Position numbers and translations under genes: made by a program. A stretch of 64,000 bases of DNA. Origin: Rhizophlyctis rosea (lineage: Eukaryota; Chytridiomycota; Chytridiomycetes; Rhizophlyctidales; Rhizophlyctidaceae). The notes under the pieces were generated by a model that was not told the DNA's origin, did no database searches, and saw only the letters and a program-made list of their open reading frames with translations. Below, piece by piece: positions 1 through 64,000 of the stretch. The DNA lies in assembly GCA_027596075.1 (NCBI GenBank), contig JADGJC010000064.1:16600-80599 (forward strand), in the 5' to 3' direction. Position 1 is the first letter of the stretch, and every line of letters begins with the position of its first letter.

Positions 1-121
1 AAAAGGGATTGGAGTTTTGTGGGCGGTTTACATAGTACTGTCACTTGTAAATTTGCTTATCATTGCAGGCCACACATTCAGCAAAAGAGTCCGTAGCGTT
101 CCATGCATTCGAGGGACTCGG

Positions 122-856
122 TCACTGCTTGTCAATGTTCATCGGTTCCGCAGATGCCGCTAAGGGCCTTCCGTAGTACGGCGTCCCGTCGGCGTAAGAC
201 CCCCACTGGTTGTGCTGGTTGTTGTACTCGTAGTACTGGTTGTTGTGCTGGTAATGAGCGCCACCAGCGTCGGGAGCAGGAGGAGCAGCGAGACGTGCCC
301 CGTAGTCGCCATAGCGATCGTAGCGGGAACTGTGCTTGCGGGGAGGAGAGTAGTGGTCAGAGTTGTCGGGCTTGTTGCGGTTTTCGTCCCAAGTCGGGCA
401 TCGCGGACCATCGGATTTCGCCCACTAATGCCGATAAGACGTCACTGTTCGTGCGTTGAGCAAACGCGAGCGATGGCGCAGATTTACCTCAACACAGATT
501 TCATAGCCATCAACCTTCTTGCCATGCATGTTTTTCCAAGCTTTTTCAGCGTGTTGATGCCAGTCATACTCGACGAATGCAAACCTGCAGAAACATAGAT
601 ATCAGTACATGTTCCACGATGTTCCGAGACCTATGAATAGCACGTACCGGGTTGGCTTGTATGTAGGGAGAGCGGGAATGTCAACTCGGACGATGTCGCC
701 ATCTGGCATGGGTCATCAATAGTAAGTATTCAAACACCGAAATTGAATAGATGAACCCCCATGCAGCAATACAGACCTCCCGAAGTCGTACGCCAGATCT
801 TCCGCGCGAGTCTTTGGAGATAGGCCATGAACGAAGAGAGTGTTGTAACGGGTCAT
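122..856 (-). CDS. SR-type RNA-binding protein with one RRM
   Basis: Spliced minus-strand gene starting at the ATG complementary to 854-856. The N-terminus reads as an RRM: RNP2-like NTLFVHGLSP, then GDIVRVDIP, then RNP1-like RFAFVEYDW, ending the fold with YEICVEWAK. The tail is rich in Arg, Ser, Tyr, Asn and Gln (SPPRKHSSRYDRYGDYG, then NNQYYEYNN), as in SR splicing and mRNA-handling proteins that act in the nucleus. Two introns are clear: CCAACCCG/gtacgt to tgcag/GTTTGC, and one placed just before TGGGCGAAA. The exon 1 donor is uncertain. The obvious GGGAG/gtctgt site breaks the frame, whereas a site about 20 nt further in (GGGG/gttcat) keeps it at the cost of a few extra residues. The stop is TGA, complementary to 122-124. 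The gene is divergent to XRCC3. Which SR family member it is cannot be settled from one RRM. Confidence 0.72.
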
Positions 857-1295
857 TGTTCAGTAACGTTTTGTGAATCAGGTCAACAGAGAATATCCTT
901 GATGGATTGTTTTGGAACTGCGCGTCGTCTTGGTCTTTCTTACTGTATGTTTGAAAGCTCAATTGAAAATGGATGGGGAAGAAGGAAGCAGAAGTGAAGT
1001 GTGGGAAAGAAGTTGAACAGCAAACGGACTTGAGACCACAATTTTTGTTCGCACCGGGGGTGACACCCTTGAGTTGAGTGTTGGAATGTGGTGCTGCGGA
1101 CATCTGCAGCTGTGCCACCCAGTAATATATCGGAAACTGATCAGCTGCGCCATTTTACATTTTTGAAAACGGAGCGGTCCGACGGATTCGGACAAGCTAT
1201 TTTTGCTCCACCCTGGCTCTCTGTGCGTTCCAAGTCGCCAGGATCTGTTCTTCACAATCTGCCCTCAAAGAGGCCGAGAGACTAGCGAGGAAGTT
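857..1295. promoter_or_regulatory. Shared divergent promoter, SR-protein gene / XRCC3
   Basis: This 439-bp gap lies between two start codons facing away from each other. It holds CTGCGCCATTT at 1145-1155, which recurs in the NC2-beta/GRC3 gap, and GCTATTTTTG at 1196-1205, 91 bp before the XRCC3 ATG. Regulatory use is inferred from position and recurrence only. Confidence 0.4.
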
Positions 1296-2535
1296 ATGAA
1301 TGTAGATGAGCTCGAGTTTCCGTTTTGGATTCTCAACAAGCTGCATAAAGGTACACGTCAAGGAAGAGTTCAATGCAAACCGCAGCTGTTTCTCACCACA
1401 ATCTCTAGCACGACTTGAAACAGTAGAACAAGTCGTGTTGCTTTCAGCTTCGGATTTAGCCACGAAACTTCGCGTCGACGAACAAAGTGCGAGCGAAATC
1501 CTATTAGAAGTCTCTGCTGCAGTGTTCCAGATTCCGAAAACTGTTATCAGCGCTTCGATATTGCACCAAAACCAAGCTCGGCGTTTGACGCTTGGAGACT
1601 TGCTACTGGATTCAGTGTTGGACGGCGGTATCCTCGCAGGAGCAATTACAGAAGTATACGGACGTAGTGCAGCCGGCAAAACACAACTAGCACTACAGCT
1701 TTCTATAACTGGGCAGTTGCCTGTTGAGGAAGGAGGCTTTGGCGGAGGTGGGTGTCCTTCACCAGATAAAAACTCAATTGTGAAATTGGAACACAACAGC
1801 TGACTTTCACCAACGCCAGGCGTAGCATACATAGCAACCGAGCAAAAGTTCCCAATCCAACGTTACACCCAACTCCTCGCCCACTTCCAAACCCGCTACC
1901 CATGCCTCAACCCAGAAGTCTGCCTGAACAACCTCCACATCCTCCACGTCAAAGACCTAGAAACCCAACACCACATCCTTTGCTACCAACTCCCCGCCCT
2001 AATAAAACTCCACAAGGTCCGCACCGTCCTAATCGATTCCATAGCCGCCAACTTCCGCGGCGAAGAAAGCACCACAACTTCCACCGTCAACGCTGCACAG
2101 ATCCGCGGCAAAGATCTGTACGAAATTATACGATGCCTGAAAGAGGTGGGGACGGAAAAAGGGGTGGCGATAGTGTGTTTGAATCAGGTGTCAGATGTGA
2201 TAGGGGATCCAGAAGCGGTAGCGACGGCCGGAATGACACAGGCGCGGCAGGCGTTTTTGGAAGTGAAGGGCCGGGAAGATTTAGCTGATGGGGAAGTAGA
2301 AAGGGTCAAGCCGAGCTTGGGATTACAATGGTCGAACTTGGTGAATGTGCAGCTGATGTTGTCAAGGAAGGATACAGTCATCGGACTTCCGGTTTTGGAA
2401 GGTGCTTTGGAAGGTAGCACTTATAGTATGAAAACTGTGCGGACCTTACGGGTGGGTTTCGCTCCTCACTTGCCACGGCGGCAGTGCCGGTTCACTATCA
2501 CGGCCGAGGGTATTGTTGGTGTACCGGATCCGTAG
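1296..2535 (+). CDS. XRCC3: DNA repair protein XRCC3 (RAD51 paralogue)
   Basis: RAD51-family ATPase of homologous recombination, nuclear, expected to act with other RAD51 paralogues at strand exchange and Holliday-junction stages. Three exons: 1296-1350, 1409-1747 and 1820-2535, all with GT-AG junctions that keep the frame. The start MNVDELEFPFWILNK followed by ARLETVEQVV matches the short helical N-domain of the family. Walker A is GRSAAGKTQ in the setting ITEVYGRSAAGKTQLALQL, and Walker B is VRTVLIDSIAANFR. The serine-alanine P-loop and the IDSIAA Walker B fit XRCC3 better than RAD51 itself. About 370 residues, normal for the family. The gene is convergent with the RabGAP gene, with only about 150 bp between stops. 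I see no lesion. Confidence 0.87.
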
Positions 2536-2686
2536 GCCGCAGCAACCTCGACCTCGGAAGCGTTGATCACACCTCCAGCGGCATCTGGCATATTGCTTTA
2601 CAATGAACAACAAAAGATAACGTGACTATTTACATCGGGCAAGCCCCGTACCACCGCCGCCAACGCGGCAAAAACACACCGCCTAT

Positions 2687-5600
2687 CTACAAGCACACCA
2701 GGTTCACCAGCTCCCACAATTCCTCCTCGGTACACTCCACCGCCTTCCGTTTCAGCGGTTCCGGCGTCCGACTGCGACTCCTACTGGCACTGACGCTCTT
2801 CCTAGGCGTTGCTCCCTTGCCCTCCTCACCATCGCTCCGCCCACTCCGATCGTCCACTGTAAGGTGCCTCCGCCTAATGCCCTCAGGAGCCGGCGGCAGT
2901 TCCGTCGTGGCGCGGGTGTCGACATCAACGTCCAAGCGCTCTTTGGCTTCGTGCGAGAGTTTGTCGCGGAAGACATAGAATAGAACTTCGGCCCGTTGCA
3001 GGGTATCAATAAGATTGATATGACCGGATTGGTCATTGATCAACTAATAAGATGGTCCACAATAAATATTTGTTGACGTGTAAATCGAACCCCTGAGGAC
3101 ATACCTTGAGCATTTCATCGAATGCCGTACACTTGAACATTTCAGCTCGCCTGGCATTCAAAATGGCCAATGCTACGAACAAATGGAAGTGGCGGGTGAG
3201 CGGGCAAGCCCACATGACTTCCCACAACGTGCTGGTATCTTGGAAATCAAATTCCCGTTTGAACAACACGAGCAGCCATCGGAAGCAGATGAATAGATTG
3301 ATGCTATCGGTTGCCTCTGCATAGAACGCGTCAGCCACTGAAGTGTGTGCCGAATCTTCGCAATGTGCACTGACCCAGATGCTCATACAGGAACGGGTCG
3401 ATGAATTTGATCAAGAGCTCAAGACGCCTTAGTTGTGTGCGCATTCCACTCTGATCACGAGAGAAGTTGTTTTGCTGTGTGTATGGCTGTTAGAACATTG
3501 GTGATTGACGTGACCCAAAATGCATTTACCATCGTTTTCATGAATTCCACGAAGCACCAGAAAGCCTCGCTCTCGGATCTCATGACGGCCAGAATAGGTG
3601 CCAGCAAATCGTTCATGCCTTGCACATAGCCTGTATTTGTCAGATTAGCAAGTGTGAACTCCTATGATCTTGAAGTCCTGCCGACATACCCAGATCAAAA
3701 TTGTACATCGTGTACGTCATCAAAACATTCTTGAGCATCTCCAAATTCTTCGAAAACGCTGCAGACTGAACTACGTCGTCTGATCCCGGAATTGGCGGCG
3801 CATTGGCAAGATCCGTTTCAGCGCCGAGGAAGAAAGGCACAGTCCTATCAGTGCGCACGACATCCTTCTCTGCCATCACTCTCATTTATTAGTCGATGAT
3901 CGCAATGTCAAATGGAGTTCACCATGCTCACCAATTCGGTACTTCCTCTCCCTTAATTTGCTCACAACGTCCATGTCCTCTCGCTCATCGCCGGCACGTC
4001 CCTCCCCAGCAGTTTCTTCGCGCTCCTCCGGCTCCGTCTCCGCCGCTTCGGCCAAGATTTTCTGCCATTGTTGTTTCATGTGGTCGTACTCTTTCCTATG
4101 TCAAATATGAGAATCTGGTCGGTACACGTTCCACTGCAGAGTTACATACTGCCGTGAATCCAGTAACTTGGACCGTTCTTCATCAGTTGAGTCATACGGA
4201 TACACATTCAGCAGGTATTTCCAAACGTCCGGTCTAATGAATGTTGTAAGTCGTGATGCAACGTTGCTTCCAAGCGGTGCAAATGTATATGACTCCTACC
4301 GGATGTCATTCTCCACGCCTGCAGCGAAAACGTATGCCTTGACGTAATCAGCAGTCACAACTAGCCGTCCTTTGGGGTCGTACCATGACACCCATTGCTC
4401 CGCTGAAAGGGGCTGCTTCGTCCGATGGTGCGTTCTACCAGCCTAATCTGCAGGTTGAGTGTGATGTCCCAAGAATGAGAAATGCCAAACATACCGCCAA
4501 AACTTCAAAATTCCCTGTTTTGTCAACCACCGGTTCAACAGCCGCCCTCCTATCACCGCGCAGTCGTTCCCCAAGATCGCCGGCATATCTTGCCAGGTAT
4601 TGACCGAAACTGTCATACTCCTCCAGAAGCGCTTCAGCTTCAGCGGACGATAAGAATAACGAACGAATGTTGGTGGGAAGCAGCGGCAAGATTGGGCGAG
4701 CCAACGGGTGCTCCAACACTTGTGCACCCGTGCTTCGCGCAATATTTGTTACTCTTGAGAAGCGTTCTAACATGTCCCACCCCACGTCTTCGATTTTCTG
4801 TTCATCATTCTTTAGTTATGTCCACATAGCGGGTAAAGCATATGTATTCTTACAGTAGCCATTGGTCGTCCTACAATTCCAGAAACAATACCGAAGCCCG
4901 CGGCTCCGATTTTGTACAACGCAGAATCGGCCGGTACGGTCGGAAGACCCTCTGGCCATTGTCGTCGCCGGATTTGCTGTGCTTCAGCAGTGCCATCAAA
5001 CGAGGCCAGCGTGAACGTTCGGATGGATGTTGCGCTCGAATCATCAGTCGCAGGCCTAAATCAATATGATTGTCAGAACTTTGGTGATTTTGACCTGTGA
5101 AGTGGGATGAGTGGGATGCAAACCTTTCAGATAAATCTCTCCCAATTCCTCTACACCAAGCCCTCAATAGATTTTCGACTCTATCCAAATCTGGAACTGC
5201 GCCATTGTCCTTCTCAAACCATAAATCAGGTAGCTTAGCGCCCTCGAAGTTCAGTTCAACGGTAAGACGCGTCAAGCATGCTTCCTCGGTTCCTGATAGA
5301 GTCAATTCCGGGGCGAGCGTGAATGAGCGAACGTCCTCCATGGGAGCTGATATCGCTTCAGTAATCAACGAAAGTGAGTGGGAAGGTGAAGAAACAGCGG
5401 GTGCGGAGTGCGATGTGAGTGTGAGGACTGTATTAAGATTTAGCGGCTGCTCACAGTAACACCGGGGAAGTAAACAACAACTTACGAACGCGAGTTCGGG
5501 CAGCAACTTCTTCATATTTGCCCACATCTTGTGCGGGTATTGTGGTTTTGGGAATCCAGGCGAAAAGATATTGTTGAGGGTCCTGTGTGGTTCTGTCTGT

Positions 5601-5745
5601 CAAAAGGCTGTGATTCTCGCATGCGCAGATGTGGACTTACATCTTCAGCTGCCAAACAAAGGTATCCTAACATCGGGTCAGACTCGGAAGACCTTATCGA
5701 AACGTTGGCCTGCACGTGCAGCAAGCGCACGCTATTTCCTGCCAT
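2687..5745 (-). CDS. GYP7: GYP7/TBC1D15-type Rab GTPase-activating protein
   Basis: Multi-exon gene starting MAGNSVRLLHVQANV (ATG complementary to 5743-5745). The N-terminal region holds DPQQYLFAWIPKTT, typical of the DUF3548 Rab-binding module of GYP7. The TBC domain follows: arginine finger in KDVVRTDRTVPFF (about 3840), core NLEMLKNVLMTYTMYNFDLG, glutamine finger YVQGMNDLLAPIL (about 3620), then FRWLLVLFKREFDF with its downstream helices (about 3250). Both catalytic fingers are intact, so it should stimulate GTP hydrolysis by a Rab, in this family Ypt7/Rab7-class GTPases at late endosome or vacuole. The C-tail is basic and Ser-rich (SVSASRSRSRTPEP). About 10 exons with short introns. It is divergent to CMSS1 and convergent with XRCC3. 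The exact family member is inferred; the TBC call is firm. Confidence 0.85.
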
Positions 5746-6185
5746 GGTTTCTTATTAAAAGTCTCTTAGAAGTTTCACTCAGCAGCAGCGTTGCTATATG
5801 GTTGGATATATTGGAGAATGCAAGATGTTGAATTTGGGGGGATGGGAGCGTGAGGAGGGCTCGTGAGCGAAAGCGCGTGGCATGGGGGCATGGGTCGGTT
5901 GGTCTTGGGAATCTTGGCGGTGCAGTGGCGGTGCGCTGTGGCGGGGGTGTCTCAATGGGCGCATACAATGTGGCTGGCCGTGATATTTTTGGATTCTCAC
6001 AGCATGCTATTTTTATGAACAGCATCTACTGCTCGGAATTGAAGTGCAAGAGTCCATCATACACGCAAAGGAAATTACACCAAAGTATTCTGATAGATCC
6101 TCTCCTTCATACTCACCAGTGAGAATTCGATCCCGAGCTTAAAGGCTATAGAAATATTCTTGTGCTAACCCATGGAGGAGCAGAC
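5746..6185. promoter_or_regulatory. Shared divergent promoter, RabGAP / CMSS1
   Basis: A 440-bp gap between opposed start codons. The left half is GC-rich. GCTATTTTTA lies at 6006-6015, 171 bp before the CMSS1 ATG. No other gene is visible here. Confidence 0.35.
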
Positions 6186-7224
6186 ATGAGCGCGGACTCT
6201 CTTGACGACGACTATTTCGCTGGTGACGAGCTTATTGGGCGGCAAACCAGCGACGCAGAAGAGCAGGATGGAGAAATTGAGGAAGTGGGGGAACGGGAGC
6301 CACTAGACGAAGAGCTGGACGACTCCCCAGTGCAGTCTGAAGAGACAACGAAGAAAAGGAAGCGGGAGGAAGATACGAAGGAAGAGAAGAAGGTAGCCTT
6401 GCTCGATCATGGAGAGAACATGGAAGAATTTCTGATGAATGTTATTGCATGAAATGTCTCAGAAAAAGAAGAAGAAGCCAAAGAAGGTGTGGGAAGATAG
6501 AGTCACGGGGGAGTCGGTACTGGAGGAAGCTGGTATGTGGCCTGGTACCATCGTCAAATATTCCTACCCGGCTCATGTCTGAGTATTCACAGGAGTGGAA
6601 CCACATCTGTGCGAAGCATTTACTGAACCACATGACGATGATAACTTGACGAGTTTCGTTAAGACCTGTAAGTTGACCGCGTTTGCGGTGATCAAATGGA
6701 GATGGCGTAATAACAACCCTTCTTCCCTTCAGTGTTGCCAAATTACGAGAAGGAACTCACCAACCCATCAAAACGCGCACATAATGGATCACCTCGTGTC
6801 ATTATCATCACCAGTAGCGCTATTCGAGCTGTGAACCTTATCAGAGCTGTGAAAACGCTGGGCAAATGTGCGAAGCTATTTGCGAAGCATCTGAAAGTGT
6901 CGGAACAAATTGCGCAGCTGAAGGCAGAAAAGACGCCGATTGCGGTGGGAACACCGAATCGGATTTTGAAGTTGTTGCAGGATGGGGAAGGTGGGAGGCC
7001 ATGTGTAGCTGAAAAGCTGCTCTCATTCCAGTGAATTGACGGCTCTCTTTCCTGAATTAGGGGCATTGGATCTGACGAAGCTCGCATACGTAATACTGGA
7101 TGGTTCACATAGGGATTCCAAGGAGCGGACATTATTTACAATCCCAGAAATCAAGACCGATCTGGTGTTGCTATTGAAGGAGATTGCCAAAACGCAGGGA
7201 GACGCCGCCATGTGTATATACTAA
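6186..7224 (+). CDS. CMS1: Cms1/CMSS1 ribosomal small-subunit processome protein
   Basis: Nucleolar protein of the 90S/U3 pre-ribosome family. The true ATG (MSADSLDDDYFAGDEL) is at 6186. The N-terminus is very acidic, followed by a Lys-rich stretch (KKKKPKKVWEDRV). The C-terminal two thirds is the Cms1 fold, which resembles a DEAD-box helicase core: RVIIITSSAIRAVNLIRAV, then PIAVGTPNRILKLL, then LDLTKLAYVILDG. The frame only closes with the following introns: gtagcc(6392) to ctcag, one after GAAGCTG, one after AAGACCT, and GAAG/gtggga to gaattag/GGGCATTGG. With these, no frameshift remains. Divergent to the RabGAP gene and convergent with ALG13 (117 bp between stops). Confidence 0.85.
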
Positions 7225-7341
7225 AGCAAATACAACAAAATTGTGGGAGCTCAGTGTGTAGCTCTCATGTAGACATCTGCAGATGTCAGCGCACCTACGT
7301 GCCGTGGGTACCAAGCTTTTGACGAGATTCTATCTGAACGT

Positions 7342-7857
7342 TCAGTCTGCTTTGGGTGCTACAAAACCCATTTGTTCTCTGACCACCTGTCCAAACATAC
7401 TCGCGTTTTTGGTTTCATATGTTTTGCACCCCTCCCAAACTCGGTCCTCCACACTTCTAACCAAAGTGTCGACCGTACACCATGCGAGCACTCCTTCCCC
7501 CTCCAACGCTTCTGCCAACTCGGTCTGGTGGTTATCCATCAGTTCCGTGTTGACCACAACAAGAAGTCGTTTTCCGGCTGCCAGCGCTTCGAATATCGAA
7601 CCCGACCCTGCGTGCGATATTATGAGGTCGGCGGCGAGCATGTCGGACCGGAGGGAAGGTTTGAATGCATAGGTTGTGACTTTGAGACCAGGGTGAGTGG
7701 GTGGAGGTGTTGCTATGGGACTATTGCCGTGTTGTATTGTTAGGTTGGTGATGGAGTGCTTGGCCAGAACAGAGAGGAAAGGTAGGGATGTGGCAAGGTC
7801 TATCAACGAGTCGAAACGCGTTGTGCCAACTGTCAGAAAGGCACTTTTGCAACTCAT
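7342..7857 (-). CDS. ALG13: ALG13, UDP-GlcNAc transferase catalytic subunit
   Basis: Single-exon gene of 171 codons, starting MSCKSAFLTVGTTRFDSLID. This is the catalytic half of the Alg13/Alg14 enzyme, which adds the second GlcNAc to dolichol-PP-GlcNAc on the cytosolic face of the ER. Diagnostic blocks are TVGTTRFDSLID near the N-terminus and ADLIISHAGSGSIFEALAAG with VVVNTELMDNHQTELAEAL in the sugar-nucleotide-binding half. The frame stays open about 50 codons upstream, but that stretch is not conserved and would enter the divergent promoter, so I chose the internal Met. Alg13 needs membrane-bound Alg14, which is not in this window. Length matches the short fungal form, without the extra domains of the long animal form. 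Confidence 0.88.
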   Translation of the reverse strand: MSCKSAFLTVGTTRFDSLIDLATSLPFLSVLAKHSITNLTIQHGNSPIATPPPTHPGLKVTTYAFKPSLRSDMLAADLIISHAGSGSIFEALAAGKRLLVVVNTELMDNHQTELAEALEGEGVLAWCTVDTLVRSVEDRVWEGCKTYETKNASMFGQVVREQMGFVAPKAD

Positions 7858-8152
7858 TTGAAGACGCGTGTGATATAGAGTTATACAGTTCTGTCTTGCC
7901 AAACCTGTGACAGGCAGTCGCTGTGATGGGGAATTGATTGAATTCGCAGAAGGAAATTGAAAAGACCACCTGAAGCGACGATGGTCGATCGGCGTTCCCC
8001 TCACGTAATGGAGCTAAACCAGCTAACTACGCAGTCCTGATTCTGGCGCTCCTTCCTGATTCCCGTTGTCAATTGCTACATACCCTCCTTCATCCGCCCG
8101 TCTTGAACATTGTGCATTCAAACCTTCGTTAGAACCTTTCTACTCTCCCAAA

Positions 8153-8936
8153 ATGTACCGCTCTCCTTCTTCATCAACAGCGCTGAAGCGCCTCATGACG
8201 GAGTACAAAGGTGGGGCGTCAGAAGGCAGTCCTCACTTCTCACAAGCTGAACTGTAACTTACAACGTTTTTCCCACAGAATTGACAGTAAACGCCCCAGA
8301 AGGCATAACAGCGGGACCAATAGACGAAAACAACTTCTTCGAGTGGGAGGCACTTATAGCGTAGGTTCCCTCTGAGTCAATTGCGTTTCCCGTTTGACCG
8401 GACAAATCATACCGCAAACACAGTGGACCCGCAGACACTCCCTATGAAAACGGCGTCTTCACCGCCACACTGAAATTTCCCAAAGACTATCCGTTGAGCC
8501 CTCCTGTCATGAAGTTCACATGTCCAATGTTCCATCCCAACAGTATGCCATCATCGATTCACAATTTTCTGTGTCCAAACTGATAGCATGCTTTCTTTGT
8601 AGTCTACCCTGACGGTACCGTGTGCATATCCATCTTGCACCCACCGGGCGAGGACCCGAACATGTACGAGTCGGCTTCCGAACGTTGGTCGCCAGTGCAA
8701 AGTGTTGAGAAGATTTTGCTATCGGTTGTGAGCATGCTAGCTGGTGGGTGCTTTGTCGACGGAACGACTTGAGATGGTGGCACTGACAGGACGATTCAAC
8801 TTATGACCTAAATTTACAAACAGAACCAAATGACGAGAGTGGTGCAAACGTGGAGGCGTCAAAAATGTACCGGACTGATCGAGCACAGTTCGAGCGAATA
8901 GCTAGAGAAAACACGATGAAGGCATTGGGCCTATGA
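8153..8936 (+). CDS. UBC7: Ubiquitin-conjugating enzyme E2, Ubc7/UBE2G family
   Basis: Five-exon gene starting [19 protein letters not shown]. The UBC fold is complete: [14 protein letters not shown], then [18 protein letters not shown], then the catalytic segment [15 protein letters not shown] with the active cysteine after V. The acidic insertion after the active site ([19 protein letters not shown]) is the mark of the Ubc7/UBE2G group used in ER-associated degradation. It ends with [20 protein letters not shown] and an Arg-rich last helix. Each intron is GT-AG and restores the frame (AAAG/AA, GC/TGGACC, AACA/TC, GCTG/AA). Divergent to ALG13 with a 295-bp shared promoter, convergent with NC2-beta. 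Ubc7 normally needs a Cue1-type membrane anchor, not seen here. Confidence 0.9.
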
Positions 8937-9140
8937 ACGATGTTGCTCGATGTTCATTGGTTCGGCGTTCGAGGTTCCGTTTTGAAAACCGCAACAAGGC
9001 AACGATCTTTGAATTTTCCAAATGATTCACATTAAATTATACATACATAGCGCAATCAATGCACTGCCCCCAGACGGGATTGCAAATGGCAAATATTCAC
9101 ATGAAGAAACCCAACCCGCTTCCAGCAACCTTTATGATAC

Positions 9141-9913
9141 CTATTGCCCTGCCCCTCCCGACCCACTTCCTCCCCCCGTCATCATGCGTGCCTTCGCCTC
9201 TGCAAACATTTTTTCCTGCATTGCGGCTATTTCTTCTGAATTGAGATCAGTCTGTGGTTTGAGCGACCGTTTCTCACGATCCTGTAATGGTTCGTTTAGT
9301 GCTGTCCGTCCGCTTCGTTCACGCCACCCAAACGATTGGAGACAACACCAACCTTTTGAGATTTTGTGTGATCGTCGTAAACTTCCTGCACTTCCGCTAC
9401 AAAACTCTCAAAACCCAATTGCTGCGGTAATGTTAAGAATATGGACTTTTTCTCATTTCAACATCGACAACTCACTTTCAGCGCTTCGATGACATGGTCT
9501 CCCGCAATTGTCTTCTTGGCCTCCTTCTCGCAAACCTCGTTCGCTTCGGATGATAGCAAGTGGATGAACTCTGCAATACAAAGATCAATTGCCTGCCATG
9601 TATGACCGATTGCGTGGCATGACTAACCTACACAGCAGTCTGCGAGCACATCGCGAGTCTCCTTGGCACATTGCAAATCAGGTGGCATCATTTCTTGTAT
9701 AAGCTTCGTGACCGTAGCTGGTGCCATTGAAGAGAAGTTGCAGAGCCGATGAGTATCATGCATGCAAGCCGTTGAGCGGACGTCATTGTATGTTGTGAAG
9801 TACCACAGCTGGTCATCATCAACCTGGATACTGCCTAATAGGCTATGCATACCTTTCGGAAGCGACAGGTCCTCATCCGGGGCTCCAGTCAGTCCCTCAA
9901 GATCGTCGTCCAT
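9141..9913 (-). CDS. NCB2: Negative cofactor 2 beta (DR1/NC2-beta)
   Basis: Histone-fold subunit of NC2, which binds TBP on DNA and blocks TFIIA/TFIIB entry. Starts MDDDLEGLTGAPDEDLSLPK; the first intron is followed by ATVTKLIQEMMPPDLQC. The histone fold continues with AKETRDVLADCCVEFIHLL, SSEANEVCEKEAKKTI and DHVIEALKQLGF, all strongly conserved in the family. The tail carries a helix (SEEIAAMQEKMFAEAKARM) and a short Gly-Ser end, and stops at TAG complementary to 9141-9143. The partner NC2-alpha is not in the window. Divergent to GRC3. Confidence 0.9.
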
Positions 9914-10376
9914 ATTCAGGTTCGGAGATATAGAGAAAGGTGTTGTCTATGGGGTAAAGGTTGTTTGACCGCGCTGAGAAGTTATTGCAGGACAGTGTGC
10001 GTATGTGGGAATGTGTATAGTAATGGGAAGGATGTAAATACAGGATCTTGGGGAAAGGGTTTAGCTGGCCCGAGTGGGGGTGACGCGTGTCCGAACTGTG
10101 ATTTTCCTATGGGTCTTCGCCAGCGACCCCCCCACTTTTATTTGAATTGACTTTGGCTTCTGTGTTGGACCAACCCTGGAAAGGAAGGCTCAATCCCATG
10201 CAGGTTGCACATGCAAGCTCAGCGGGTGTTGCAAATTGAGTAAGCAAATAATATACTGCGCCATTTGCTGCGCGGGGCTTTCGAGACAAGCCACTTCACT
10301 CGCGTTCCACCTTCCTTGATCAGAAAGCGCGCTATTTTTGGCCTCCTGCTCCTACAATATTCAATCATTTCCCACG
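9914..10376. promoter_or_regulatory. Shared divergent promoter, NC2-beta / GRC3
   Basis: A 463-bp gap between opposed ATGs. CTGCGCCATTT at 10256-10266 repeats the element at 1145-1155. GCTATTTTTG at 10331-10340 repeats the one at 1196-1205 and sits 37 bp before the GRC3 ATG. The order and orientation of the two words are the same in both promoters. Confidence 0.4.
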
Positions 10377-13300
10377 ATGGAGACGGCTTCGCGGAAGCGA
10401 AAGGCAGGCGTGTCTTTGCCAGACTTGGACCATACGGCAGGAGTTATACCGAAAACAGTGAACCAGTTTGCAGCACTGAGAGCTCTGAAACGAGTTCGAA
10501 GAGCTCCTGGGTCTTCGGCTCTAGCCATTGGCACCCCCAGACTGCCAAAACTAGCTGCTACCTCTTCTTCTCCAATCACTGATGTTGGCACGGAACTTGA
10601 AGACGAGGAAACTAGTAACAATTTACGGGATGTCTCCTTAGTGCCGATGGGAAACACAGGACGCGACGGTGGTCGCAGCCCGAAAGGAGAGCAGAATTGG
10701 CAACAACGACCGCGTCGACAACCGTTAGAACGCGAGAAGCCGCCGTGAGTTATAATAAGGTCATAGACTATTCTCAATAGCTAAGTTAGTTTCTTAGGGC
10801 ATTGGATCCGAATGTAGCTTCGACGTTTCTGCCTTCGGCTCAAACGTGCGTTTCGACAGGCAATGGCTTGTGTTTAGTGGCGATGAAGCCCGGCGAGGTG
10901 AGTAATCATGTGAGATTGTGTTGCGACAATCGCTTGAATCACGTCCGGCATATGTTACGATGGCGGTGCTCCGTGACCTGCCTGGATGGAAGGCATGTCC
11001 AAAGGGAGCCTTGGACGTTGTTTCATGGAAGCGTATGGCGAATAGGTGGTTCGATGATGAAGATCGTGACTGACGATTTCCGAACAATCCCGTATCCAGA
11101 CAATCTGCTTCCAAGGAATAGTACTTGTAGCTCCGATTCTTGGAGAATTCTGTATCATGGGACATCAATTCACCGCAGATCCAGCTTGGAAGGCCTATGC
11201 AACTCCTTCTACCAACTCGTCCGTACCAGCTCGAAAAACGCCTAAACCGAAATCAAAACCAAAAGCACCATCCGCCACTACGACACCTTCAGCGCTTCCA
11301 TCAGCACCTCTCTTCTACCCTTGCTATTCGCCAAAGTCCACCAGTTTGATGGTAATCCAAGCAGCGACCGCGTCCGTGACCATGAATGGTGCAAATAGCT
11401 CTGTTGGCAGTGCTGTACATCTATCGACTACGCCGGGTCGAACTTCGAGTGACATAGCAGCATTGCTAGAACGCCTGAATATCACGGATGACACCATTGT
11501 AGTTGCTCTTCATACCATGGCGTTGAGCGGCATTGGCGAAATCGTCAGATTTGTCTCCGGGTGTGACGACCTCTTTGTTGGTGTTCCGCAGGTACGAAGG
11601 CCCATTTTATATGCGGCGGCTGCGAGATGTCCATATAGGAGTTGGTTGGGCAACAACATTATATAAGTGAGAATTGACAGTGGTTTCATTTGTACAATAG
11701 GGACAAATAGACTATTTCAAAATTGAAGGCTTCTATCCTGTAAGTTGTGACCCGGCAGTTGATTGATGTGGGTGGACGGATGGGGAACTCATGGTTGCAT
11801 ACTGTTTAGATCTTTACTCCGAAGGAAGATATTAGTGCACTGATTGTTCCTAAACAATGGTCAGAAATCTGTCAAAATGCGATGGACCGAAGCAGCTATA
11901 ATGGTGAGGGACGCTATTTTCCTGTGCTGCAAAAGTAGTATGTAAGCGCCTGCTGAACCTACTCCGTGTTTCAGAGCCACAAATCATCTGCATTGTGGGC
12001 GGCAAGAATTTAGGGAAATCCACATTCTCACGAGTGCTCACCAACGGTTTGCTGAACAAGTGCGTCGCCCCGATCTTGTAGGCATTTGGAAAGATGACTC
12101 ACAACGTAAATTGTCTGCACAGGTACCCGGAGGTTGCATTTTTGGAATGTGATATCGGTCAATCTGAGTTCACACCGAGTGGCTTCACGTCTTTGCACGT
12201 TTTGAAGCATCCCATTCTTGGTGAGTGAGATGGCTCTTCTTATCTGGCCGACTTTGGCACATAAATTTATGCGCTCAACGGAATCCAGGCCCACCCTTCA
12301 CACACACTCTCACGCCGCACAAGTCATTCTACCTTGGTGCGACGTCTCCGAAGAATGATCCCGATTTTTATATAGCATGCTTGCTTGAACTTGTTGATAC
12401 TTGGCGACGGGAGCTTGCAGTGCGCGCCGATGGTGTGGCTAGGCCCCTGGTCATCAATACTCATGGGTGGATCAAAGGTATGTAAATGCTGCCGCCTTGA
12501 GCGGGCTTTCAGATCAGACATATGATTCTGTACATCTGCAGGAATGGGTTTCGATCTTTTGCTGCATTTCCTGAAACTTGTTCCACCCCAAACGGTCGTC
12601 CAAATGCGCTGGTCGCAACCAGGACCAGGATATCAGGCCAAGAACCTACCACCCGAATTTGCCGACATGGTGCGTAATGCACTAAGAGGCGACAATGAGG
12701 GTGTCAATGGAAGCGGTCGGGGAGAATCGGTTGATACTGTGCAGGTTGTTGAGGTGGAGGGTTTTGAGGGTAGTGGACGGTGAGACTCAATGTCTTGTAC
12801 GCGGTTTGGGGAACAACTCCTGGTCTAACGAGTTTCGCATTCATAGGTCAAAGTACTCTGCACCAGATATTCGCAGCTTATCTCTCATCTCCTACTTCCA
12901 CCAAAGGAACGGCGACCCAACAGCCCCAATCACCGATCCCTCCACATGCAACACTTGGTGGGACTTCCATAGTCCTCTTTCGGCTCGAATTCCGTTCAAG
13001 GTTTCATGGAACGAAATCCGTGTAAAGTTTTTGAATGGCGAAGTTCCCGTCAGTCAAACCCTGCACGCCCTAAACGCTACCATTGTCGCCATTGTTCGCG
13101 ATTATGCAACCTATGAGATGCCACCTATTCCAGGATTGGACTCCACACCTACAGATGAAGTTGCGACCGCACCATTAGAGTCCACAGACCCAGCCTTGTC
13201 CCTCCGCACCATCCCTTCTTCCATTCCATTCCATCCCGCCATGCACAACGCCGTCGGACTCGCCATTGTGCGCGGAATCGATGTGGAGGATCAAGTCTAT

Positions 13301-13644
13301 CATGTTATTGTTGGAGGCAGTTTGGAGCGAGAGGAGAGGGCACTGGACGGCGTGAATATGATGGTTCGGGGAGGGGGAGTGGAGATGCCGGCTTGGTGTT
13401 TGTGTAGCGGCTATGAGGTCAGTTGCACCACTCATTTGTAGTCTCCATCTGCCTTTTGTCCAAGTGAGATTGAGGAGTGGACATGCCAACCCATATTGAC
13501 ATTATCCTCATTCTTCACATTCAGCGTTCTATCGCACACATCCCATATACTAGCCGAACTCCCACAGAAGGATTAGGAGCGCTTGCAAAACGCACTAGAC
13601 ATAACCTGTTACGACGGAAAGGCAAAGGGAGCGGACCCACTTGA
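10377..13644 (+). CDS. GRC3: GRC3/NOL9 polynucleotide 5'-hydroxyl kinase
   Basis: Nucleolar RNA kinase that phosphorylates 5'-OH ends during ITS2 removal, working with the nuclease Las1. Starts METASRKRKAGVSLPDLD with a basic N-tail. The central domain includes FYPCYSPKSTSLMVIQA. The kinase P-loop is CIVGGKNLGKSTFSRVL (about 11995), followed by YPEVAFLECDIGQSEFTPSG and PLVINTHGWIKGMGFDLL, both characteristic of the Clp1/Grc3 family. The C-terminal domain runs to RSIAHIPYTSRTPTEGLG and a basic end (HNLLRRKGKGSG). About 10 short introns. The exon path between 10,800 and 11,350 is the least certain part. The stop at 13642-13644 is only 39 bp from the stop of the convergent SPEF1 gene, so the transcripts almost certainly overlap. 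Confidence 0.87.
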
Positions 13645-13682
13645 ATGATCGTGTTCATAGGACTTTTCGTAATACACGTAAT

Positions 13683-14708
13683 TCATAGAAGCCCATGAGA
13701 TCTCAGTCGTAGCACCAGCTCCTCTATTCGACTGTCTTTCAAGACCAGTAGTTCTTCCAATTTGCCCACTTTTAGTTGCAAAATCTGCGGATTCAAAAAT
13801 GATAGATTGGTAACGCGCGCGGTTGGTGCAGTGTCATATGCAAAATAGCCCACCTGAATGGTGTCCTGTAGTTCCAAGATCATCTGATCCTTTTCTTGTG
13901 GGCTTAACTCTTGCGTTGCCGAATACGTAGCTGATGCGGGTAATACCCCTGGCTGAATGTCAATCCTTCGTTGCTCAATGCACAAGGTTCCTCCCCATTG
14001 GACTAACCGGCTGTGGTCCCTGGCGGATATCCATCTCCTGCCTCATACGCGGGCGCCGCACGCCCCTGTCCCCGCTGTGAAGGGTGGTGTGTTGGTAGTG
14101 GTGGTGGCCCTATTAGCTCGTATGATGGGCTGGAGGGTGGTAATGAGGATGGTTTCGGATCTTTGGCGCGTTTTGACAAGTATGCTTCGATCTGATAGTG
14201 AGGAACCCTTCAATGCCAAATTACGTCAATGCTACGATCCGCGGAACAGACCTTCTGACGTAGTTGGAACAGGAGGTATTCTATGTACCCTGGCCGGTTC
14301 TGTACTATCCCATTTATGACGTCCTCGCTGACAATATACCCTAGCTTGCGGAAAACCTTCTCTGTGATGAAAGGGCAAGTCAAAGCGTGTCCATTGTGGT
14401 TCAGATGACAACGACATACGGTTCAAGGTGTTCCAATTATACAACTTTTGAGCAACAGCATTGGCGGGTGGGTAGTTGTGTAGTTCCACTAGTTTTGGTA
14501 CAAAGTGACGGAGGATCTCTGCGGTTGCGACTGAGAAATGATCGGTAGATATGTAAATACTGTTGTCAATGCGCACGCAATAGGAGACGCTGGTTGCCTC
14601 ACCTCCGTCACTGAAATCCCTTGTGATATTGCGCTTCGGTCTGGATAGTGGGATTTCGTCAATCCATGCGTAGAGACTTTGGATCTCTTCTTCAGTGAGT
14701 TCTTGCAT
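13683..14708 (-). CDS. SPEF1: Sperm flagellar protein 1 (SPEF1/CLAMP) homologue
   Basis: Microtubule-binding calponin-homology protein of motile cilia and flagella. Starts MQELTEEEIQSLYAWIDEIP; the CH domain continues SRPKRNITRDFSDG, then (after an intron) AEILRHFVPKLVELHNYPP, QKLYNWNTLNR and (after another intron) VFRKLGYIVSEDVINGIVQ. A Pro-rich linker (LPPSSPSYELIGPPPLP) follows. The conserved C-terminal coiled helix is present: EKDQMILELQDTI, then ILQLKVGKLEELLVLKDSRI and EELVLRLRSHGLL. Both conserved ends being present argues for a working gene. SPEF1 is normally found only in flagellated lineages, so this is the strongest taxonomic signal in the window. Linker splicing is approximate. 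Confidence 0.85.
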
Positions 14709-15204
14709 GGTGTTGTCAATGATACTCTTAGTGGCTGAGAAGAATGTCAGCCTGTTGCATGGACGACTGAGAATGATGCTTCGCGGACTTCAAAGAGCAG
14801 TAGCTTTGCACTCCTGATTACGATATGTAAGGAAAGAGAACTTTAGCCGCGATTGTAAATATAGGAAGGGAAGGTGGTGAATGATGGAGGGAGACGCATT
14901 TTGGAGATGCGAGTGGCCGGGACGCATTTCTTACGTAAGCACCACATTGGCCTCTGACGCCATAAGTTCATTTATCAAGGGCACCAATTGATACATTGTG
15001 ATTGATGATTGATTTGCTGACCAACCATCGTGCATCAGGTCGCCGCGCTTCTCGCTCGGTCCTTCGCTTGGCCCCTTGTCCGTGTTTCAACCTCCTCCAT
15101 TCCGAAATTTCACACCTGCACACACCTTTTCACACCAGCCAGACAGCAGCTTTCCCATAACATTGTGCGAGCATAACTACACTATATTGATCACTTTCAA
15201 AATC
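14709..15204. promoter_or_regulatory. Divergent intergenic region, SPEF1 / unknown gene
   Basis: A 496-bp AT-moderate gap between opposed starts. I see no ORF, RNA gene or clear repeat. The GCTATTTT word found in other divergent gaps is absent here. Confidence 0.25.
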
Positions 15205-16064
15205 ATGTCCATCTATGTTGAAACATCTGGAGGAGAACTCATCCTCCCAACGGGAACTCACGCACGGAGTCTCATCACAAAGTACAACTGCAGATGCATC
15301 CGAAGTAAATCGGTATGAAATAATTTCTCACCCTTGCACATCCACATACATCACACCGCTCAATTCCCTAACCGCACCTCAAACAGCACCAAAAACTCAA
15401 AGACTACTACATCGACTCCGTCCTCCCACCCGGCCACTACCACCTCATAGGCGAAAACCTCGGCTACATCGACCCAAAAACCTCCTCCGACTCCACATCA
15501 TCACAACCACAACCACCACCCGACCGCAACCAAGATATAAAACTCGCCCTCCGATCCCTCGAACAACTACAAGAACACCAGCACCAGCGCATCCAAAACT
15601 TGAACTGGGACTACGACTGCATGTTGCGGTCGCGGAGAAAGTTTCTGGCGGATGTGAGGAAGACGGTGGAGAGGGTTGTAAGGGAGGCGGAGTTAAGGAA
15701 GGGGGTTGGGATGGGTGGGGGTGGGGTGGTGGGTGGTGGGGATGGGTGGACGATGGGGAAGGGGGTGTTTATGCATCCTTTTGGGAGTTCGCTTGGACTT
15801 TTCAGTAACGGCCACACTATCAGCAATGGGGTTAGATGTGACGCGGGGGCGGCTCCTGCAGCGGATGGATCGATGCTGGGTGGGTGGGGTCAGATTATGC
15901 CTCCGTGGGAGGGTGGGGGAGGCGGTGGTTTGATGAACGGACCTATGCCCCATGGCGGTCCGTCTTGTGCAGTACCTGGAGATGGAAGTTCGGCATTTTT
16001 CCATCTTGGACCGAATACGGTGTCGGGACATATGCACCCACCGTTGATCAGATCGGGTGTTTAG
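15205..16064 (+). CDS. Unrecognised protein with Gly/Met/Pro-rich tail
   Basis: Two exons, 15205-15312 and 15387-16064, with a GT-AG intron that keeps the frame and removes an in-frame stop; about 260 residues. The N-terminus reads MSIYVETSGGELILPTGTHA. The conserved-looking core is KLKDYYIDSVLPPGHYHLIG followed by ENLGYIDPKT. A predicted charged helix spans about residues 90-130 (ALRSLEQLQEHQHQRIQNL, then DVRKTVERVVREAELR). The last 120 residues are Gly-, Met- and Pro-rich with low complexity. I do not recognise a family. The exon, strand and codon quality look real, and it fills the plus half of a divergent pair with SPEF1. A chromatin or RNA-associated role would be a guess only. Confidence 0.65.
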
Positions 16065-16350
16065 GCAGGCTAACATTTTACAAAACATTCGTCTGGTAGG
16101 GAGATAGGGACGGATAGTATCAAGTGTATGACCTCAAGTATCAAAGTCACTCAACGCGGAATATAATAATACAATTCCCTTTTTGTTTCCACAATCATCT
16201 CATGTTACTGTTCTGTGCAACCAATCTGCTGCGCATGTTCATCGCTGCATGATGTATTCATTGTTAACCCACATTCCCCAAACGCAACATTAGCAAAAAG
16301 AATATATTACAAAATCAGAGGAAACAAAAAAATCTCCCCCGCAATCAAAC

Positions 16351-19300
16351 TTAGAACGCCGCCCTGTTCCTCAAATCCTCCAACTTCTTCGAAACCTCCG
16401 CAACAGTCTTATCCAAATCCTCCGCAACAGCCCTCTTCTTCTCAGGCGGAAGCAAATTAAACTGCTCACACAAATCCCCATCAATCGTCGCCCGCACCGG
16501 GATGTAATAACTACGGTACGAAAGATGGTCCCGTCCACACAATGGAGGCAGTTCATTCCGGAGGTGCATCTCCAGCGTCTGCATGAAGTCAACGTCGTCT
16601 TTGGATACGAATGGAATCAAGGCGCCGATGGAGCCTAGGAAGGTGGTGTAGATGATGATGTCGCGTCCGCCGGGTGTCAAGCTGGCTTTGTTGACGGATG
16701 TTACGGTCGCGCCGGCGTGGAATTCCGCGACGTGTTGCAGCTGGTTTACGAAGACAAATGATGATAAGGTACGCCGAACGGAAGAAAGCTAACGTCAAAA
16801 GCACCTTACCTTGTGCGGCGCACCCTGCAAATATCCACGTTCATACACCAGCTTGTTCCCCGTCGGATCATCCTCAACCTCCTCACTCGTCTCTTGTGGC
16901 AACCGATCCACAAACAGATTTCCAAACTTGTCCCCACCAACAACAGTGTCATAATCCACCATCGTGGATGCAGTGATCCATCTTGGTGTTGTGTCATCCG
17001 CAAAGATCACGATCCTGTTGTCGAAGTGTCGGTACGCGCAGTAATGGACGGATTCTTGAACGTCGCCGACGACGATGCGGTTGCCTTGGGTGTGGATGCT
17101 GACGATGACGTTTGGGAATTGCTAAGGGATAACAAGCATTGGGCATCAAGTTTTCCGTTTGTTCAGACGTCGACAGAAACAATCCAACAAATTTTCCGTT
17201 TGTTCAGACGTCGACAGAAACAATCCAACAAACCTTGTTTTCGCACTTCCTAAGCAATTTCCTCTTTCCAAGTTCGTATATCCGCAGAGCATTTCCCATC
17301 CCCACCAACAATCTCCCCTGGAACGGACACATTGCGTACGGAATAGCATCCACGTCGGTCTGCAGACGTCCAGTTTAGTATTGTATCCCACTTTGTCACC
17401 AAACAATTGAAGCACCAACCTGATGGACAAGCTCCAAAGCACTTCCGTCTTCAACAAATCGGTACACGTGCAACCGTCCCGTGGTGAAACTTTTCGGTGA
17501 CAAAGACACATCGACTGCTGTTCCTACCACTAGGAAAGACTCGCCGTTCTGATTGTTGAAGACACATGTTGTAACACTGCAAGATATATACAAAATCAAT
17601 CAGATAGGTCCAGCGCGTAGGGCAAATAAATTCGAAATATACCTGAACGCCGCCTCATTCCTGTCCAAATCCAAAACACTCAAAGCCTCCCCATCCTTAC
17701 TGATCAATCTAATACACGATCCCCATTGCCCAGGATCCGCTTTCGGTAGTCCAAACTGGTCCACTGGTAGTTCTTGCGAGGAGGGTTCTTCACCTTCCAC
17801 TTCCATAGCGTCATCTTGGTTTTGGGCAAGCAGCTGCTGCCGTGCACCAGGGCTGTACGTCCCGTGTTCCGATTCAATGACGACGATGGTTTTGGTGTGA
17901 GGGTGCACCGTGAAGCGACGCGGAGTGTATGTGGACGGCACAATGGTTTGGTGGAAGACGTTGCCGAGCTTTTCGACCGTGATGATTCTGCAAAGAGAAA
18001 AAGGATCAGAGATACCAATTGCGGAAAGTTCCACTTTCCATCTCACCGAAGTGTGTTGCCAGCAATAGCAACAATCCCCTCTGGACACTGCTCGGAAGTA
18101 AAACTCGATCCATATTCCAGCATCTCATACGACAACGGAATCAACTTGTTCCGACTTTGAAACGTGAATGACAACCATGGGCGACTGGAAAGAGCAAGGA
18201 CTGCCGAGCTGCCTTGGATGGTAACCAAATGCAGCTTGACTGGACGTGCGCCCAGGAAGCGCACTCGAGTATCGCTCATGGTACCCGTGACGGAGTCAAG
18301 AGAGCTTCGGAAAAGCAGACCATTTTGACACCCGATGTTCACATACAAATTTCCAACCGTGGTTCCTGTATCCATCATTTCGACTACAGCCAAGGACTCG
18401 ATGGGTGCATTCACGCTCTGAAGATTTTGATCAGAAAAAAGCACTTGCAGAAACGGTGTCATGTTCGACATACCTGCAGTCCCAAATTGTCCCAGCAATT
18501 GTTCACATCCAGAGACAAAATCCTCACTGCATTGATACCTTCCGTTGGGTCCGTGTATCCGACAGCCTAGCACGGCGAATGATGAATACCAATGCAGTGA
18601 CGAGAACCACCGCCAATGACTTACTAAGAATTTAGTCTGTTGACGACGATCAGGAACAGGTCCCAATGCCAACGCTGTCACTAATGCTTCCATAGGCTTT
18701 CGCGTTTGGTATTCATCCAAATGCCCGCTTGCATCCAACTTGAAGTACACAAGCTCGCCTCCAGACAGCGCAATGACGACCTAAGAGAAGAACATTGAAA
18801 AACGGAGTTCCAAGTGACATTAGCTTGATATTGTTACACACCTGACGTTGATTGCACGCTGCTCGGATGATAGCTTTATTGCCCGGAGTCTTCCATTCGC
18901 TGACACGCCTGTCCGATCTGATGTGCCGAATGCCGCGTGGGTAGATCTAAAAGGACAGATGAGCATCTTATCCGCATGTACCAGCTGCATATGCAAATAC
19001 ATACTTGAACAAGAGCGTCATCACCGAGTTGAGCTACCATCAACGTTGGCGTGCTGTTCAGGAAACCTGTGTCTGTCACCTCCTCCACCGTTTCGCCAAT
19101 CGAGAGAACCAGCGTAGCGTCAACGAAGGAAACGATGATGTATGCATCGTACTCATCTTGTATACCTCGAGTTAGCTTGATCTCCTTCATGTGATTTAAC
19201 CGGAAAAAAACATACCACTGGCGCTTGACTTCACAGTCCACACTGCATTTGGATTCCCAGGCAATTCACTGACGGCCATTTCGGATACTTCCAAACCGTG

Positions 19301-20935
19301 TCGTAGGATGCGGAACGATGAGCGCGAGCCACGACCGCACAACGCATAGATTTGGGGTGTTTCTTCGTTGTTCGGGTTCGCTACCTTTGCATCGATCAAA
19401 GGGGATAAGGATTCCAGCTCATCCACCGGAGAAAGATTCCGCAAGGGCCGTGGGACGAAGACCGCCGTATGATCATCGACATCCTCAGGAGTCTCTGCAG
19501 ACTGGAATTCGGGTTGATCCTCCTCGTCATCGCCAAGGTTTTCGATTTGGTATAGGTAACTGAGATGGCAATGGTCAGCAATCGCACAGATAATGGATGC
19601 TTTGGCATGACTCACTGGTTGCCGAACTCGCTCGCCAAGAACAAAAACCCAGTCTTCAATAGAGACAATCCAGACGCCACAGGAATGGTATCGAAATACT
19701 TGATTCGCATATTCTGCACGCCAGTAATCACTCCATCGTTGCCCGCCTCGTACTCCAACGTGATTTTGAAGATGTCCCCTTCCTCGGTTTGAGCGAGAAT
19801 GAAAAAACCCTTCTTGAGCTTGTGCACCACGCTTGATACAATGATTATTGACCTCGGCTCCGCATCCTCCCCATCCGCAGAAGGAGGCTTCTGGTACGGA
19901 TCCGGTCGTTTGGGTATTGGTACTCGAACGAGCGGCTTATGGTCCGGATGCCGCCAGGTAATCCAGTTCTCTGAACACACCAAAACTCCACTGGGACCGT
20001 CGCTTCCGCCGGGAACCGCTATCAGCATATTCGACCGTGGATCAATAGTGTCACTCCACTTCCGTACGACATGATTCAGTCCGAGATCCAGCTCATAGTA
20101 CGTCAAGGTCTGCATGTAATGGATCAGCGATTGTCAGCAATATGTCAAATCAACACAGGTTTTGGGACATACCTTCTCGGTTTCATGGAACGCGTCCGGG
20201 TTTTCACCTGAATCGGCCTCTGAATAGTCAACCTCGATGCTTGCGAAAATAGGGTTCTCGAATCCGACGTCCACGCCCACGATATGGTGGCATATCGTGG
20301 AGGATTTGTGGGCTTCCAGAGGTGACGAAATCGTCAGACGAGTGGCTGCGTCTCTGTTCAAGATGTATACTAGTTTTTGTTTTTCAATGGCGCCTGGACC
20401 GTGGGAATGTTAGAGAGTCGTTGCAATGATAGAACACCCTGAAGGCTAGAAGATGACGTGATTGAACAGTACCTATCATGACGGCTCGCCCTTTCGGATC
20501 CGCTGCGAGATACTGGCCAGGCACTATGCGTCGGCAACCACTCTTCCCAAACATCTCAGAATGAACTGTGTCAAAAGCATTCTTTTTGGTGTTGTACTCC
20601 AAAATGGTGATCTTTCCCGAGTCCGTTCCCACAACAATGTAGTCTATTTACATTGCAATCCGATTAGTAAACAAACGGTGGTCATGACGTTTTGTTGACT
20701 ACACCGCACCTTTAGAGCCGCCTGTTAGCCGGAATGCTACTATTGATCTAATGATACCAAAGATCTCTCTCGATACCAGCGAGTGAACCTTTCCCGTTGA
20801 TGGATCCGGCTTCAGCAGTTCAAGAACGGAATTGCGTGCAACCACGATCTCCTGTTGCTTTGTGCCCGAAAAGTTGCCGATAGCTGAGGCCGTGATGGCC
20901 GTCGGTTGTTGCAAAGTAAGGTGGTATAAAAACAT
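16351..20935 (-). CDS. RSE1: RSE1/SF3B3, SF3b complex scaffold of U2 snRNP
   Basis: Large WD-like triple beta-propeller scaffold that holds SF3B1 and contacts pre-mRNA around the branch site. Starts [20 protein letters not shown]; the family block [20 protein letters not shown] follows. Other near-invariant blocks include [83 protein letters not shown] and the C-terminal [15 protein letters not shown] with [16 protein letters not shown]. The protein ends [11 protein letters not shown], as in other eukaryotes. Roughly 14 introns of 50-112 nt. I checked several exon junctions and all restore the frame, for example [16 protein letters not shown] between two introns near 18,500. Length (about 1,200 residues) is normal. 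An unusual tandem duplication lies in one intron (see 17151-17232). Confidence 0.93.
17151..17232. repeat. Perfect 41-bp tandem duplication inside an RSE1 intron
   Basis: Two identical 41-nt copies, 17151-17191 and 17192-17232. On the RSE1 strand each unit runs from the splice donor inward, and it contains GTTTGTT and AACAAAC arms around the palindrome GTCGAC, so each copy can fold into a hairpin. The host intron spans 17122-17233 (112 nt). Removing one copy leaves 71 nt, the usual size here. Confidence 0.9.
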
Positions 20936-21429
20936 CCTCTCAAAGCTTTTCGAACAAGTGTTTGAAGTTGACTCTTATGAAATGGAAGGGTGCAACGGTT
21001 CTGAGAATTGCGAGGTCAGGGCGCAGGCACTGCACCGAAGGTATGGAGAGTAGCACCTCAACCAAGCAAGAATAAATATGTGTGGCAAGTCTAGTGTGAA
21101 GCTTTGGAGACTATGCGGGTTGTTGGTTTCGAGATTTGGTTGGGTTATGATTCGGAAGGGGAATGGTGGAAAGGGTTTGGAAACTTTCATTGCGCAGCCC
21201 AAGGAGCAGTCGAATGTCCAGCATCGCGTGTGTCACCTCGAGTCAATCCAAAGTTTGCTACACAAGGCTAAAAATATGCCTATCCTTGGTATCAGAACTT
21301 ACCTGCTCCATGATGATGTCAGAGGACCCTTGATTGAATTCAATGAAAGGTTGCGCAAGTCCCACAACTTCCATCTGCTAAATTTAGACCCACACCCGAA
21401 CCATAATCTTATCACCTCAACCGTGGAAG
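20936..21429. promoter_or_regulatory. Divergent intergenic region, RSE1 / glycosyltransferase
   Basis: A 494-bp gap between opposed start codons. It contains GGCTAAAAATATGCC around 21266-21280, an A/T-core word similar to MADS-box (MEF2-like CTA-A/T4-TA) sites. No gene is visible. Confidence 0.3.
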
Positions 21430-23159
21430 ATGACTTATCGAGTACTGCTCGTGCAGAGTGCGCACGGGCTCTTCGCCAGCTCTGGAGGATATCGGGCAAA
21501 CCTCGCACTTCTACAGGCACTCCAACAGCATGGGCACGCGGTCAAGATGATTGCGAATGCGTACGAGAAGGATATTGCACAGCTGAAATGTCAAGTGGAC
21601 CGCAAGGACGACGACAAGCTCGGAGACCACAAGATTTCTGTCTTCCGGTTTTGCTGGAATGGAATCGTTGTTGTAGCCTTTGACTGTGATACTTTCAAGG
21701 GTATCTTTGAGTCGGTGACGGCTGCACACGGTCGGCGAAGTTGGCTGATGGTAAAAGTGTGTCTCTGCAATATCATGATGCGCGAGCCAACATTGCTGTC
21801 TATGCTTCTTAGGATGACGCCGATACGCCATCTGAATTTCTAGATAGATCCCGTTTTATAGCCGCGGAAGCGGACGCTTTCCAACCAACACACTTCATTT
21901 TCAATGATCAAATCACGCTCAAAATCGCAATTGAAGAATGCAAACTCATGTGTGCACGCATCTTCATCGCACATGATGTGCAAAACCTCCCCTTTGGCCC
22001 ATACGCGAAAGCTACGTGGTCTGGTAAGCACTAACGCGTTGCGCAGATTTGCTTGTAGCACTCAATACCCACTAGAAAGCCAGAGCCCAAATGCATCCCG
22101 GCGAAATAGTATCTCGCAACGACTTCATGGCCGACTAGCGGAAGTCGACGCGTTATGGACTGTCAGCGACGCGGTCAAGAGCTTTTTCCACATGTAACGA
22201 GACCACACACTTTATGGGATGGATGCCTTACTGAACACCTGAAATCCTCTAGACATGGCAATTTGACATCCACCCATGTTCCATGCCATCCGGCAATCTA
22301 TGGCGACCTCGAAACCATCCCGAACTATGGTTGAGAGCCCCTTTGCTTCAAGTTTCTGTGAAATCATTAGTTGCTAACAATGATGCTAGACAACTTCAAT
22401 GCTCCATACGTATGTGCAATCAATCCGGGCGTTTTGAAGGGTTTCGACATCTTTCGAAACACCGCGAGGGATATGCCGGATATACAATTTCTGGCGGTTA
22501 GATCGTGGAACACAAGCTCCTTTGTCTTGGATGAATTAGGCAAGATACCAAATATCACGTAAGAATCAACGATGTGCATCACGTGGCGGCACGTGGCGGC
22601 ACGAAGTTGACATCCTTTCAGGATCTGTGAACCAAAGTCCAACATTGAGGAGTTGTGGAGTCAGGTCAGGGCCATCTTGGTCCCAACCATTTTCTTTGAG
22701 GCGTTTGGCCTGGTTGTTATTGAAGCAATGCTGCGAGGCATTCCTGTAATCTCGTCGGATTCGGGTATGTAGCACCTGCCACGCAACTGCATTGCGTGAG
22801 ATCGTGACACAATTTCAGGAGGACTGCCCGAGGCGCACCTGGACGTCCCATATGTCATTCCGGTCAATCCAATCACCGGCGCGTTGGAAGACGATTCGGA
22901 TCTGGTCGCGAAGTACGGCGTATTCAAGCAACCTTCCAACGACCCAAAGAAATGGAAAGATACCCTGCGAACGCTTTTGACGGAGCATGCCTTGTATGAT
23001 GATCTGAGGACTAAAGGGCGCGAGCGCGCTATGGCATATATTCGCGGCCTGAAGCATGAGATGTACGAAGAACAGATGAGACGTGCCCTGGAGAATGCGA
23101 AAGTTCGGCAGAGGTTTGAGCAGAACATCACTCAGTTTACGCATTGGGCGAGGCACTAA
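21430..23159 (+). CDS. GT4-family (group 1) glycosyltransferase
   Basis: Starts MTYRVLLVQSAHGLFASSGG, a typical GT-B N-terminal donor/acceptor loop (SSGGYRANLALLQALQQHG). Middle exons give FNDQITLKIAIEECK and FIAHDVQNLPFGPYAKAT. The C-terminal Rossmann half carries APYVCAINPGVLKGFDIFRN, LAVRSWNTSSFV, then the E-x7-E motif in FFEAFGLVVIEAMLRGIPV followed by SSDSGGLPEAHL. It ends with a charged helix (MRRALENAKVRQRFEQN). The exon path around 22,040-22,370 is hard to resolve. The family uses nucleotide-sugar donors with a retaining mechanism; the substrate cannot be read from sequence. Divergent partner of RSE1. Confidence 0.75.
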
Positions 23160-23658
23160 TTAATGTTCTGTAGGCCGACACTTGCTTCCACTATCAATTA
23201 AGTTCACATATGGGGCATCCGTAGACATATTTAGGCAAATTAGTTGGAACTGCATAGGACTTAGATAGTGTGCATAAGTCAATGTAATTAGGAATCGTCT
23301 AGTTCATTCGAAGATCTGGAGATGCACAAGACGAGCGCAACTGTGCATGACAAGGTGGCGAGGCATAATGAAAACGCGTGCAAGTTACTGTGCCAATGGC
23401 GCAGCTCTAAATGAAGCATTGCGCAAAGCCACTCCTGCACAGACTGGCACAGACCCTGTCATGCCCCCCCCACCTCCCCACCGTGGGAAATTGATCTAGT
23501 TTCACCTTTCGCCATCTTTTCGTGAGATTTCAACTTTTACGAACACTCAAAACATCTCTCACGCTACTGGTCATATTGGTAGCTCTTGCAAGTGAGTAGC
23601 AACGTCACGTACGCGTCCCCGTGCGCCCTATGCTCATATGTATATGCTTGCCCCAGGA
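23160..23658. promoter_or_regulatory. Intergenic region upstream of the zinc-knuckle gene
   Basis: About 500 bp separates two same-strand genes, the only such pair in the first 27 kb. It has a C-run near 23465-23475 and AT-rich flanks. The stretch 23590-23658 is probably 5' UTR or an upstream exon, because a splice-like tgccccag precedes the chosen ATG. Confidence 0.25.
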
Positions 23659-25477
23659 ATGTCAGAAGCAGAGTCACGTCCGGACGGGGTTTCCAAAGAA
23701 AGCGAGCAGGTCAGGTCACCCGTACCGTTCTTTTGCCGTGTACGTTACTTATACTCGACTTCCTTGCATCAACAGCAAGCCCGCATCGATGACGAAAGCG
23801 CGAAAGACTCTTCCAACAGTCCCAAGCCTAACGCCGGGAAGACAGCGCAAAGCGACGCCAAATCGACTCATGACAGTAATCATGATGGTGGCGGGCGGCA
23901 GGCTGTCGAAATGGAAGCGCACGATGATGAAGCGAAGCCTCGTCGGACTCGGGATCAACTTGGACCGAATGAGTGTTACAATTGTGGAGGTGAAGGACAC
24001 ATGGCGTATCAGGTAAAGATGTTGTGATTGGTATCCATCATTGCATGGATGTAAGACCGACCAACCGCGGTATTTCATGCACTTTGTAGTGTCCATCTCC
24101 CAAAGGAGCCCTCGCCGAGTGTAACGTGGAATGTTATGGTGTGTTTACCGTCATCCATTTCAATTTCGGATATGCCATTTGGCTAATGATCATGCGAACA
24201 GGTTGTCATGGATTGGGCCACTTCAAAGTAGGCTCAGCTTTCCGAAATACCGTTTTGCTTCCCTGTGACGTACCGGAGCTGAAAAATGTGTAACTTGCAT
24301 CATCTCAGGTGATATGCCCAACTATTCATCCCAAGCCACGTAAGTCTTTTGCTTGTAAATGCGTGCAGAGCTACGCTGATGTCAATGTTTTCAACAGCCC
24401 GCACATTCGAAGGTCCGGGGTATCGGCGCGGGCAGGGTAGTCGGCGTGGACAAGTCCGGTACACAAGCGCTCCTGCAAGGCCCAGGCCCAAGCCGCAGGC
24501 TGCCCAAACAGATTCGGAAGCTGCTCAGGATGAAGGCAATGACGCAGACGTCAGCACCAACGAACAGAATGGAGAGCAGCACCAGACCGGCAACGTGGAC
24601 GCTCGCATTGAAGCCCGCAAGGCTGCGATCAAAGCTTCGAGGGAACGCAGAAAACAGCGAGTGCGAGACGCCCTAGCGGCCGCGAAAGCGGGGAAACCTG
24701 AGATGAAGGAGGTTGCAACACAGACGGGTGATGTCACTGAAGCCGACAGTGCGACTCCTGGTACGTTTCGAAACATCGGTTAGCATTTGTTCAAAGAGTC
24801 ATACTGATGGAACTATATAGCAGGTGACCAAGTCGAAAAAACGGCTCGCCGACCGAATGCATCAAACTCGCGCGGACGTGGTCGCGGAAGGGGATCGGCT
24901 TTCCATGTAACTCAATCCAGGATGCGAGGCACAATGAGTGATTCGGGCGAAGCTCTTGAAGCTCCACCTCAAAAGCCACCACCCGCACCAACCAATGAAA
25001 CGCAAGTCAGGCCTGCGGCCCCTCACAAGGCGGCAAACGCTCCCGGAAACGGCGGATTCCGGGGTGGATATCAAGGCCCACAAGGTCGGCTCGATTACCG
25101 CGGACCAAGGCAAGGGCAGCAACCTCAACAGCGCCAGCAACAATCCACCCAGCAGCAGCCTGCGGGAAACAACATACAATTCGGCTCAATCGTGCCAACT
25201 CGTGGGAGCGCGTTCCGAGGAATGCCGCGTGAGCGCGGCGGGTTCGGTAGAGGGGCTGGGGGTGATCGCCATCTGTACAATACGAATCAAGCTCCGCCGA
25301 AATACCAACGTCGCGACAGTGGCATTGCCAATGAATATCCAAACTACGTTCCCCAAGTTTGGTAAGAGGTTTCGGGAGGTTTGACGTTTCAGACCGAAAC
25401 TCATCCGCAGCCCCTCTTTACACAGCGTCTCGTGTAACGAACCCGGCCACTTTGCCCGCAACTGTCCATCTACTTGA
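23659..25477 (+). CDS. Three-CCHC zinc-knuckle RGG protein
   Basis: Nucleic-acid-binding protein with three retroviral-type zinc knuckles and an Arg/Gly/Gln-rich tail. Knuckle 1 is CYNCGGEGHMAYQC, knuckle 2 is CYGCHGLGHFKVIC, and knuckle 3, at the extreme C-terminus, is CVSCNEPGHFARNC. Exons: 23659-23709, 23776-24012, 24090-24138 (49 nt), 24202-24227 (26 nt), 24309-24339 (31 nt), 24398 onward, with later introns near 24,760-24,820 and one splitting knuckle 3 (CAAGTTTG/gtaaga to cacag/CGTCTC). All three knuckles are interrupted by introns. Between knuckles 2 and 3 lie a charged helix (ARIEARKAAIKASRERRKQR), RGRGRGRGS, and Gln/Gly repeats. Similar to Gis2/Byr3/CNBP-like proteins in parts but not a clear orthologue; an RNA-regulatory role is inferred. 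Confidence 0.8.
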
Positions 25478-25701
25478 GCCCAACCTGCCACCGCCACAAC
25501 CCGTTCAATTCCCTCTGCTGATGTCCTGCTTCCCTATGCTCATCTGCGGCTTTTGTACAAGCTGTTCTGCATGTGTTAAACCGCGATAACTTTCCCCCTT
25601 GCTGTATCATGCTCAAAAAACCTCTGCTCCGTATGTTTGATATTGCGCTGGTAATATATTGCACATCATACAAACATACAAGAGTATCGTACTCGCATTA
25701 T

Positions 25702-26470
25702 CTATTTCGTCTTGATGATGCGTAGCTTACCCGGCACGTACTGTTCACGGTGGCAACTGATTAGAGACACAACAAACAACACGGAGGGAGAGTATGGTAA
25801 GAGAGGTTGTGCACCGAAACGGTAGCGGGCATACCTTGAAGTTATCCGAGTAGTTCTTCACTCTCTCCTTCTCCCTCTTGGGCTCCTCTACCCAGTAGTC
25901 GTATCCCTGTCGTTCTGCGAACAAAATAGCGTCCTCCTTTGTATGGAAGTTCATGCGGACACCTTGGACGGGGTCGTGACTGCACCAGGTTGAGTGTTAG
26001 CCTCCTGCAGGCCCAATGTATCTCGCCGTATGGTACAATACCTAGTGGCCCATCCCATCAAAGGGTTCTCCCATCTCTCCTGAATGTCAAAGTCGATCCT
26101 CCAGTACTTAGTGCCCGCAACACCGGATTGCATGGCCGTCTTTGACGGCTTGAAGATGCGGACGGACCGTCGGGATACTTCGGGTGGGCATCCTGCACGG
26201 CCGGAACGTGAGCAAGCGCAAGGATATGAGGACGCCACAAGCTGTTGACTGTGAAGACTAACCACTGATAGCATCGCCAGGGAAGATTTCCCGTCCTTGA
26301 GGGTTAGTGACGATAGCCGGAACTTCCCTTCCCTTCTCTTTGGCGGCGACTTGGTCGGTACCGAGGTCGATCAGGCGTTGGACGGGAATGTCGAGGATGC
26401 TGCGTCGGGCGGTGATGGACACCGCGGCTGGTGATTGCACGGCGCGGGTGAGGGTGCGTGTTGAAAACAT
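25702..26470 (-). CDS. NDUFS4: NADH dehydrogenase (complex I) 18-kDa subunit NDUFS4
   Basis: Accessory subunit of the peripheral arm of mitochondrial complex I. Starts [20 protein letters not shown], an Arg/Ser/Thr-rich mitochondrial targeting peptide. The conserved domain follows: [76 protein letters not shown], and the last exon [12 protein letters not shown]. Four or five exons, all junctions GT-AG. Its presence implies an electron-transport chain with full complex I. Divergent to the membrane-protein gene at 27086, convergent with the zinc-knuckle gene. Confidence 0.92.
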
Positions 26471-26673
26471 GATGAGGGATGAGGAAGTTGGGTAAAATCG
26501 TGAAAGGAAAACTTGGAAAAGTTGGACGGAATTTGTGAGTTGGAGTTCGAGTGTTCCTTTAACAAGTCATGTGACTTTGTGCATTAATGGCTATTTCTGT
26601 ATTTAGAGTGTGGCTATTTTGAGGGACGCCTGTGTCACCGCCCGCACGCGTTTCGAAATCATCATCCACCACC

Positions 26674-26776
26674 GTGTATTACAAAGTATCGGTGACTTCA
26701 CTCGACCACCGATAGCGTCCTAAGACAAGTGCGGTCATCAAACTACAATACTCCTGTGTCCCACCCTTGAAGTTTT
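26674..26776. repeat. Left arm of a 103-bp inverted repeat
   Basis: Matches the reverse complement of 28692-28794 along 103 bp with one mismatch (gacaag versus gaccag). It lies in the 615-bp divergent promoter between NDUFS4 and the membrane-protein gene. It contains an internal hairpin (TCGGTG arm and CACCGA arm around 12 nt). Confidence 0.92.
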
Positions 26777-27085
26777 GTGCGGCTTGCTCGGGTTTCTGCC
26801 CACTTTTCCTCTCCCTCTCAAAACCCTCTCTTCCGACTCTCTTAGAACTCATCAAACCAAAAGGAAATCTTCATTTCGCCGAGCTTTCGTGGGGCCAATC
26901 TCAGAACCTGCCAGCGTGACAGTTGGACGACCTAATTTGTATTCCGTTCCTACTCGTTTCAGACACCGGTTTTTACACGACCAACAAGGTGAGCTAGGAT
27001 ACCGTATTCTTCGTGGCACCTGCATGCGTACGATTACTGACCTGAACTGCACAGACAAACTCGTTCACAATCAGTCCGGTGTGTC

Positions 27086-28002
27086 ATGGTTCGACGACTG
27101 AATACGTGTTGTGGCTGTTTTGACCTCAGAGGAGGGACCATCGTAATTGGCGCATTGACTGCGGTAAGTCTCACAGGTTGGGTTTGAGGCTGCGCAACTT
27201 TGCTGACAATTTTGCTTACTGCAGGCTTTGACTGCTTTCATTGCCTTTGACCAGCGAGTGGACGGTCCTGCCAGTTATGCGTTGTTGGTGTGGGGTATCT
27301 TGGCGACCGCGTTGATGATTGTTGGGACAGGGGCTGTGGTGAAGAACCGTATTATCGGCATTAGGAATTTCTCGTTAGTGTACATGGTCAACGCCCTGAT
27401 TGCGATCGGCATTCTCATCGCAAGCGTCGTGGTGGACCAAACCAACCGACAATCCATTGTCGACAACTGCGTCAACAATTCCATAGACCTTCCAGACCGA
27501 GATGAGGAGGATGATTGCAACACAGCGGCAGGGAAATACCTAATACAGACAACGGTTTTCAACGTGATCATCTGTTTGATCTTGGTAAGTTCGCAATTGA
27601 CGTGATTGCGCTGGCAGACTTCTGCGGGACATTTGCTCACTCTGGGATTTTCAGATTTACGCGTCCGCAGTTCTACGATCATTCTATCTCGACATCAGTG
27701 TAGATCCAGTCAAATACGGCATCGGAGTAGCTCCCGAAGTGACGGACACAGCTTACCCGCTCGTAACGGTCCATAACCCATGGGGCTTCCAGAACGCTTG
27801 GAATTCGCCAAACAATCAACCACCCTTACCTCCTTACCAACCACCACCACCCAAATACGAACCAGCAGAGGAAGCACCTCCCGCAGCGTCTACACCTTTC
27901 GGTTCTACTTCTACTTTGCAAGATGAGGCTGGAACTAATGGGGATGGGGTCAGTGGACCACCGCCTGCAAACCATATCTCGCTAGGTCGAGTGGTCGAGT
28001 GA
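27086..28002 (+). CDS. Four-helix membrane protein with Pro-rich PY-type tail
   Basis: Starts MVRRLNTCCGCFDLRGGT, giving a short cysteine-rich cytosolic head. Four hydrophobic segments follow: TIVIGALTALTAFIAF, SYALLVWGILATALMIVG, SLVYMVNALIAIGILIASVV and FNVIICLILIYASAVL, with a Cys-containing acidic loop (NCVNNSIDLPDRDEEDDC) between segments 3 and 4. The tail is long and Pro-rich (LPPYQPPPPKYEP), offering PY-like or SH3/WW ligands. Introns follow GACTGCG and CTTG. The topology resembles fungal MARVEL/tetraspan-type plasma-membrane or vacuolar proteins, but I cannot name the family. The final codons and stop lie inside a 35-bp copy of the flanking inverted repeat. Confidence 0.7.
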
Positions 28003-28025
28003 AGTCACCGATACTTTGTAATACA
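27991..28025. repeat. Third, 35-bp partial copy of the inverted-repeat unit
   Basis: Identical over 35 bp to 28760-28794 in the same orientation, and to the complement of the start of 26674-26776. It includes the last codons and the TGA of the membrane-protein gene, so part of the C-terminus is encoded by repeat sequence. Confidence 0.88.
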
Positions 28026-28691
28026 AACCATATCTCGCCGTCGCCACCTGCTACGCAGGGAACAGCGTTGCCTTCCGAACCTCCGTCGGCGCATACGCGG
28101 GATGTAGGAGCGCGGTCGATTGTCTGAGTTGTTGTGTATATATCATCACCCTCTTCATTTTTGTTACATATGGATTTAGCGTAGACGGGCAAAGTTCGTT
28201 GCAATTTCATACCGTTGCTGCTGGCATCGTTTTTGTATATAGCAATTTATTAGTGCTAGCCTTGTTTGTCAATAGTATTTCATGCAATACTTTCCCTGAC
28301 TTCAAATTGAGGGCAAAAGATTGGACAGTATGAAACCATTTGGCTGAGGAACCAAAATCGATCGAAAGGAACCAAAATAACACCAGATCCGCAGCCTGCA
28401 ACTTGTGCCTGACTGCTGACCCACCTTTTCCTCCCAACACCCATCTGTGGAAATTCCTGTTTTCATACAGGTTACAATTGCGTCAGGAACCCGGCTCGGT
28501 ATGGCTCGGTATGCAGGTACGTTTGTCATTTGGTGTTTCTGTTGTCTATAGTTGTTGGTTGTTACATCTTTCTTCCATTCCTGACTTGTTACCATTCTGC
28601 ACCGTCACTAGAGGCATTTCCCTTGTTTCCGCAAGTCCACGAGAACTGCAACATCATCCTCCCGCCACAAGTTCTATAGAATATATAGCAA
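28026..28691. other. Gene-free stretch between repeat copies
   Basis: About 665 bp with no convincing gene. It is probably the 3' UTR of the membrane-protein gene and spacer. The word cggctcggtatgg is partly duplicated near 28492-28510. Confidence 0.3.
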
Positions 28692-28794
28692 AAAACTTCA
28701 AGGGTGGGACACAGGAGTATTGTAGTTTGATGACCGCACTGGTCTTAGGACGCTATCGGTGGTCGAGTGAAGTCACCGATACTTTGTAATACAC
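28692..28794. repeat. Right arm of the 103-bp inverted repeat
   Basis: Reverse complement of 26674-26776 (one mismatch). It ends 25 bp before the ATG of a small Pro-rich ORF. No clean target-site duplication is visible outside the arms. Confidence 0.92.
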
Positions 28795-28818
28795 CCATCT
28801 GCGCGACAATACATCACA

Positions 28819-28986
28819 ATGCCCTCCCGGAAACCACCTCCACCTCCTCCAACCTACGAAGATGCCACCACAACCGACGAAACCACCCCCCTCCTCCCCC
28901 CACCCCCCACCCCAAAAGACGACAACGAAAAAGAACTCTTGGAATTCATCCGCCAAGATTTGGAAGGGCAGGGTGGTCGTGCTTGA
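28819..28986 (+). CDS. Possible small Pro-rich protein (55 aa)
   Basis: Short open frame beginning MPSRKPPPPPPTYEDATTTD and ending with an acidic helix-like segment (DDNEKELLEFIRQDLEG). It carries a PPxY-like PPPTYED motif and an acidic TTPLLPPP stretch. The style resembles the cytosolic tail of the neighbouring membrane protein, and it sits directly downstream of a copy of the same repeat. It could be a real small protein, the last exon of a gene, or a duplicated tail fragment. No family recognised. Confidence 0.35.
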   Translation: MPSRKPPPPPPTYEDATTTDETTPLLPPPPTPKDDNEKELLEFIRQDLEGQGGRA

Positions 28987-29930
28987 GTTGATGGGGTCTC
29001 CAAGATTTTTTGAGTTTGAGGAAGATTCGAGATTCCGTTGCTTTCCCGTTTTGACGAGGGATATTGACTAATAATAACTTCAATGGCATAGGGTCTTTTC
29101 ATCAGATGCGGTAGGGTGTATATAGATAGTTTGTGTGCGTGGGTTTTGCGGAGGATAGTGCAGAGCGGTGCGAAATCTTTTGCTGAGCGAGCTTAGGATT
29201 GTATATAGGTATTTTGGCATCCATTCTCGTATGAGTGGTGAAGTGGTTGTTCGCATGGTGTTGGATGGAGCGTTGTATTTTAGCAGATTTGGGTAGGATA
29301 TCTCGGCGGTGGTCCGTCTGGTGGAGTTTGTTGCATACGCTTTTTTATAGCTTTAGGCGGAAGAAGTGCGTTTGTAGGTTGTGGAGATATGGCATGAAAT
29401 TGGAAATTTGATTTTTTGTCGCTCTGTACAAGCTTGATGATCACTTGGGCCAACGTGCAAATGTGAAATTGGGTGAATTAATTACCTTCTACCTCTTCCC
29501 AATTTCTAAGATTCTCAAAACACCAAGTCCCGAAATCATCGCTATCGGGATCGTGATCAATTAGGATAGCCATAGCAGGAAACCCCTATTGAAGTCCGCT
29601 CGATCGGACTGACATCATAGTCGCCCATTAGCACGTGACAGCACTGCCATGCCATATCGTAATAATGTAAACAAACTGTGTTTGCACTTCAGCCCGTCGA
29701 TCGCCCCATCAGAAGTCTTTATCAATAGGAACAGCGTGCGTTTCATTGCTCTTCATTCTTTCCCCTCTTCACATTTTCTGCACTCCCACGAAGAGAGCTC
29801 TGAGCGAGAACTAGGTATGTGTCGTCCATCCATCCATCGTTTTCATCCATCCATCCATCCATCCATCAACATCGACTAACTGAACACTCTCCTTTCTACA
29901 CAGTTCATCAATCCTTGACACTCTTCAGGC
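28987..29930. other. Gene-free stretch with a CATC microsatellite
   Basis: No conserved coding sequence seen on either strand. A degenerate (CATC)n tract spans about 29826-29872. This stretch marks the boundary between the orderly gene segment and the decayed segment. Confidence 0.4.
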
Positions 29931-29963
29931 TATGCCACCGTCCAAGTACTCGTTGTGCAACCC

Positions 29964-30037
29964 AGTGTTGGCCCCGCGGTTCAACAGGAAGGGGGTGAGC
30001 CGGCCCCATCTAAGGTTTACCATTTGGGCATCCGGAC
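29964..30037. repeat. 74-bp direct repeat, copy 1
   Basis: About 85 percent identical by eye to 30176-30248, same orientation. It begins AGTGTTGGCCCCGCGGTTC and ends CCATTTGGGCATCCGGAC. It overlaps a short ORF (MPPSKYSLCNPVLAPRFN) of unknown meaning. Confidence 0.75.
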
Positions 30038-30175
30038 ACCCAATCAGCGAGTACGGACGGGTTGAGTTCCTCAGGTGCGAAGTTCGATGATGTTCCCCAA
30101 GACAAGTGAATTCCCTCGCAGGAAGACAAGCATCCTACTCCGACCCTACCCAGGGGACGCCCATTCCACAACTGA

Positions 30176-30248
30176 AGTATTGGCCCCGCGGTTCGATATA
30201 GAGGGGGGAGCCGGCCTCATCTAAGGTTTACCATTTGAGCAACCGGAC
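30176..30248. repeat. 74-bp direct repeat, copy 2
   Basis: Second copy, about 212 bp after the first. In this copy the reading frame seen in copy 1 is broken, while the DNA word CATCTAAGGTTTACCATTTG is nearly unchanged, so any conservation is at DNA or RNA level rather than protein. Confidence 0.75.
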
Positions 30249-31140
30249 CCTGTGTGAGTGTGGTGATGGGGAACGGAAAGAGGACCGGTGTGCGTCTGAG
30301 AGCGAGCCGAAACGAAGGGGAGGAGTTGAGAGGATCTGATAGGGGCTCAGGGTGGGGTGACAGCAGGGGAAGTCAAGGTAACATCTCCATTAGCGACTCC
30401 ATTTTACTAATTGGGCTTCGACAACCGCCACCTCCCCGTGGTGAAGCCTGGGTGGGAAGGTCTATCATCCCTTCCTGGCGAGGAGCGGTCTTCTTTTCAT
30501 AATTTCCTTCTTTCAAGTTTGACAGGACTCGGCAAGGCATAGCATAGTGTCGTGTAGTGTGTGTGACTCATGTAATATATGATATAAATATACAATCTTG
30601 ATAACAAATTTGGTGAAGGGAAGTTGCAGTTGTTGCATGTTGGTAGTTCTTTTCTTTGCGCTTCCAACTTTGAGGTTGGTCTTGTCCCACAGTAAGTTCA
30701 GCAGTCCGCTGTGAGAAACTTTGAAGCACACTGGCGCATCGACTTTACAAAGATGCTCACCACGTGTCCTTTCCCATGACCTGCCAGGTTTTGACGGGTG
30801 CACGACCCGCTTGTCGCAAGCCACATATAGACAATGTTCGGTGTACCCTCTCCTTTAGTAGGTTAGTGGTGTGGAAGCAGTATGGCGAATTTCGGGTGTC
30901 AGGCTGCGGACCGCTGGGTCTGCGGCGCCAATGCTTTCTCAAGTACTCTAGCTAACACCCTCATTCTGGTTTGTAAACAATAGACAGAGGGACCTTCTCC
31001 TCTCTCCAAAAGCCGACGCACCGTCCGCAGCATGTCATCCACAAACTCCATACGCCGCTCTTTATTGAAGAGGATTAAAATCATGTCCTGAACCCCCATC
31101 CCCACCGGCCACGAAATGCGCAGCACACTCAAAAGGATGC
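30249..31140. other. No supported gene
   Basis: Several open frames occur. One is an 82-codon plus-strand frame from 30254. Another is a minus-strand frame at 30899-31132, with a helix-like stretch MEFVDDMLRTVRRLLERGEG. I do not recognise either. The minus-strand frame may be the end of an unrelated gene. Confidence 0.25.
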
Positions 31141-31656
31141 GTCTAAACGTTCTTCCGACGGCCTTCCCGATAACGCGTCCGCTCCGTCCTCATCTACATC
31201 AAAATGCTCTCTGCGAGGCAAAGTGTGGAAGATCCTCCTGGGAGTATACAGACTCTCCGCGCTGGATTACATCACATTCATTGAAAGGGGCCGAGCGAAG
31301 TGTGGGACAAGATCAAAAACGATACGTTCAGAACGTTTGCGAAGGATGTGGAGTTCCACGAACGCGTTGGAGAGAGTGTCAGTGCGATTTTGCTGAATAG
31401 TTTTGTTTGGAAGGTCAAAGGTGGGCTGCTCCTTTGTATTGATGACCCGTGGGAACAAACCTTGAACCAAGTGGAAACCAACCTATGCAAATCTTCCCCT
31501 TCTCGCCTCCTAAACCCCAACTGCTCATACGTCCAAGGCATGAACGTACTTGCTGGACCATTCCTCTACGTCATGCCGGAACTCGACGCGTTCTACTCGT
31601 TCATGCAGTTCATACAATGCACATGTCCATTGCATGTGCAGCCGCAGTTGGAGGGC
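31141..31656 (+). pseudogene. BUB2: BUB2 (mitotic-exit TBC GAP) fragment
   Basis: Encodes the N-terminal half of a Bub2/Cdc16-type TBC domain: SDGLPDNASAPSSS, SLRGKVWKILLGVYRLSAL, DYITFIERG, KIKNDTFRTFAKDVEFHERV and, after an intron, YVQGMNVLAGPFLYVMPELD then CPLHVQPQLEG. The glutamine finger (YVQGM) is present. A one-base deletion within GGGGCCGAGC (about 31290) shifts the frame between FIERG and the KIKND block. The fragment stops at a good splice donor (GGC/gtacgt), and the rest of the TBC domain does not follow; PLK4 sequence begins about 230 bp later. As it stands it cannot make a working Bub2 GAP. Confidence 0.75.
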
Positions 31657-31888
31657 GTACGTTGTTGAGCTGAGGAAATTTGTGGTAGCCAACTGAAAAG
31701 CCGGCATATGAAATCCTTCGACGTCCCCGATGGCTGCAACAACGCCTTCATGTCTCAAACGATCACAATTCTAGAAGTGCTATTTAATCTGTCATACATA
31801 GTCAAAGTATGGGGAAATGGTAAGCCGAGAGCATACGACAGCTATACACAACACTCTCAAGTATTGAACTCATTATGGCGACAACCAG

Positions 31889-32710
31889 ATCGACAAAGGC
31901 TCAATGAAAGCAGCAAATATGACCCGTCGTGTAGCAAACGAGGTCGAAGTGCACTGGCAGCTACACCACCCGTCTATTTTGGAGCTCTTCAACTATTTCG
32001 AAGACGATGCGGATGTTTACATGGTCATGGAGTTGTGCAAGAACGGGGAGATGTATCGGTATATTCAACGTCGCGGACGCCCGCTGTCGGAGCCGGAAGC
32101 TCGTGGGATTATGACGCAACTGGTGCAAGGGATGTTGTACTTGCATTTCAGTGGGATCATTGTTCGGGACTTGGAATTATCCAACCTAATTTTCGCTCAG
32201 GATTTTGAGCTGGTGAGTTTATCGCATAGCCTTGACTATAGTGAAGCCCAATCCTCACATCGGAGATGCGATTCAGAAAATTGGCGATTTTGGGCTTGCT
32301 GTAAAGTTGAGCGATCCAGATGGGGAGCGAAAAACCATGTGTGGTACACACAATTACATTTCGCCGTGAGTATTGAGTGACTATCTCAATTCAGTCATAT
32401 TGTAGGTGCAATGCGGGCTAGGAATGTCTTTTAACTTCGACTATTGCAGCGAAATAGTCTCTCGACAGCCGTACGGTCTCATGTCTGATGTTTGGTCCCT
32501 TGGCTGCATGCTAGTGGTTATTTTGACCGGCACTCCACCTTTTGAGGTAGGCAGGCTTGCCTTGCTATTGATAAACAGGGTACATAACGTTGTGCGCAAC
32601 AGAGTCAGGCAGTCAGAAATACCCTTGAGAAGGTCTCACGAGTGGAATATCGGCTACCGAAAAACCTGTCGGATGAGGCGAAAGATTTGATTCACTAAAT
32701 GCTCCAAAAG
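31889..32710 (+). pseudogene. PLK4: Polo-like kinase 4 (SAK) catalytic-domain fragment
   Basis: Begins after a splice acceptor with IDKGSMKAANMTRRVANEVE, lacking the Gly-rich loop and the beta-3 lysine exon. Then VHWQLHHPSILELFNYFEDD, ELCKNGEMYRYIQRRGRPLS, and GMLYLHFSGIIVRDLELSN, where the catalytic HRD has become VRD. Later exons give [42 protein letters not shown] and [18 protein letters not shown] followed by TAA (32696-32698) and MLQK with a good donor. This is clearly the PLK4/SAK group, the centriole-duplication kinase, consistent with a flagellated organism. Missing N-lobe, HRD loss, an in-frame stop and no polo boxes make it a pseudogene or captured fragment. Confidence 0.8.
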
Positions 32711-35392
32711 GTGAGCGAGGGCCAAAGCATGCGCTTTGATATATGCCGCATTGCTTACACGTTCGGTGTGATAGGATTCCAGAAAACGTATCCTTTTGGA
32801 GGGTGTTTTGTACCATTCCTTTTTACGTGCGTTCTTATTGCGGTCAATTTGACGGGGGGCGAACACAATGGTAACTGGCTTTGCGGATCGGGTGGCGAAT
32901 GAGTTGTATTCGTTGGGTTGAATGGTGAGTGAGACTCTTTGTTGAGAATGTCCAATGAAATATAAAAATTCCAATGATGTTGACAATCCCCTTTCAGTGA
33001 CGGACAAATCACTTTTCTTTCTGGCGGAGAAGCTGCCGCAAATGCGTGTACTGCAGAGGTGGTTAATCTGTCGCGGCAGGCCTGAGTGCATTCCCTGAAC
33101 GATGTAGAATACCTAGAGCTCTTCCGCAGCGGGTTTTGGAGGGAAGGTTGTTGGTCGGTTCGTCGCTGTTTGCTGCTGGTACGGCTTTTTTCCTGTTTCG
33201 AACATGCTAAATTCGCTTTCATGTAACTTCCGCTTTCAACCAGCGTGCGGTAACGGTGACACGCACTTTGAGAGCGACGAAGACCTTGGTGATGTCGGGC
33301 TTGGAGGATGGGTGGGCAGCATGCACAGTGACGGCAGAGGAAAAATGCAATCGGGGAAGGAATGAATGGTGGAGGTGGTGGTATGGTTTGTCGATTCCCA
33401 CGGCTACGGCGCATCCATCCACACGACGCAGTCCCCACCTCCCATCCATAACGCATCACCTATGTCCTCCACGATTCGCCTTCCTCACAACCGTAACCTT
33501 GCCGACGCTCCTACCCCGTCCACATCATGTCCTGACGTGGCGAGGCATCCACCACCATCAGAGCTCTCAACAAGCTCCGAACCTTCCACATCGGACGTTT
33601 CCGCCGTGAAGAACTACGTCGATTGGTTCTACTGCCACCGTTTATGCACATACCCGACTTCTACTTCCAAAAACCCCATCGTCCCTCTACCGACCAACCA
33701 CGACTACTTCCCTGACGACAGACGCCTCCAGAAAACCTTCTGGGGATTTCGATCGATGGACTTGCTACGTTACGTACAAAGCTCTCTCCAGCCTTGCGTC
33801 CCGCCTCTTTCGATCACCACCACCACCATCACGATTACCTTCCAACACCATCTCGCACGCGCGTTTGAAGACTAATTACACGTTAGGTTCGCTGGGCTGG
33901 ATCTAGAAATAGGTGGTGGCGGTTCAGTATGGGAAGAACAAGGCCATGCCGTTATCCGAGACGGGCAAGGGGACTTTAGAATATCACTACCCATCGACCA
34001 CATCCGTTTCTCCTTCGCACCACCCGAACTACCTTACAACCACCCACCTACAACCCCACCGCGACCCGCTAGCCCACACCGCCATCTCCATTATAAACCC
34101 ATCCTGATGGACTTATCCATGCAAGTTCGATCCCGTAGCTCCTCCGCCGCCGAATACTACCACGCCGACGTGCTGCTCAAGCTGTACGGCAACAGTAACC
34201 TTTCTCGGCAGTCGCAGCAGCAGGTGTATCCAGCGTTGTGGCGCATGAGGAGAGGTTGCATGGCTTGAAGGCCGGGAGGGGTTTGGGGGATGTGGGTTTG
34301 GAGTCGGTGGTGGGTTGGATGTGGTCGATTTGTTGGGGTGTTGGTATTTCAGGCCGTGGAGAGAGGTGGAGCCGAGTGAATATGTGTGCGACTTTTGGTA
34401 TGTTGAGCTGACCGGCTGTTCGTGTTGCGGCTTTGCACTCTCGATCATTGCTCATTTCAGTCCTCTCGTCCCTCCATCACCAGCGTCCTACTACACTGCA
34501 CGCGTCTCTTCTTGCCTTTTCCTGCAACATACTACCTCCCTCTCGCTCCTCGAACCTGCACGCCCTACTTGCGACCGCAGCATAAACTCTCCACGCATAC
34601 CTGTGTCACCGTCGGAACGGTAGTGGAGGGAAACGGGAGGTTGGGAGGGTTGTGTGGGGTTTTTGAGAGGGATTGGTGGGCGGATTGGTGGGCGGGGGTG
34701 GGGATTTAACGGTGCGGGTATAGTTGAGTGGGTGTGGGATGCGGATTTTGGTGGAGCGGAATTGAGATATGTTGGATATTTAGGTTTAGAGTTGAATATT
34801 GAATGTTCGACGTGAATTGCACTTGCGCTCAGAGGGTTGTATGAAGGGGAAAGAAAGTCAGAGGATGCCCCATCAATCACTGATTAGATCATTAATAACA
34901 CTAAGGCACCAGTCCCACCATGTCACGTAAGCAAGTGGCTTAGACAACCTCATCATGACATCATGATCTTGCGGGTGTGTTTGGGTTTGTTGGTGGGGTG
35001 AAACCGGGAGAGACGGGTGAAGGGAATAGCTAAGCTGCTCCGAATTCTCCGCCTGTGGAGGTGATCCTGGTCGGGCCTAATAGGGGTAATAGCAAGATTA
35101 TCTCTGATCACCGTCACTCTTTGGCTCTAAACTGTCATCGCCACTTTCATCCTGATGATTGATGGGCATTGACAATTACCATACCTACCGCAGTGGGGAG
35201 TGGGGTGTCAGCTGATCGCGTGTGGGTCTGAGAAAATGATATAAGAGGGGGTCGAGAAAGAAGATCCCGTCTCATCTCACTTGCTTATTCTTTTTGCATA
35301 AATCCACATCGACCCACCTATACTATCTAACTGCATATATTAGATCCTCATCTTACATTGAAGCCCCACTAATCCTCCAACAAACTCGCACA
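32711..35392. other. Unresolved stretch, several long unrecognised frames
   Basis: From 33366 to 34107 plus-strand frames of 169 and 64 codons occur. They include DVSAVKNYVDWFYCHRLCTY and, in a shifted frame, GLDLEIGGGGSVWEEQGHAV then IRDGQGDFRISLPIDHIRFS. These look like pieces of one protein broken by frame changes, but I do not recognise it. The flanks (32711-33360 and 34120-35390) show nothing convincing. Confidence 0.3.
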
Positions 35393-35980
35393 ATGATGTC
35401 CCAATCCATGAAATTCCTCCGCAGCACCAGCACTACCACCTCCCGCCTCCTCCGCCCAACATCCTCCCGCTCCTACCATCACAGCACCCCAATCACCATC
35501 CCCCCCGTCACGCACCAATCCTCAACACGCGATCTAGCATCTAAACCCCCCGTCCCCCCACCCCACAAATCCCAACACAACTTCTTCCCACACGTCGCAA
35601 ACGCTGAAGCGGGCGAAACCGCAGCTCCCTCCCCCTCAAACAGATCCCAAAACCCTTCCACGCAACAAGTCAAAAACACCACCCGGAAATCCATCCAAGA
35701 GCTCGATAACCTCTCACCTCGGGAGTTGCGGTCTATGGCAGGGGCAAGGACGGCTGAGCCGCCTACGCCGGCGAAGTTGACGGATCATAGGAGGATTAAT
35801 GAGGAGTTGGTTAAGCCGCAGGCTCAGCAGGCTGGGGGGTCGAGGCAACCGCATAAGGGGTCGGATTCGGTGGAGAGGTTTGCGAAGCCGGGGCAGGTAG
35901 CTAGGAGTACGACGGAGAGGTTGGAGGCGGCGAAGGAGGCTATGCCGGAGGGTGGAGTTAAGCCGGTTAAGCCTTTTTAA
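35393..35980 (+). CDS. Small basic protein with mitochondrial-type N-terminus, unknown
   Basis: Single open exon of about 195 codons starting at tandem Met codons (MMSQSMKFLRSTSTTTSRLL). The N-terminal 35 residues are rich in Ser, Thr and Arg with no acidic residue (RPTSSRSYHHST), fitting a mitochondrial presequence. The body is low-complexity and Pro/Ser/Thr-rich, with one more ordered segment (TTRKSIQELDNLSPRELRSM) and a basic C-terminal half ending VKPVKPF. No family recognised. It is one of very few intact frames in the decayed middle of the window. Confidence 0.55.
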   Translation: MMSQSMKFLRSTSTTTSRLLRPTSSRSYHHSTPITIPPVTHQSSTRDLASKPPVPPPHKSQHNFFPHVANAEAGETAAPSPSNRSQNPSTQQVKNTTRKSIQELDNLSPRELRSMAGARTAEPPTPAKLTDHRRINEELVKPQAQQAGGSRQPHKGSDSVERFAKPGQVARSTTERLEAAKEAMPEGGVKPVKPF

Positions 35981-38872
35981 GGAAGATTGGAGGTGTGGGG
36001 GGAAACTGGCGCTGTATAGCATAGAGTCATCTTGTCTCTTAATATGATTAGGAACAAGATCATAAGATCTTACGTTCTGCACATTTTCTTTGCATTTGTT
36101 GATATTTTGATTCTGAGCATAGTTAATCAATATTTTTGCATGAAGTGGCTGGACTTGAAGGCGAATGGTTATAATAGATCCGCGCCCCACGACGCTTTTC
36201 TGGTCCTGCAGATGGCAAACGCAAAGAGGCTGGGACTTTTCACCCAATCTGCCCCACCACCTTTGACATTGAAACCATCCTCGTCCCTTTTATGTGTATG
36301 GTGTCTTGGCATTAAGGTCAACCACTAACCACGCTCGATGTCTTCATGCTGAGCATGCACGTCATCTGATCTTTTTTATGTTTCGACAACGAATTCGGGA
36401 CGTCAGCCTCTGCATTGTGCAGTGGCTTTGTCTGAGTCTTGATGGACTTCATGTAGGAAATATGTTCTTTTCAGAAGACAGCAGTCCCTCTTGTATGACA
36501 ACACGATGAATCCCAAAAGTGCTCAGGGTGACAAGACCCGAGAAGTTTTCGTCGTTTAACACTGCTCCTCCGACCGAAGGAGACGTCCGACCCTGCGCCC
36601 TCAACTACATATATCATCTCCATCGAAACTAAAAGAACAATTAGCATTGACCCAGCTAATATGAGGATGCATCCGTTGTGGTTTGATATGAACATTTTGA
36701 TTGTGCCGACAGCATATGGAGGTCAAGCTGAGCCAAATGTAAATCTCCGTGGAAGGGACATCGGGTGCAGCGATAGCTATGCTGGACGACATTCAATGTT
36801 GATTGATCCCCACACGTGAACCATCTGCACTACTGCCGTTGCACCGTGTGATCTCTCATCTGCGTTAGTACCATTGCGGTTTGGTGTGACCATCAACTTC
36901 GTGGCATGCTTTCGTGCTTCGCTGGAAGCGGTCAATTCTTTTCCCGGATAAAAAGCACTCCTCCATCCTTCCGCGCCTCCGAAGATCATGTTCAGTATTT
37001 TCAACCTAAATCAGTCCTTTCGGGATGCCTGTAAGAACATCACTCAGATCCATTGGACACTCCTATATAGTGACCGGAATCTCCATTGTAGATGGGCGTG
37101 TGGGCACTTCCATCATCGCCATCGTCCATAATTGGGCGCGCCGAAGCCCTCCAGCGCAGGTAGCGGTACGGATTAACGGAATGAGCGGCAATCCCCACTG
37201 TGTGGATAGACTCACCGCGTTCTTGTAGCATCAAAGATCCGGGACGTGCATCATACTTTTTCGCATCAAAAAACATTCTCAACCACTGGACGAGGGTAAA
37301 AGGAACAAAGGGAGGTGAAAATGTTCACAAACACTCGATGGCACAGCCACTGGACACTTTGATTTCTAGACAGAAACACGTTGTCTAAGCCACACCCGAC
37401 TTCTCAATTTCACAACCATTTGCAAACAACTTCAATTGCAACAAGTGCCGTGCCTGATAAGTACATTTGCACCATCTTGACCTCCGTCTCGCCCGAGTGA
37501 GGAGCATCCATTTCCATACCATATTGATCTATGAAGAAATTGGAGGGCCATCGGTAATCCGCAGCCAGTCTCTTCCAACGCTAAAACATTTGAGTCAACG
37601 TGCCGCCTTTAGTCGCGCATCCATGCAGAGGTCCATGTCACTCATTGCACGCAACTTTAGAACTTACATAAACCAAAGTTGCTGTGGAAGCATGAAAGCC
37701 ACCAGACTTTGTTTGGGTGCCGTCAATGGCCTCGATTGAACACATCCGATACATTATTGCCGTCTTGGGTACTGTCACGTGATACTGGATAGTCACTCGG
37801 GGCACCTTCTCTTCAATCGTGTGGAACCGAAGCAAAAAGTAAGTATAACTCCTGCCGCCCAAAAACTCCACTCTGCGCAAAACAGCGTCAGTTTCATTTG
37901 ATGGATGCGTTGATGTTGCAAATTGGACTTGTGAACAATATTCTTCGAGAAGTGACTGGATTTTGGGACTATGTGCAGTGTACAATGTTCAATAACAAAT
38001 GTGATGCAATCAAGAATGAAGCGCATTTTGTAGAACCCGCGAAGCGTGTCTGTTCCAGTTGTTGCTCACGATTTCGATATCTTTTGGATGAGAATGGACA
38101 AGCAGGAAGAGGGAATGCGGGAACGGTGTGGGCGGGAACATGGGACGTCCAGAGGTTGCGCTCGGTAGTTTTCGTACTCTTCCAAAGACATAGCGTCAGG
38201 TCGGTCAAGGTTGACGCGAGAAGGCACGCAGTTGTTGACGAATTTGGCTTCCCAGTGAGTGGTCATCTCAAGGTCAACAGTCGTCGCACCAGGAAAATTA
38301 GGAGGGGCGCAAAAGGGCTTGATGACGCCGAGGTTCAGTTGAAGATCTTCGAGGTCTTGGACTTTTGCTGTTGGGGCGACGGATGATGTTAAACTCGTCG
38401 CATGCCCAATCTTGTGTGGCGACTTGGAGGTAGTGTTTGCCAATCTGCTAGCAGAGACACCAAGTAGGATGAGGTTGCCATCGTGGTAAAGTTTATTGGT
38501 CTTGCCTTCGGGCATTCATTTGGGGCCGGGGGTAGGTTTACCGGCGATGGCAGCGGCCATGGCGGTGTCGTCTTCCATCTCGATGTCGTCCATGTCGGCC
38601 GTCGCTGGAGCCGCAACGAGCGACGCGCTTGGCAGCAGGACCTGCAGTGGTTATGGATAACGCCATCAAAACTCGTAGATCAGACTCAATATCTGTCACG
38701 GAACATTCATTGAATGACTTGATGGATACTCTCACCTTGAAGAGCTGTATTATCGCAATATTTATTGTCTTGACCCCTGCTCGCAGAAGTCGCTCTTGAG
38801 GCCTCCCTGTTTCCAATTATTCATTACTTTCTGCGCTGTAAATGACATAGTTCGAGATGCCTTCACCTAAAC
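35981..38872. other. Unresolved stretch with minus-strand coding-like pieces
   Basis: Minus-strand frames at 38066-38515 (DLEDLQLNLGVIKPFCAPPN, then ATTVDLEMTTHWEAKFVNN), 37638-37985 (LRRVEFLGGRSYTYFLLRFH, then TIEEKVPRVTIQYHVTVPK) and 37040-37282 look like exons of one gene by their amino-acid quality. The upstream part may start near 38,800 with an acidic stretch (MDDIEMEDDTAMAAAIAG). Frames do not join cleanly with GT-AG introns. I cannot name the family. 35981-37000 shows nothing. Confidence 0.3.
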
Positions 38873-39188
38873 ATGCAGACCAAGATTGATGGGAAGGATA
38901 TCGAAGAAAAGGGGAGCGATAGGCGATGGATATTGTCGAAACCATCGGTGTGGAGGCGGGGTTGCAATGACGATGTCCGAATCACAGATATGGAAGTTAT
39001 GGACCACGGGTGTCAGGAGGGCCACTCACAGCTTGCTCCCATTGATGAAGCACGGACAGTTCCAAAAATGACTTTAACACCCTCAACCTCCTCAACATTC
39101 TCATCCTCTTCCGGTCCCATATCTCACGCCTCTCCCACTTCTAAGCAACCCCGTCCCCACACCGGCATCCGGCGGAACATCACCACCG

Positions 39189-39430
39189 CACTTTGACGTC
39201 ATTCTGATGGACAATGGAATGCAGCGCATAAGGGGGCAGGAGTGCGTGGCGGAGCTTCAAAAAAGAGCAGTTATTACGCCTGTGGTGGGGATTACGGGAA
39301 TTGCGTTGAAGGAGGATGAAGTTCAATGAGGGCGGGAGCGAATTTGGTTATTTCGAAGCCGTTGGCGAAGGGGAAGTTGAAAAGGACTTTGAGGTTGATT
39401 CTGGTGGGGATGAGGAACCCCGGGTGGGGG
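39189..39430 (+). pseudogene. Response-regulator receiver-domain fragment
   Basis: Encodes the C-terminal two thirds of a REC domain: HFDVILMDNGMQRIRGQECV with the phospho-acceptor Asp (LMD), then AVITPVVGITGIALKEDE with the conserved Thr-type position (GITG), and, after a frame change near 39318, MRAGANLVISKPLAKGKLKR with the conserved Lys (SKPL). This arrangement is that of fungal hybrid histidine kinases. No histidine-kinase core is visible upstream, and the N gap with G/C runs follows at once, so the fragment may be truncated by assembly. Confidence 0.7.
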
Positions 39431-39461
39431 GCTACACGGCATGGGAGGCCGTGCAAGGGCC

Positions 39462-39584
39462 GGGGGGGGGGGGGGGGGGGATACCCCTAAAAGTTTNNNN
39501 NNNNNNGCGCGGGCCGCCCCCCCCCCCCCCGGGGGCCGCACCCCCCCCCCCCCCCCCCGCCCCCGCGGGCGGGGGGGGGGGGGC
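39462..39584. other. Assembly gap with G and C homopolymers
   Basis: A 19-G run (39462-39480), 10 Ns (39497-39506), then long C and G runs up to 39584. This is typical of poor-quality read ends or amplification artefacts, not biology. Sequence on the two sides may not be contiguous in the genome. Confidence 0.9.
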
Positions 39585-39988
39585 GCGGCCTACCCCTTCA
39601 CGTTTCGAGTTGCTCAAACTAAGCAGGTTCCACTGTGACGTATTCCCTAAAATCGGATCGCTGAACTTTGCACGTGCTATTAATTTGTGTCTGATCATGC
39701 AAAACATCGTGGAGGAACATAGAATGAACGACTATTTCATCACGGTCCTGCCGAGCGTTCAACGACTTTGTCGTCCAAGCTGAAAGCCTCCAGGATTGAC
39801 AGTTCTCACCCACCTCGACTTGGCAATCCGTCAATCTAATAATGCGGATGTAATGAATTCAAGATTTCCATACATGCAAGTATTCTGTGCATCATGCTTT
39901 TCATCCCATGGTTTGAGGTGTGGTGCACGAAAATTCGCAAAGGAACAGCAAGAAGAACTGAAGATGATGCAAATGCAAGACTATGAGA

Positions 39989-40711
39989 TGCAAATATGAG
40001 TTCTGTTGGATTTGCCAGGGGCCGTGGAAGAAGCATGGGACGCAGTGGTATAACTGCAATCGGTTTGATGAGAAGAGCAGCAATGATGCTGGGGATAGTC
40101 AGGCAAAGTCGAGGGCGGCGTTGGAACGGTATTTGCATGTAAGTGTCTGATTGCTGGGATAGGGTTGATGCACTTCATGAGTTTGGTGTTAAAGGGGGGG
40201 TTTTGCGACGATCTCGATCGACATCTCTTTCTGCATCATCGATCACTGACTGATACTGTTCGACCATTCTTTTCGAACTCAGTACTACAAGCGCTACGCC
40301 AACCACGAACAATCCGCCAAACTCGACAAAGACCTCTACGAAAAGACCGAAAAGAAAATGGAAGAAATGCAACTCAGCTCCAAGCTCTCCGGGATCGAAG
40401 TCCAGTTCGTCAAGAAATCCGTTGAAGTCCTCCTCGACGCGCGGACGATCCTCAAATGGACGTACCCGTTCGCGTACTACCTCAACCGGGACAACGTAAC
40501 TGCGATTTTCGAGGACAATCAGCGGGATTTGGAGATGGCGGTTGAGACTTTGAGCGAGTTGTTGGAGAAGCCTATTGATTCGGAGGGGGTTTGGGAGTGG
40601 AGGAGGGACGCAGTGGAGGGTGTTGGGTGTGTGTGTAGGAGGCTGGAGAGTTTGTGGGGGGTTGTTGAGAGGGGGTTTGAGGGGGGGCGGTGGAAATATA
40701 CGTTATGGTGA
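39989..40711 (+). pseudogene. ARI1: Ariadne-1-type RBR E3 ligase, C-terminal part only
   Basis: Two clean exons (39989-40138 and 40283-40711). The first gives CKYEFCWICQGPWKKHGTQW then YNCNRFDEK, the end of RING2 in an RBR ubiquitin ligase. The second gives the Ariadne domain: YYKRYANHEQSAKLDKDLYE, KTEKKMEEMQLSSKLSGIEV, LKWTYPFAYYLNRDNVTAIF, EDNQRDLEMAVETLSELLE. The normal stop is present. Upstream, where the rest of RING2 should be, a degenerate stretch (about 39925-39988) contains two stop codons, and RING1 and IBR are absent, as is the catalytic part of RING2. As read, it cannot be an active ligase. Confidence 0.75.
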
Positions 40712-40977
40712 TGGCGAGTGAAGCTCCGGTCATGGCGAAGAGCTAGATAGGCAATGTGGGACGGTGGGTGGAATGGAAGTGATAAGGAGAGGTGGGATTG
40801 GTAGAGCATGTACATAGCTCTTTGCACAATTGCAGAATACACACCGCACATCTTCGCACATCTTGCACAATATGACTTTGCGTACCATATCTGATGTGAG
40901 GTTTTCATCGGTGCGTCGCCGATAATCTCATTGCAGGAGCTTCATTCAGGAGGTCTCATGTATGATGGTCGATTCGA

Positions 40978-42754
40978 TCACCTTCCCATTCTTCCCCTCC
41001 TCCTGTAACATTCAGGCAACCCCCAAATGGCCCCAACCTCGAACATAAAAGGCTCAGTCTTAAGGGCACTTACCACTGTCGCAACACGGCCGAATAGATA
41101 CCTCCACTGCCCACTCCACCCACCAACACCAATCCCATGCTCCACTCCCACCAACCCCATCGAACTCTCATTCCTCATTCCTCTGATGCCCGTAACCCCC
41201 TCCTCTACCACTACTACCACCACCACCAAGACCCGACACCACCCCACCACTTCCATAACCCTGGGCAAAGCCCTTAAACTCCCCAACCGACCCCACAACC
41301 CCTGCTTCAAAGGCGAATGCGCCAAACTAGGTCCCATCACTCCCCCACCCGCTCCCGACCGATTAATTGATCCGAACCTTTCTCCCTACCCAGATCATAA
41401 GTTAGGGCCGTGGCGGTTGCTGCTATTGCTCCACTGCTGTCCATGCTGCGGAAGCAGCCGCGACTGGGTCATTCCCACACCACCATACACCATCGGGCCC
41501 GGGCTCTGTCGTTCGTTCCCCGGTCCCGGTCCCCGTCCCTGCACACTCGGCAACGACCTCCCAACCGCATAACCCCCAACACATCCCTGCTGCTGTGCCT
41601 GATACCCCACTCCTCACGCCCGGTCAAAAGTGTCATCCCATTGATGTTCTTTGACTTGCTCAAACGTATTCACTATGCTTGATATGATGGAATTTCTTTG
41701 GTTAGATGGTTGGACTCCACATCTAACATGCCACACCAGGCTGATGTTCGGTTGAGTAGTGTATATTGTTTTAAGTACTGTTGAGCGTTTCAGTTTGATA
41801 TGGATGGTTATTGTCTGAAGATTTATGTGCATGATGACGTATATATTTCTGGAAGGAGTCTTTGCTGTTCATCTAAATTTTCCGTCCTCTTCTGCATCTT
41901 GCTGGAGTCACGGAGGGTGTGAAGTTGCCTGAGAAATTGATGGCGTTGGCGATCGTATTCTGTAGAAAGAATTTCGTAAAACGGCATCGCACCAACTCGG
42001 CTTGAAGGAGCGCTTTCACACCCGGACACCATTCTGTTTCAACACCTCCATCGCCTCGAGCTCCTCTATGTACTTTGCGCGACTTCTTCACGTTGACGCT
42101 CGGTAATTCGCTAGCGAAGAAATGGTGAGATTAGTGCTCTGCCGTCATGTTGTTTCAAAATTTGTAAGTGGCACAGCAGGAATTGATCCTAACTACCTTC
42201 CGGTCTCTAGTTTTTGGACAATGTATGAAGTGCCGTGGGAATCACTTCCCATTTCTTCTTGGCGACCTCGTCTGCATTGGCTTCTTTGAAGAAATTGCAG
42301 GAGAGGCGGGAGCGCGAATGGTGCGGCTTGCGGTGTTGTTTCTAAGGTTGGGGAGCTGTGTTTGGGAAGGGTTGTGTCGCGGATGGAGGATGTGGGTGTG
42401 CGCTTGCAGTGATTTGGGGACCACCGTTCCCTTCGTTGGTGGAAATATATATGGACAGATGGCACGTGGAGGATGGAGGATGTAGTGCTGCGGAAGAAGG
42501 GCATTTGCTGTCGTTTTCTCCTCATGGAGCTGGATCGCTATTTCGTGGGTGCTGAAATTGTCTGGATGTCTTTCCCACTTTTCGTGGTGGGCGGGAGTGG
42601 GAGTCGGGGTCTCGGTCTCATGTTCTTCCGACGAGTTGGGTTCTGGGTGGAGGGCTGCTTGGATTTGAAGCGTCGTGTCGATATTTTGTGTTGGAGCCGA
42701 AGGGGGTTCGCTGTTGTATGTTTCTCCCGGGTTAGGATCAACGTTTCGTGACAA
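40978..42754 (-). other. Possible minus-strand gene, unrecognised, low-complexity ends
   Basis: Coding-like minus-strand pieces. 42242-42754 starts MSRNVDPNPGETYNSEPPSA and is Pro/Thr-rich. 41823-42091 has a charged helical stretch (YEILSTEYDRQRHQFLRQLH). 41395-41610 is Gln/Gly/Pro-rich (GPMVYGGVGMTQSRLLPQHG). 41100-41270 contains QGYGSGGVVSGLGGGGSS in one frame. They could be exons of one RNA-binding-type protein. I could not join them, and no domain is recognisable. Confidence 0.3.
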
Positions 42755-43751
42755 GCGATGAGTTTATGTATTGTTATGGAATTCAGGAAATTGCAAATGG
42801 GAACTCAATCTCCCGGCTGACCGCAAGCAAAGTATTGTCCATATTCGGCTAGATTGTGGTCCGTTTACTTGGTCTCATTCTATAACGGGCGGGCTCTTCT
42901 AGGTGGACTTCTCGGAAAAGTCACATGATAGAGAGGACAAGATGGTGGAGCTTGGTAACCTAATCTTTGCTCTGCTTGGAAAACAACAAAGTCCACAATC
43001 TCTTTCTGTGTCGACTGCCGCTGTCAATGCCTGGGATTATGCAAACTGAGCTCAATTAATTACTTAATCCTGCCCATGTTGTAGAAATAGAGAACAACGT
43101 CGAGGAAGTGTATCGGAAGCGTCTGCCAGGGACCCGTGAATGCTTATCAGAGGATGTCAAGCCTTGTGCGGCGAATCCAGATGCCTTGTCAATGTTCTGG
43201 CACTTGAAGTCTTCGAGACGTCCTGGCCACGGTGTGTTGGCGGGTTCTGGCCCTGGCGGTAGGTGCCTTCTTTACTTTGGTGATATTGTAAACAAAGCAG
43301 TGAAGAACTCATCCCGGTGTCAGTTTTCGACGCACTCACACCATTTAACTCAATAGAAAGACCTCTCTCAAACATAATGGGAATATCTGCCTGGGTGGAC
43401 GAAGAGGCAGTCAGGCAAAGTCGTCGCATCGGTGGGGTCGATACTGCTATAGCGTATGTGTTATCATGATATCGGACCCTTATCTTTCACGCTTCTCATG
43501 ATGGCTCGAATCAACAGACCTTATTTTCGCACTCATCTAAACATGAAGTTAATCTACACCCATGATCTCGACACGAAGCCCTATGCGATCTTCATCTTCA
43601 AGTACGGAAGTCGTGGTAAGGCTTTCGTATCATAATGCCCGGCGCAAGCGTCGCTTTTCATGACATCCAAAATCAGAACTACTCCAAGCGTAAAACATCC
43701 TAAAAACTACGGACACGGATCCCATGGACACATAGGTCGTTTTCAAAAGCA
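42755..43751. other. Unresolved stretch with unknown plus-strand exon-like pieces
   Basis: Frames include ALSMFWHLKSSRRPGHGVLA (43180), IERPLSNIMGISAWVDEEAV then RQSRRIGGVDTAIA followed by a good donor (43370-43455), and MKLIYTHDLDTKPYAIFIFK then YGSR (43540-43615). The last is reminiscent of the fungal DUF7918 core. They look like further exon fragments from different genes, but none is secure. Confidence 0.3.
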
Positions 43752-44040
43752 AAGCGTGCTTATAAGGGTGTTGGTCGCCGGTACGCCAACCTTGTGTGCT
43801 GCAGCCCGATATTGATCTCAGCATGCGGTGAGTTGTATTTCCGTTCATGATTCAACACATGGTGCTACCGAAAGGTGTCGTGATTGAAGTGCTAACAGCA
43901 TGCTTTCGTTGACAGTGCTGGTGAGCTCACCAACGAAGAGCTCGAACGCATCGTCACCATCATGCAGAACCATCGCCAGTACAAGATCCCCGACTGGTCC
44001 TCGACAGGCAGAAGCAACCGTAACGGTCAAGATTCATATA
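43752..44040 (+). pseudogene. RPS18: Ribosomal protein S18 (uS13) fragment
   Basis: Two exon remnants around an intron. The first, 43752-43827, gives KRAYKGVGRRYANLVC and, after a frame change, PDIDLSMR up to a splice donor. The second, from 43916, gives [20 protein letters not shown] then QYKIPDW. After TGG one T seems lost, so the expected FLxRQK reads as SSTGRS and a stop follows. The normal C-terminal third (tRNA-contact region) is missing. Introns are retained, so it is not a retro-copy. The encoded pieces are very close to typical uS13. Confidence 0.8.
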
Positions 44041-44130
44041 TTTAGGTGTGTTCAAACACAGAGAAATACAAAACCACCCTTGTGCCATTCGTCGAGTTTC
44101 AACTGACCCAACCATTACAGGTTTGCTGTC

Positions 44131-44492
44131 TCACCACCAGGTGTCATGGTCGGTATGGGTGAAAAGGACTCTTACGTTAGTGCAGAAGCTCAATCCAAGC
44201 GTGGTATCTTGGCCTTGGTATGTAGAAATCGGCAGAATATGTTGTGAAATCGGCGTTGATAAGACTTTTGGGTGATGTTAACATATGTCGCTCTCATAGA
44301 AATACCCCATTGAGCACGGTATCGTTACCAACTGGGAGGACATGGAGAAGATCTGATTCTGGTGGGTTTTCGCTGTGGGTAACATTTTTGAAGAACTTCG
44401 GGAATTGAGAAATTGTTATTGAATCTTTCCTATCCAATTTTCATGTCTTCAGGCACCGCACCGTCTATAACGAACTTCGTGTTGCCCCCAAG
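44131..44492 (+). pseudogene. ACT1: Actin fragment 1 (residues about 38-100)
   Basis: Begins at HQ, then [20 protein letters not shown] and GILAL up to a donor at 44218. The next exon, 44300 onward, gives KYPIEHGIVTNWEDMEKI followed by TGA in place of the invariant Trp codon. The last piece gives HRTVYNELRVAPK and TAG. These are successive, normally contiguous parts of actin subdomain 2. The rest of actin does not follow; ARPC2 sequence starts 10 bp later. Introns are retained, which argues against retrotransposition. Confidence 0.85.
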
Positions 44493-44502
44493 TAGGGGAT
44501 GC

Positions 44503-45237
44503 GAAAAACTCGTAATGAACATCGCCGACTTCGACGGCGTCACATACCGCGTTTCAACTCCCGACAGCAAATCCGTCCTCCACATCTCTATGGCTCTCAA
44601 ATGCTAATCAGAAGTCCAACAGTACGGAGCTGACGACGTCTTGAGGCGCGTATATGGGGAGAACTTGGTGGATCCTGAAAGCGGATATGATGTGACGATC
44701 AGGATTGATCAGGAGAATTTGGCGGTGGATGGCGGTGGGTTTGGTGGACTTGCCATGCTGTTGATGTTGTGGGAGAAGTCAAGGCTGATGTTGAAATAAT
44801 GTCTGCAGACAACTTGATTTGCACGTCGCTTTCTCAAACGCAACGCGCTCGCGGCGCTTTTCGAGGCGGCATTTAAAGCTCAAACGGAGGGTCAGGACAC
44901 TTAGCTGATGACTGCACAACTGGGAGCAGCAAGCGTACTGCATTAAGGCGCAGCATTACCGTGGGACTGTCATCTTCTCTACGGTGTTCAAAGAAGAAAC
45001 AGGCAGGATTTTCGGCTAGGTCTTCTTGCAGGTCGGTAGGAGGTTACCGGGTTTTCAAAGTTGCGATGTGCGAAATCTTACCCTGGATGATACGATTACA
45101 GGAATTCGTAGATGCGCGTCGCCCTTTCACCCTTCAAAATGAGCCCCAAGTCTTGTACAGCCCTCGTGAACCGCCACTGGAACTTCGGGGCGTTCCTGGG
45201 TTACAAGATTCAGAGGACATCGCGTACGTCACCCCCA
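44503..45237 (+). pseudogene. ARPC2: ARPC2 (Arp2/3 complex 34-kDa subunit), decayed copy
   Basis: Reads VMNIADFDGVTYRVSTPDSK, SVLHISMALKC then TAA, then QQYGADDVLRRVYGENLVDP and ESGYDVTIRIDQENLA. After an intron it reads FLKRNALAALFEAAFKAQTE with a TAG soon after. Then GTVIFSTVFKEETGRIFG, TAG, VFLQ, an intron, and EFVDARRPFTLQNEPQVLYS, PREPPLELRGVPGLQDSED, IAYVT. That covers roughly the first two thirds of ARPC2 in order. At least three nonsense codons and missing segments (part of the loop before GTVIF, all of the C-terminal helix region) make it non-functional. Introns are kept. Confidence 0.85.
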
Positions 45238-45295
45238 CGTCATCCTCCGTCTCGACCTCGCCGGCCGCGACTTAACCGACTACTCAATTAAGATA
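45233..45295 (+). pseudogene. ACT1: Actin fragment 2 (21 codons)
   Basis: Encodes PHVILRLDLAGRDLTDYSIK then I, matching the actin segment near residues 172-192 almost residue for residue. It begins inside the ARPC2 remnant's last codons in another frame and runs straight into CDC27 sequence with no spacer. Confidence 0.8.
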
Positions 45296-45630
45296 CGCAA
45301 TATCTGCGCATCTTGCTTGTGGCATCTGAAGAAAGAATACAAGTTTTCTGCACTGGCCAAGGATATGGAGGCGCTGGTCATACTGGCGCCATAGTCGTGG
45401 TGCGTCATCGGGAACTTGTATAGGTATGTATTTCCGACATTCTGCAAATGATTCCGCGTTGACGCTTTCAAAGCTTGAAACAGGAACACCAAACCGCCAT
45501 CCGATGCATCGCCCGAGCAATGCAGCTCGACTCATACTACGATTACGCATACACGCTATTGGGACACGAATTCATGGCGGTCGAAGACCTGGAGCAGGCG
45601 AAACAATATTTTATGAAGGCGAATCCGTAG
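45296..45630 (+). pseudogene. CDC27: CDC27/APC3 TPR fragment
   Basis: Reads CLWHLKKEYKFSALAKDMEA, LVILAP, TAG in place of the expected Glu codon, SWCVIGNLYR, a GT-AG intron (about 45422-45470), then LKQEHQTAIRCIARAMQLDS, YYDYAYTLLGHEFMAVEDLE and QAKQYFMKANP with TAG. This is the central TPR array of the anaphase-promoting-complex subunit Cdc27. Only about two and a half TPR repeats are present. It continues in the same frame from the actin fragment. Confidence 0.8.
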
Positions 45631-46208
45631 TCCATCATGTGCGGCTATGACTCGACCATCTATGTTGTACTGAAGGACGGAGAGGTGCAAGTGTGGGACG
45701 TGAGGGGGTTGGCTCTTGTGGTGAGTAATGTGTGTCAGAGCAGTTGTATATTGGTGAGGAGGGAAATGATGTTGGTGCGGGGTGAATGGGTGACTGGATG
45801 GGTCAATGGGTCAACGACCAGTTGAAGAGGATTGGGACTGTGCATGATGAACGGCTGTTGGAGGAGTGTTGCTGGAATCATTTCACTCGATGCATACGTA
45901 TGGTCAGCTTGCTATATGAAATCATTTTGACAAATGCTGATTGCCAATCTCGCTCCGCCACGCATAGGCTGCGAAAGAGCCCACCGGGACTTGTCAAATC
46001 CCTTCCACCCGATCATGGACTTCCTGCCAAACCCGGACACATTCCCAACAATATGGACTGCCTTGGACGCTTCCGGCGCCATACACCTCGGGGAAGGTGA
46101 GGAGCAAATCCGCACAATTACGCTCATAAAGTGACATCAAGTGCGTATGTGGTTCTACGTCCATACTCCTCATACTGTCTTCGTGCGACTGACTCATTTC
46201 CATTGCAG

Positions 46209-46535
46209 TCTGCTGGAGCCTCAAAAGCAAACAGCTGGTCTGCGGGACGGAAGAAGGACGACTCATCCAAGTCACACCGGAAGGCACGATTAAACGACAT
46301 CATTCAAGCGCCTCCGTCATTGGAGCGTCCCGAGTTTCGAGGTAATTGATCCCATCCCATCACCTTAAGCGTACACGTAATGATGGGTTTTGAATCGCTA
46401 ACAACAAACGTCCATTCCAGCGAAAAGCATAGCATGGGTGGAAAACACCGTCTGGATCGTTTGCTACGTGATGTCAGTGAACGGCGACGACGAGGTTCGG
46501 AGACTTACGTTATTTCGCAGGAAGGGACGCCCGTG
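46209..46535 (+). pseudogene. Nup159/Nup214-like beta-propeller fragment
   Basis: Exon-like pieces: CWSLKSKQLVCGTEEGRLIQ then VTPEGTIKRH, a frame change, IQAPPSLERPEFR to a donor (46340), and from about 46423 AKSIAWVENTVWIVCYVMSV with, in a shifted frame, TYVISQEGTP. The pattern WSxKxKQLxxGxxxGxxxQxxPE followed by a PP block and a WVxN-type strand is that of the N-terminal propeller of the Nup159/Nup214 mRNA-export nucleoporin. Frame changes make it non-functional. The identification rests on pattern memory and is moderate. Confidence 0.45.
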
Positions 46536-46998
46536 AGTTGAGCGGTTCTGACTCGATTCCTTTTTTGCTGTGTTGTAAGACTAACTGTTTGGTGATGATG
46601 GCCGTGAACGCATAGAAAAAGACCGTTTATTACTGGGTAGGACAACCGAGCTACCCATCGGCGCCGCGGGAAGCACATCATTCCTTTGGTCTTTTGAAAG
46701 GGTGGTGGGTATTTCGCTTTAAGATCAGGAGGTCGATTGGGTTCCCTGAGGACTGTTATTGGAAGACCTCTCTCTGGGTTGGCTCTGGATTTCTCTGTCC
46801 GCATTTTATTGAATCCTGTCCTCACTCTCCCCATTTACCAAACAGGACCCACTCCAAACCACATTTGCATCATCACCGACCCACGCTCCGAAGATTCCGC
46901 CAATCGCAGCTATTTACATCGATATCAGCATTGGTGAGTTGGCCTTACTTTGGCTGACATTTCATTCAACGAGGAATACTTATTTCCTCAAATGGTCA

Positions 46999-47800
46999 GG
47001 TGATGGTGTTGAGTCTATGAGCACGTACTACGGTCCCGGTGCTATCCGACCGATCTACCACCTGAGATTTTGAACTGCGGTCCTGCGGCCGATGTGTACG
47101 TATTTGCCTTCGCGTAACTTGTCTCAGCTTGGTAGACTCAATTCGCTTTAGCAGTTTGGATCACTATGGGACAAACGTCACAAAACGTTGCGGCGGAGTT
47201 CCGGATCAGTCGCGAGGGAGCAGGACAAGTTCGCATTGCGCTCGCATAACCTCGCTGCCAAAGCCTAGCAGGAAGGGCTTTCTGAAAAGAGATTGTGCCT
47301 GTGACGTTGCCCGATGGTACTGTTGTTACAATGGATGATGGGATCCGTTGGACCACCTTGGAGAACCTGGCGAAGTTGAGGCCCGCGTTCGGCGAGAAGG
47401 GCACAACTACTGCCGGAAATGCATCGTATAAAACGGATGGAGCTGCCAGTGGTATGTTCGTTGCATTGTACCTGTTTTAACTGATGATCGTAAGTGGTAA
47501 CCTTGACTCTCGTTACAGTCCTTCTCATGCGTCGTAGAACTGCTGAGAAGCTTGGTTACCATCCTTTGGCATGCTGGCTCGGATTCTCAGTCATCGTTTC
47601 CCTCCCCGCATTATGGGTATTGGTCCCGAGAAGGCCATTCCGGCCGTCTTGAAACGAGTCGGGTTGTCTCTCAAAGCGAGGTTGCCGTCTTCGAAATCAA
47701 CTAAGCATTCGCTTCTCAGGCGTCGCGCTGTGTGAACAAGTTGGGCATTTCTTATGAGGAGGTTAACCCGAAGGGAGGCGCTATTGCTTTTTGACACCCG
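46999..47800 (+). pseudogene. POT1: Peroxisomal 3-ketoacyl-CoA thiolase, decayed copy
   Basis: In order: [128 protein letters not shown], and ASQASRCVNKLGISYEEVNP then KGGAIAF followed by TGA where Gly is expected before HP. These follow thiolase from mid-protein to the second active-site region. The reading frame changes several times, and the NEAF and C-terminal catalytic Cys segments are lost. The N-terminal part with the first catalytic Cys is not recognisable upstream, although 46,900-46,930 may be a trace. Confidence 0.8.
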
Positions 47801-49278
47801 AGCCCCAACCCACTTCCTTGGCCTCGCCTTCGACCTTCGCAGCGAGGACACTCTCCAAGCCACGAGTGAGGACGATCCGGTTATTCAGCCGGGACCAATT
47901 GAGTGGGTTAGGGGTGGTTGGTCGGGTACTATTAATTGGATGAGGAGAGGGTTGTTGGTTGGGAGGGGTGGGAGGGGAGTGTGAAGTGTGGAGTGGTGCC
48001 GCGGGGGAGGGTGTTGATTTTGTGAGTAGTTTGATGCTGCTGGGCTTGTGGGCGGCTGGAGTGCAGTGGTGTTAGACGCCATTCAAAAGTCGCAGTTAGT
48101 CGTCAAAGACGTGGGAAGACATCTCTTTTGGACAACCATATTTTGTAAGAGCGTAACGCTCTTTGTTCTTCGTACCCGATCTTCGCACCCGATCTTTCTG
48201 GAGCAAGTGCATTTCACAACGATATCCAAAACAATTGCGCAAGTGAAAAGGTGTGGGTGCACTGGCTGCCGGCCGTGCGGGATTTATTATAGTGAGGGAA
48301 ACCCACCAAACCTCACTTTCTATGATACAAAAAAGTTTATAGTACACTAATCCATGGGATTACAAGTGTCCCAGACATTGAGTAAATGGAAGCACATGAG
48401 TCCCATATACTACACTAAATGGGGCTGACTAGAGGAGCCCCTCGACCTCGAATGCGCAGATGTGCCCGTGGGAGAGAGAGCGAAAGCAAGAAAGACAAGA
48501 AAAGGACAGAGAAATGCTCCGGAAGATCCACACCGCGCTCGGACAAAGAGCCACAAAACGCCCTCACGTTCCACACCAAAAAGGTGTGAAGCTCAAAGGG
48601 ACTAGCCGTGCGTGGTTCACCAGTCGATAGGCGGACTTCCGCCCTCGGTGCTGGCTTGCAACGTCGGTGGAGTGCCCAGTCCGGCCCGTTCCACAACCAT
48701 TTTGTATTGCAAGGGAAGGGGGGTCTATGACTACGTTATATGGTTGTGGGGGAACCGGTCCGTGAATTCGTCGAGGCGCATGAGCTCTTTGTGGGTGGGA
48801 TCTTGAAGCAGGTGTGAAGCTTGAGAAGAAGGAGGGTGAAGGAAGTGGATCTTGTTGGGTGGACTGTGGATGGTCTTATGCGATTTGATTGGCATGGGCT
48901 TGTTCGCAAGCCACAGTAGGGCCGGTCCAAGTGGGTTCCCGATGACGTGGTTTCGGACAAATATATAACTAAATTTGGACAAAGTGCTTTCATTCTGGGC
49001 AAGACTGTGCCCGCTCGCGCAGCCATGCTAATTTCCAAATTCAGACCAATGGTAGACGTCGAAATTGGACAGTGCCACCATCTGCTTGGAAGGATCCTTA
49101 AGGCCCCTCCTGCAGCTTTGGAGGACTTTCCCATTCCCACGCTCAGATGAAATTCTGGAGGTCCTACAAACTCAACCGTCCGTCGCACTCGTGCAATAGG
49201 GGGAGCCCCGATGCTGGTGGCCGAACGTTTGACAACTACTGTTCTATGTAGAATTGCTCCTTGGAATCCCTTTACAAA
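47801..49278. other. Unresolved stretch; one minus-strand coding-like frame
   Basis: 48731-48982 on the minus strand reads LSKFSYIFVRNHVIGNPLGP, ALLWLANKPMPIKSHKTIHS, then RLDEFTDRFPHNHIT, which looks like real protein but is not recognised. The remainder (47801-48700) has no supported gene. Confidence 0.3.
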
Positions 49279-50720
49279 ATGACGTCGAGTCCCACCCCCC
49301 CAAACAAATCGTCACCGCCTCGACCCACCCATCATCTACATGTGCTCCCTAAAGCCAGTGCCAGCGTCGAGGACTCCCGGCGCTTGTCAAAACTACACCT
49401 GGGCTATTCAACCATGGACGAAACACTCGGTGGCGCCATTTATCACTTTGCAAAGCCGCCTAGTGACCAGGTCCTCTCCAATCTAATGAAGTTTTACACC
49501 CTTTCTCCAATCACGTCAAAGGAATGTGCAGACCTATTATCTGCAAAAGAAGAAGTCCGGTCAGTCTCCAAAAAAATGCCACAGATTGATGAACATTATG
49601 CTCAAGATGATAGCTCTGTTTGCCTGACCATCCTCACACCATCTCAGACGGAATATAAACAAAACTCCGACGCTGCCCGCTACAACTCCCTCACATATCT
49701 CCACTTCCCAACCGTCAAAGCCCCTCTCCCAATCATCACAACCCAATGCAAAGTCTCCTATCTCCCCAACCTCCAATCCCGTACTTCTCCGTCCAATCAA
49801 CACCACCTACGAACTTGCTGGACACACCGATACCGTAACGTGCATGGAATATGACCTTTCCAAATCGCTCCCCGTGACCGCATCCTTCGACTCCTCCATC
49901 CGCGTCTGGAATACTGGGTCTGGTGAATGTGTCGGGATCTTCCGGGGTCACACCAGAGGTATCAGAGGTTTAAGTCTTCAGGGCGGCGAACTGGTGTCTG
50001 CCTCATCAGATGGCGATCTGAAGTTCTGGGATTTGACAAGTATGACTTGTACCCGTACGGTGCGTGGACTGGGAAGGGGGATGATGTGTGTTGATAGGAA
50101 GGGCGGTATTGTGGCGGCTGGAGGCGCGGGCGGGGTTATCGGCGTGTGGAATTTGGGAACTTATATGAGGCACACGTGGGAGGGTCATAAGAATGTGTTA
50201 ATGGAATTCAAGTAATGGGTGATAAAATGGCGATCAGCTGCTCCGATGACGGATATGTGACGTCGTGGGATCTGGATTCCAGAGAGGGGTTGAGGAAGTT
50301 GAGGGCGCATGAGGGGCCAATTTGCGCCTTCGTCGTCGTAAATCCGGGTACACGGTTACCGCATCCAACGTTTTTCAGAAGACTACATCGGATTACTCTA
50401 CTCCTTCCCCTACTAGAAGCTTATCACCGCCAGCGCAGACGGTACGGCAAAGATCTGGGATGCTGACGGACGCCTGCTGTTGACGCTGCAGCATCAAACT
50501 GCAGTTTTGTGTGTTGCAGGGGATTTGCGGAGGGTTGTGACTGGATGTGAGGATGCGAAGGTTTGGGTTTGGGATGCGTTGAGTGGGAATTTGTTATGTA
50601 GAGTTGGTGGAGCGGACGAAGGAGGTAGCGTGTATTCTTGTGCTTTGGATGGGGAGAACGTGTTTTGCGGGGGTGATGGGGGAGTTGTTAAGTGTATTCA
50701 TATTGTTTCGGCCATCGCGA
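49279..50720 (+). CDS. WD40-repeat protein, frameshifted
   Basis: Starts MTSSPTPPNKSSPPRPTHHL. An N-terminal region of about 130 residues has no recognised domain. A likely 41-nt intron (ACC/gtcaaa to gcaaag/TCT) leads into the repeats: INTTYELAGHTDTVTCMEYD, FDSSIRVWNTGSGECVGIFR, SASSDGDLKFWDLTSMTCTR, GGVIGVWNLGTYMRHTWEGHK. A one-base loss near 50185 shifts the frame, and the next repeats are in another frame: AISCSDDGYVTSWDLDSREG, KLITASADGTAKIWDADGRL (after an intron), VTGCEDAKVWVWDALSGNLL. About seven blades, as in F-box/WD or similar adaptors. There is no stop after the last blade; the frame continues into the RRM sequence that follows. Confidence 0.65.
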
Positions 50721-50767
50721 ACAACCCAACCTCCTCAACTCCCTCCACACCTTCCTCCCGCTCCGAC

Positions 50768-52726
50768 ATCCAACTCGATCCCAAAAACCTCTACATCAAA
50801 AACCTAGAACCCCACATCGACGACAACCTCCTCTCCGACATGTTCTCCTCCTTCGGCCGTATCACCTCGGCGCGCATCATGAGGGATGATACCACTGGGC
50901 GGAGCAAAGGGTTCGGATTCATCTCGTTCGAGAGTTCCGATCAGGCCGCGAGGGCGTTGAGGGAGATGAACGGGAAGCGGGTTTGGGAGCAAGAACTTGG
51001 TGGTCAACATAGCGGAGCCGAAGAGTTATCGGGCGAAAAGGATTGGTGAGGGTCTTGGGGTGAGGGTGTTTGATGGGGATTTTGAGGGGTGGGAGGAGGA
51101 GGGGAGTGATGGGGTGGGGGAGTGGGACGAGGATGAGCAGCAGGATTTGGAGGAGTTGTCGAATTTGAGGATTCTGTCTGGGGAGATTGACGAGGCGTTG
51201 GGGGTTTTGAGGAGGGGTGTGGAGGGATTGGTGCGGAGGAGGAGGAAGAGGAGGAGGAGGGCAAAGGATGTGGGTGTTGGTAGCCATGATCGGAAGCAGC
51301 AACAAATGCATGGCGAAACATCCAACACCTGCACACCACCCACCCCCATCACCACTCCCGCCCACACCACCACCTTTTCCCTCCCCCACGTGCGTTCCTC
51401 CGAGAACTCACCGAAACATTCCAAGTCTCCTGCACATTCATCGAATGGAACTTCACGGAGTGCTTTGCTGCATGGCGGTATTCTGACAACGGAGTTTGGG
51501 CAGGAGCGGAGGGTTGAGGATCGGAAACGGTTGGAGGAGATTTTGATGATGAAGATTGCAAGGGAGAAGGCTATTTTGGAAAGGGCTGATGCGGCGAGTA
51601 GGCCCGTGCCGACGGTGTCTGGGGGGAGGGGAGTTGTTGTTGAGAGGATGGCTGGTGGGAGTGATGGTGTTGCTGCTGGTGGTGGTGTGGGGAGGGTGGG
51701 GGCTTACACGACGGCGGCGGCGCGAACGGAAGAAGAGAAACGGCAGGCGAGGCGGTTGAGGTTCGGTGCTCCTCGAACCAGATCTGACACGAACGGACGC
51801 GGTGAGACGTGAATGGTGAGGCTAGTGCGAGGAGTGTTAGGAGGGTTGTTGGGGCTTTGGCGGAGGATCCGACACAAGAAAGTGGACACACCTCAAACCA
51901 ACACTCGTCACCATCCCCGACACCCTCATCTCCAGCCTATTCCCCACCGACATCCCATCCAAACTCCCCATCCGCATCCCCTCCCTACTCACCCACCCAA
52001 TCCGCCTACTCCCCGGCATACTCCTCTCCCTCCTCACCACAAATGCCGCCTCGCCACGAACGTCCTGCAAAGACCACTCATACAACGGGAGCGTCTACTG
52101 AAGCAAACGATAACGGCGGTCGAGACTGTGCGGTACCCGGCGGTGTTGGTGGCATGACGGGAGTTGGTGCTGTCGGGAGGCGTCTGAGTATTGGGAGTGC
52201 GGGGAGTTTGAGGGTTTTGGAGGGGAAGGAAAGCCGGTTGGAGGCTTTGCAGGATCGGATGCGGGTGTTGAAGGAAGGTGGTGGGAGTCAGAGTGGGAGT
52301 AATGTTGGTGATGTGGATGATCCGGCGGGGTTGGGAGTTGTGCCGCCGGGGTATGGGGGTATTGATGGTGTTGGTGGAGGGGGTAGATATGGATTTCCGT
52401 GGGTTGAGCAGAGGCAGCAAGGGGTTTTGAGGGAGTGGGATGGGGGTGGTGGGGAGTGGGCTGATGGTGAAGGGGGCCGATATGGATACGGTGGGGTTTA
52501 CGGTGGGTTCGGAGGGTTCTTTGGAGAAGGGGATGGGTGGAGTGGCGGCTCTGGGGGGTTGGGGTACGGAGGGTCCGGTGCGGGGGACCAAGGTGAGGAG
52601 TACATTCCTCGTGCTGGGGGAGGTCGGGATGGGTCGGTTGGTGGGTTGGTTGGTAGGGGAGGGTCAGGCCGTGGGATGAGGCCGGCGAGGCAGAAGAGGG
52701 GGTTTGATGGGATTTTGCTGAGGTAA
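50768..52726 (+). CDS. RRM protein with basic and YSP-rich tail, frame-disrupted
   Basis: One RRM close to the fourth RRM of poly(A)-binding protein: NLYIKNLEPHIDDNLLSDMF (RNP2), then RSKGFGFISFES (RNP1), REMNGKRV. After a one-base insertion at about 50978 it continues SKNLVVNIAEPKSYRAKR. Next come an acidic helix (DEDEQQDLEELSNLRILSGE), a basic patch (RRRRKRRRR), a helix (RKRLEEILMMKIAREKAILE), and, after a second frame change near 51808, a region rich in YSP (PYSPTQSAYSPAYSSPSSPQ) and a Gly/Tyr-rich tail ending FDGILLR. It has no in-frame ATG of its own before the RRM; the frame is continuous with the WD40 sequence. PABP-like RNA binding is inferred. Confidence 0.55.
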
Positions 52727-53209
52727 TATGGTGCGAGAGGTGGCTGGGATGTTTGGCAAGGAGGCGCTTGTCCAACGAATTGTACGTTTGCAATATGAAA
52801 CCAAAGCTGTAATATAACGCTCTTGAAACCCTTTCCCCTGATATTTGAGTCAAGCGTTTGCATATTGGTAGCCATGATTTCGCTTGTGAGTGCCAGTGTG
52901 CGTTTCGAAGTTCCAGAGAAGTATTTCCAAAGACTGTGAATGATTTACGAGGACCTTACGAATGGCCATCATATGTCAGTTTCAGTCGGACGGTGTCGTC
53001 TTCGTGTGGCATGTCAGCACTATGTTTAGATAGTACCGACATTCAGTACTGTTCTATTCTTCCAGATTTCGATGCTCCGGTGAACTTCCACTGTCAGTTC
53101 TCAACATCAGGTTTATTAATTTCATCGCGAACATACGGTATTTGGAGCATCTCCCTCCTCTCCTCTCTTACATCTTACACCACCTCTCTTCGCAGTAGCC
53201 ATTACTAGT
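52727..53209. other. No gene recognised
   Basis: About 480 bp between the RRM gene and the retroelement. No LTR, primer-binding site or polypurine tract was recognised. Confidence 0.3.
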
Positions 53210-54295
53210 GTACCCTGCACTTACCACATCTGCCAAAAGACGAAACCGTCGAACCAATTCCAAATCTGCTGCAACAATCCTTATTACTTCCAGATGTAAG
53301 CCTTCAGTCAGTCCACCTTGACTGGGTAGGACCTTTCGCCACGATCATCTAAGGCTATGATACCATCTGCGTTTATGCCTATGTTGATGGAAAATCTGGC
53401 TTCACCGTGCTGGTCTCCCCACCACTCACAACTCCACCGCCAAAATCAACCGCCAAAGCCTTCCTTCAACACCCGTATGGATCATTCGGCTTCCCCAAGC
53501 AAGTAATCAGTGATGAAGCCTGCCGCTTCCTATCCGACTTCTTCGACAAATTCAAGGAAGCTGCTCAAGTCCGACACCCCATCGCCACCACGAGACCACC
53601 AATGGTCTCGCGGAGGTTCAAGTCAAGCGCACCAAACACATTCTTCATTCGTGGCTCCCCAAGATGTCCAGCCAAGGGCCCTGGGTCTACTTTCTTCCAC
53701 ATGTCAAATTCGTCATCAACTCCGTCGTTCACTTCAGCATCAGATTGTCGCCCTTCCAAATCATTTCTGGACAGCGACCCCACCCCAACTTCCTCCCCCG
53801 CCATCGACGAACTTTGTGAACTTTTCGTCCATCAAGAGAACCACGCCTTCAAAGAACACTTGAAGACCTGCGTCCGTCCAAATCAACAATGCAAACACCA
53901 ACGTCAACACCCGAACGTTCCAAGTGGCAGATTTGGGTACACCTCCGCAAATCAAAACTTCCGCAGTCCCTGTAACCTTTCCCATCAAACCAAGTCGCTC
54001 CTCGATCTACACAGGGCCCTTGCGCTGTCATCAAAATACTCCCGGCAACACCTACGGACTCGATCTACCAGCAACATCCAACGGGCACAACGCCTCCAAA
54101 TCACCTGAGGCCTTGCCGCGGATCGGAGGATACACTTTTCCCTTCGCTCATTCCCGCTGAACTAGCCAGTCCTCCACTCACACTGGTTCCGTCGAAAGCC
54201 TGAGTACCTCATCAAGTGAAAAGGCTACTACACTCCCACGAGTGGGAACTCGCGGACCGAATCCACCCGGACCTCCACGCTCCTTTCCATCCCGA
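53210..54295 (+). mobile_element. Ty3/gypsy integrase with chromodomain, degenerate
   Basis: Begins with the end of the zinc-binding region (CHICQKTKPSNQ-like), then a core with HLDWVGPF followed by a stop, FPKQVISDEACRFLSDFFDK, VKFVINSVVHFSIRLSPFQI, ISGQRPHPNF, then a YGLDLPA-type C-domain. A chromodomain piece follows: KPEYLIK, TGA for Trp, KGYY, and in a shifted frame EWELADRIHPD. An integrase ending in a chromodomain defines the chromovirus branch of Ty3/gypsy, common in fungi. Stops and frame changes show it is long dead. No LTR is visible. Confidence 0.75.
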
Positions 54296-54880
54296 CTACT
54301 GTGCGAAAGACTTGATTAGTTGCACTTCGCATAAATAACGACGGCCGTTGAACACATTTCCCAATTCGCATGGAATATCTGGTAAGCTGAGCCCCGTTGG
54401 TGATTTCGAAAGGCGTAACCAGCTATACAAAGTGTCCTCGAGGTATGATGAACTCAGTTTCGTTGACACACCTATACTTTGGCGACGCTGCCTTGTTGAC
54501 ATAACACCGTGAACACTTGAGCTTCGGCCAAAGCGGTAAAGTATTGTCTCCATATGCGGCAAGGGGTAACGATCACAGACAATTTTCATGTTCCTCGCTA
54601 TATAGTCCACAATACGTCCTGACCCTCCTTAGAGCTTCTTCAATCAGTATCGGGCTAGTCCATTTACAATCGGGTGGGGCCTTGGCTATGTACCCGGCCT
54701 CTAGATACATCTCCAATTGCTCCTTGAGTGGTTCCTCGTCGGCGGGGGACAAGGGGCAAGGGTATTTTGTCACCAGTCTTGATATGGACAGCAAATTCGT
54801 CGGCGAGGGGATCTGAGAGGTTGTTGGACAATGATTTGCGGCGAGCTCGGCTTTCCTGAAGAACGGGTCCTGCATGAGTT
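54296..54880 (-). mobile_element. Ty3/gypsy reverse-transcriptase fragment, degenerate
   Basis: Minus-strand pieces: SDPLADEFAVHIKTGDKIPL, YPCPLSPADEEPLKEQLEMY, LEAGYIAKAPPDCKWTSPIL, DRYPLPHMETILYRFGR and, in another frame, TEFIIPRGHFV, a stop, LVTPFEITNGAQ. These are the N-terminal fingers and palm of a gypsy RT. The catalytic YxDD block and RNase H are not present. It is oriented against the integrase fragment, tail to tail, so the element has been rearranged. Confidence 0.75.
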
Positions 54881-55431
54881 TGATGTCGTTGACGCTCTGC
54901 TCAAAGGACATTTCAGCACAAAGATGCAACCTGAGTTTTAGCAAAAGAGATTGGTTATTCCCCATACCTTGATCTCCTCAACAACCTCCTCCAACTGCTC
55001 CGTCGCCCTCTCCAAATCCTCCTCCCACTGCTTCCGTTCCTCTTCCATTGCATCCAACTTCTGCTTCTATACATATTGAGCAAGAAGTGAGTGGATGATT
55101 TACCCAACCTCATATCTAAAACCCAATACATACCTCAACCCTCTTAGTCTCTTCATCCACATTCTCTTCCCCCACCATTCCCTCGACCGCTGCTTTCCTT
55201 TCCGCGACGTCTTCTTCGCAATCTGGTAAGGAGAATTTGCATCTGGATTCATGGGATGAATTGTAAGCAAATTAGAGGTCTGCATGCGGTTGTGGATGGA
55301 TGAAACCTTACCTTTGATATTCACGCAGACGCGCTTTGAGCTGTGTGGAGTGTATTGCAATGGGGGGGGTTAGGTATACCGGCTTTCCCACGGTGCTGGA
55401 ATGAAGGGATACGGACCAACTGGAGCGACAT
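54850..55431 (-). CDS. Small coiled-coil protein, 3' end abutting the retroelement
   Basis: Spliced gene starting MSLQ, intron, LKARLREYQR, intron, CKFSLPDCEEDVAERKAAVE, GMVGEENVDEETKRVE, intron, KQKLDAMEEERKQWEEDLER, ATEQLEEVVEEIK, intron, SVNDIKLMQDPFFRKAEL. Exon joins are GT-AG and in frame. The body is a near-continuous charged coiled coil of about 85 residues, of unknown family. The last exon runs directly into RT sequence, and no stop is seen before it, so the natural C-terminus was probably removed by the insertion. Confidence 0.55.
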
Positions 55432-58139
55432 TTCGATCCCAAGTTTTGGTTGTTGTTGGTGTTTTGTGAGGGTTGTTGGTGCTTGTTGGTATTTAGTGTG
55501 GGAAAAGTTGTTGGAAGAGGTGGGAAGAGGGGAATGAGTGAAGGATGAGAGGGAGATGCCGGTTGTGTGAGAAAGGTTGGGACTGTTTACCAGTCGCGAC
55601 TGTGCCACCAACTGCGACGCGCAGGGTCCTAATGTGCCACTAAGGATGACGCGGCTCTGTGGACCCTGACGCGACGCGACACACCAAAGATATTCGCGCA
55701 AACATTACCTCTGCTCGGAAATCGCGAAGAGTCACCCTATATCCGCACATACATACCACAGACTCATGTTTATCCCAACACAATCATTAAAACATCATCT
55801 CATTGTCAGCGTGCCGGTTAACGAAACTTTCACATCGCGATCTGATTTTCTTCGTTGCACCGACATGACAGAACACCAGCGTTGATCCACATCCTCAGCC
55901 CCCTTCATACGGAAGCAAGGATAGTGTAGATTTTAGCAAATTCTCATTCTCAATGACCAATAGCCATGTTATGTACCAACTCTCTCTGGTAGTTCCCCAT
56001 TGCTCTCATAACGGCGGGGGTGTTCTCGCCCCCGGCGCCCTGAACGACAGTGTCGCTCTCGTCATTTTGCAAGAACCCAAATTCAATCGCTCACATGCTG
56101 AGGCTTGATCATCAAATCAACTTCTCCCGCACTAGTACTCAAAGTGCTTCTTGATTGATTGGGAAGACCGTATGCTTCTCGTCCACCTTCCATCCCTATG
56201 TCGAGGAGTTCACCATCATCCCTTACACCCTCGTGGCCCTTATCGCAGATCACCGAATCAGCTCCTCCCAATTTGTATGCCACTGACGACAGCACTAACA
56301 TTACAAAAAGAAGCTGGAACTACATCCCGGCATCGATCTCTCACAAATTGGAAGTTGAGGGAGTGGGACAAATTTGGCATCCATAGTGGCGGAAAACTGA
56401 TAGACGGTGTTTATTGTTGTCCTTGAAGGGGTGGGGTGCGGCCGGTAGCGCGTGACAACTATTTGCCGCTGATGATCCTACCAGATTATCCCGCACTTGT
56501 GTACTTCAGAACATGACTGCAACTCGTCCCGGCGCGGAACTCGATCGTTTCTTGTGCGCCATGGATCAATCTGGTCGTCAAGTTCGTCAGCATAACAACT
56601 TTTTCAAATTTGGGTGCAATTCCATCAACGCTAGTTCAAGTCGAGAAGGTGATATCACCTCTTCTCCGGGTGCGAAATTAGAGGACTTCTGCGAGGTATG
56701 GGCTGTGCTTCGTCCATTGATTTGCATATCTTCAAAGAGTCAACCACGGAGATCTGCAACAGCAGTGACCCTCCCGAACAACCGCACCAAGAGATGAAGC
56801 GGCCGATCAGCAAATATGCGCAAAATTAACAAGCGTTGCTGATTGTGAGGGAAGATGATGAACGCAGGCACTCATGAGAGCGCGAGGAGCAACTGGATTG
56901 TAGTGGCAAAAAGTGGTGCTGTCAAACGTGGCAGTAGCTGACGCGTTACATTAAACGGTGGTGAAACCTTCCGGAAATCATTGGATAGGAAGTTCTCATC
57001 CAACCTTCCCAATTTTCCCTTCCTCCCTCTTCGTATTTCCCATCTTCGCTTGTATCCCGAGTTTTAGCCGTGGAACCGCACGGCTAAAATTCGATTGGTC
57101 CCAGGTGAAGACACCGGTCACATATTGTTCCTCTATGTGCATATTAGCTACCCAAATCTCATCAATTCGTCCGAAGTGTCCGACATCAGTGGGACATCTT
57201 ACGACACCGGTTTGTGGTTCCAGTTTGCGACAAGTGGAAAAATGGATCGTCCCCACTTGGAGGCAGGCATGAAGGCACGGCGTCGAGTTTGGTTTGTAAT
57301 GATTGATCAGTTCTCATTCAGTAGTATTCGCATTTCTTGTTAGAACACGAAGTGGCAACGGGGGCGTCCCATAGTCGTATCTTTCTCCCCCTTTACATGC
57401 GATGTTCGAAGCTGACCAGGTAGTATGGATTGGAGGGTTGGAAGGGAGATAGATGTGTGTTTCGTTCCCCATCTCAGCTGAAAATAATGCCTTGAGACGA
57501 CAGTTAGATTGTTGATGAAGTACAACTTAGTTGAGCATAATAAAGTTGCAAAGTTGGAGTATGCACCACTCAAAAGTTGGTGCGCCGGCAACCCACATTT
57601 CCACCTACACGATACCCTGGTCTCAGGACGCGGATAGTCTACTCGAACGGTTGTCTTATTCATCAGTTCCTGCACCACTGCCCGGGCGATTCAACCAATC
57701 TATGCAGCGGTTCAAAAGAAGCTCATTATATATTTCTGAGGTCCGCTACCTACCTGCCGAGTAGCCTCATCTTTTTCAAATAAAGAATCTAAAATATCGT
57801 AATATCAAATACATAGAACGTGTGGGAACTTCCAATTAAGCAATACCGGCGTTGATAGCTAAGAGTATGGAATACGTACATCAATTAGTTGTGTAGATGA
57901 AATACGCGACAATGTAGTAAATAAGTAGTTAACTAAGTTCAAGATTGGTGCAAGAAGAACCATCTTCTTCTTGGTGATTATGCATGAACCCTATGACCGC
58001 CAGGGCCTTGGGATCTGGCAGTACAAGGGGCGGTACGTGCGGGGCGGATGGTACGCCGAGAGTCGTAAGGTGCGTGGAAGAAACGATAGAGTATGTAGAA
58101 GGCAGTAACCGCCGCGTTGAATAGGCAGTCAACTCGAAG
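55432..58139. other. No supported gene
   Basis: Only short frames, such as 56513-56797 (MTATRPGAELDRFLCAMDQS), without recognisable domains. The palindrome-like TTTTAGCCGTGG/CACGGCTAAAA lies near 57061-57089 (arms about 11 nt). Nothing else stands out. Confidence 0.3.
57061..57090. repeat. Short inverted repeat (stem-loop)
   Basis: TTTTAGCCGTG followed within a few bases by CACGGCTAAAA gives an 11-bp perfect stem with a short AACCG-type loop in a gene-free region. It could form a strong hairpin in RNA or DNA; no T-run follows. Confidence 0.55.
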
Positions 58140-59611
58140 TCAGCACGCGGTCGTAGAGTTGCTGACAACATTCGCTGGTGGTTGTGCACCGTTCTCCGCA
58201 GCTTCCAGATCGACAAGCATGGATGGTGTGTCCTGCCGTACTGCACTGTCGACAACCTCAATGACCTCCACCCCATCCGTCTTTTTCTCCTCCTTCCCCT
58301 TAATAACAGAAACCTCCACATCCTCCTCCGGCACCTCCTTAACCTCCACCACCCACCCCCTCCACCCCACAATTCCCTCCTTCCTCAGCGCCGCATCAAC
58401 CTTCTTCCCCAACGTCCACACAACCCACGACCCCCACACCTGCGTTCCCAGCAAACAAACAAAACAGATGGTAAACACGACGGAGAAAGCGGTATGGTAG
58501 TCCCTCGGGACCGCGTCGACGTGAATGAGGTAGTGAGTCCACAGGTAGATGGAGTGGAATAGCGACGCGAGTTTGCAGAGGAGGGTTTGGATGGCGGCGA
58601 AGTAGAGGGTTAGGGCGGTTATGCGGCAGGGTTTTAAGAAGCGGTCTGGAGTTCGGATTTATTAGTTAGGTAGAGAAAAAGCAAGTTGCGGAACTGTGGA
58701 ACGTACACATCAACAGCCCGATGAAAATAGACTGCTCGGTTGTCGCTTGATAGATGAAGGAGAGGCCGAGTTGGAGATATGCGGGATGATGTGTTTTGTA
58801 AAGTACGACGAAGAGGAAGGAGATGAGGAACATTGTCTGTGGTGAGGAAGCGTAAATGGTGAGTTGCGTGGAGTATGGGATTCAGGAAGTCTGGAATACT
58901 TACCGCCAAATGATGTAGCAAGAGCGGCGTCCGCATCGTGGACCGATAGATGAGCTCGAAGGAATCTATGGATGACGAACGACATTATGAGGGTTGAAAT
59001 GACTTAATTGTGCGCAAGCGCCGCTAATGCCACATCTGAACGTCATAAGGTTGTCGGGAGCAGATAGATGGACACTTACACAGTAGGCAAGCCATATTAG
59101 CTATGACGCCCCCGAACTGCATGTAGCCCTTGTCGAAGTTGCCCCAATATAGAGGGGAGCAATAGATCTGGATGCCGAACATGATTGTGGTGACGATAAT
59201 CTGTTTCGTTCCCCAGTCAGCTCTACACGACGCTGATAAGAATGTTTGAGCTATGATAACAGCGCTTACCTCCAACACATGCACAATCGCAACCCTCTGC
59301 TGACTTTCCTTCATCTTCTTGAAGTATCGCGGGCCGAAGATCCTCGATAGCGTTTGTATAGCCTGTGCATGGACGGAGACGAGGGCGGTTAAGCATCTCT
59401 ACCTCTCAGTACTGAGCGCAATCAGTATACTTCTACCACGCACCTTTGCACCCGCATACAAAGCCACCATGAACACAACAGCATTCATGGAGTACCATGT
59501 AGGAGTCCACGGCATAGTGACGTCATCTACGAACTCTTTGAGCTGCAGCATTTGCTCCGGAGTGTATTCCCGCATCCATGGCTGGAGAGAGTCGGCGGCG
59601 GTGGCGGACAT
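58140..59611 (-). CDS. TLC-domain multi-pass membrane protein
   Basis: Six exons. Starts MSATAADSLQPWMREYTPEQ. Hydrophobic segments include WYSMNAVVFMVALYAGAK, IIVTTIMFGIQIYCSPLYW, MFLISFLFVVLYKTHHPAYL and FSVVFTICFVCLLGTQVWGS. TLC signatures are YFKKMKESQQRVAIVHVLE (a K-x-x-x-S helix leading to a conserved His) and FELIYRSTMRTPLLLHHLA (the paired His motif). The family includes ceramide synthases and TRAM/CLN8-like ER lipid proteins. The ceramide-synthase LAG1 motif is not complete, so this fits the TMEM56/CLN8-like branch better. The C-tail is cytosolic and acidic (VEVKEVPEEDVEVSVIKG). All junctions keep frame. It is the only clearly intact multi-exon gene after 53 kb. Confidence 0.75.
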
Positions 59612-62600
59612 TGTGGATGGGAAGGAAGGTTGAGGAGGGGCAAAACGCCAGCAGAGGAAGTTTTGGATAATGATGTGCTCAGGCCGCGGATGGTGAGGAT
59701 GGCGATTGATGACTCTCACAGTTCTTATACTCTTTGCTAACAAAATGTCAAATTGACAGGTGCGGCTCCAAAGCGGTCCCTGATCGATGGAATGCAGTGA
59801 GGCTTGGCGAAAGCTTTTTTGCATTTGCCTGCGCCTGGATAAGCACTCCACAGGTTGACAAGCGGCAGGCGTCGCTCTGCGGAGCATTAAGACACCGTTG
59901 GGGCTTGCTTCTCATTTGGTCGGGTTCCGATTCTCTCCGGACCTACTTCTTAGAAGAACGCGCTATTGAGCGGGCTGCAGCAGTGCTGCTTAGCGAGCAC
60001 GGCAGTAGTCAAGCTGGCTGCGCCGAAGCATATCCCCTTTCCCTTTTTTGTGAGGAGTAGCATCCGAGGTGAATGCCGCACTCATGATGGTGGAACCCAA
60101 TCGTGTATTCAAGTAAGCTGCATGGCATCCTCCGCGCATACTGAGGGGCTAATCCGAGAATTGGGAGCTGAAACGGCTCAGGCCAAAACCTTCCAAAAAC
60201 GAAGCGCGACGCCCAAGCTTGAGGCACTTTTACAGTGACGTGAGAACACTACATCTCTGCGCCAATGGTTACAATCCGCCATCTCAAACTTTCCATTCGA
60301 AAAAGCCTCTCTAAACGTGGCGTCATTGGCCCACACAGATGCCTAAACGTTGAGGCTACTTTTAGCGATCTAAGTGTCAAGCAGGTAGGCTTGACCCTTG
60401 TCGTCCACAACCCGAATTTCAACATCTCAAGCTAAGGTTTGGAAACTGGCGCACAGGTGAACCTAGCGTGTGTTCGGATGAGTAGGAAAGTCAAGGTGGA
60501 ACCTCTTACCCAACTCTGAGCGAGTACATCAAGACCTGCTCTCGTTGCCAACGCCCACGCATAGCACCTGCAATCCCCCTCTTTGTTTCAATCAGTCTGC
60601 ACTACAACATGTCAGTTCTGCTGCATCCCAGCAGTGCCAGCACTTTCTCATCCTTTGATGCGGGGTCTTGATATGCCATCGATGCACACCAACAAAAGTC
60701 ACGCGCGTGCTCCTCGCCTCACCTCCTGCAAAACTGGCCCGACGTGGCACAGTCATGCATCCATTCAATGAGCAAGCCTCAGGGGTTGGGCTGTGGGGTC
60801 TGCCCTTCCGCGCTGCAGCTTGACCGTTGAAAGCCTTCACGGAACTGGCCTCCTGGAAAGTTCGCAAAGTCTCTCTCAGCGCTTACAAAGTTGCCGCACT
60901 AATAGCTTAGATGTTACCCCAACCTTGGATTATTGCGCCGGAGAATCGGAGTCGGTTGTTGCTCTCACGGAGCCCCCATCGGAGCTGCGAAAAATGGCTG
61001 TGGCTCAGACGAGGAGTCTTTCGAATGCTGTTGAAGATACAACTTGACACCTCCAAGCCTCCTACCCCTTGTTGAAGACGATTCGACGGGAATCGTGGAA
61101 GCATCTTTTCCCTTCAGCTTGAACTCTGTTGGGTTGCGCTCCAACTTGCTGGGCTTGATGTGGTTCTGGGGTTCTTGCCACAGCCTGTTGGTTGACCGCG
61201 AAACCAATGGAATGGTATCGCGGACCAATGGTACCGAGGCTTTGATGATGGCGCAGCACTCCTCAACATGTTTACATTGAATATCATTGCCAGGATGCTT
61301 CGCACACGGAACTTACTGATACCCTCAACGGCGCTCCGCTGTCTGGTTGACAAGCCTCGTTTGACAGGGAAGGTGCTTCTGTATACCGCAAATGACTTTC
61401 TTTGCAATGGTTCTGCCTTAATCAAGGACATAACGTTGTCAATTGACAACTATATAGGTCAATGTAGTTACTTACAGGAATAGTGTGGTCAAATAGGTCG
61501 ATGCGACAGGATTGAGATAGAATGCGGTGTCAGTTTCTTAAGCGCGATTGGCATGATGAACATGGTGAGTTCGGAGGGGCTGTTGCTGCTTCCAGTTGCT
61601 CATCCTCTACTCCTTGCTAATTGCATGATTTGTGTTTGAACTATCACATCACCTGCCGCACTTACAAACTCCTTCCTCTTCCATCTCAAAAACGTCCAAA
61701 AAACACATAACAACAGCTTCGCCCATACCCGCTTAAACGAACCTGCTTAAAAATCATCTCTCTCGCGCCTCGTAGACCGACTCTCCACTCCTCCCGACAC
61801 ACCAAACAACAACAGCAACCTCTGCAACCATAGTCATCAACAATGTGACGGGTTCTTGAACCTGCTAACAATCTGCCAAGCGGCCATCACACTACACCGC
61901 AAAAGCCGCCATCATCATCATCCTTCATGTATTTTCTTCATGCCCTTGCTCCGGCAAGCTTTCACTACCGCTGCTCCCGAAAGGTGAAGCATAGCTGTTC
62001 CAATCATATGATGACATTGTTGCATGAGGTTCCGGTGCCGCTTAATTTAGTGAAGATGGATCCGGCCTTGGGGGTATGCGTTGGGAGCTCGAATTTGATC
62101 GTTATTTGCTTTGAGCGCAACAGGTTGTATCTAATAGCCGTCATTGTCGCTGGAATCTAATTGTGGAAGTTGGCCTCAAAGGTTCAATGAAAAAGCGGTG
62201 TGAGCTGCAACGGGAGCGTCGCAACATTGCGCATGTCTAATCCCCAAGACGCTTGTTTCTGTCGTTCATTTCCAATCCTTGAATTTGGATCCGGGTTTAC
62301 ATTTGTGCAGTAAGTATTCTCTTCGCCACGAGATTCATATGGTCAAGCGCGATGAACTGCATCAAGTCCCCTCAACATCATTCTCCTCTCTCATCGTTTC
62401 GAATCACCGGCCCCTCCCTTTCGGTAGTTTGCGTCACCATCTCCGGCCAGGACGGAATCTACCTGCTCCGTAGCTTCACCGTTGTGGGTATCATTACGCA
62501 TTTCGTACTTGCTTTGAACATCACAGAACTGAAATGCTACCGTCTCGTGCTTGCGCATTGTTAAGGTCAAATCAATTGCATCATTGAAGGGCACGTTTGG

Positions 62601-64000
62601 ATTTGCGCACTGTACCGATGGAGGTTGATTCAAACCTCGGGCGGACTGTTCATGTTATGGCATTCAACTCTGAATCTGACTACTGTGTACACAAACCAAT
62701 CTCCTGCACTCAATCCTACATTCGAACGTGACATCGCTCCTTCGTCTTCTTCCGTGTTGCGCGATGATGACTATCTCACCACTTGGTTCAGTCCGACACA
62801 CCACTCCCGTCCAAGTCCATTTTGCGTCCCCATTACTATCAGGTAGTACTGTGGTGCCCCTAGCACCCAGTCCCATCCCACCTCCCATCAAGCCCAATTT
62901 TATTGAGGGCCCATTGAACAATGTTGCAGCGAAGCGCCTTTCCTGGCGTTATAAGCCGGAGACGCGTAAGCTCGTTTATGGCGTTGCGCTGATCGTAGCG
63001 GACGAAGTTGAATTTGGCAATGTCCGACAACAGAGGACATGTGGCGCTGGAAAGGGAGACTCATCAACAGGTAACTCAGCTTCACAAAGCGCCGAACAAT
63101 GGGCAGCATGACGAAACTTGCCAATGAAATGGTACTCAATTCCACCACAGTCTTCACATACAGGGATGCAAAGCAGCATATTGCACCTTGCACCACTTGG
63201 CAACAGCAGTCGAAACGGGTTTGCTGTTGCCATCTACTACCCCATCAGAGGCCTTTGGATGTCGTGGTATGTGTCACCGAACAAACTTTGGATGAGGAGC
63301 CCGCACTTGACACCTTCGTGAGCGCCATTGCTGATCGTTTGCAGGTTGTGATGTGCATCACCAGGGAATGCCAGCGCATTTGTGGTTTTCAGGAAGTGGT
63401 TTAGCGAGAGGGTAGTATGGTTGCGGATTTTTACAGCAAGAAGTCGTTGACCAAATTTCTTATCCCATCCCACCTGTACGCAAGAAAATCCAACAGACCG
63501 GTATCTCCTAAAGATGGCTGAGCAGGCACAAAACTTTAGAAACGACTTCTTCCGCACTCTGTTGGTAAAAGGGTGGCCTAGTATCTATTCGTGATGGAAC
63601 CCAAAAGTGACGCACACTGATCCGTTGGCCTGTGACTCACGACTATCATAGTGACATTCAAGCCTCCAGGCCCCAAATTTGAGGGGTACTGAAATTCCGG
63701 CCAGAGGCTTCGCGCCCGCCTATGTGAGTCATGTGTGGTGCGTTGCTGCAGCGAGAAGTGTTCGTAATGTCCGCGGCGGTGCGAGCTAGCTGATGAAAGC
63801 GTACCAGACGATTCCTTTCACAACTACTCATGAGACACGCAGACAACATTCAAGAAGTCCAGTATTTCATGTGCCGGTTCGAAATATGGTGGGGACCGGA
63901 GCCAGTTGATCTTCAGACTATCAACGGGAAGGGGGGGGGGGGGGGGGGGAATGCCAAAAAGCGGTAGTACGTTAAGCTTTAGAATCCAAACGCATTTTTG
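59612..64000. other. Gene-poor right end
   Basis: Many short frames on both strands, the longest about 130 codons (62728-63111), none with a recognisable domain, convincing exon structure or repeat character. GCGCTATTGAG near 59960 resembles the promoter word seen elsewhere and lies upstream of the TLC gene. A 19-G run sits at 63931-63949. Confidence 0.35.
63931..63949. other. 19-G homopolymer, probable artefact
   Basis: Same length as the run next to the N gap at 39462-39480 and close to the window end. Dark-cycle or low-quality read ends commonly produce such runs. Confidence 0.75.

Follow-up and report, generated by a model that had tools for sequence, protein, structure and literature searches.

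The window (the 64,000-nucleotide stretch of Rhizophlyctis rosea DNA analysed here) carries a patchwork of decayed gene pieces, for which matching against the 44.1-Mb genome revealed 19 non-repeat pieces with parents on 18 contigs, extending from about 31.1 to 51.0 kb (Table 1). The interval 43752-47800 contains, in this order, RPS18, actin, ARPC2, actin again, a gene that we take to be CDC27-like, a Nup159/214-like gene and thiolase; their parent genes lie on separate contigs. A first-pass annotation made from the sequence alone had described these seven pieces as a mosaic of 4 kb; pieces, order and strand were as it named them, with RPS18 starting at 43764 and thiolase ending at 47800, but the 4 kb are only part of the true extent, and the Nup-like gene also continues beyond thiolase (47804-48002), as actin does beyond ARPC2. 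Pieces of this interval align with their own loci at 75-90% identity and E values of 1e-14 to 5e-267, the weakest value, 1e-14, belonging to the 63-bp second actin piece, and all pieces of the mosaic at 70-93%. In two dense stretches, pieces cover 93% of the sequence, and 3 of the 16 boundaries there consist of 84-103 unassigned bases in place of a clean join. A 4.4-kb interval (34.66-39.05 kb) lacks a genome match and carries one long open frame.

Table 1. Gene pieces of the mosaic, with positions in the window and parents elsewhere in the genome.
Piece	Position	Strand	Source gene	Parent contig, locus	Identity (%)	Remarks
B	31091..31675	+	RabGAP-TBC	C535, L010	87	right end at apparent parental 5' splice site
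C	31687..31815	+	actin-related, presumably Arp4-like	C559, L026	83	starts at likely 3' splice site
D	31815..32824	+	protein kinase, presumably PLK4-like	C534, L009	85	4 introns kept; interrupts C
C2	32839..32912	+	C gene again	C559	93	168 bp downstream
E	32997..33144	+	LRR-type	C182, L024	80	Pfam matches below cut-off
F	33248..33546	+	unnamed	C37, L012	82	genic from open frame only
G	33550..33790	+	unnamed	C224, L019	82	461-codon open frame; interrupts F
F2	33788..34403	+	C37 gene again	C37	79	7 bp downstream
H	34413..34663	+	unnamed	C57, L023	75	sense from frame length only
I	39055..39401	+	histidine kinase / response regulator	C41, L015	78	
K	39985..40771	+	Ariadne-type	C291, L011	80	1 intron kept; ends ~24 bp beyond stop codon
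L	41122..41536	- (uncertain)	low-complexity	C461, L018	75	antisense from more protein-like frame, though other frame longer
M	42234..42757	-		C612, L013	74	antisense from frame length only
N	43377..43753	+	DUF7918	C53, L021	70	2 introns kept
O	43764..44031	+	RPS18	C67, L008	75	1 intron kept
P	44130..44495	+	actin	C301, L007	77	2 introns kept
Q	44502..45233	+	ARPC2	C181, L002	88	2 introns kept; interrupts actin (P/P2)
P2	45232..45294	+	actin again			295 bp downstream; starts at 3' splice site
R	45300..45620	+	TPR gene, presumably CDC27-like	C6, L006	90	1 intron kept
S	45619..46902	+	Nup159/214-like	C354, L004	75-79	5 introns kept
T	46898..47800	+	thiolase	C32, L003	82	3 introns kept; breaks S; right end at parental 5' splice site
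S2	47804..48002	+	Nup gene again		70	88 bp downstream
V	50783..51032	+	RRM	C6:91770, L036	83	adjoins WD40-coding sequence

Alignment thus bore out the expectation that the pieces have parents elsewhere in the genome, since each piece has a separate locus at which the matched exons are open, a complete gene model being available for the ARPC2 parent only (P0001). The Pfam domains P34-Arc, Actin, Thiolase_N/C and Ribosomal_S13 were recognised in parents, the TPR match of the CDC27-like parent falls in a neighbouring exon, and NUP159_NUP214 scored 25.7 bits in the Nup-like parent, under the Pfam cut-off of 29.6. The thiolase piece has a second matching locus, on contig C59 (80%). An intergenic source was identified for 0 of the 19 pieces, with F, G, H, L and M being called genic from an open frame only. 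Several distant donors were copied with their originals retained (19 pieces, 18 parent contigs), as is expected of an MMBIR or FoSTeS template-switch product.

The pieces show a strong strand coherence. In the two dense stretches, 14 of 14 lie in sense orientation on the plus strand (two-sided p=1.2e-4; without H, 13 of 13, p=2.4e-4), and over the whole mosaic the count is 17 of 19 (p=7e-4), two of these assignments being weak. The statement that all pieces share one strand is therefore correct for 43752-47800 but not overall, L and M, both outside that interval, looking antisense. All 20 introns that could be placed (by eye, in the 14 pieces of the dense stretches) are kept. The proposal that the pieces are not retro-copies was thereby confirmed, and processed pseudogenes, for which 0 of 20 introns had been removed, were rejected. 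As the annotation had also noted, the pieces are internal to their genes and nonsense codons and indels are frequent, amounting to 19 stops and 81 frameshifting indels over the mosaic. Four genes are broken by another piece and then continue slightly downstream (actin by ARPC2, Nup by thiolase, the Arp4-like gene by the kinase and the C37 gene by the C224 gene); all four returns proceed forward in the parent, with 7-295 bp skipped.

Divergence from the parents was compared at codon positions 1+2. For the seven core pieces N-T, that is, the interval 43752-47800 plus its left neighbour N, it amounted to 135/1901 (7.1%) with no sign of heterogeneity (p=0.99), and the six pieces of the interval alone (O-T) gave 122/1741 (p=0.99). 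If ages ranged from 0.5 to 1 of the maximum, such a test would detect this only 32% of the time, and for a range from 0.1 to 1 it would do so 91% of the time. The comparison of divergence per piece that the first-pass annotation had suggested thus gave a uniform result for the core but not for all 17 divergence groups (S2 being counted separately from S), which are heterogeneous (p=1e-5; without F and S2, p=0.23). Because S and S2, one gene and one insertion, differ (7.4% versus 20%), we interpret this heterogeneity as reflecting fast-changing parents. Eleven 'conserved' pieces also gave 7.1% (p=0.995), a set that was picked after the values had been seen and so has no test value. Inserts were significantly younger than their hosts in none of the four nested pairs: host and insert diverged by 6.1% and 6.4% for actin/ARPC2, 7.4% and 7.3% for Nup/thiolase, 9.0% and 6.5% for Arp4-like/kinase and 12.9% and 8.1% for C37/C224 (Fisher p of 1.0, 1.0, 0.41 and 0.10, respectively), the last two differing, not significantly, in the direction that nested insertion predicts. 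Over all pieces, divergence was 9.3, 8.5 and 18.0% at the three codon positions and 22% at non-coding sites, with 506 transitions to 328 transversions. Elsewhere in the genome, a lone fragment of an RSE1-family gene differs at 6/202 sites at codon positions 1+2 and is younger than the core (p=0.025).

At 13 joins, 9 of the 26 ends are, by eye, no more than 10 bp away from a splice site of the parent, when about 2.8 would be expected from a background density that was taken from introns inside pieces only and may be too low; the count was made after the annotation had drawn attention to splice sites, and its claim that most pieces end at good ones was too strong. Microhomology is not in excess at these joins (longest shared runs summing to 26, with 26.0 expected, p=0.54), and no poly(A) was seen there by eye. 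Between 28 and 56 kb, no inverted repeats of at least 22 nt flank the mosaic: of eight such pairs, six lie in a poly-G tract at 39.4-39.6 kb, one is a local palindrome at 43.9 kb and one is a 24-nt pair of 83% identity (42587/51342) that does not flank it. Helitron_like_N (PF14214) gave no match in this one genome, a weak negative since the prokaryotic control genomes also gave none, and no join was spanned by a genome match among the matches listed. A dispersed repeat at 48252, 250 bp to the right of S2, was considered as an element end and dropped, as about 80 bp (48252-48330) are conserved, with unrelated flanks and in both orientations. In the window, no known RNA family reached its gathering score; one chance-level match fell near 48318.

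The pieces and their parents, the retained introns, the common strand, the single core divergence and the returns to the same gene are possibly explained by a single burst of template-switching DNA synthesis on unspliced templates of sense polarity, a reading that we favour tentatively and at somewhat less than an even chance. That nearly all of these pieces of unrelated genes face the same way, and are of similar age where this can be tested, suggests one burst of stitching rather than piecewise collection. DNA synthesis that repeatedly changed its template would have built the mosaic, the templates being transcribed, unspliced genes in one polarity, either as the displaced sense strand of transcription bubbles or R-loops or as nascent pre-mRNA, which a polymerase would have reverse-transcribed. 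Synthesis would have quit one gene, copied another and at times re-entered the first slightly downstream, and the product would have integrated at this locus, functionless and decaying since. This reading also draws on inserts that are not significantly younger than their hosts, on the lack of any identified intergenic source, on the ends close to splice sites and on a second mosaic in the genome with two assessed pieces, both sense and intron-bearing. The antisense look of L and M, the heterogeneity of the 17 groups, the 3 of 16 unclean boundaries and the limited power of the age test count against this reading. Also, microhomology-driven switching predicts an excess at the joins, so that its absence speaks against template switching, and an RNA template would lead one to expect splicing, of which the 20 introns bear no trace. 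Given the unmatched 4.4 kb, 31-34.7 kb and 39-51 kb may represent separate events.

A series of double-strand breaks in a tolerant region, into each of which repair placed a copied or captured gene fragment as a templated insertion or filler DNA, with nested pieces as later insertions into earlier ones, appears rather unlikely as the origin, although it would account for the nesting, for the 7-295 bp that the host lacks at each insertion and for joins that resemble plain end joining. The greater divergence of the host in two of four nested pairs, although not significant, and the younger lone RSE1-family fragment are also in line with repeated events, and fragile or R-loop regions are, as stated in the accessible part of PMC11724301, a frequent source of the DNA inserted in cells of yeast and human. 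However, independent insertions should occur in either orientation, which does not agree with 14 of 14 on one strand; furthermore, ages of hosts and inserts do not differ significantly and no intergenic source was identified. The annotation had proposed Helitron-type or Pack-type capture. We consider a capturing DNA transposon (Helitron or Pack-TIR) with ends now decayed or unrecognised an unlikely origin: the single core divergence, though the age test has limited power and all 17 groups together are heterogeneous, argues against stepwise gathering, which would leave graded ages, and neither flanking repeats of at least 22 nt nor, with the weak control, a Helitron_like_N match, nor a join-spanning match among those listed lends support. 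In its favour are the dispersed repeat to the right of S2 and, in the accessible text of the respective papers, fragments of several genes in maize Helitrons (PMC3288121) and captured genes in fungal ones (PMC4289320).

A chimeric retrocopy, made by a retrotransposon that copied spliced or partly spliced RNA with template switching, would account for the single strand and the genic sources, and LINE-1/mRNA chimeras are likewise mostly sense with splice sites at junctions (accessible part of PMC13174262). Reverse transcriptase genes exist in the genome (12 RVT_1 matches, 10 above cut-off). Nevertheless, all 20 placed introns are kept, inspection of the 13 joins by eye showed no poly(A) and an unsystematic look recognised no retroelement within the mosaic, which makes this origin distinctly improbable. 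That unrelated molecules were joined during assembly or amplification, the latter having been raised in the annotation, is scarcely credible despite a 10-base N gap (39497-39506) within the wider mosaic and outside 43752-47800: joins between present genes would be near-identical to them and random error is blind to codon position, whereas the pieces, at 70-93% identity, are decayed by stops and frameshifts, show an excess of transitions and diverge according to codon position.

Exon shuffling and the birth of chimeric genes require that intron-bearing pieces of unrelated genes are joined in one reading direction, and the usual suspects for such joining are transposons that collect pieces one by one. 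Equal core divergence, a single strand and kept introns point to a one-step route. A further small mosaic occurs on contig C627 (L086), where both of the two assessed pieces are sense and intron-bearing, and with at least one more mosaic in this genome the one-step route is open to statistical testing. More speculatively, and doubtful as yet, chytrids might possess a mutational process in which unspliced transcribed gene segments are copied in sense polarity. Copying would jump from one site of nascent transcription to another, stall at splice sites and give strand-coherent multi-gene mosaics in single events; arrays of chimeric exons would then arise in bursts, by a route unlike transposon capture or mRNA retrocopying.

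Comparisons with known systems draw on the accessible parts of the cited papers. In maize, Helitrons accumulate fragments of several genes step by step (PMC3288121), and fungal Helitrons carry captured genes (PMC4289320); as in the mosaic, unrelated gene pieces lie side by side and parents are kept. Unlike for Helitrons, neither ends of an element nor Rep/helicase nor repeated copies were found for the mosaic (weakly tested), and its core has one divergence, not a stepwise series. The accessible text of the Helitron paper PMC2575219 is silent about the strand on which captured fragments lie, and that on filler-DNA gene movement in grasses (PMC3445842) does not describe one-strand end-to-end arrays of many donors. 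No report of comparable mosaics in chytrids was found in a literature search that mostly left out subscription papers and is therefore weak. Chimeras of LINE-1 with mRNAs share the sense bias (15/17) and the recurrence of splice sites at junctions (PMC13174262), whereas the mosaic has no recognised retroelement part, splicing or tail. Templated insertions, MMBIR and chromoanasynthesis likewise place copies of distant donors in a row, and yeast insertion donors from R-loop regions have been reported (PMC11724301, PMC13065848); in contrast to these systems, the joins of the mosaic lack a microhomology excess, and while described cases take donors in both orientations (PMC11724301, PMC13065848), the mosaic lies nearly on one strand, includes introns and is fixed in the genome.

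The window occupies positions 16600-80599 of contig C566. A search of the whole genome (44,103,614 bases, 634 contigs) with the 4,049 bases of the gene-fragment mosaic as first described, its self-match set aside, returned a separate parent locus for each piece, in keeping with the first-pass annotation, which had expected copies of them elsewhere. The parents lie on C67 (RPS18), C301 (actin), C181 (ARPC2), C6 (CDC27-like gene), C354 (Nup159/214-like gene) and C32 (thiolase, with a second locus on C59). The R. rosea protein HDV00_005394 contains all three exon peptides tried from the ARPC2 parent, so that by this gene the genome belongs to R. rosea or cannot be told from it; the other R. rosea protein (HK097) differs. 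Genome searches with 28000-43760 and 47780-64000, followed by realignment, extended the mosaic to 31.1-51.0 kb. Repeats aside, it comprises 19 pieces whose parents lie on 18 contigs, two of these parents in distant parts of C6. Recognised pieces account for 93% of the 8,199 bases in two dense stretches, where the gaps between them measure 3-103 bp; a 237-bp interval within the first Nup-like piece, S, is a diverged intron region. In the same search no genome match was found for 34.66-39.05 kb; an open frame of 228 codons in this interval matched no Pfam family. No intergenic source was recognised among the 19 pieces, those from C37 (F), C224 (G), C57 (H), C461 (L) and C612 (M) being genic by open frame only, and the Ariadne-type piece K extends about 24 bp beyond a stop codon.

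Coordinates of the mosaic and of other features (window positions unless a contig or fetched stretch, L, is named)
Feature	Position	Remarks
Mosaic of the first-pass annotation	43752-47800	Pieces O-T; with the DUF7918 piece N on the left, the core
Dense stretches	31091-34663; 43377-48002	14 pieces
Inverted copies, 107 bp	26674-26780; 28688-28794	About 98% identical, enclosing 2.1 kb left of the mosaic; likely a TIR element, clear target duplication not seen by eye
Repeat-like	29737-30514	Duplication at 211-212 bp spacing; related to C511 (71%), partly to C581, C312 and C390; excluded from all counts
Dispersed repeat, about 80 bp	48252-48330	At least 23 other genome matches, both orientations, flanks unrelated; two candidate stems seen by eye; no match to an Rfam family; matches at 48252-48624 excluded from all counts
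Low-complexity match, 47 bp	39510	Excluded from all counts
Further matches	58333-59584; 60515-61071	Excluded from all counts
WD40-coding frames	49844-51032	Continue into V, the RRM piece, whose frame appears broken towards its end
Frames resembling retroelement remains (by eye)	53407-54965	Pfam search of two frames, no family
Two short matches	L080 9482-9899	C566, about 90 kb, right of the window; C442 (87%) and C312 (76%)
Second small mosaic	L086 844-1813	C627
RSE1-family (SF3B3-like) gene part	19811-20115	305-bp fragment on C179 (L064 1501-1805), 95%; clear target duplication not seen by eye
Match, 402 bp	3572-3973	C487:3848-4255, 89%; either locus may be the donor

The coding strand of the parents was taken from open frames, plus Pfam matches for most. 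All 14 pieces in the dense stretches are sense on the plus strand (p=1.2e-4; 13/13, p=2.4e-4, without H, which is sense by frame length alone). Pieces I (histidine kinase), K and V are sense as well and L and M appear antisense, L doubtfully, so that the proposed single orientation holds for the dense stretches and relaxes to 17/19 across the whole mosaic (p=7e-4). Introns are retained, as had been noticed: all 20 that could be placed wholly inside the 14 pieces are kept (alignments read by eye, for the pieces other than B, E, F, G and H), and K keeps one more. The frequent nonsense codons and indels reported earlier were likewise recovered, with 19 stops and 97 exonic indels, 81 of them frame-shifting, in 20 segments of pieces other than H, L and M. 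Exonic substitutions in these segments number 506 transitions and 328 transversions. Divergence at the first, second and third codon positions amounts to 9.3, 8.5 and 18.0%, and at non-coding sites to 22%. Such a pattern is that of copies decaying without function while the changes kept by their parents are mostly silent, and it does not fit sequencing error.

Thirteen of the 16 boundaries in the dense stretches abut (overlap of 5 to gap of 14 bp), and the other three (C2/E, between Arp4-like and LRR-type pieces; E/F; O/P) contain 84-103 bases without a recognised piece, which at O/P, between RPS18 and actin, could represent an actin intron that has diverged. In four cases a gene breaks off and resumes, always downstream in the parent: the Arp4-like gene around a kinase (168 bp skipped), the C37 gene around C224 (7 bp), actin around ARPC2 (295 bp) and the Nup-like gene around thiolase (88 bp). 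Microhomology was not in excess at 13 joins, the longest parent-shared runs summing to 26 versus 26.0 expected (p=0.54); when N/O was read by eye with gaps allowed, a longer shared run was suggested there. Nine of 26 join ends were placed by eye no more than 10 bp from a splice site of the parent, compared with 2.8 expected (p=0.001) at a density of 40 splice sites per 7,884 parental bases, a background of introns inside pieces only: B (RabGAP-TBC) right, C (Arp4-like) left and right, D (kinase) left, F2 (C37) right, Q (ARPC2) left and right, P2 (actin) left and T (thiolase) right. An annotated protein that can confirm the sites exists for ARPC2 only, and short unalignable intron stubs can mimic proximity, so the gathering of ends near splice sites is suggestive; some pieces, not most as first described, end there.

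Divergence from the parents, an estimate the first-pass annotation had proposed, is uniform in the core at codon positions 1+2 (135/1901 = 7.1%; chi-square 0.90, 6 df, p=0.99), as it is for O-T alone (122/1741, p=0.99). All 17 divergence groups, with the resumed Nup-like piece S2 separate from S, are heterogeneous (p=1e-5), and the 15 left after removal of F and S2 are not significantly so (p=0.23). Since S and S2 differ (p=1e-4) though they represent one gene and one insertion, fast-evolving parents seem to inflate the figure. In none of the four nested pairs was the difference between host and insert significant, although the host was the more diverged in two. Simulated power to detect an age spread was 91% for 0.1-1 of the maximum, 67% for 0.3-1 and 32% for 0.5-1.

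The process is not confined to this locus. On C627 an RPS18 fragment follows a ubiquitin-conjugating-enzyme fragment (from C79), beside a third match (C168, 72%). The two fragments contain introns and share one strand, on which both are sense; at positions 1+2 they show divergences of 6/116 and 6/160 (versus the core, p=0.095). A further RPS18 match of 106 bp lies on C622, and 29 kb of flank yielded the two dispersed copies on C179 and C487 plus one 46-bp match, the RSE1-family fragment beginning near a likely exon start. Probably the process was spread over more than one moment of the genome's history.

The core is neither strand-random nor age-graded, and a single synthesis that switched repeatedly between templates, all of fixed polarity, would account for the common strand, the common age and the resumption of genes left earlier; a single burst of polar template switching is therefore tentatively favoured. 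Kept introns favour a displaced sense DNA strand as template, and splice-site ends favour unspliced RNA. The absent microhomology is at odds with the standard MMBIR account, yet compatible with end-to-end jumps. Successive filler insertions are a less probable origin, as independent insertions predict random strands and graded ages, in contrast to the one orientation and ungraded ages of the core. Transposon capture, suggested by the first-pass annotation, is less probable still.

A strand-coherent, intron-keeping mosaic of many donors is not described in those parts of the works cited here on which this comparison draws. As far as these parts report, maize Helitrons gather gene fragments stepwise (PMC3288121), yeast templated insertions take donors from R-loop and fragile sites (PMC11724301; PMC10802722), chromoanasynthesis in humans links many donors in a row, whichever way they face (PMC13065848), and LINE-1 chimeras are biased towards sense and have splice sites where they are joined (PMC13174262).
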